From a virus, in IMG/VR virus record IMGVR_UViG_3300025154_000362, positions 1 to 25,393 of that record: a stretch of 25,393 bases of DNA. One strand, 5' to 3'. The position numbers were made by a program, and so were the translations under genes. Shown piece by piece: positions 1 through 25,393 of this stretch. Under the pieces are notes generated by a model, which saw only the letters and a program-made list of their open reading frames with translations, did no database searches and had not been told where the DNA came from. Position 1 is the stretch's first letter. Each line of letters begins with the position of its first letter.

Positions 1-318
1 AATACCATCCTGACCAGGCCGACGCACTTCTTCGCATCCGGCGGGCTCGTGGCTGGCGAAGCCGGCGCCGAAGCCATCATGCCCTTAAAAAAGATCGGCA
101 ATAAGCTGGGCGTGGCCTCCGATGGTTCGCGCACAGTCGTCAACGTGATCAACAACAGCGGCGCCCAGGTCGAAACCAAGCGCCGGCAGACCCAGCAGGG
201 TGAAGAGATTGACGTGATCATCGGCGCGCTGGTCGCCAACCAGATGATGACCCCCGGCACGGCCCCCAACCGAGCGATGCGCCAAAGCGGGGCGCGGCGC
301 CAACTGACGGCGAGGTAG
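1..318 (+). CDS. Tail tape-measure protein, C-terminal end (partial)
   Basis: The reading frame is already open at base 1 and ends at TAG 316-318, so only the last 105 residues are present. The segment FASGGLVAGEAGAEAIMPLK followed by a Gly/Asn-rich stretch is the typical ending of lambda-type tape-measure proteins, where a G-E-A-G-x-E-A-I-M-P-L motif is very common. Tape-measure proteins set tail length and pass through the tail tube during DNA ejection. The next gene starts four bases later and the following order (small tail protein, DUF1833, NlpC/P60, J) matches lambda H-M-L-K-J, which supports the call. ATG at 97 and a possible GTG at 49 are internal residues, not starts. The main body of the protein lies outside the window. 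Confidence 0.85.
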   Translation, partial: NTILTRPTHFFASGGLVAGEAGAEAIMPLKKIGNKLGVASDGSRTVVNVINNSGAQVETKRRQTQQGEEIDVIIGALVANQMMTPGTAPNRAMRQSGARRQLTAR

Positions 319-321
319 AAA

Positions 322-684
322 ATGGCTTCGATCACATGGCCGGCGACACTGCCGCAAGAGATGATGACCGAAGGCTACAGCCAATCGGCCGCCGACGTCG
401 CCATGCGCACCGAAATGGGTGCCGGCCCGGCCAAGGTGCGGCGCCGCTACTCTGCTGGCCCAAAGCCGGTAAAGGGCAAGATCTTTGTGACGGCCGCCCA
501 GCTGGTCACCTTCAAAACGTTTTGCACCACCACGGCCATCGGCGGAACCCTGCGCTTTAACTGGCACGATCCGGACGACGGCACGACCGCCGCAGAGATG
601 CGCTTTGTGTCGCCGCCGTCGTGGGCCCCATCGGACAATGAAGACAATTGGGAAGTCAACCTTGACTTGGAGATCATGCCGTAA
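322..684 (+). CDS. Minor tail protein (lambda gpM position)
   Basis: This 120-residue protein begins MASITWPATLPQEM and ends VNLDLEIMP. A short beta-rich protein with W-P near the start, an internal F-x-W-x-D-P-D-D segment (about residues 78-85) and a final strand E-V-N-L-x-L-E fits the small minor tail proteins directly downstream of tape-measure genes in siphoviruses, the lambda gpM position, which helps close the distal tail end. It follows the tape-measure stop by three bases, and its own stop overlaps the next start (TAATG at 682-686), so translation is probably coupled. I rely on position and general appearance, not on a diagnostic motif, so the tail assignment is firm but the exact equivalence to gpM is inferred. 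Confidence 0.72.
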   Translation: MASITWPATLPQEMMTEGYSQSAADVAMRTEMGAGPAKVRRRYSAGPKPVKGKIFVTAAQLVTFKTFCTTTAIGGTLRFNWHDPDDGTTAAEMRFVSPPSWAPSDNEDNWEVNLDLEIMP

Positions 685-1199
685 TGGCTGAACTATCCCT
701 CGCATTCCGACAAAGCGCTTACGCCCAGGAGACCGGAGACTTTCCGATCTGCCTGATCACCGTGGCGCACGAAAGCCTTGCCGAGCCGATCATGATCAGC
801 ACGGACCCGACGCAGCGGCTTGTGGAGACTGCTTCGGATATCGTTTATGGGACCATCTCAAGGGGAGGGTACTTCTACTTTTTCCCCTGCACCTTAAAGC
901 TGCCGGACGAAACCGAAGAAGGTCTCGGGCAGATCAAGCTCGAGTTCGACAACACGAACCGGGAGTATGTTTCGGCCATCCGCTCCATCGTCGGCCGGCC
1001 CGAGGTAACCGTGGAAATGGTCATGGCCAGTGACCCCGATTCGGTCGTTGCCATCTGGCCGCAGTTCCTTGTAACGCGCATCCAATACGGCCCGACCGTA
1101 TCGCTCACGATGGAAATGGAGCTGATGGTGGCCGAGCCCTTCCCCTGTATCACTTTCACGCCGGGGCGCTTCCCGGCCATGTTCGCAGGCGGCCTATGA
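684..1199 (+). CDS. DUF1833-family tail protein (lambda gpL position)
   Basis: The 171-residue product starts MAELSLAFRQSAYAQETGDF and has the hallmarks of the DUF1833 phage family: an early A-Y-A-Q-E-T segment, P-I-C-L-I-T-V near residue 22, and a C-terminal ME-M-E-L-M-V-A-E-P-F-P segment ending near P-G-R-F-P-A-M-F. Proteins of this family sit between the tape-measure or gpM-like gene and the NlpC/P60 gene and are treated as gpL-like distal tail components. The ATG overlaps the previous stop, and the stop at 1197-1199 overlaps the next start as ATGA. Full length for the family. I expect it in the virion tail tip; no enzymatic residues are apparent. Confidence 0.82.
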   Translation: MAELSLAFRQSAYAQETGDFPICLITVAHESLAEPIMISTDPTQRLVETASDIVYGTISRGGYFYFFPCTLKLPDETEEGLGQIKLEFDNTNREYVSAIRSIVGRPEVTVEMVMASDPDSVVAIWPQFLVTRIQYGPTVSLTMEMELMVAEPFPCITFTPGRFPAMFAGGL

Positions 1200-1588
1200 A
1201 GCCCTGGACTGACGAATACATAGAGATCCCCTTCGTGTGTGACGGCCGCGACCGCTCCGGCTGCGATTGCTGGGGACTCGTTCGCCTGGTCTACGCGGAA
1301 CGGCTGGGGATCAACCTGCCATCGTTTCCCGGCACACTCAAAGACGGTTCGGTCGCGTCACTCAAGAGGGCCGCACGGCTGGCCGAGCAGCAGCAGCAGA
1401 TGTGGGTCAAGGTCGCGGACCCGCAACCCTTTGACGTGATCCTCTTCGGCGCCCACGTCGGGCTTTATGTTTCCCAAACGGAAATGCTCCACATCGAGAT
1501 CGGCAAAAACTCATGCGTCCAGGACCACAACGGCCTGGAATTTAAAAGCATAAAAACCGGATACTTTCGGCATGCCAAAAGAGTGTAA
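1196..1588 (+). CDS. NlpC/P60-family tail-associated peptidase (gpK-like)
   Basis: This 130-residue protein is an NlpC/P60 cysteine peptidase domain standing alone. The nucleophile is Cys25 in CDCWGLVRLVY, the general base His87 in ILFGAHVGLYV, and the third catalytic position is probably His99 in EMLHIE. The family cleaves peptide cross-links in peptidoglycan; in tails it helps the tip cross the cell wall or is involved in tip assembly. Lambda gpK has an additional N-terminal JAB/MPN domain, which is missing here, so this is the short form. The start overlaps the upstream stop (ATGA), and the 3' end overlaps the next gene by 17 bases. It is not the lysis endolysin; its position is a tail position. 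Confidence 0.88.
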   Translation: MKPWTDEYIEIPFVCDGRDRSGCDCWGLVRLVYAERLGINLPSFPGTLKDGSVASLKRAARLAEQQQQMWVKVADPQPFDVILFGAHVGLYVSQTEMLHIEIGKNSCVQDHNGLEFKSIKTGYFRHAKRV

Positions 1589-4500
1589 AGACATACAGGT
1601 CACCACGCGGCCGCTTGCTTTTTCAGAGCCAAAGCTCTCCAGCGTGCCCGGCGGCATGACCATTGCCGAAGTGGTCCGCGATCATATGCCGGGCGTCGTG
1701 GGGGTCGTCGTCCAACTCAACGGCGAAGTGGTTCCGGCCATCGCCTGGGGCGAAGTGAAGCCGATACCCGGCGACCATCTTTTGATTTACACGGCCTTGC
1801 GCGGCGGCAGAGGCAAGAATCCGGTTGCCATGCTGCTCCAGATGGTCGTGGTGGTGGCGGCCACGGTTTACGGAGGGCCCCTCGGCGGCGCGGCTTTCGG
1901 CGCAATGAACGCGACCACGGCCGCCATCGGCTCGGCGGTTATCATGACGGCCGGCACCTTCCTTGTCCAAGCCATTGCCCCGACCAGGCCGCAGAGCAAC
2001 AAGACCTATTCTTACGAGGACAGTCAAACATACTCCCTTTCAGCCTCACGCAACACCATGGACGCGTGGGGGCCTATCCCGGTCATCTTGGGGCGACATC
2101 TTGTCTTTCCGAAGCTGGGGGCGCCGACCTATACCGAGATCGTCGGACAAGACGAATACCTGCGCATCCTCGTTATATGGGGCATCGGGCCGCTTAAAAT
2201 CTCCAATATCAAGATCGGCGACACGCCGATAAACAACTTCGACGATGTGGAGATCGAGACCCGCTACGGCTGGCCGGACGACACGCCGCTGACGCTTTTT
2301 CCATCGCAGGTGCGCCAAGATCAATACGGCATTGAAATCAGCCAGGCCTCTGGCTGGATAACTCGCTCGGCCATGGCCAACGTGGACGAATTAACGGTCG
2401 GAATCTACTTTAACGCCTTGGTGGAGATCAATCGGAAGACTGCCCAGCGAATGAGTAGGACCGTCAATCTTGAGATCAGGTATCGAGAGGTTGGCGCGTC
2501 AACTTGGACGCCACTCAACGGCACAGTAGACTACGCCGCGGGCTCGATATCCATCACAGACCCCTATATGCTCGGGGCGGACGGCCAGGGAAGTATTTAC
2601 GCATTCGCCAATGGCGCGGTCGGAAACTTCGCCTTCGGCACCATCGGCATGCTAAAGATTGCGACCTATACTTATGAGGTAGGCGACTTCATGGAGGGCT
2701 CGCAGCTTAGCTTTTCAATTACCAGCGTCACCAATCTGCCGAACTCAACCAAAACCGGGCTCGAGTGCTCGCTTTCCGGCAATACCATCAGCTACACCGC
2801 TGGGCATATAGTCTATCCGTCCATTTACTACACGGCCGCCACCCCAGAGGCCCGCAGGTTTGCTTACAACTGGAAGGTAGACCGCACGAAAGCCTATGAA
2901 GTATCGGTGCGGCGCGTGACCGCCGATAGCACCAGCGACTACATTGTGGACAAATGCTATTTGGGCAGCATCACCAGTATTAAATGCGAAAACCCGCTCA
3001 ATGTCGAAGTGCCGGTGGCATGCAGCGCGATCAGGATCAGGGCAACCGGGCAGCTTTCCGGTGTGGTCGATGAGATCAACGGCATCTGCTCCTCATACTG
3101 CCCGCGCTGGAACGGGTCCGCATGGACAACCGGGCTATCGGTGCAGCGCAACCCGGCCGCGCTTTTCCGGCATGTGCTCATGTCCTCGGCCAACGCCAAG
3201 CACCGAACTGCCGCGCAGATCCATGGCGCAGAGCTCGGCCAGGCTTACGCTCATTGCGTAACCGAGGGCTGGACCTTCGATCAGGTCCGCGATTTTACGG
3301 CAAGCGTGCCCGATACCCTAATGGATATCGCCGCAGCAATGCGCAGCTCCATTGCCATCTCAGACGGCCTCTGGTCGATGATTTGGGACCGGGCCGACCG
3401 GCCGATAGCGCAGCACATCACGCCGCGCAACTCCTGGGGATTTTCTTCGGAGAAGGTGCTGATTGATCATCCGCATGCGTTCCGCGTCAAATTTAAAAAC
3501 GAGCTGAATAATTGGGCCTGGGACGAACGGATCGTCTACGCCGACGGCTACAACGCATCGAACGCCACGCTTTTTGAATCCATCGAGTTCCCAGGCGTCA
3601 CGCATCCGGACCTGATTTACAAGCATGCGCGGTTCCACCAGGCCCAGGCGCTGCTCCGGCCGGAGTTCCCATCGGTCTATATGGACTTCGAATCTTTGGC
3701 CTGCAAAAGAGGCTCGAAGGTCGTTCTTTCGTACGATATGATGCTTATCGGAAGCGGCGCCACGGCGGGCCGGGTGAAATCTTTGACGCTGGGCACCGGA
3801 GATGACGACGGCCGGACGCTCGGCTTTGTCTCGGACGAGCTTTTCGTCATGGAGGTCGGCAAAACGTATTGCTGCCGGTTCCGGCTTGCGGACGAATCCG
3901 GATCGAGTCTTTTGCTCACGGTCTCCACGGTAGCCGGGGAAACCGACACCTTTACCTTTGTGCTCGATCCTCCGATTCTGACCACGGTAGGTCCGCAGGC
4001 CGGCGATCTTTTCAGCTTCGGCGAGGCCGGCAGCGAGACCTCCGCGTATCTCGTCCACAGCGTAAACGCTCAAAATGAGTACGTCAGAAAAATCAACCTT
4101 GTGGACGAAGCCGAAGCGATTTACAGCGCCGACACCGGGACGATCCCGGCATATGATCCCAATATCACGGCGCCCATCGATCTGACGAAACTCAAGCCCG
4201 CAGCCCCGACCATCTCCAAGATCGAATCAGGCGAAAAGGCCTTGGAGGTCTCCAACGGCGTGGCCCGGGCCCGCATCTTTGTGACCATCGCGCCGCGCTC
4301 CGGCAACATCCGCGTGCAGACCTACCGGATACGATACCGCAAGCTGGGCGAAGCGGCATGGGCGCAGGTGGATATCGAGGCAGAATCGACATCCACGGCG
4401 GTAATCAATGGCGTGGAAGAAGGCTACCATTATCAGATCCAGGCGGCGGCCATCTCCTATTATGGCGTGCGCTCGCTCTGGAGTTCGGTGATTTCCGAAC

Positions 4501-5630
4501 TGGTCATCGGGCAGACCGAGCCGCCCGATGACGTGGAAGACTTCGCGGTCAACATCATCGGCACCGACGCCCATCTATCATGGTCGCCGGTCGAAAATTA
4601 CGACCTGTCGCATTACCGTATCCGCTGGAGCCCATCTCTTTCCGGCGCGACCTGGGGAACCAGCGTCGATATTATCAAGCGCGTAGGTAAGCCGGCCACC
4701 TCTAAAACTGCTCCGGCGCTGGTTGGCACCTACATGATCAAGGCCGTGGACTTTGCCGGCAACGAGAGCGACAGCGCCGACGCGGTATCCACCAGCATCG
4801 CGCGGATTACCGGGCTCAACGTCGTGGAAACCTTCGAACAGACGCACCCGGCATGGTCCGGCACTCCGGATGGCACCGAAGAGTCATCCGAATACGGCGG
4901 CATCACCATCGCGGCGATCACCTCGGCGGGCTACACCGGGGCGGCCACGGTCCACGATGACAGCTCCGTGGAGTTCTCCGACGAGGGCGGCACGGCCTTT
5001 GACAGCGCAGACCCCACGGAGACCTCGATTGAGGTAGCCAGCGGATATTATGAGTTCGCCAGCTATGTTGACCTGCTGGGCGTTTTCACAAGCCGGCTCT
5101 CCGCATCGCTCACAATCAGCGGACAGGACATTACGGCCGACTTGTACGCCATGGGCGACCTCTATGCTGCCGGCAACCTTTACGGCGCACAGGACGGCCA
5201 ATACTCGGTCTCGCTGGAGGTGGCGACGACCAGCGACGACCCGGCAGGCACTCCGACGTGGAGCGCATGGAAAGGCTTTCTTGTCGGCGACTATACCGCC
5301 CGGGCCTACAAATTCAGAGCGAAGCTTGTCAGTTATGAACCGAACATAACGCCCATTCTGGAGGGCTTTTCGGTGTCGATCGATATGCCCGATAGGCTGG
5401 TAAGGTTCGCCGCAGAAGTCGGCACCAGCGGCGCGAGAGTCGCTTTCAGCCCCGCTTTTTACATCACGCCGGAAGTCGGCTTGAGCGTGCTCGATGGTGA
5501 AGAGGGCGACGCCTACACAATGACAAATTGGGACGAAACCGGATTTGATATTGCTTTCACCAACGGCGGCAGCGCCGTGGCGCGGGAGATTTCCGGCATC
5601 GCCCAAGCATATGGAGAACAGGAAACATGA
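1572..5630 (+). CDS. Tail tip / host-specificity protein J, with gpI-like N-terminus
   Basis: This 1352-residue protein is the central tail tip protein. Residues 1-80 resemble the small ubiquitin-like fold seen in lambda gpI. Residues 83-139 are strongly hydrophobic and Gly/Ala-rich. From residue 145 the classic gpJ core begins, with S-R-N-T-M-D-A-W-G-P-I-P-V-I-L-G-R, EYLRILVIWGIGPL and I-G-D-T-P-I. The tip attachment region is about 527-670, with R-N-S-W-G-F and VKFKNELNNW. Two fibronectin III-like modules follow at about 876-975 and 982-1075, and a variable C-terminal part presumably displays host-contact surfaces. Lambda gpJ is 1132 residues, so this one is longer, in line with an I-J fusion. 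The start is translationally coupled to the NlpC/P60 gene because no good ribosome site precedes it. The stop overlaps the fibre gene as ATGA. Confidence 0.92.
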   Translation: MPKECKDIQVTTRPLAFSEPKLSSVPGGMTIAEVVRDHMPGVVGVVVQLNGEVVPAIAWGEVKPIPGDHLLIYTALRGGRGKNPVAMLLQMVVVVAATVYGGPLGGAAFGAMNATTAAIGSAVIMTAGTFLVQAIAPTRPQSNKTYSYEDSQTYSLSASRNTMDAWGPIPVILGRHLVFPKLGAPTYTEIVGQDEYLRILVIWGIGPLKISNIKIGDTPINNFDDVEIETRYGWPDDTPLTLFPSQVRQDQYGIEISQASGWITRSAMANVDELTVGIYFNALVEINRKTAQRMSRTVNLEIRYREVGASTWTPLNGTVDYAAGSISITDPYMLGADGQGSIYAFANGAVGNFAFGTIGMLKIATYTYEVGDFMEGSQLSFSITSVTNLPNSTKTGLECSLSGNTISYTAGHIVYPSIYYTAATPEARRFAYNWKVDRTKAYEVSVRRVTADSTSDYIVDKCYLGSITSIKCENPLNVEVPVACSAIRIRATGQLSGVVDEINGICSSYCPRWNGSAWTTGLSVQRNPAALFRHVLMSSANAKHRTAAQIHGAELGQAYAHCVTEGWTFDQVRDFTASVPDTLMDIAAAMRSSIAISDGLWSMIWDRADRPIAQHITPRNSWGFSSEKVLIDHPHAFRVKFKNELNNWAWDERIVYADGYNASNATLFESIEFPGVTHPDLIYKHARFHQAQALLRPEFPSVYMDFESLACKRGSKVVLSYDMMLIGSGATAGRVKSLTLGTGDDDGRTLGFVSDELFVMEVGKTYCCRFRLADESGSSLLLTVSTVAGETDTFTFVLDPPILTTVGPQAGDLFSFGEAGSETSAYLVHSVNAQNEYVRKINLVDEAEAIYSADTGTIPAYDPNITAPIDLTKLKPAAPTISKIESGEKALEVSNGVARARIFVTIAPRSGNIRVQTYRIRYRKLGEAAWAQVDIEAESTSTAVINGVEEGYHYQIQAAAISYYGVRSLWSSVISELVIGQTEPPDDVEDFAVNIIGTDAHLSWSPVENYDLSHYRIRWSPSLSGATWGTSVDIIKRVGKPATSKTAPALVGTYMIKAVDFAGNESDSADAVSTSIARITGLNVVETFEQTHPAWSGTPDGTEESSEYGGITIAAITSAGYTGAATVHDDSSVEFSDEGGTAFDSADPTETSIEVASGYYEFASYVDLLGVFTSRLSASLTISGQDITADLYAMGDLYAAGNLYGAQDGQYSVSLEVATTSDDPAGTPTWSAWKGFLVGDYTARAYKFRAKLVSYEPNITPILEGFSVSIDMPDRLVRFAAEVGTSGARVAFSPAFYITPEVGLSVLDGEEGDAYTMTNWDETGFDIAFTNGGSAVAREISGIAQAYGEQET

Positions 5631-6607
5631 GCCAAGTAACAGCCTATACCATATCACCGGCACCGCTTGAGATGGCGCAACTCGCCACCGAACTCGAAAA
5701 CCTCTTTGCGGCCGTCGGCAGCGCGAACCGGGGCGGCACGGCGCCGGCAAATCCATTTGACGGCATGCTCTGGTGGGATACATCGCTCGACCCCGTGGAG
5801 TACTTGCAGCGCTATTCCACGACGGCCGGGTGGGTGTCTTTGCTTTCGATCAACACCACAACAGGCGCGATAACCTTTCAAGGTGCCGTGGCGGCCGACT
5901 TTGCAAAGCTGGTGGCCGTCGCCGGGACCGCGATTGTGGACACCACGACCGCGCAGAACATCGCCGGGCCGAAGACTTTTACCGATGGCCTGGTGGTCGA
6001 AGGTGGCCCGCTAAAGATATCTTCCACTTCTTCGGTGGCTCAAATTACAGGCAAAAACACGGCCAACACCGTGACGGCTATTTATGCTGGTGGCTACACC
6101 TCCGCCGGCGATTCAGGGCTTATTCAGATTTACTCCAAAGATCACGCCACGCAGGCCGGAAAAATTAGACTTTACGGCACTGACGGTTCGACGTACGCCC
6201 TTGGCGCAGAGGTGCTCACAGACGGAAAAGTCAATCTCCCGGTCGGCTTGCAGATCGATGGGGTTGATATGCCTGCACCGCCCACCTATACGTCGTTTAG
6301 CCCTGGAGGAGATTTAGCAGGGACGGTTCATATAGCAAAATATGGCAGATTAGTCACCATGACCTGGTATAGCTTGACGCACGCGAGCAGCTATACTGCT
6401 GGGTCTGCTGCTGCCGTCATACCTGCTGCATACCGACCTCATGATTGGTTTACAAATTGCTATTCTGGATCGGGCGGGGTTAATAGGCAAATAATCATAT
6501 ACGACTCTGGCCTATTTACATTCGCATATTACGACACGACCGATGGTGGCGGACATGCGGATACAAATACAGGCAATGGTTCTGTTTCTTGGGTATCCGC
6601 AAGCTAA
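5627..6607 (+). CDS. Tail fibre protein
   Basis: The product is 326 residues without a signal peptide. It starts MSQVTAYTISPAPLEMAQLA, followed by a P-F-D-G-M-L-W-W-D-T-S segment of the kind found repeatedly in phage fibre shafts. Next come beta-rich, Thr/Ser/Gly-rich sequence (Q-N-I-A-G-P-K-T-F-T-D-G, a widespread fibre-shaft phrase) and a C-terminal knob beginning about residue 220 with KYGRLVTMTW and A-V-I-P-A-A-Y-R-P. That knob pattern recurs in receptor-binding ends of tail fibres. It overlaps the J gene by four bases, as expected for a fibre attached to the tip. It is the last gene in this direction whose N-terminus looks cytoplasmic; all six inferred downstream genes carry signal peptides. 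Confidence 0.85.
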   Translation: MSQVTAYTISPAPLEMAQLATELENLFAAVGSANRGGTAPANPFDGMLWWDTSLDPVEYLQRYSTTAGWVSLLSINTTTGAITFQGAVAADFAKLVAVAGTAIVDTTTAQNIAGPKTFTDGLVVEGGPLKISSTSSVAQITGKNTANTVTAIYAGGYTSAGDSGLIQIYSKDHATQAGKIRLYGTDGSTYALGAEVLTDGKVNLPVGLQIDGVDMPAPPTYTSFSPGGDLAGTVHIAKYGRLVTMTWYSLTHASSYTAGSAAAVIPAAYRPHDWFTNCYSGSGGVNRQIIIYDSGLFTFAYYDTTDGGGHADTNTGNGSVSWVSAS

Positions 6608-6632
6608 AATAATAAACCGAAAAGGTGGCAAA

Positions 6633-7097
6633 ATGAAAAAAGCAATCACTCTTCTTCTGGCCCTGGCCCTTCTTCCCGGCATGGCTTTTGCCGCCGGATC
6701 TTCTCCGGCTACGCAATACATGCTTTCCGCCGATAAAAACCAGCTTGTGATTAAGCTGGCGTGCGTCGGAGATGCCGACAATGGGTCTATCCCTGCCAAG
6801 ACGATAAATGAGGCGGCCATCAGCGCTGGTCTGCCGAAAGAGTATCAGGCGATGGGGTTTTATCTGACCGGCGTGCATGTGGTGGTCGGGACGACCGCCC
6901 CCGATGCCGCAGACATCGCCATCACCGATGCCTTGGGAGTTACCCTTTACTCTCAGGCCAGTATTATCCCGACGAGCGGCACAGCCAAGGGCACGGTGCC
7001 GAAAGCGGAGCCGGTGAACTCGGTGCTCACGGTGACGGTGGCGAATCAGGCGACGGCGAGCGCGACCTATGACATCTACATCAAATTGGGCCGGTAA
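6633..7097 (+). CDS. Secreted small protein in the fibre module
   Basis: I start this 154-residue protein at ATG 6633, not at an upstream ATG at 6543, because AAAGGTGG at 6620-6628 sits at the right distance and the protein then opens with a textbook Sec signal: KK, a leucine-rich core and Ala-Phe-Ala before residue 21. The mature part is Ala/Thr/Val-rich and predicted all-beta. It contains YLTGVHVVVGTTAPDAADIA and ends TYDIYIKLGR, which suggests a small beta-sandwich. I do not recognise a named family. It is separated from the preceding fibre gene by 25 bases and from the next secreted protein by nine, so it belongs to the same transcript. A role as exported or surface component is inferred only from the signal peptide. 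Confidence 0.75.
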   Translation: MKKAITLLLALALLPGMAFAAGSSPATQYMLSADKNQLVIKLACVGDADNGSIPAKTINEAAISAGLPKEYQAMGFYLTGVHVVVGTTAPDAADIAITDALGVTLYSQASIIPTSGTAKGTVPKAEPVNSVLTVTVANQATASATYDIYIKLGR

Positions 7098-7106
7098 GAG
7101 GTGACC

Positions 7107-9221
7107 ATGAAAAGACTGATCTTTGTTTTCGCAATTCTGGCGGCTTGCTTCGGGCAGGCCTTCGCGCTGCCTCCTGATGGGACCGGCGGGTGGGCGGATG
7201 ATGGGACCACGACGAGCACGGATAGGGCCGTAGTTATAGGGCAAACGGGGTCTATCTCAGAAGAAACCAACACCATGACGCTGGATGACGGCGACGGCCT
7301 GCCGATTACGTTGCAAGAAATCCGCAGCGCTACAGGCGGGGCCGATACCGCAGCTATCCACGACAACCAGGCCAGTGAGATCAGTGCGATCACGGCCAAG
7401 CCTACGCCCGCCGATGCTGACTACCTGCTGATTGAGAGCGCGGCCAACTCAAACGCCAAGCGCAGCCTTACGCTTACCAACCTTTGGGCGAATTTGTTCA
7501 AAGGTAAGGCTGATGCACTCTACGAACCGGACATAACATCTTCCACCGACCTGACCGTTGGCAGCTTGACGGCATCCGGGGCTGGCGGTCTGGCCATCGG
7601 CGCTGCCGGAACTACGCTCGGCACGGCGCGCTGGTACACAAATGTTGCCGAAAACGTCTACCGCTTTGACCTCTTCGCTTCTGATTTTACACAGAATTGG
7701 GGTATTAGGTGGCAGACCGGCTATCCGCTCGAAAACGGCGGGCTTTTTACAGTCGACACCACCGGGACAGGCACTTGGAGTTACCAAGGCGTTGATCCTG
7801 GCGACCTGCTACTACTGCCCGCTGATCCCGCTGCTCATACGCTTTTCGGCTTCGACAATACGACGAACACTTACAAGCCATTTGCTATCGGCACCGGGCT
7901 TTCCTTCGACCAGGCTACCGGGACGCTTTCTTCGACGGGTGGGGTTGGCGATGACCTGGGCAGCGCGGCCTACTCCGATGTCGTGGCGCTCTGGACAACC
8001 TGCTCAAGCGGGTTTTTGAAGTATGACGGAACATGCGAAACGCCAACTGGCGCAGCACATGACGCCCTGACGCTCGGGTCCACGCTTTCCTCGATATTTA
8101 GCCTGACCGGCCAAGAACTTGGTCTGACGGCATGGCCCACGTTCAACCAGAACACGACCGGAACCGCAGCGGGGCTTACCGCGCAGTATATCGATTGGAA
8201 CGCTGCCTCTGGTGGAAACAGCATAGCGAATAAGCCGACCCTGCTGGTTATTGACAACACGCCGGACAACGGTGGGGCCGATGCTGCTGGTGAAGATTGG
8301 GCATACGATCACGTTGCAGCCGCTGACCCCCACACCGGCTATATGCTCGAAAGCAACATCGGATTTGGGGCAAGCAATTATCTACAGTTGGCGGCATCCC
8401 CTGGCACTCCTGACGGAACGAAGTTTTTAAGAGATGACGGCACCTGGCAGGCTACCGCAGGCACCGACACCATCGGGTGGGACTACACGGCGCTTACCGC
8501 CGCCCCTGCATCGCCAGTTACCGGAAAAGTCTATCGAGCCGACAATGACACCTGGGACCCAATCACCTATGACGGGACCACGGACTACTTCGTCCTTTAT
8601 ACCGGCTCGGCTTACATCGGGATCGTGGACCTGGCCGGAAACCTACTGATTGAGGGCGTTCCTCTTGCGTCGATAGACGGTCTTGGAACCGGCATCGCAA
8701 CCGCTCTTGCCGTAAACGCTGGCACGGCTGGTGCTCCAGTGATAAACGGCGGCGCTCTCGGCACGCCCTCAAGCGGCACGCTGACGAACGCCACAGGGCT
8801 TCCGTTATCTGGCCTGGTAGATTCCACATCTACGGCTATCGGCGTGGGATCGGTAAACGTCGGCCATGCCAGCGACACCACCCTTGCGAGGGCGTCTGCT
8901 GGAGTTCTTACCGTCGAGGGCGTAACTCTCACCCGCACCATCGCCAGCGGGACTTCAGCCCTCGGCACCGCAGAAATCGCAAGCGGTGCTTGTGCTACGG
9001 TTGTAACCACAGCGGCAAGTGGGGTAGCTACCACGGACGCGATCATGTGGGGATGGAATACCCGGCCAAGCCAAATCACAGGGTACGGCTATACTACGTC
9101 AGGGGCGCTTCGTATCGACGCTTACCCGACTGCGAACAACATTAACTTCGAAGTGTGCAACCAGACGGCGGGCGCAATCACTCCCGGCGCGGTGACGCTG
9201 AATTGGAGGGTTGTGCGATGA
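7107..9221 (+). CDS. Large fibre-like protein with Sec signal peptide
   Basis: This 704-residue protein combines an N-terminal Sec signal (KR, hydrophobic core, Ala-Phe-Ala ending at residue 20) with a body that looks like a tail fibre. Fibre-type phrases include LTLTNLWANLFKGKADALY (about 115-135), F-G-F-D-N-T-T-N-T-Y, PHTGYMLESNIGFGASNYLQ and GTKFLRDDGTWQ (about residue 440). The C-terminal part ending A-G-A-I-T-P-G-A-V-T-L-N-W-R-V-V-R resembles a terminal domain I associate with fibre-like proteins from uncultured phages. ATG 7107 is chosen over GTG 7101 because AGAGGTG lies just upstream of it. The stop overlaps the next start (ATGA). A signal peptide is unexpected for a cytoplasmically assembled fibre. 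Confidence 0.82.
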   Translation: MKRLIFVFAILAACFGQAFALPPDGTGGWADDGTTTSTDRAVVIGQTGSISEETNTMTLDDGDGLPITLQEIRSATGGADTAAIHDNQASEISAITAKPTPADADYLLIESAANSNAKRSLTLTNLWANLFKGKADALYEPDITSSTDLTVGSLTASGAGGLAIGAAGTTLGTARWYTNVAENVYRFDLFASDFTQNWGIRWQTGYPLENGGLFTVDTTGTGTWSYQGVDPGDLLLLPADPAAHTLFGFDNTTNTYKPFAIGTGLSFDQATGTLSSTGGVGDDLGSAAYSDVVALWTTCSSGFLKYDGTCETPTGAAHDALTLGSTLSSIFSLTGQELGLTAWPTFNQNTTGTAAGLTAQYIDWNAASGGNSIANKPTLLVIDNTPDNGGADAAGEDWAYDHVAAADPHTGYMLESNIGFGASNYLQLAASPGTPDGTKFLRDDGTWQATAGTDTIGWDYTALTAAPASPVTGKVYRADNDTWDPITYDGTTDYFVLYTGSAYIGIVDLAGNLLIEGVPLASIDGLGTGIATALAVNAGTAGAPVINGGALGTPSSGTLTNATGLPLSGLVDSTSTAIGVGSVNVGHASDTTLARASAGVLTVEGVTLTRTIASGTSALGTAEIASGACATVVTTAASGVATTDAIMWGWNTRPSQITGYGYTTSGALRIDAYPTANNINFEVCNQTAGAITPGAVTLNWRVVR

Positions 9222-9994
9222 AAAAGATAATCCCTTTCATCGTCGCCTTGGTTGCGCTGGCTGCTATTGCGTTCGCCAATCAGGGTTCATGGCCGGTACC
9301 TGGGCCTGGTGGGACATTCGCATCTTCTTCTTCCTCCTCCTCTTCGTCGAGCAGCTCGGGCGGAGGCCCGATAGCCTTCCCTGTTGCAGCGACCAGCGAC
9401 TATACAACAAGCACATCTGATACCGCCTTGAGCGTTCCGGTTCCAACAGACACCGCAAGCGGAGATTGTCTAATTTTCTTCGGTGGAGAAGTTGGCGGGA
9501 GGTCGCTATCTCCCCCGGCAGGAGTAACGCAAATTGCAACCGCAACCGCGAACAGCAACGCCTATGTGTGGTACAAAAAAGCAGGTGCGAGTGAGTCAGC
9601 GTTCGCATTTACCGCCTCTGGCAACTATGCATATGCGTCAGTAATGGCCCTTCGTGTAACGGGCGCGGTTTGTGATTCAACCTCTGATTTCACCGTCACG
9701 GTTGGGGGTAGCGGATCAAGCTCAAATGTTGCGGTTTGCCCGAACATAACAACCCCGCAAGATACCATGGCGGTGCTATGGATGGAAATCTCGGAACCAG
9801 GATCAACCAGCGACAGTAACAGCCGTGGCGGGGCCACCGAACTCTATGACATGACGGGTTCTACTACCGGGGCGCATCTGAGTTTGTGGTCTGAAGCGAT
9901 AGCGACCGCAGCCACACTAACTGGCGCGCAAATAACAAAGTCAGCGTGGAGCGGTTATAACTCATTTTCTTTAGGGATAAAGACGCAGCCATGA
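9218..9994 (+). CDS. Secreted beta-sandwich protein with poly-Ser linker
   Basis: The 258-residue product starts at ATG 9218, eight bases after GGAGG. The signal peptide ends Ala-Phe-Ala at residue 20. A proline/glycine-rich stretch follows, then about a dozen consecutive serines (residues 36-47), the kind of flexible linker seen in exported polysaccharide-active proteins. The remaining ~200 residues are beta-rich, with a D-C-L-I-F-F-G-G-E-V-G-G segment, SPPAGVTQIATAT and Y-V-W-Y-K-K-A-G-A-S-E-S-A-F. This pattern (binding-sheet phrases of the type 'D-x-L-x-x-x-x-x-x-x-x-P-P-A-G-W-T-x-I') occurs in phage tail and surface proteins with jelly-roll domains. It was probably secreted or surface-anchored. 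Its stop overlaps the next start by four bases. Sugar binding is an inference from the fold-like pattern. Confidence 0.75.
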   Translation: MKKIIPFIVALVALAAIAFANQGSWPVPGPGGTFASSSSSSSSSSSSGGGPIAFPVAATSDYTTSTSDTALSVPVPTDTASGDCLIFFGGEVGGRSLSPPAGVTQIATATANSNAYVWYKKAGASESAFAFTASGNYAYASVMALRVTGAVCDSTSDFTVTVGGSGSSSNVAVCPNITTPQDTMAVLWMEISEPGSTSDSNSRGGATELYDMTGSTTGAHLSLWSEAIATAATLTGAQITKSAWSGYNSFSLGIKTQP

Positions 9995-10800
9995 TTAAAT
10001 ACCTGCTTGCGCTATTGCTAATATTTCCGGCTATGGGCCTTGCCGATACTCATTATGTTGGCAAAACCAATGCGGCGAATACCGGCACTTGCACCAACCA
10101 GGCGACGCCATGCGCTACCATCGCTTACGGCATATCACAGATGGCCGGGGGCGACACTCTTATTGTCGGAAACGGCACCTATACCACGACAAATGATGTT
10201 ATCCGTGATCCACCGAATGGAAGTGCCGGTGCCTATACTACCGTGCAAGCCGAAACAGATTTTGGAGTATTACTGGACGGAACATCCTGGGGTAACAGTT
10301 CGTGGGTTTACGGACTACGCCTGGATGGAAGAAGTTATGTCAAAATCCAGGGGTTTCGCATAAATGCAGCCCAGAACGATACAGGCGGGCCATCGTTCAT
10401 CGGAAGCGGCTCTCATCACATAAAAATCATTAAATGCGGCTTCTGGAATGGTCCCGTTGACGGCAACGGAGAAATCACAGGAGTGGGAGACAGCAGCGGA
10501 AGCGACGCAAACTACATCTTATTTGAGGACTGCTATGCTTTCGGTGGCAGCCGAGCCGGTTTCACTGCATACTGGTCGAACCATGTAATTTTCAGGCGGT
10601 GCATAGCACGGCACGGCCGGATTATTACCATTTCGATCTTCAAACATCTGGGTTTTGCAACTACGATAGCGAAGCGACTGTCTACCAAAACAACATTGTT
10701 GTTGACATGGCAGGCGGGTCTGCGACCAGCCCATCATTACAAGTCTATTCTCCTTTTTTCTTTGAAAACAAAAGCGACCATGAACCAAACACTTCGATAG
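9991..10800 (+). CDS. Secreted right-handed beta-helix protein, N-terminal part (frameshifted)
   Basis: The frame opens with a signal peptide (M-I-K, hydrophobic core, Gly-Leu-Ala at 16-18). The next segment, PCATIAYGISQMAGGDTLIV followed by G-N-G-T-Y, is typical of the first rungs of parallel beta-helix (pectate-lyase-like) proteins. Rungs continue through V-K-I-Q-G-F-R-I, H-H-I-K-I-I-K-C-G-F and HVIFRRCIARHG (about residue 205). After that the frame loses the pattern and ends at TAG 10798-10800. The helix continues in the -1 frame (10599-11762). I read both parts as one gene of about 590 codons. Such proteins act as polysaccharide lyases or depolymerases, or as surface adhesins. No catalytic residues can be assigned. 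The DNA is visibly richer in A+T than the tail genes. Confidence 0.7.
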   Translation: MIKYLLALLLIFPAMGLADTHYVGKTNAANTGTCTNQATPCATIAYGISQMAGGDTLIVGNGTYTTTNDVIRDPPNGSAGAYTTVQAETDFGVLLDGTSWGNSSWVYGLRLDGRSYVKIQGFRINAAQNDTGGPSFIGSGSHHIKIIKCGFWNGPVDGNGEITGVGDSSGSDANYILFEDCYAFGGSRAGFTAYWSNHVIFRRCIARHGRIITISIFKHLGFATTIAKRLSTKTTLLLTWQAGLRPAHHYKSILLFSLKTKATMNQTLR

Positions 10801-11762
10801 AAATGCATGGCAATATAGTCATAAATAACAGTTCCTATTACGGCGCTGTTTATGATCAAGTTCCGGCAGACACAAGGGTATTCCGTGACAATATTCTTTG
10901 GGGCAATTCAGGAGGGTTTCAGGCCGGTGATTATCAAAACGGGGAAACATTCTACCCCCCGACCTATGATATTCAGCGATTGACCAGTGGGGCAAATAAT
11001 CGTCCATACGATCATTGGAACGATAACTTTGACCATAACGCCACATATGCGGGCGGTGACGGACTTGCTGGCGCTGGAACCGGGATGTCTATCATCCTGA
11101 ATCGGACTAACACCGTGACAAATTCGCTGTTTTACGGCAATCAATCCTATGGAGCAGCGGACTATATAACCAGCAATTACAATGCCTTCTACGGTAACGG
11201 TGCCAATTTCGGCGGACTCCATACCTCTTCTGCCGGTGCAAATGATATTACTACCCACAACATTTTGTACCACCCGACGACAAACCCGACCGGAAGTCTA
11301 AAGTACCTCCCACGCGGTGCCGAAGATGGATCAACTCTGGCCACCGCTGGCTCATCTGGCGGTCGTGTAGGTGCTCAAGTTTTATGGAAGATCGGCGTTG
11401 ACGGCACACTCTACGGTGAAACCGGATGGGACACTGTTAGATCACCTGAAAACGGGTATGGCGGGGCAGAAGATAGACTCTGGCCCTTCCCCAACGAAGC
11501 TCAGATCAAATCCGATATGGCAAGCTATAGCGGCGCTGGACTTTCCGGCGCGAGAGGCTTTGCGGCCAGCGGGACGCAGCTTGACGGGACAAGCCAAATT
11601 ACTTTGAGCAGCTACATTTGGGAGTACTTGGGAAATCAGATGCCGGATGATCTTTACGGAGATGCGGAACCTCCAGCGCCAGGTAACCTTATGCAGCCTG
11701 TTCGTCAAACCGGGGGCACAGGCGTGTCGCGGATCAGCGGCGGGATGACGGTCGGGCAGTAG
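10599..11762 (+). CDS. Beta-helix protein, C-terminal part in the -1 frame
   Basis: This open frame (free of stops from 10527) continues the upstream beta-helix: GFCNYDSEATVYQNNIVVDM, then M-H-G-N-I-V-I-N-N-S, V-F-R-D-N-I-L-W-G-N-S and NTVTNSLFYGNQSYG are successive helix rungs with asparagine turns. The nominal start is a GTG at 10599 without a convincing ribosome site, which argues against an independent gene. Joining it to 9991-10800 needs one base gained or a -1 ribosomal shift, and the whole then divides by three (1772+1). The C-terminal stretch is a more compact region with P-L-W-P-F-P-N-E-A-Q-like character and ends G-G-M-T-V-G-Q. Product role as in the N-terminal part: a probable exported polysaccharide-binding or -degrading helix. 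Confidence 0.65.
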   Translation: MHSTARPDYYHFDLQTSGFCNYDSEATVYQNNIVVDMAGGSATSPSLQVYSPFFFENKSDHEPNTSIEMHGNIVINNSSYYGAVYDQVPADTRVFRDNILWGNSGGFQAGDYQNGETFYPPTYDIQRLTSGANNRPYDHWNDNFDHNATYAGGDGLAGAGTGMSIILNRTNTVTNSLFYGNQSYGAADYITSNYNAFYGNGANFGGLHTSSAGANDITTHNILYHPTTNPTGSLKYLPRGAEDGSTLATAGSSGGRVGAQVLWKIGVDGTLYGETGWDTVRSPENGYGGAEDRLWPFPNEAQIKSDMASYSGAGLSGARGFAASGTQLDGTSQITLSSYIWEYLGNQMPDDLYGDAEPPAPGNLMQPVRQTGGTGVSRISGGMTVGQ

Positions 11763-11805
11763 GGCCGCAATGAACTGGATTACGCACCTTGAGAAGGGAA
11801 AAGAT

Positions 11806-13158
11806 ATGAAAAGACTGACCACAACCATCTGCGCCATTCTGCTCTCGGCCATCGCCGTCTCGGCAGCCATGGCCGCCTACTACTCCAAGCCCATCAAATA
11901 CGCCTGCTCCTCTCTCACGGGCGGCGCCACCGGCTCGCTCGACAGCCTGGCGATAGCCGGCGGATCGCCGAACCTCTACGAACTCGCGGACGGCGACAGC
12001 GCAACGGTTACGATCATCTCGGGCACCTCGGCCACCACTTATGAGTACGCCTTCGACGCCGACGGCACGTCCGCGGAATCATCCCCGACCGTCATCAGGC
12101 CGAACGATTACGCCACGGCCGGAGTGTGGCGCCTATCCCTGTTTGACTACCGGGCGATCCCCGACCTCAGTTCTTCTTACGACCCTGCCGGAACCTCTGC
12201 CGCAGGCGTGGCCGCCCACGCTGCTGACACCGACCTGCACAATGGCACCTGTACGCCGGCAAGCGGCGACTGCGGCGCAGAGCTTACCTGCAACACCCTG
12301 GCCGTGGCATCCTGGCCGGACCCGACCATGGACGGCGAGATCCGATGCTTTACCAGTGGCGGCGAAGTCACATACTACCGCTGGAACGGCGAAGATTGGA
12401 TAGAGTTGGCATCCGGCTCGTTCGCCTTTGATCCCTACCCGGCCTATGAGGATTCAACATACTCCTCTGGCATCGCGGCCAATGCGACGACCTTGGCGAT
12501 TTACAGCGTGGCGGAATCCAAGTGGCTGACCGCAGCGCTCACGGACTCACTGGGCCCCGAACCGACTGCAACGCCAACGCCCACGCCAACCCCGACGCCC
12601 ACGCCGTCTTTCGCGGCTTCGGACGATTTCAACCGGGCAGATTCCAACACGCTCGGGGCGCTCTCTGGCGGCACCTACACATGGACCGAAGTCTTTGGCG
12701 ATATCGACATTGAGACGAACCGGGGCGGCCTGGGCACTGCTGGGGCGGCTGGCGCGGTGATCGGTGTGGACAGGGCCACCGGCTGGCTTCAATCGACAGT
12801 GCGCGCCGAAGGGTCCGCTTTTTCCAACCCGGGCTTGATGTTTTGGGAGGTCGATTCGTCCAACTATTGGTACGCAGCTCTTGACCCTGATGACCCAGGC
12901 GGCAATGACATCGAACTGCATCAGGTCGTGGCGGGAGTTGACACAGAGTTGGCCGACGCTTCTTTTTATACCGGCATCGATACGGCCTACACGCTAAAGG
13001 TGACCTTCGGCGCATCGTCGGTTGTCGTTCAGATCGGCGGGACGACCTACATCACGCATAGCGGCAGCTTCGGCAGCAATACCGGCGACCTTGGTATCTA
13101 CCAAAGCAGAGGCGGCGGGGCCACCGGCTGGAACGATGACTTTGCGGCGGGAGAATAA
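11806..13158 (+). CDS. Secreted two-domain protein with Thr-Pro linker and ConA-like domain
   Basis: I start at ATG 11806 (450 residues), preceded by AGAAGGGA, instead of ATG 11770, because the Sec signal then begins the protein (KR, hydrophobic core, Ala-Met-Ala at 21-23). Residues 24-250 form an N-terminal region with WPDPTMDGEIRCFTSGGEVT and Y-Y-R-W-N-G-E-D-W-I-E-L, reminiscent of fibre head-binding or appendage phrases. A TP linker occupies about 256-267. From about 270 to the end is a concanavalin/laminin-G-like domain opening D-D-F-N-R-A-D-S-N-T-L-G with GLMFWEVDSSNYWYAAL in the middle, a pattern used for sugar binding or glycoside hydrolysis. The gene lies 43 bases after the beta-helix stop. 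Carbohydrate binding is inferred from the fold. Confidence 0.78.
   Translation: MKRLTTTICAILLSAIAVSAAMAAYYSKPIKYACSSLTGGATGSLDSLAIAGGSPNLYELADGDSATVTIISGTSATTYEYAFDADGTSAESSPTVIRPNDYATAGVWRLSLFDYRAIPDLSSSYDPAGTSAAGVAAHAADTDLHNGTCTPASGDCGAELTCNTLAVASWPDPTMDGEIRCFTSGGEVTYYRWNGEDWIELASGSFAFDPYPAYEDSTYSSGIAANATTLAIYSVAESKWLTAALTDSLGPEPTATPTPTPTPTPTPSFAASDDFNRADSNTLGALSGGTYTWTEVFGDIDIETNRGGLGTAGAAGAVIGVDRATGWLQSTVRAEGSAFSNPGLMFWEVDSSNYWYAALDPDDPGGNDIELHQVVAGVDTELADASFYTGIDTAYTLKVTFGASSVVVQIGGTTYITHSGSFGSNTGDLGIYQSRGGGATGWNDDFAAGE
12571..12606 (+). repeat. Thr-Pro linker codon repeat (first copy)
   Basis: Twelve codons alternate ACN and CCN, encoding six Thr-Pro pairs between the two domains of the secreted protein. 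The same type of repeat occurs at 14246-14320 in the next gene, which makes the two sites potential recombination points. Confidence 0.85.
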
Positions 13159-13159
13159 T

Positions 13160-14368
13160 ATGAAGCGAATAGCAATCGCACTCGCGGTCCTTCTCTTTGC
13201 CGCCAACGCACTCGCGGCCCCGAGCATTACGGGCGTCACCGGAGATCCATCGAACGGACAACCCGTCGTGATCTATGGCGCGGACTTTGGCACCGGGAGC
13301 ACCGTCATTTCTTGGGATGACTTCGAAGCGCATACTGTTGGCGCCACTATTGAATATAAAACGCCGATTGTAGGCCCAGCCTGGACGCTGTTCCGTCTTG
13401 CCCCCGAAACCGACTTTGTGAATGTTGAAGACGATTATGCCCACTCAGGAGAAAAATCTGTAAAAATCGAGTGGACCGACGAAACCATAAACTCGTTCGG
13501 TTGGGCTGGACGCGGGCCATACACTCAACTGTATTACACTTTCTGGCACAGAGAGGTTTTCCCTGGAAGCATTACATCTGCAAACCGCAAGCTGGTTTTT
13601 ACATATGGAAATGTAGCATCTTGCGGAGAAACAACAAACGCCCCAAATGGCATCCCCTTAATTCCAGAAGGCAATAACGTATGGGGATTCTACCCCAACA
13701 ACAGCACACAGCAGCCAAATTGGTCGGGCATGAACAATATGTCCAGCAATACCACCTATGGCACCGGAAACACGCTATATTACAGCCAGACGCTGAACCG
13801 TTGGGGGCGATGGGAATACTACCAGCAGTTAAATGACCCGTATAACTGTACGGTTAATGTTAACTGCAACGGAGTGCTTGAGTACTACTATGACGGCGTA
13901 AAGCGTTATTACCGGGACGACTATAAACACACGTTTTGCGATGGGGAATACACCGATATCCGCTTTGGACAGATGTTCCAAGGTCACGTTGACAATCAAA
14001 CTTTCGCCTGGTTTGATGACGTTTGCATTCTATCATCAAGGGCCCGAGTGGAACTCGGCAACGCTCCGACCTGGGCCGCATGCACCCGCCGTGAAATCCA
14101 GCGCCACACCGCTTGGGGCGCGACCATCGCCGTGACGGTCAACACCGGGGCCTTTGCCGATGGTGCAACCGCCTACCTCTACGTGGTAGATTCAAACGGC
14201 GTGCCGAACGCGGGAGGATACCCGGTTACCATCGGGACCGGATTCCCCACGCCGACGCCCACGGCAACCCCTACACCTACGCCAACACCCACGCCGACAC
14301 CATCACCGACCCCGACCCCCGGGCCGGCGACGAAATCGCACTTTAACGGCGGAAAGGCTTTGAGATGA
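13160..14368 (+). CDS. Secreted IPT/TIG plus jelly-roll-like protein with C-terminal Thr-Pro tail
   Basis: ATG 13160 follows GGGAG (13149-13153) and opens with a signal peptide ending Ala-Leu-Ala at residue 19; upstream starts are rejected. Residues 20-60 (P-S-I-T-G-V-T-G-D-P-S-N-G-Q-P-V-V-I-Y-G and ADFGTGSTVISWDDFE) look like an IPT/TIG Ig-like module leading into a lectin or lyase-type jelly roll. The jelly-roll part contains H-S-G-E-K-S-V-K-I-E-W, QLYYTFWHREVF and DIRFGQMFQGHVDNQTFAWFDD (cited in two parts by position about 275-300). Residues 363-387 are a Thr-Pro tail followed by only 15 residues, so a module after the linker may be missing. The product is 402 residues, exported, function unknown; a polysaccharide-binding role is plausible. 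Confidence 0.75.
   Translation: MKRIAIALAVLLFAANALAAPSITGVTGDPSNGQPVVIYGADFGTGSTVISWDDFEAHTVGATIEYKTPIVGPAWTLFRLAPETDFVNVEDDYAHSGEKSVKIEWTDETINSFGWAGRGPYTQLYYTFWHREVFPGSITSANRKLVFTYGNVASCGETTNAPNGIPLIPEGNNVWGFYPNNSTQQPNWSGMNNMSSNTTYGTGNTLYYSQTLNRWGRWEYYQQLNDPYNCTVNVNCNGVLEYYYDGVKRYYRDDYKHTFCDGEYTDIRFGQMFQGHVDNQTFAWFDDVCILSSRARVELGNAPTWAACTRREIQRHTAWGATIAVTVNTGAFADGATAYLYVVDSNGVPNAGGYPVTIGTGFPTPTPTATPTPTPTPTPTPSPTPTPGPATKSHFNGGKALR
14246..14320 (+). repeat. Thr-Pro linker codon repeat (second copy)
   Basis: Twenty-five codons, mostly CCN and ACN with one GCA and one TCA, encode a Thr-Pro tract near the C-terminus of the preceding protein. It is longer than the copy at 12571-12606 and shares stretches of near-identical DNA with it. 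Confidence 0.85.
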
Positions 14369-14637
14369 CCGACCTCGTGGAAGCACTCGGAAAGCTGCTC
14401 GGACTGCTGCTGGCCTTTTTCGGCATCACCAAATGGGTCAACCATGCCCTGGAAAAGCGCGTCACGGCCCTTGAAGCCAGCCCGCCAAAAAGAGAAGTGG
14501 CCGAGTGCCAGCGGCTGCAAAACTCTTGCTCTGTGGCCGTGCGCCTGGGCGCCGTGGAAAAGCAGAGCGACGGCCTCACTGATTGGCTCAAGCGAATAGA
14601 AGCGAAGCTGGACAGGCTGATTGAGAAAGGTGATTGA
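14365..14637 (+). CDS. Small membrane-anchored coiled-coil protein, possible lysis accessory
   Basis: The 90-residue product has one hydrophobic helix (about residues 8-22, L-G-L-L-L-A-F-F-G-I) followed by an amphipathic, charged region with heptad-like spacing ending LKRIEAKLDRLIEKGD. Such N-terminally anchored coiled-coil proteins sit in lysis or late modules of many phages and can resemble XhlA-type holin partners, but I cannot name the family. The start overlaps the stop of the secreted protein (ATGA), so it belongs to the same late transcript, and GGAAAGG lies upstream. Topology would place the coiled coil either in the cytoplasm or the periplasm. Confidence 0.65.
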   Translation: MTDLVEALGKLLGLLLAFFGITKWVNHALEKRVTALEASPPKREVAECQRLQNSCSVAVRLGAVEKQSDGLTDWLKRIEAKLDRLIEKGD

Positions 14638-14639
14638 CC

Positions 14640-14840
14640 ATGGACCAGGCCCGCACCGACCGCGTCAAAACGCTCCGTGAAGTGCTGGCCGACATCGAGG
14701 CCAAGTGCGCGGCCTGCCCGATACCGAGTACAGTCTTTTGTAATGAGGGGTGCCTTCTGCCGGCCGCCCGGGTTGTGGCCGAAACCGAATTAAGAGATTG
14801 CGGGGAGTACGTCCATGCTCTGGATAAAACCAACCTGTAA
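14640..14840 (+). CDS. Small Cys-rich protein
   Basis: The 66-residue protein begins at ATG 14640, seven bases after AAAGGTGA; TTG at 14634 is less likely. It contains a helical N-terminus (TLREVLADIEAKCAACPIP) and four cysteines at 23, 26, 34 and 38 that could bind one zinc ion. I do not recognise a named family. It starts two bases after the previous stop and overlaps the next small gene by 26 bases, in line with dense late-operon packing. Confidence 0.6.
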   Translation: MDQARTDRVKTLREVLADIEAKCAACPIPSTVFCNEGCLLPAARVVAETELRDCGEYVHALDKTNL

Positions 14841-14991
14841 ATGCTGCGGGCGCAAGATGAAATTCAAGGCCGATACCTGCCCGGTTTGCACGGCGCTGTG
14901 CGGGATCGAAAAGAAGGTGCCGGGGATACTTCAAAAGGTACTCGAATACCTGGAAAAGAATATCGGGAGACGCGATAATGCCAAAATTTAG
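14815..14991 (+). CDS. Tiny zinc-ribbon-like protein (58 residues)
   Basis: ATG 14815 follows GGGGAG at 14801-14806 with good spacing. The product has CKCCGRK at residues 8-14 and C-P-V-C-T-A-L-C at 22-29, then a helical C-terminus GILQKVLEYLEKN. Two CxxC-type pairs separated by about ten residues form a plausible zinc ribbon. It overlaps both neighbours (26 bases upstream, 14 bases downstream), typical of tightly packed phage genes. No function can be assigned; a DNA- or protein-binding role is a guess. Confidence 0.6.
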   Translation: MLWIKPTCKCCGRKMKFKADTCPVCTALCGIEKKVPGILQKVLEYLEKNIGRRDNAKI

Positions 14992-15280
14992 CGCGGTTGA
15001 ACTCAGCAAGATCGAAGACAGGAAGGGCATGGCCTTTCAATGCCCAGGATGCGGCTGCGCCCACTTCGTGCAGATCAATCCGAAGTTTAGCCCCTGCTGG
15101 CAGTTTAACGGAGACGTTGAGCGACCAACGGTATCCCCAAGCATCTTGGTTAAAACCAGATGGGCCGACGAGCACAAGGTTTGTCATTCTTTCGTTAAGG
15201 ATGGCCAGATTCAATTCCTGGGCGATTGCACGCACGCCCTGGCTGGCAAGACAGTGGAAATACCGGATTGGGAAGACTAA
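14978..15280 (+). CDS. DUF6527 family protein
   Basis: This 100-residue protein carries the signature of the DUF6527 family: a C-P-G-C-G-C motif at 22-27, CWQFNGDVERPTVSPSILV (about 40-58), H-S-F-V-K-D-G-Q-I-Q-F-L-G-D-C-T-H-A-L-A-G and a short end. Members occur widely in tailed phages and prophages and have sometimes been mislabelled as ammonia monooxygenase. The cysteines and histidines suggest metal binding, but the biochemical role is unknown to me. GGGAGA at 14964-14969 precedes the ATG. It lies between the tiny zinc ribbon and the holin-like gene. Confidence 0.8.
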   Translation: MPKFSAVELSKIEDRKGMAFQCPGCGCAHFVQINPKFSPCWQFNGDVERPTVSPSILVKTRWADEHKVCHSFVKDGQIQFLGDCTHALAGKTVEIPDWED

Positions 15281-15308
15281 GTGGCCACAGGGCCGGAAAG
15301 GTAGAATT

Positions 15309-15977
15309 ATGATTTCAGGATGGAAAACCAAATGGGGATTGATCATCGGCACGATCGGCGGCGGACTCATGGCCGGGGCAATGGTGGCCCCCTCGCCGGA
15401 TCTTGAAAAGTGGTGCATGTTCATCGGGATCAATCCCCACATGGCCACCATCGGCGGCGGCGGCGTGGGCCTGGGGGTTGCGCACAAGGTGGAGAAGTCA
15501 AGCTCTGCCCCGGCAACGATCAAGGAGCCGCCCTCCATCCTGGGGAATTCAGGCGCAGCGGCGCAGTCTGTTATGGTACAATTGTTTGTATGGGTGCTTC
15601 TTGCCCTGGTTACCGCATTCTGGTGCGTTGTTGTTTTCAACGGCTGCGCTCCCCACAGGCCCGCCACGCAGCAGATCGCCGCGCAAACGAGCAACCCCTA
15701 CCACCTCGCGCAAGCGGTCTACCTTGACGCCCTGACGGCCTACAACGAGAGCTTGAAGGTATATCTGCCCTATCGGGACCTTGCCGAAAAAAGCAATCCG
15801 GCGGCCGCGGCACGCATCAAGGAGGCCTTCGCCATGGCCGACGGCATGCTGGCCGATTTCAAGGGCTTGGCGGCGCTCGGAAAATACCGGGAGATGGACG
15901 CGGATACATTCCGGGCGCTGCTGCGCGACATCAGCATTGAGGTGGCCATGGCCATCGATTCGAAAGGGGGCAAGTGA
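15309..15977 (+). CDS. Holin-like protein fused to lipoprotein-like domain
   Basis: I start at ATG 15309 after AAAGG (222 residues). Residues 8-27 and about 46-60 are Gly-rich hydrophobic segments, as in small phage holin-like membrane proteins. Residues 90-113 (FVWVLLALVTAFWCVVVFNG then Cys) look like a lipoprotein signal with a non-canonical lipobox F-N-G-C. The remainder, N-P-Y-H-L-A-Q-A-V-Y-L-D-A-L-T-A-Y-N and a helical repeat-like C-terminus, matches a kind of short phage lipoprotein I know as a separate gene. An internal ATG at 15573 (residue 89) could start a free lipoprotein, but it has no clear ribosome site. A role in lysis is suggested by position only. The stop overlaps the next start. 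Confidence 0.6.
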   Translation: MISGWKTKWGLIIGTIGGGLMAGAMVAPSPDLEKWCMFIGINPHMATIGGGGVGLGVAHKVEKSSSAPATIKEPPSILGNSGAAAQSVMVQLFVWVLLALVTAFWCVVVFNGCAPHRPATQQIAAQTSNPYHLAQAVYLDALTAYNESLKVYLPYRDLAEKSNPAAAARIKEAFAMADGMLADFKGLAALGKYREMDADTFRALLRDISIEVAMAIDSKGGK

Positions 15978-16147
15978 TGGGCGAGAAAATCAGCGTATTG
16001 GATGCGGTCATCGCGGTCAACATCCTGGCGGATATCATCCTCCGGTTCCGATCCGCCGGCGTCGAAGTCAACCTGGACAACCTGGCGCAGAAGGTCGCGG
16101 AAAAAGAGGCCGAGAAGGACCGGCTCAACGCCGAGCTGAACGGGTGA
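15977..16147 (+). CDS. Small hypothetical protein, helical
   Basis: The 56-residue product begins MGEKISVLDAVIAVNILADI and ends in a charged helix (AEKEAEKDRLNAELNG). Its ATG overlaps the stop of the upstream gene by one base, and GGGGG with AAG lies upstream. It has no cysteines and no TM segment long enough to be convincing. Function unknown; likely translated together with the upstream membrane gene. Confidence 0.55.
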   Translation: MGEKISVLDAVIAVNILADIILRFRSAGVEVNLDNLAQKVAEKEAEKDRLNAELNG

Positions 16148-16151
16148 CCCC

Positions 16152-16370
16152 ATGGCCGACATCTGCGACGACGCAACCAAATCGGACGAAGAGTGGGTGG
16201 CGATAAAGATCAAAGAGGCCCGCCGCGCGCTGGACCGGCCATCGGCTACCCACTGCGACGATTGCGGGGATGAGATCCCCGAGGAGCGGCGGGCCTTGGT
16301 TCCCGGTTGTCGGACTTGCATCGGATGCCAGGTGGAGCGGGAAAACGGGCGGGCTTATCGGGCGAGGTGA
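16152..16370 (+). CDS. TraR/DksA-type C4 zinc-finger protein
   Basis: This 72-residue protein has the TraR/DksA zinc finger: C35-D-D-C38, a 17-residue spacer with I-P-E-E-R-R, then C56-I-G-C59. The length is typical for the short phage and plasmid TraR proteins, which can bind in the secondary channel of RNA polymerase and change promoter choice without ppGpp. It is the last gene before the terminator at 16408, so it is at the end of the late transcript. It starts four bases after the preceding stop. Confidence 0.88.
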   Translation: MADICDDATKSDEEWVAIKIKEARRALDRPSATHCDDCGDEIPEERRALVPGCRTCIGCQVERENGRAYRAR

Positions 16371-16407
16371 GTTGGTACATCTTTGCACCAAAACCCACAA
16401 AAAAAGC

Positions 16408-16437
16408 GGGGATTCCATTTTTGGAATCCCCTTTTTT
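16408..16437 (+). terminator. Strong intrinsic terminator
   Basis: A perfect nine-base-pair stem (GGGGATTCC at 16408-16416 with GGAATCCCC at 16423-16431) and a six-base loop are followed by TTTTTT at 16432-16437. The preceding A-run at 16398-16405 could make it work in both directions. It lies 38 bases after the TraR gene and separates the late module from the next operon. Confidence 0.92.
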
Positions 16438-16465
16438 ATTACCAACCCACCTTAGTATGAACCCA

Positions 16466-16479
16466 AAACTTTTAAGTTT
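16466..16479. promoter_or_regulatory. Short palindrome upstream of the promoter, possible operator
   Basis: AAACTT and AAGTTT flank a TT centre, giving a perfect 14-base palindrome 29 bases upstream of the -35 box. A repressor or the adjacent HTH protein could bind here. A second palindrome-like site, TGTA-G-TACA at 16524-16532, overlaps the spacer and -10 region. No binding is demonstrated. Confidence 0.4.
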
Positions 16480-16507
16480 GCCCACAAAAATAATTTTAAA
16501 AATATAC

Positions 16508-16536
16508 TTGACATCCACCATGCTGTAGTACATAAC
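16508..16536 (+). promoter_or_regulatory. Sigma-70-like promoter of the regulatory/recombination operon
   Basis: TTGACA at 16508-16513 is a perfect -35 box and CATAAC at 16531-16536 a reasonable -10 (4 of 6) at the ideal 17-base spacing. AT-rich DNA with an ATTTTAAAA tract directly upstream may act as an UP element. The site lies just after the terminator and 25 bases before the first gene of the next operon, whose ribosome site is GGAGG at 16546-16550. Confidence 0.8.
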
Positions 16537-16560
16537 ACCTAAAACGGAGGACGAAACTAC

Positions 16561-16788
16561 ATGCAGACGACACTACATATCCCCTACGGCGCGTTGCAAA
16601 GGCTGGCCGACGTGACAGGGTGCAAGGCCAGCCTTTTGAGCGATTATGCCGCCGGAAGAAAGCGACCGGGGCGCGACCGGGCCGTGGACCTGGAGGTTGC
16701 GACCGGGATTAATCGGCACCTTTGGCTTTACGGGACTCCCGACGAACTCAAGCCCGCAATTATCGAAGCTGCCAAGCTGGCCGCATAA
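16561..16788 (+). CDS. Small HTH DNA-binding protein (Cro/YdaS-like)
   Basis: The 75-residue protein has a helix-turn-helix around residues 10-40: ALQRLADVTGCKASLLSDYA, then A-G-R-K-R-P-G-R-D-R-A, where the two helices, the glycine turn and the R-K-R tail are characteristic of Cro/YdaS-type phage regulators. It is the first gene after the promoter, with GGAGG ten bases before the ATG. A repressor of its own promoter is a natural proposal given the palindromes at 16466 and 16524, but this is inference. No larger CI-type repressor is visible in the window. Confidence 0.75.
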   Translation: MQTTLHIPYGALQRLADVTGCKASLLSDYAAGRKRPGRDRAVDLEVATGINRHLWLYGTPDELKPAIIEAAKLAA

Positions 16789-16810
16789 AAATTTTAAAGG
16801 AGCAAAATCC

Positions 16811-17422
16811 ATGGGCAAAGAAATCGTTCCGGTAAACTTCGACTTCAACGGCTCCAACATCTCAACGATCATCGACGGCGGCGGCGACCCATGGTGGATC
16901 GCCAAGGAGGTTTGCGACGTTCTTGGCCTGACAAACCCGACCGAGGCGTTAAGGTCTCTGGATGACGATGAAAAAAATACCCTAAGGATTACTGAGGGTA
17001 TTCAGGGCAACCCCAACAAGGCCATTATCTCCGAATCCGGCCTCTATTCTCTGATCCTCCGCTCCCGCAAACCAGAAGCCAAAGCGTTCAAAAAGTGGAT
17101 CACCTCCGAAGTGCTGCCGACGATCCGCAAGACCGGGGCATACGCTGCCGACGAAGCTTCGCGCCTCAAAGCCCTGAACGACCCCTCCAGCCTGCGCGAA
17201 GCGCGCCCGAACGATCTATTTAAATGGATGAGCGAAAACAAATGGATTTACCGGCGCCCGGGTGGAAAGCAATGGCTTGGATACCAGGACAAGGTGCAGC
17301 AAGGGCTCATCACTCATAAGGTCCACACCGTGTTGCAGCCCGACGGAACGGACAAGATTTATGAGCGCGTTCTGATTACTCCTAAGGGAGTCACCAAAAT
17401 GGCGGCGCTCCTGAAAAACTAA
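16811..17422 (+). CDS. BRO-N / KilAC-type phage antirepressor
   Basis: From ATG 16811 (after AAAGGAG) the product is 203 residues. Residues 5-112 form a BRO-N domain: P-W-W-I-A-K-E-V-C-D-V-L-G-L, LDDDEKNTLRI, I-I-S-E-S-G-L-Y-S-L-I-L-R-S-R and KAFKKWITSEVLPTIRKTG are the standard blocks. The C-terminal part (about 133-203, D-L-F-K-W-M-S-E-N-K-W-I-Y-R-R and L-I-T-P-K-G-V-T-K-M) is a KilAC/ANT-type domain. Such proteins, exemplified by P1 Ant and P22-like Ant, interfere with phage repressors or bind DNA. Position directly after the HTH gene supports a regulatory role in the lysis-lysogeny or early switch. Confidence 0.92.
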   Translation: MGKEIVPVNFDFNGSNISTIIDGGGDPWWIAKEVCDVLGLTNPTEALRSLDDDEKNTLRITEGIQGNPNKAIISESGLYSLILRSRKPEAKAFKKWITSEVLPTIRKTGAYAADEASRLKALNDPSSLREARPNDLFKWMSENKWIYRRPGGKQWLGYQDKVQQGLITHKVHTVLQPDGTDKIYERVLITPKGVTKMAALLKN

Positions 17423-17432
17423 GGGGGTCACA

Positions 17433-17573
17433 ATGCTCCACCGAATCAATAACAAAGTCGTAATTGCCAGAAAGCTCGGCGAAACGCCCTACACGCCATG
17501 GGAGCTGATTCGCATGGCCCTGGGCCTCGCGGTTTTCTTCGCCGTCATCGGCGGCATCTATATCGTAATTTAA
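17433..17573 (+). CDS. Small single-TM membrane protein
   Basis: The 46-residue product has a basic N-terminus (M-L-H-R-I-N-N-K-V-V-I-A-R-K) and a hydrophobic C-terminal helix (about 25-46, MALGLAVFFAVIGGIYIVI), so it would be a tail-anchored membrane protein. A purine-rich AAGGGGGT at 17420-17428 provides the ribosome site. It lies between the antirepressor and the pentapeptide gene. Small phage membrane proteins in early operons can act in superinfection exclusion, but no such function is shown here. Confidence 0.6.
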   Translation: MLHRINNKVVIARKLGETPYTPWELIRMALGLAVFFAVIGGIYIVI

Positions 17574-17588
17574 AAGGAGGGCAAGGCC

Positions 17589-18065
17589 GTGATAGACAGA
17601 AAAGAACTCGAAGAAATCTTGGCTCAGCATAAACTGTGGATGCAAAGTAATGGTGGTAGCCGGGCCGACCTGCGCCGGGCCGACCTGCGCCGGGCCGACC
17701 TGCGCTGGGCCGACCTGCGCCGGGCCGACCTGCGCTGGGCCGACCTGAGCGGGGCCGACCTGCGCTGGGCCGACCTGAGCGGGGCCGACCTGCGCTGGGC
17801 CGACCTGACCGATGCCGACCTGCGCGGGGCCGACCTGAGCCGGGCCGACCTGAGCGGGGCCGACCTGATTGTCATGCAGCTAAATCAATATCAGGTGTTT
17901 GTACAAAAAGAATTTACGCGCATCGGCTGCGAATACCACAAAAACGAGGAATGGCAGAAATGGGGGCCTACCGACGTAAAACATATGGCGCACGATGCCG
18001 AAGCATTTTGGACGCCGTACAAGCCTGTCGTATGCGCGGCTATCGCGGCTTTGGCGCAAAAATAA
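17589..18065 (+). CDS. Pentapeptide-repeat protein
   Basis: The start is GTG 17589, after AAAGGAGGGC. The 158-residue protein has a short leader ([18 protein letters not shown]), then 14 consecutive pentapeptides with the A-D-L-x-x rule (R/W/G/D-A-D-L-R/S/T/I; residues 25-94), which should form a right-handed quadrilateral beta-helix of about 3.5 turns. The C-terminal part ([31 protein letters not shown]) resembles one seen at the end of other phage pentapeptide proteins. Family members such as MfpA and Qnr mimic DNA and protect or inhibit gyrase. Here the target is unknown. An early-operon position would suit protection of, or interference with, a host DNA-binding enzyme. Confidence 0.9.
17661..17870 (+). 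repeat. Array of 14 near-identical 15-base repeats
   Basis: Each unit has the core GGCCGACCTG plus variable outer bases, and 14 exact-length units cover 210 bases in frame. The middle ten bases vary only at a single position in one unit (GATGCC in place of GGGCC-like), so the codons are as conserved as the residues. This suggests recent tandem expansion or gene conversion. It is a coding repeat and not a CRISPR array. Confidence 0.95.
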
Positions 18066-18079
18066 AAGGAGGTGAGAAC

Positions 18080-18751
18080 GTGAGTGTGCATAAACTGAAA
18101 GATGAAGGACAAGAGTTTTCTTCCAAGGAGCTGGATCTACTGATTCGTTATGATGAGATTTTCAGGAATGCGGATGCCCCGCTCTGCCCCAAATGCGAGC
18201 GCGAAAAAAGCCCCATGCCCGGCCCTTCCGGCGGCATCGGTGGCGGCCCCTGCCTCTATTGCATCGAAGAGGCACTCCGGACCAAAAAGCCGATCCTGAT
18301 TAAGCACCTGCCCGAGCGCTGGCCGGCGGACGCGCACCTTATCCAGATGGCCCACGATCTCATTAAACGCTTCCATCCGGACGCCGCGCGCGCCTCCATC
18401 GCCTACTTGATGAAGGCCAAGCACGGCGAAACCAACGGCAAGATAGTGCTCGGTTCGTGCGCCAAGCAGAGCCCCAAGAACAAGATGCTCCACGGCTGGG
18501 ACTACATCATCGAAATCGCCTGGGACATGTGGGCGATGTTCCGACAAGAGCAGCGCGAAGCCCTGCTGCTGCATGAGATTTGCCACATCTGTAAGGACGG
18601 CGGCCAGTGGAAGCTTGAGAGCCACACCGTGGAAGAGCATGTGCGCGTTATCGAGGCTTACGGCCTTTGGAAGCCTGATCTGCAAGCGTTCGCTGAGGCC
18701 ATCAGATCGTCCGAAGAACAGGAAGAAGATAAGCAACTCAAGTTGGTTTAG
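18080..18751 (+). CDS. Putative phage metallopeptidase with N-terminal CxxC pairs
   Basis: GTG 18080 follows a near-perfect AAAGGAGGTGA, giving 223 residues. The C-terminal half has a zinc-peptidase motif LLLHEICHICKDGG with His165, Glu166 and His169, then SHTVEEH (His182 as likely third ligand) and VIEAYGLWKP, as in the Pfam-style phage metallopeptidase family. The N-terminal 70 residues carry CPKC (36-39) and CLYC (58-61), a probable zinc ribbon. Middle segment P-I-L-I-K-H-L-P-E-R-W and H-P-D-A-A-R-A-S-I-A-Y-L fits the family's beta-sheet region. Its substrate is unknown. It is downstream of the pentapeptide gene. The alternative starts further upstream (17951) overlap that gene and are rejected. 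Confidence 0.8.
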   Translation: MSVHKLKDEGQEFSSKELDLLIRYDEIFRNADAPLCPKCEREKSPMPGPSGGIGGGPCLYCIEEALRTKKPILIKHLPERWPADAHLIQMAHDLIKRFHPDAARASIAYLMKAKHGETNGKIVLGSCAKQSPKNKMLHGWDYIIEIAWDMWAMFRQEQREALLLHEICHICKDGGQWKLESHTVEEHVRVIEAYGLWKPDLQAFAEAIRSSEEQEEDKQLKLV

Positions 18752-18757
18752 GGGAAG

Positions 18758-18822
18758 ATGATACGGCCGGCGGCCCGATGCCGCCAACGACAAGGTGAAA
18801 GGATAATGGGATGAACTACTAA
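18758..18822 (+). other. Possible leader ORF and minigene upstream of a hairpin
   Basis: An 18-codon ORF (ATG 18758, TGA 18812-18814) overlaps a four-codon minigene ATG-AAC-TAC-TAA (18811-18822) that has AAAGGA seven bases upstream. No family evidence exists. The arrangement, before the hairpin at 18848, would fit a leader or attenuator-like element, but it could also be chance. Confidence 0.2.
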
Positions 18823-18847
18823 AAGCCGACCGATTACGGATTGATTA

Positions 18848-18875
18848 CGCCCCTCTCTCGCCGTTGAGAGGGGCG
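18848..18875. promoter_or_regulatory. GC-rich perfect hairpin in an intergenic stretch
   Basis: CGCCCCTCTC (18848-18857) pairs with GAGAGGGGCG (18866-18875) around an eight-base loop. No T-run follows, so it does not look like a standard terminator. It lies 30 bases before ATG 18905 and could stabilise RNA or affect translation of that gene. Confidence 0.6.
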
Positions 18876-18904
18876 ACGTGAACCCGCAATCACAAGGAGA
18901 CGGT

Positions 18905-19072
18905 ATGCAGCTTGTTATTGAAATCAGCGAGAAGGCATTCGACTACCTGCGCAAAGGCATAGCAAAGCCCGAATTTATGGCGGCGGCCATAATCGAATCC
19001 AGAGTGGAACGGTTCGGAGATCTTAGGCAAGAATATGTTCCTTCCTTTTTAGACGGACGAAAGTCCGCATAG
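18905..19072 (+). CDS. Small hypothetical protein
   Basis: ATG 18905 is chosen over GTG 18878 because AAGGAG is five bases before it. The 55-residue product is MQLVIEISEKAFDYLRKG near the start and ends DLRQEYVPSFLDGRKSA. It is soluble-looking, mixed alpha/beta, and the EISEKAFDYLRKG motif is of a type I have seen in small phage proteins of unknown role. No function assigned. Confidence 0.55.
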   Translation: MQLVIEISEKAFDYLRKGIAKPEFMAAAIIESRVERFGDLRQEYVPSFLDGRKSA

Positions 19073-19080
19073 GAGGCCCC

Positions 19081-19737
19081 ATGTACGCGGAGAACATCAA
19101 AGAGCGAGCGATTGAGCGTGAACTACAGAAGGAAAGGCGCACCGTGCCCTATCCGAAGTGCACCGAAATTTGCAGCGTGACAGAGGTTTGGGGCGAGGAT
19201 GAGTGCCGCCTGATCTGTCCGCAGAAATTTTGCAACGGTGTCGCCCGGCTTGTCGTCGCGCTCATGGTGGCCGGACTTCTCTTTGGGTGCGCCGGCTGGA
19301 CCTACAACGGCATAACCCGCGAAGACCTCCAGGGCGGCGACTTTATATCGGTATCCGCCGGCTTTGGCGCATCCTACCTCGTCCACACGGCAAGCCATAT
19401 CGTGGCCGCTGAGATCGCTGGCGAGCCGTGGCACTACGATGGCCTATCCGAGATCGTTGACGGCGACCTATCGCCCTCCGAGGCGCGCTGGTTCGCTCGG
19501 GCCGGATTCCTGGGGCAACTTGCGGTGGGGTGGACGATGAAGGCTTGCGGTGCCGATGGGCCGTTCGCTCGGGGGTACTACACCGGGGCGATGTTTGAGG
19601 TTGCCACCTATCCGGCGCTGGTGGGGCTGTCTGGAGACGGAAACGATATTGAGATGATCGAGGACAACGGCGGACATGGGTATGCCGAATGGGCGGCTTA
19701 CTCTGCTGCGGCTGTTGGGTTGGTTTTTAGTAGGTAA
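19081..19737 (+). CDS. Membrane/lipoprotein-like protein with Cys-rich N-terminal domain
   Basis: The 218-residue product begins at ATG 19081, after AGGAGG. Residues 1-52 are charged and carry cysteines at 27, 31, 42, 46 and 51. Residues 55-70 (ARLVVALMVAGLLFGC) form a hydrophobic segment ending in a lipobox-like L-F-G-C, after which the chain reads ASYLVHTASHIVAAE (about 97-111) and continues with conserved-looking Gly/Ala-rich segments. The H-x-x-x-H-x-x-x-x-E spacing at 102, 106 and 111 could bind metal, but I cannot match it to a known protease. A membrane anchor is likely. If the lipobox is used, the N-terminal 50 residues would be an unusual long extension. The neighbours provide no clue to function. 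Confidence 0.55.
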   Translation: MYAENIKERAIERELQKERRTVPYPKCTEICSVTEVWGEDECRLICPQKFCNGVARLVVALMVAGLLFGCAGWTYNGITREDLQGGDFISVSAGFGASYLVHTASHIVAAEIAGEPWHYDGLSEIVDGDLSPSEARWFARAGFLGQLAVGWTMKACGADGPFARGYYTGAMFEVATYPALVGLSGDGNDIEMIEDNGGHGYAEWAAYSAAAVGLVFSR

Positions 19738-19758
19738 GGATAGGGGGGAGCGTGGCTT

Positions 19759-20064
19759 ATGAAAGAGATAAACGAGGATGACGTTTTGGCTTACGACCCG
19801 TTTGAGGGAGACTTTGGCGACACTGGCGACCGCACCTTGAAAGACAAGATGGTAACAGCCCGCAAGGGCGGTGAGTGCCATATGTGCGCCGGAAATATCG
19901 TGCCGGGTGAGCGCATCCGCTCAAGGTCAGACATTTTCGATGGGCAGATGATGTATTTCAGGTGGTGCAACGCTTGCTGCCGGGCGATGGCTGACAGTTG
20001 GGAAGATGGGGGCCTCGCGCTTGAAGAAAGAACATCAATGGGCAGCGAGATGCGCTCAAAATGA
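19759..20064 (+). CDS. Small CxxC zinc-binding protein
   Basis: Preceded by GGGGGGAG, this 101-residue protein has an acidic N-terminus (D-P-F-E-G-D-F-G-D-T-G-D) and a treble-clef-like core ARKGGECHMCAGNIVPGE with C40 and C43, then W-C-N-A-C-C-R-A-M with C70 and C73. That pattern recurs in small phage proteins of unknown function. The stop overlaps a short ORF start (ATGA at 20061). It could bind nucleic acid or protein; nothing in the neighbourhood specifies which. Confidence 0.65.
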   Translation: MKEINEDDVLAYDPFEGDFGDTGDRTLKDKMVTARKGGECHMCAGNIVPGERIRSRSDIFDGQMMYFRWCNACCRAMADSWEDGGLALEERTSMGSEMRSK

Positions 20065-20159
20065 CCAGCAAGCCGCAACCAAATAACGCCGCCCGGCCAG
20101 AGGCGCAAGGAGCCCGTAATGGGGCTGTGCAGCAAAACAAGCGTCTCCCCGGTTCGTGA
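20061..20159 (+). CDS. Possible 32-codon ORF
   Basis: An ORF of 32 residues starts in an ATGA overlap with the previous gene and ends at TGA 20157-20159. It is low in hydrophobic residues and resembles no known family. Its 3' end lies in the hairpin at 20147-20168. The coding status is uncertain; it may only be a translation by-product of a structured intergenic stretch. Confidence 0.22.
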   Translation: MTSKPQPNNAARPEAQGARNGAVQQNKRLPGS

Positions 20160-20168
20160 AAGCCGGGG
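20147..20168. promoter_or_regulatory. GC-rich hairpin upstream of the 20197 gene
   Basis: CCCCGGTT (20147-20154) pairs with AGCCGGGG (20161-20168) with one T-G wobble and a six-base loop. A weaker stem (AGCCC 20111-20115 with GGGCT 20122-20126) precedes it. No T-run follows, so I regard it as an RNA structure of unknown role. Confidence 0.5.
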
Positions 20169-20196
20169 CGGGTGGCAAAAAAATAAGGGGGAGAAA

Positions 20197-20466
20197 ATGC
20201 ATCAATCGTTTGGGTATATGGCAAGAAAAGTAAGGATTGTGCTCGATGATGAGCAGGAAAACGCAATTCAAAGCTTTTTCCCTGACGACGAGGAGTTCAA
20301 GGTGTGGCCATTTAACGGGCTTGCGGGTGCCTCTATCTGCCAAGTCATGGGGCCTTACTTCGTTGGCTCGTATGTTTCCAACAGGTATTTTTTGGAGATC
20401 TATAAAGTGATTGAGCGGTGGGAATACATGGTGTGTTACCAACCATATCGGCACATGTGGAGATAG
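20197..20466 (+). CDS. Small hypothetical protein
   Basis: ATG 20197, after AGGGGGAG, is preferred over GTG/ATG further upstream at 20119. The 89-residue product is mixed alpha/beta with an acidic middle (F-F-P-D-D-E-E-F-K-V-W-P) and aromatic C-terminus (Y-M-V-C-Y-Q-P-Y-R-H-M-W-R). No recognisable domain. It lies directly before the exonuclease gene, so a role near recombination cannot be excluded. Confidence 0.6.
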   Translation: MHQSFGYMARKVRIVLDDEQENAIQSFFPDDEEFKVWPFNGLAGASICQVMGPYFVGSYVSNRYFLEIYKVIERWEYMVCYQPYRHMWR

Positions 20467-20470
20467 TGAA

Positions 20471-21034
20471 ATGGCCTACTCCAACACCACAGGAAAGCCA
20501 GCGCCCAGCGACATTTTGCGGCCCTGGATACAATCGGACTACTTCACAGACGAGTCCAAGGCGCGTGGCAACGCCGTCCACGAAGCATGCGCGGTTCATC
20601 TTATGGGAGAGTTCGCCTGGATGGAAAACAAGGCTTGGCGCGGATACCTCGATTCGTTCCTGATTTGGGCCGACCAGGAAAAGCCCAAGCCCCTGCAAGT
20701 CAACGGCCAGACCCTCATCGAGCGCCGCCTGGTAAGCGAGTTCTACAGCTACAGCGGCCAGCCGGACATTCCATGTTACATCGCAACGCGGGGCGGGGCA
20801 GGGGTGGTGGACATCAAGACATCGGTGGCCCTGGGTAAGTCTTGGCCCCTGCAAATCGCGGCCTACCGCAAGCTGGTGGCCGGCGAAACCGGATTGCCGA
20901 TCATGTGGGGTTGCTCCGTGCGCCTCCAAGAAAACGGCGACCCGCCAAAGGTAAAATTTTACGATGATTGGGAGCGCGACTTCAATTTGTTCTTGTCCGC
21001 GCTGAACTTACACCGGCACTTCGCCGGAAAATAA
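20471..21034 (+). CDS. PD-(D/E)XK exonuclease of the RecB/YqaJ-like type
   Basis: This 187-residue protein shows all the RecB-type nuclease motifs: a histidine in RGNAVHEAC (His37), Glu84 in I-E-R-R-L, G-Q-P-D with Asp99, V-D-I-K-T with Asp114 and Lys116, and LQIAAY with Gln128 and Tyr132. Proteins of this class degrade DNA ends 5' to 3' in phage recombination, and Cas4 or RecB C-terminal domains use the same core. Four bases separate it from the previous gene. The RecT-like gene is 1.8 kb downstream in the same operon, so the two would form an exonuclease-annealase pair. The start ATG 20471 gives the proper N-terminus. Confidence 0.85.
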   Translation: MAYSNTTGKPAPSDILRPWIQSDYFTDESKARGNAVHEACAVHLMGEFAWMENKAWRGYLDSFLIWADQEKPKPLQVNGQTLIERRLVSEFYSYSGQPDIPCYIATRGGAGVVDIKTSVALGKSWPLQIAAYRKLVAGETGLPIMWGCSVRLQENGDPPKVKFYDDWERDFNLFLSALNLHRHFAGK

Positions 21035-21045
21035 GGAGGAGAAAA

Positions 21046-21285
21046 GTGGAAAGAAAATACCCGTGCGAAGCAGTAGTGGCCAACGTCAAAAATCTTAAAT
21101 TTGCCGTTCTAAAAACCCCGCTTATTGTCACTGTCCTGGAACCGGCGAAGATTTTGAGTTGCGCTTGCGGGGGCCGGAAGGTTCACCCGATAGAGTTGCC
21201 GGATGGCTACCCTGACCCGCCTGGAAAGTGCGGTTTTTGGACGGCTCTTCCTGAGCAACTGGAATTTTTGGAGGTGCCTCAATGA
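21046..21285 (+). CDS. Small hypothetical protein
   Basis: Start GTG 21046 follows AAGGAGGAG (21033-21041). The 79-residue product is beta-rich, with LKTPLIVTVLEPAKI, two cysteines at 39 and 41 in S-C-A-C-G-G-R-K and a C-terminal L-P-E-Q-L-E-F-L-E-V-P-Q. No named family. The stop overlaps the next start by four bases, so the two proteins are translated together. Confidence 0.6.
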   Translation: MERKYPCEAVVANVKNLKFAVLKTPLIVTVLEPAKILSCACGGRKVHPIELPDGYPDPPGKCGFWTALPEQLEFLEVPQ

Positions 21286-22154
21286 TCAATTGGGACGCAA
21301 TATCACCGATGAACGATGCCGGCGCATCGGTCCGGGCCGCAACAAATGGACTCACACCGGAGCTTCCGAGATCATGCCGCGACATGGATGTCGAGGCCGA
21401 CATGGCGGCCGTCTCCTACAAATTGCCGGCTCCGGCAACGCGCCACGACCCCCTGGACCCGGCCCCCCTGCTGTCCACCTTCGCCCACTACGAACCGCAG
21501 ATCACCGAAATGGAATCCGAAGTAAAGGCCGTCAAAGTCACCGATGAGCCCACGGCCGCCCGCGCCGTCTCCATGGCCGGCCAGACACGCAAGCTGCGCA
21601 ACGAGATCAAAAAGGCGGTCGATGCCGCCTTCCGGCCGGTCAACGACTACAAGAACGCAATCTCCGATGTCACCGGCAAGCTCATCAAGCGCCTGGAGGC
21701 CATGACCAGCGCCCTGGAAAGCGCCAACCGGGCCTTCCTTGTCGCGGAAGATACCAAACGCCGCGAAGCCGCCCGCAAGGCCGAAGAAGAGGCCCGCAAG
21801 GTCCGCATGGCCGCCGAAGCCGCAGCTCGGGCAGAGGCCGAAAAGCAAGCCGAAGCCCTCCAGGTGCCCGTTGAGCAGATCCACGTGGAGCCGGTCTTCG
21901 TGCCCGCCGTGGTCATGCCGCCGACCGAAACGAAGATCACGACGGCCGAGGGCTCCATGAAGATCGAATATGAGATGGTGCCGGAGATCGTGGACTTCCG
22001 CAAGCTGCCGGATGAGTGCTTGCAGGCCCGGGTTAAGGAGATCACGGCGGCGGTTATGCCGTGGATTCGCAAGCGCGGGGCTGCTGGCATCCACAACGAT
22101 CCTGGGATCATCTGGACGCGGCAACCTAAGACTCAGACGCGGGTGGGGAGGTAG
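21282..22154 (+). CDS. Coiled-coil protein of the recombination operon
   Basis: The 290-residue protein has a variable N-terminus (1-80), then a long Ala/Glu/Lys/Arg-rich coiled coil (about 95-200, A-R-K-A-E-E-E-A-R-K and A-E-A-A-A-R-A-E-A-E-K repeats), and a compact C-terminal domain (about 215-280) with S-M-K-I-E-Y-E-M-V-P-E-I-V-D-F-R-K-L-P, and GAAGIHNDPGIIW. That coiled coil plus C-terminal module is common in phage genes near RecT or exonuclease genes, where its role is unknown. The ATGA overlap with the previous gene and its place between exonuclease and RecT suggest a recombination or replication role; this is inferred. Confidence 0.72.
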   Translation: MINWDAISPMNDAGASVRAATNGLTPELPRSCRDMDVEADMAAVSYKLPAPATRHDPLDPAPLLSTFAHYEPQITEMESEVKAVKVTDEPTAARAVSMAGQTRKLRNEIKKAVDAAFRPVNDYKNAISDVTGKLIKRLEAMTSALESANRAFLVAEDTKRREAARKAEEEARKVRMAAEAAARAEAEKQAEALQVPVEQIHVEPVFVPAVVMPPTETKITTAEGSMKIEYEMVPEIVDFRKLPDECLQARVKEITAAVMPWIRKRGAAGIHNDPGIIWTRQPKTQTRVGR

Positions 22155-22158
22155 CGCC

Positions 22159-22383
22159 ATGAAGCTCTTCTTAATGCGCCTCTTCGCCATGCGCGGGACC
22201 TGGGAGTGGGCCTTGCGGCAGATGGGTAGGGGGAAGATCGTGCGGATGCGCAGCGGCAAGTTCAAATATAAGATGAAGGCTTGCGGATTGATGTGCACAT
22301 ATCTCGACGATTCTTTAAATTGGGTAGGTGCCGTCATGGGTGGGAAGTTTGAAAGGGCAACCGATTGGGAGGTGATTCGATGA
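22159..22383 (+). CDS. Small basic hypothetical protein
   Basis: The 74-residue product (start ATG 22159, GGGGAGGT upstream) is strongly basic: MKLFLMRLFAMRGTWEWALR near the start and a R-M-R-S-G-K-F-K-Y-K-M-K segment in the middle. The first 12 residues are partly hydrophobic but too short to count as a TM helix. It overlaps the next gene by four bases. No recognised family. Confidence 0.55.
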   Translation: MKLFLMRLFAMRGTWEWALRQMGRGKIVRMRSGKFKYKMKACGLMCTYLDDSLNWVGAVMGGKFERATDWEVIR

Positions 22384-22616
22384 AGGGCAAAATAGATTGC
22401 AAAGGGTTCTTAAAGCTGATGCGCGGCAAAGATTTAAAGCAGCAGGTTTGCCCGTTTAGCAATGGAGGGGCCTGGTGCTCAGATGATTGCCCGCTATTTG
22501 GAGAGCCAAGAGCGGGCCTCATGGGGCCCGGCCGGGTGTGCCTGGATATTTGCCAGGGCCGGACCTTGGTTTTTGGCGACGGAGATTTTGTGGACGAACG
22601 AAACAAGGAGGATTAG
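22380..22616 (+). CDS. Cys-rich small protein
   Basis: ATG 22380 follows GGGAGGTGA and gives 78 residues with cysteines at 7, 24, 33, 37, 54 and 58. The phrases Q-V-C-P-F, W-C-S-D-D-C-P-L-F and VCLDIC match a recurring small phage protein pattern with likely zinc binding. Function unknown. It overlaps the upstream gene (ATGA) and is six bases before the next start. Confidence 0.6.
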   Translation: MKGKIDCKGFLKLMRGKDLKQQVCPFSNGGAWCSDDCPLFGEPRAGLMGPGRVCLDICQGRTLVFGDGDFVDERNKED

Positions 22617-22621
22617 CGCAA

Positions 22622-22849
22622 ATGAACCGCATCATGGGCATCCACAAATTAGGCATGCTGGCCCTGCAAAAGAGATCGGTGCACGCGCCTGGGACATGGC
22701 TCCGCGAACCAAAGCCGGCCGCCGTGGTCATGAACTTTCAGGGCCACCTGATACTTCGGCTGATCGACCAGGGCCTGTACGTTTACGAGGCGAAAAATAA
22801 GAAGGATAAACCGTTCAATTTCAGAAACAAGGAGGATGAAAGCAAATGA
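22622..22849 (+). CDS. Small hypothetical protein
   Basis: From ATG 22622 (after GGAGGATTAGCGCAA) the product is 75 residues: MNRIMGIHKLGMLALQKRSV and A-A-V-V-M-N-F-Q-G-H-L-I-L-R-L-I-D-Q-G-L-Y-V-Y-E, followed by a charged Lys/Glu-rich tail. It overlaps the RecT-like gene by four bases. I do not recognise its family; its proximity suggests a partner role, which remains speculation. Confidence 0.6.
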   Translation: MNRIMGIHKLGMLALQKRSVHAPGTWLREPKPAAVVMNFQGHLILRLIDQGLYVYEAKNKKDKPFNFRNKEDESK

Positions 22850-24324
22850 CCGAAACAAAAGAGATGGTAGCAACCAAGTCCCAAGTCCCCATCGTCGATG
22901 GCATCATCAAGCCCGTTGACTTCGACGGCATGTGGCGCATCGCCAACATGTACGCCGGCAGCGGCATGGTGCCCAAGAACTACATCAACAACCCGGCCGC
23001 CATCGTCGTCGCGGGCCAATTCGGCGCCGAGCTCGGCCTTTCCTTGATGCCCTCGCTCCAGAACATTACCGTGATAAATGGGAATCCCACGGTATGGGGC
23101 GACATCATGCTGGGCATCGTCCGCAGCAGCAACACCTTGGAAGTCTTCGTGGAGTTCTACACCGGCAACCGTGGCGCCGACGATTACACAGCCGTCTGCA
23201 TCGCCAAGCGCACCGGCATCGGTGACAAGTACGACCCGGCCGACGACCTGGACACCATGCGGCGCAAGCAGCTTTTTGTGAACGAATACTCCATGGCAGA
23301 CGCTCGCCAAGCCAACCTGCTCACCAAGGACAACTGGAAAAACAACCCGCGCCGCATGCTCAAAATGCGCGCCAGGTCCTTCACCCTGCGCGACGGCTGG
23401 CCCGACAAGCTGAAGGGCATGCACAGCGCCGAAGAGATGGCCGACGCCGTGGAAGTCGTGCAGATGAAGGCCGTGCAGCAATCGGACGACACGACGCAAT
23501 ACACCGTATCGGTCAACCCCATGCTTACCGACGCCGACCTGGCCAAGCAGTTTGACGAGCAGGTCAAGCCGGATGCGGCCATGGACAACTGGATCGGCAT
23601 TATGATCGGCCAGCGCCAAGGCTTGACGCTGGAGCAGTGCAAGGCCGAGATCGTCCGGAGCAACGACGTGCAGCGGTGCCAGGACGCCTACAAGCAGCAC
23701 TTGGCCCGGGAGGCAGAGAAGGCCAAGACCGCGCAACAGGAAGCGCCCAAAGAGGCCGAGAAGGCCGACGCCGAACCGAAAAAGGACGAACCCCAATGGG
23801 ACCCACTCACCTCCGACATCCAGCAACGCTACCAGACCGACAAGGCCGCCATTCTGAGAGCCAAAGCCGAAGAGATGGGCATCGACGTGACCTGCAAACT
23901 TGGCCGCCAGGTGCATCAGGAGATCATTGCGGCAGCCCAAGGTATCACGAAGGAAGACGTGGCCCAGCTTGGTGGACAGACGACCGAGGCTGGTCCGGCG
24001 ACTTCGGAGAATAAAGGCACCTGGACCGCTGGCGGCGATGGGGTCTACGAGGGCACCGAAACCGAGATCATGCTTCGGGAGAAATACAACCAGGCCCGCA
24101 CCATGAACAAGCTCGGATCGGCGGCGGCCAACGCTGACCGCAAGACCGGCAAGAAACCCGAGACGGCCAGCGAGTTGCAGACCTGGCTGAACTACTTTGA
24201 AGCTTTTGCGAAAACCATGCTCGGCACAGCCGTGCAGTGGGACCGGCCCGAAGCCCATCAGCGGCGGGACGCTATCGATGTTGAGGATGATACGCCGGGA
24301 TTTTTGGAAGATGAGAAGATGTAG
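22846..24324 (+). CDS. RecT-like single-strand annealing recombinase with long C-terminal extension
   Basis: Residues 1-200 show the RecT pattern: FGAELGLSLMPSLQNITVIN, G-N-P-T-V-W-G-D-I-M (about 60-92), and YSMADARQANLLTKDNWKNN with P-R-R-M-L-K-M-R-A-R-S-F-T-L-R-D-G-W-P-D-K-L-K-G (148-191). RecT proteins anneal complementary single strands after an exonuclease resects the ends. Typical members are about 270-320 residues; this one has 492. Residues 200-330 are a charged linker, and the C-terminal part (about 330-490) has AAILRAKAEEMGIDVTCKLG, a helix-extended-helix-like segment, and other helices. The extension may bind DNA or a partner. Preceded by AAGGAGG, ATGA overlap with the upstream gene. 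Confidence 0.85.
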   Translation: MTETKEMVATKSQVPIVDGIIKPVDFDGMWRIANMYAGSGMVPKNYINNPAAIVVAGQFGAELGLSLMPSLQNITVINGNPTVWGDIMLGIVRSSNTLEVFVEFYTGNRGADDYTAVCIAKRTGIGDKYDPADDLDTMRRKQLFVNEYSMADARQANLLTKDNWKNNPRRMLKMRARSFTLRDGWPDKLKGMHSAEEMADAVEVVQMKAVQQSDDTTQYTVSVNPMLTDADLAKQFDEQVKPDAAMDNWIGIMIGQRQGLTLEQCKAEIVRSNDVQRCQDAYKQHLAREAEKAKTAQQEAPKEAEKADAEPKKDEPQWDPLTSDIQQRYQTDKAAILRAKAEEMGIDVTCKLGRQVHQEIIAAAQGITKEDVAQLGGQTTEAGPATSENKGTWTAGGDGVYEGTETEIMLREKYNQARTMNKLGSAAANADRKTGKKPETASELQTWLNYFEAFAKTMLGTAVQWDRPEAHQRRDAIDVEDDTPGFLEDEKM

Positions 24325-24335
24325 GGAGGTGCACT

Positions 24336-24545
24336 ATGGATCTATTCTTTCTTGTTTGGAATAGCAGCAAAGCGGTTTCTTCTTCCAATTATCGGCACGA
24401 AAGCAGAAAAAGCGCCGAACAAGAAGCGGAGCGCTTGGCGTCCGCTAATCCCGGTGAGTATTTCTATGTTCTTGCAGCGATTGGTATGTGCCACGCGAGA
24501 ACTGTTGATTGGGACCGCGTTCCATCAGGCGAAATACCGTTCTGA
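24336..24545 (+). CDS. Small conserved phage protein
   Basis: The 69-residue product after GGGAGGTG reads FLVWNSSKAVSSSNYRHESR, then S-A-E-Q-E-A-E-R-L-A-S-A-N-P-G-E-Y-F-Y-V-L-A-A. The pattern 'W...... ++H.t...A..EA.RLA..nPG..F.VL' is familiar from many phage small proteins without known role. It lies 11 bases after the RecT-like gene and is followed by a structured 80-base stretch. Confidence 0.65.
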   Translation: MDLFFLVWNSSKAVSSSNYRHESRKSAEQEAERLASANPGEYFYVLAAIGMCHARTVDWDRVPSGEIPF

Positions 24546-24585
24546 TGCTGACCGGGCCAGCAAAGCCCGAAATGGATAGGATAAC

Positions 24586-24615
24586 GGCCCGCCGTGGCTC
24601 ATCGCGGGGCGGGCC
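24586..24615. promoter_or_regulatory. Hairpin in the short intergenic stretch
   Basis: GGCCCGCC (24586-24593) pairs with GGCGGGCC (24608-24615) around a 14-base loop, right before the ribosome site GGGAG at 24617-24621. It could modulate access to that site. A T-run is absent, so termination is unlikely. Confidence 0.5.
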
Positions 24616-24625
24616 TGGGAGTGAC

Positions 24626-24928
24626 ATGAATCAGGAATGCGAAAAAAGACTGAGGGAATTGGCTCGATCGATGATTGTCGGAGCAGATATCAGCGCCGTA
24701 CTGCATGAAATCGACATGCTGCGACATGGATTAAAATCGGCCAACAAGATCGTCCACAACCTAACCGTGGCAATGCAGGCGGCCCTGATTGACGCCCATC
24801 ATAACGGGCCGCAAGCCGCGATTGTGTGGATAGAGAACACGCTCGATGGCCCTGGGCTTTTGCCTGATAAAGCAGATGGACTTTTAGGCGCTCAGGCCTT
24901 TTTTGACGCCAATATGATAGGTCCGTAA
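24626..24928 (+). CDS. Small conserved phage protein
   Basis: I start at ATG 24626 after GGGAG; ATG 24545, overlapping the previous stop, would add 27 Arg/Gly-rich residues and is a possible alternative. The 100-residue product is helical with VGADISAVLHEIDMLRHGLK and ends in WIENTLDGPGLLPD followed by A-Q-A-F-F-D-A-N. A 'W..nTL.GPGL.P......AQAffDAN' ending is common in phage proteins of unknown role. Its stop lies inside the left arm of the hairpin at 24920-24946. Confidence 0.65.
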   Translation: MNQECEKRLRELARSMIVGADISAVLHEIDMLRHGLKSANKIVHNLTVAMQAALIDAHHNGPQAAIVWIENTLDGPGLLPDKADGLLGAQAFFDANMIGP

Positions 24929-24946
24929 CGATAGGGAGAACGGACC
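24920..24946. promoter_or_regulatory. Hairpin at a stop/start junction holding the ribosome site
   Basis: GGTCCGT (24920-24926) pairs with ACGGACC (24940-24946). The loop holds the ribosome site AGGGAG (24933-24938), and the right arm ends at base 24946, directly before ATG 24947. The left arm contains the end of the upstream gene, including the first base of TAA. Ribosomes finishing that gene would open it, so it may couple the two genes. Confidence 0.55.
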
Positions 24947-25234
24947 ATGATTAAACGAATTTTTAAGTATGAAATATTGGCGGCCGATTCGTTCGTCTTA
25001 GAAATGCCTAAGGGGGCGGAGCTACTGACCGTGCAAGAACGGTACGGAAAGCCGCAATTATGGGCGCTGGTTGATCCAGATGCCAAAAAAGAAAGCAGAT
25101 ATTTTTTATTGCGCGGCACTGGCCACCCGATACGGTACGCCCCCGGGACCGATTACAAATACATCAACTCTTTTCAGTTGCATGAAGGGGCGCTTGTCTT
25201 TCATCTGTTCGAGGATTTAAGGGGGAAAATATGA
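24947..25234 (+). CDS. DUF7352-like phage protein
   Basis: The 95-residue product begins MIKRIFKYEILAADSFVLEM then P-K-G-A-E-L-L-T-V-Q, and continues W-A-L-V-D-P-D-A-K-K-E, R-G-T-G-H-P-I and S-F-Q-L-H-E-G-A-L-V-F-H-L-F-E. This string of blocks is what I know as the DUF7352 group: small all-beta phage proteins near replication or recombination genes; the role is not known. It overlaps the next gene (ATGA) and its start lies directly behind the hairpin. Confidence 0.78.
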   Translation: MIKRIFKYEILAADSFVLEMPKGAELLTVQERYGKPQLWALVDPDAKKESRYFLLRGTGHPIRYAPGTDYKYINSFQLHEGALVFHLFEDLRGKI

Positions 25235-25393
25235 TTACCAAAAAAGTTCTTGTTACTCAGGAAATTGAAGTGACCGTAGATGAAACGAAGTTCAGCGAAA
25301 AGTTTATGCAGGAATTTCGAGATAGCTTCTATCAATTCGATGACTTAGACGCCCATATCAAGCACCTGGCACAATTAGAAGCAAGGGGTTTTG
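25231..25393 (+). CDS. Conserved phage protein, N-terminal part (partial)
   Basis: An ATGA overlap opens this frame, which runs to the window end without a stop (54 codons seen). It begins MITKKVLVTQEIEVTVDETK and continues F-M-Q-E-F-R-D-S-F-Y-Q-F-D-D-L-D-A-H-I-K-H-L-A-Q-L-E-A-R-G, a pattern (beta-strand pair, then 'F..eFr.sFy.f....eHikhLAq..aRG') that I have seen in small phage proteins of unknown function. The downstream part is outside the window. Confidence 0.7.
   Translation, partial: MITKKVLVTQEIEVTVDETKFSEKFMQEFRDSFYQFDDLDAHIKHLAQLEARGF

Follow-up and report, generated by a model that had tools for sequence, protein, structure and literature searches.

In the window, that is, the whole stretch of 25,393 nucleotides that was analysed, six consecutive genes on the plus strand between positions 6633 and 14368 (g7 to g12) form a cassette in the region of the receptor-binding proteins. 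The cassette is preceded, on the same strand, by J (1572-5630), which encodes a tail tip or central fibre protein (phrog_31, E=2.7e-102; Pfam FNIII-A_GpJ, E=2.9e-15) lacking a signal peptide, and by the fibre-like g6 (5627-6607), in which the signal is also absent; this is the gene that the sequence-only reading had described as an ordinary fibre gene before the run. A counterpart of g6 also follows J in the related prophage L116, which has no exported cassette. Stop-start overlaps couple the genes at 7107 and 9218, 9218 and 9991, and 13160 and 14365, and no excess of promoters was found over positions 5400-15100 (three, against 5.3 expected). Directly after the cassette, also on the plus strand, lies g13 (14365-14637), a small gene coding for one membrane helix and a coiled coil, with a homologue in contig L068, which is the probable start of the lysis region. 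An endolysin (GH108 or M15) is encoded among the genes 3' of the cassette in contigs L005, L010, L014 and L020. Sec-exported lysis proteins, such as SAR endolysins and spanins, were considered and rejected as an identity for the cassette products: Pfam reveals neither a peptidoglycan hydrolase domain nor a spanin in g7-g12, and in related cassettes the endolysin is encoded by a gene of its own, downstream.

The export signals were called with a self-written scorer of n-, h- and c-regions, not with SignalP. Shuffling residues 2-45 in the cassette proteins gave 3.4% positive sequences, and about 40 proteins of E. coli K-12 gave around one false positive, the polytopic NhaA excluded. The run of six Sec signals proposed from the sequence is borne out by this scorer, which was positive at the N-terminus of all six cassette genes and of none of the 47 remaining genes of the phage and its longer twin contig. 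The predicted cleavage sites are MKKAITLLLALALLPGMAFA^AGSS for g7 (signal at 6633-6692, score 46), MKRLIFVFAILAACFGQAFA^LPPD for g8 (7107-7166), MKKIIPFIVALVALAAIAFA^NQGS for g9 (9218-9277, score 55), MIKYLLALLLIFPAMGLA^DTHY for g10 (9991-10044), MKRLTTTICAILLSAIAVSAAMA^AYYS for g11 (11806-11874, score 47) and MKRIAIALAVLLFAANALA^APSI for g12 (13160-13216). For g12 the scorer placed the site two residues earlier, at ANA^LAA; ALA^APS was adopted because the first residues of signal-less homologues fall there. The six signals are unlike in sequence, yet all keep the n-, h- and c-regions. No lipobox was found in the cassette proteins of the window (154-704 aa).

Two of the six proteins have been modelled, and the beta-helical and ConA-like bodies anticipated from sequence were recovered by structure prediction and Foldseek. 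g10 (9991-11762) encodes a right-handed beta-helix (pLDDT 83, pTM 0.87) whose model matches the GH136 lacto-N-biosidase, Pel9A and the PL6 alginate lyases and chondroitinase B, and further AlgE epimerases, RbmB and a tailspike. In the window its frame is broken by a 5-bp duplication (GCACG, 10606-10610), which is absent from the near-identical contig IMGVR_UViG_3300025010_000107, where the ORF is intact and codes for 588 aa. Residues E179, R202, R207 and D209 are invariant across 36-37 homologues. Membership of PL6 is not evident at the sequence level, since g10 falls in no Pfam lyase family and gives only a sub-threshold match to Beta_helix; its profile reaches a PL6 entry of the PDB with E=0.005, over a short stretch only. 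The modelled fold is described as polysaccharide-lyase-like, with a glycan as the probable target. The cellular homologues of g10 are mostly signal-bearing, and some are found near genes of sugar-nucleotide or glycosyltransferase type or near PEP-CTERM proteins, the neighbours being judged by eye. Cysteine content was also considered as a possible indicator of an oxidising environment and discarded: no difference was seen between signal-bearing and signal-less homologues of g10, so no disulfide argument can be drawn from it.

The product of g12 (13160-14368, 402 aa) consists of an IPT/TIG-like N-terminal domain (assigned by sequence), a ConA-like core, a C-terminal beta domain, a Pro-Thr linker and a short C-terminal tail. 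Its model (pLDDT 75, pTM 0.76) matches TtX122, Cip1, a glucuronan lyase and alginate lyases. The homologue in contig L014 is 88% identical over the full length, including the mature N-terminus. Between these two genes dN is 0.084 and dS 1.6 in the mature part, and 0.37 and 1.2, respectively, in the signal codons; g12 is under strong purifying selection, and its signal is kept despite saturating synonymous change. L014 has a portal and capsid of other families (phrog_156/phrog_334) than the window phage (phrog_12/phrog_10); with g12 so similar in two phages that differ in head and packaging genes, there is no sign of a tail-specific anchor. The cellular relatives of g12 are secreted, and they lie in glycosyltransferase/exopolysaccharide (EPS) clusters in the five cases examined, two of which contain XrtA/PEP-CTERM genes such as PrsT, PrsK and PrsR.

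Of the other members, g8 (7107-9221, 704 aa) is a mosaic fibre-like protein and the family hallmark of the cassette. All its homologues with an intact N-terminus, from 11 phage contigs, are signal-positive, and so are, according to the scorer, the proteins with its C-terminal domain in 24 of 31 evaluable contigs. In L004 and L006 g8 is a lipoprotein (lipobox MFGC, followed as CVGLKYN), and L012 and L015 have the same C-V-G-L-K-Y-N behind an LSGC lipobox. g9 (9218-9994, 258 aa) is predicted to continue after its signal with a Ser-rich linker and a jelly-roll-like body, and it weakly matches a signal-bearing gene in L067. A Thr-Pro linker and a ConA/LamG-like C-terminus are predicted for g11 (11806-13158, 450 aa), which has a homologue in L012 (E=1e-35). 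No match was found in Pfam or PHROG for g7 (6633-7097, 154 aa); an attempt to place its signal boundary by means of signal-less relatives was dropped, the alignment being too weak.

The comparison set comprised 83 retrieved uncultivated phage contigs. The conserved runs that had been suggested as a check are present: homologues form part of runs of at least two adjacent signal-bearing genes in 51 of the 83 contigs, of at least three in 33 and of at least four in 11. Where a g10 or g12 homologue bears a signal, its upstream neighbours do so too in 37 of 43 cases, whereas this happens in only 4 of 32 cases where the homologue is signal-less (Fisher p=1e-10), and these four exceptions adjoin two homologues whose own signal escaped the scorer. 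The signal thus behaves as a trait of the whole cassette. Signal-less homologues often begin at Met plus the mature N-terminus, as in L069 and L075 (MATYYV, against A^ATYYM/V in signal-bearing forms) or in L142 (MPPSIS) and L152 (MATPVI), to be compared with ALA^APSI. Signal-less members of the g10 and g12 families are found within blocks of head-tail genes in other phages, for instance flanked by capsid and connector genes in L069, and there they are probably virion parts.

In GenBank phages there are essentially no relatives of g8 or g12, and one relative of g10. Among the cultured relatives of J, only L080 has a signal-bearing gene in the fibre position; L079, L081 and L082 have none. In the Bradyrhizobium phage ppBdUSDA122-1 (OP596612), whose J is related, J is immediately followed by two signal-bearing genes, and one of these encodes a tail fibre with a Pfam Collar domain. 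Signal-bearing genes after J as a general trait of J-containing prophages were rejected on 20 fetched Pseudomonadota J loci, which showed no cassette where J was recovered, several of these contigs ending soon after J. The C-terminal domain of g8 was not found in 784 genomes from two phyla, in a search run without a positive control. J, TerL and the nearest phages suggest no more than a proteobacterial host.

The sequence-only reading had argued that cytoplasmic tail assembly does not account for the export of a whole run of fibre-type proteins, a point that is accepted here, and it had listed four explanations and chosen none. Action on exopolysaccharide or the cell surface is now favoured because EPS clusters contain the cellular homologues of g12, the folds resemble those of polysaccharide lyases, some phages have a lipoprotein form of g8, and nearly identical g12 proteins go with differing head and packaging genes. 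The chances are about even that the six genes form a late-operon cassette and that their exported products act on glycans, binding or cutting the host matrix around lysis. In this scheme, in which export itself, the substrate, the catalytic activity, the timing, the benefit and the host are inferred, the host Sec pathway would export all six proteins, with g8 as a mosaic fibre-like protein, g7 and g9 as partners, g10 as the polysaccharide-lyase-like member and g11 and g12 as ConA-like lectins or lyases. The mature proteins would gather in the periplasm during late infection, with lipoprotein variants at the outer membrane. Immediately before lysis and at lysis itself, their targets would be the exopolysaccharide or surface glycans of the host itself, so that the matrix would be stripped or masked and the progeny neither trapped nor wasted on debris. 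A difficulty for this scheme is that lysis would free a soluble protein in any case, so that release alone gives no reason for exporting it earlier. The occurrence of the same families, signal-less, in head-tail blocks of other phages also counts against the favoured explanation.

Those signal-less relatives, together with the signal-bearing Collar-domain fibre of ppBdUSDA122-1, keep assembly outside the cytoplasm as a real rival: the six would be genuine tail fibres or receptor-binding proteins that pass through Sec, undergo processing in the periplasm and join the virion no earlier than the opening of the inner membrane at lysis. The location after J and g6 and the modular, mosaic build of the proteins would suit such a role, which we regard as unlikely but far from negligible, given that g12 is shared with a phage of other head and packaging genes with no evident tail-specific anchor, that g8 is membrane-anchored in some phages and that the closest cellular kin are secreted EPS-cluster proteins. 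We know of no tailed phage whose last assembly step is extracytoplasmic; the wider proposal that some tailed phages finish their virions outside the cytoplasm, with a Sec-secreted fibre set attached at lysis and a state that switches cassette by cassette, is rather unlikely. It is still less probable that the proteins coat or block receptors of the infected cell, excluding superinfection and sparing progeny from debris, as T5 Llp does, with receptor-binding-type modules. Llp is a precedent as an exported lipoprotein (PMC9586334), some g8 homologues are lipoproteins too, and modules of fibre and lectin type could be capable of binding glycan receptors; but the window proteins have no lipobox, several proteins including an enzyme-like beta-helix are more than masking needs, and the direction shared with tail and lysis genes points to late expression, in contrast to that of the early protein Llp. 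Finally, the hydrophobic N-termini could be non-working signals, inherited from host genes or put to another use, on six virion proteins of the ordinary kind, with assembly in the cytoplasm. The cellular relatives of g10 and g12 are secreted, so the signals could be leftovers of gene capture; nevertheless, six differing signals have all kept their three regions, that of g12 has outlasted saturating synonymous change (dS 1.2), the two states segregate by cassette and every retrieved g8 homologue with an intact N-terminus is signal-positive, which makes this very improbable.

Several known systems resemble the cassette in part. Phage tailspikes and depolymerases (the Dettilon tailspike and beta-helices of PL6/GH136 type) share the beta-helix fold and the probable glycan target. 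Tailspikes are not known to have an export signal, and they possess a virion-anchoring head, whereas all cassette members are signal-bearing and no tail-specific anchor was found; the cassette thus has the position of a virion tail fibre or tailspike but not its lack of an export signal. Single exported phage proteins are already known, among them lambda Lom and the Cor proteins of N15 and HK022, which are exported to the host envelope. T5 Llp, an exported lipoprotein which blocks superinfection and keeps phage from adsorbing to fragments of lysed cells (PMC9586334), belongs with them as an envelope-exported protein, and some of these are encoded near tail genes. Llp, Lom and Cor are single small proteins aimed at an outer-membrane protein, whereas here two to six adjacent and mostly large proteins of glycan type are found; a small outer-membrane lipoprotein of Llp/Cor type was rejected for the cassette proteins of the window, given their 154-704 aa and lack of a lipobox, lipoprotein forms being present only in some g8 relatives. 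ppBdUSDA122-1 is similar in the signal-bearing pair that immediately follows its related J; it differs in that these genes carry only the annotations tail fiber protein and hypothetical protein, that the phage did not turn up as a relative for g8, g10 or g12, and that its host is known. In Porphyromonas gingivalis phages several genes annotated without function are predicted to be secreted by the host and to modify its outer surface; no fibre-like or glycan-active character and no contiguous cassette in the tail position is described for them in the parts of that report consulted (PMC10367356). The exported EPS-operon enzyme WceF of Pantoea stewartii, a tailspike-like right-handed beta-helix, acts on the producer's own exopolysaccharide (PMC7949094) and resembles g10 and the EPS-cluster kin of g12. 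In keeping with a WceF-like role, both g10 and g12 combine a signal with a glycan-active type of fold, their Foldseek matches including polysaccharide lyases and carbohydrate-binding modules, and g12 homologues occur in EPS clusters. WceF is, however, encoded by one cellular gene and carries a Tat signal, while the cassette is viral, multi-gene, predicted to use Sec and near phage lysis genes.

Exported cassettes of fibre-type or glycan-acting proteins in tailed phages were not found described in the literature available outside subscription papers. About 50 of the retrieved uncultivated contigs show the trait and none of 50,697 GenBank phage records matches the C-terminal domain of g8, so the arrangement may occur widely in nature and be under-represented among cultured phages. 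Its all-exported form in dozens of unrelated uncultured viruses indicates that the protein kit is probably sent out of the cell and acts on the sugar coat of the host. Paired signal-bearing and signal-less homologues constitute a natural experiment on the site at which phage fibres act. Besides, candidate enzymes and lectins for use against environmental exopolysaccharides can be drawn from the cassettes, and their possible targets include matrices of XrtA/PEP-CTERM type, about whose degradation little is known.

The window (25,393 bp, IMG/VR) covers part of an HK97-like siphophage genome, the remainder of which is given by a longer, near-identical twin contig (IMGVR_UViG_3300025010_000107; 44,491 bp), whose genes beyond the window encode terminase (phrog_9), portal (phrog_12), head protease, capsid (phrog_10), tape measure and a DnaB-like helicase. 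In the window, J (1572-5630; match to phrog_31, E=2.7e-102) is directly followed by the fibre-like gene g6 (5627-6607), which has no signal, then by the cassette g7-g12 (6633-14368) and a probable lysis region. The frame of g10 (9991-11762) is broken by a 5-bp tandem duplication (GCACG, 10606-10610), either an assembly variant or a population variant; the twin contig has no duplication and an intact ORF of 588 aa, and this naturally intact copy was the query for the g10 searches and structure model. The window also differs from the twin contig at 17198-17203 (about 120 bp missing inside a Bro-N/KilA-like gene) and 15433-15439 (6 bases more in a gene of the lysis region). Further on there are an internally repetitive, pentapeptide-repeat-like gene (17589-18065) and a gene (19081-19737) whose internal start, VARLVVALMVAGLLFGCAGW, is lipoprotein-like and may yield a shorter exported lipoprotein that does not belong to the cassette.

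The six consecutive Sec signals proposed by the sequence-only reading are real as sequence features. All six N-termini have one or two Lys/Arg ahead of a hydrophobic core that leads to an A-x-A-like site, and a self-written scorer called 6/6 cassette genes positive but 0/47 of the phage's remaining genes; when residues 2-45 of the cassette proteins were shuffled, 3.4% were positive. Among 41 E. coli K-12 proteins the scorer flagged yaaX and yaaI, both apparently truly exported; it also picked the polytopic NhaA and, as its one false positive, carB.

Searches of IMG/VR with g8, g10, g12 and the g8 C-terminal domain retrieved loci of many distinct phages, and runs of signal-bearing genes recur in them: 51 of 83 contigs have at least two signal-bearing genes in a row, 33 at least three and 11 at least four. 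Signals were present in 11/11 g8 homologues with an intact N-terminus and, by the scorer, in 24 of the 31 evaluable carriers of the g8 C-terminal domain (two more loci, L204 and L212, are positive by eye). No such cassette was seen in any Pseudomonadota J locus with the J gene recovered, several of these contigs stopping shortly past J. The closest of them, L116 (J 46% identical), has a g6 homologue but lacks any exported product; by this comparison the cassette appears to be an accessory block that was inserted behind g6. T7-like or internal-virion-protein genes accompany the cassettes of Caudoviricetes sp. vir555 and loci L012 and L139, which places cassettes in podovirus-like genomes too. 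The complete podovirus-like genome of vir555 (BK063671; L021/L022) carries 5-6 signal-bearing genes after the tail fibre (38140-43780); its recorded host, Methanomicrobiales, fits oddly with T7-like genes and merits checking.

Signal-less members also exist in the g10 and g12 families. Several begin with Met plus the mature N-terminus (MATYYV in L069 and L075, MPPSIS in L142, MATPVI in L152), which supports the predicted cleavage sites. Upstream neighbours are signal-bearing in 37/43 cases when the focal g10 or g12 homologue has a signal, as against 4/32 when it has none (Fisher p=1e-10, indicative because neighbouring rows are not fully independent); these four adjoin L136 and L158, two homologues with signals of their own that escaped the scorer. 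On these comparisons, presence or absence of the signal behaves as a property of the whole cassette. Between the window and L014, mature g12 (gene 13160-14368) is 88% identical (dN 0.084, dS ~1.6) and its signal codons give dN 0.37 and dS 1.2; by these estimates g12 is under strong purifying selection and its signal is kept through saturating synonymous change. The portal (phrog_156) and capsid (phrog_334) of L014 are unlike those of the window phage, so the same g12 protein, with its mature N-terminus, is used by phages whose heads differ in type.

The beta-helical and ConA-like bodies read from the sequence were borne out by models of g10 and g12, whereas for g9 (9218-9994) and g11 (11806-13158) we infer jelly-roll-like and LamG-like folds. 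No family could be given to g7, g9 or g11. The g10 model (pLDDT 83, pTM 0.87) shows a right-handed beta-helix plus a tail of 30 disordered residues. Among solved structures it comes closest to GH136 lacto-N-biosidases, pectate lyase Pel9A, PL6 alginate lyases and chondroitinase B, AlgE epimerases, RbmB of V. cholerae and a tailspike, with TM-scores mostly of 0.3-0.5, so that fold class, not family, is assignable. Residues E179, R202, R207 and D209 are invariant across 36-37 diverse homologues, as would be expected of an active site. In g12 (pLDDT 75, pTM 0.76), an IPT-like N-terminal domain, assigned by sequence, accompanies a ConA-like core whose nearest structural matches are TtX122, Cip1, glucuronan lyase and alginate lyases. 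The g8 product (7107-9221) is a mosaic of fibre modules; its homologues in L004/L006 are lipoproteins (lipobox MFGC), as those in L012/L015 probably are, given an LSGC lipobox and the mature start CVGLKYN common to all four. In L012 (9824-12862) and L015 (1763-6028) the g8 homologue is apparently fused to, or overlaps, a holin-like membrane segment preceding this lipobox, a possible link of a lysis gene to an exported fibre. Short glycine-rich tails, often ending in R, Q or K, follow linkers at the C-terminal ends of g10, g12 and cassette proteins from L003, L005, L010, L014, L015, L021, L073, L076 and L139 (SRISGGMTVGQ, HFNGGKALR, ISGGTIR, YQSGGMTGQ, GMGGGVWR, FGAGKFQ, TRSMGAKPGLLP); attachment or sorting is a possible role.

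Cellular kin of the cassette proteins point to exopolysaccharide. All five cellular g12 homologues examined, two in the sample around a Deltaproteobacteria MAG and the other three in that around a Betaproteobacteria MAG, lie among glycosyltransferase or EPS-type genes; neighbours of the former two match the XrtA/PEP-CTERM system models PrsT, PrsK and PrsR and, more weakly, an exosortase-associated ligase. Most cellular g10 homologues are signal-bearing, and some, judged by eye, adjoin surface-polysaccharide or PEP-CTERM-like genes. A characterised parallel in export, EPS operon and tailspike fold is Pantoea WceF, an enzyme that acts on its producer's own matrix (PMC7949094).

These findings are most simply explained by a late-operon cassette with products that are predicted to leave via the host Sec system and that would, around the time of lysis, target the matrix or surface glycans of the host itself; they might cross the outer membrane by host type II secretion, by lipoprotein anchoring or only at lysis. 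Late expression is supported by co-direction with the tail genes, by overlaps between members and by GH108 or M15 endolysin genes within a few genes after the cassette in L005, L010, L014 and L020. The main rival, in which the proteins are mounted on virions outside the cytoplasm, gains some weight from signal-less homologues in virion gene blocks and from the Sec signal on a Collar fibre of a Bradyrhizobium phage.

Single exported phage proteins such as Llp of T5 are known (PMC9586334), and signal-bearing genes of unknown function are already reported from P. gingivalis phages (PMC10367356); in the literature searched, no description was found of tailed phages in which genes for exported fibre-type or glycan-acting proteins form a contiguous cassette. 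Bradyrhizobium phage ppBdUSDA122-1 (L080, OP596612) has two signal-bearing genes straight after J (10359-14440), one with a Pfam Collar domain; this annotated phage is a candidate for experiments on exported tail fibres. Extracytoplasmic virion assembly, if true, would be categorically new.
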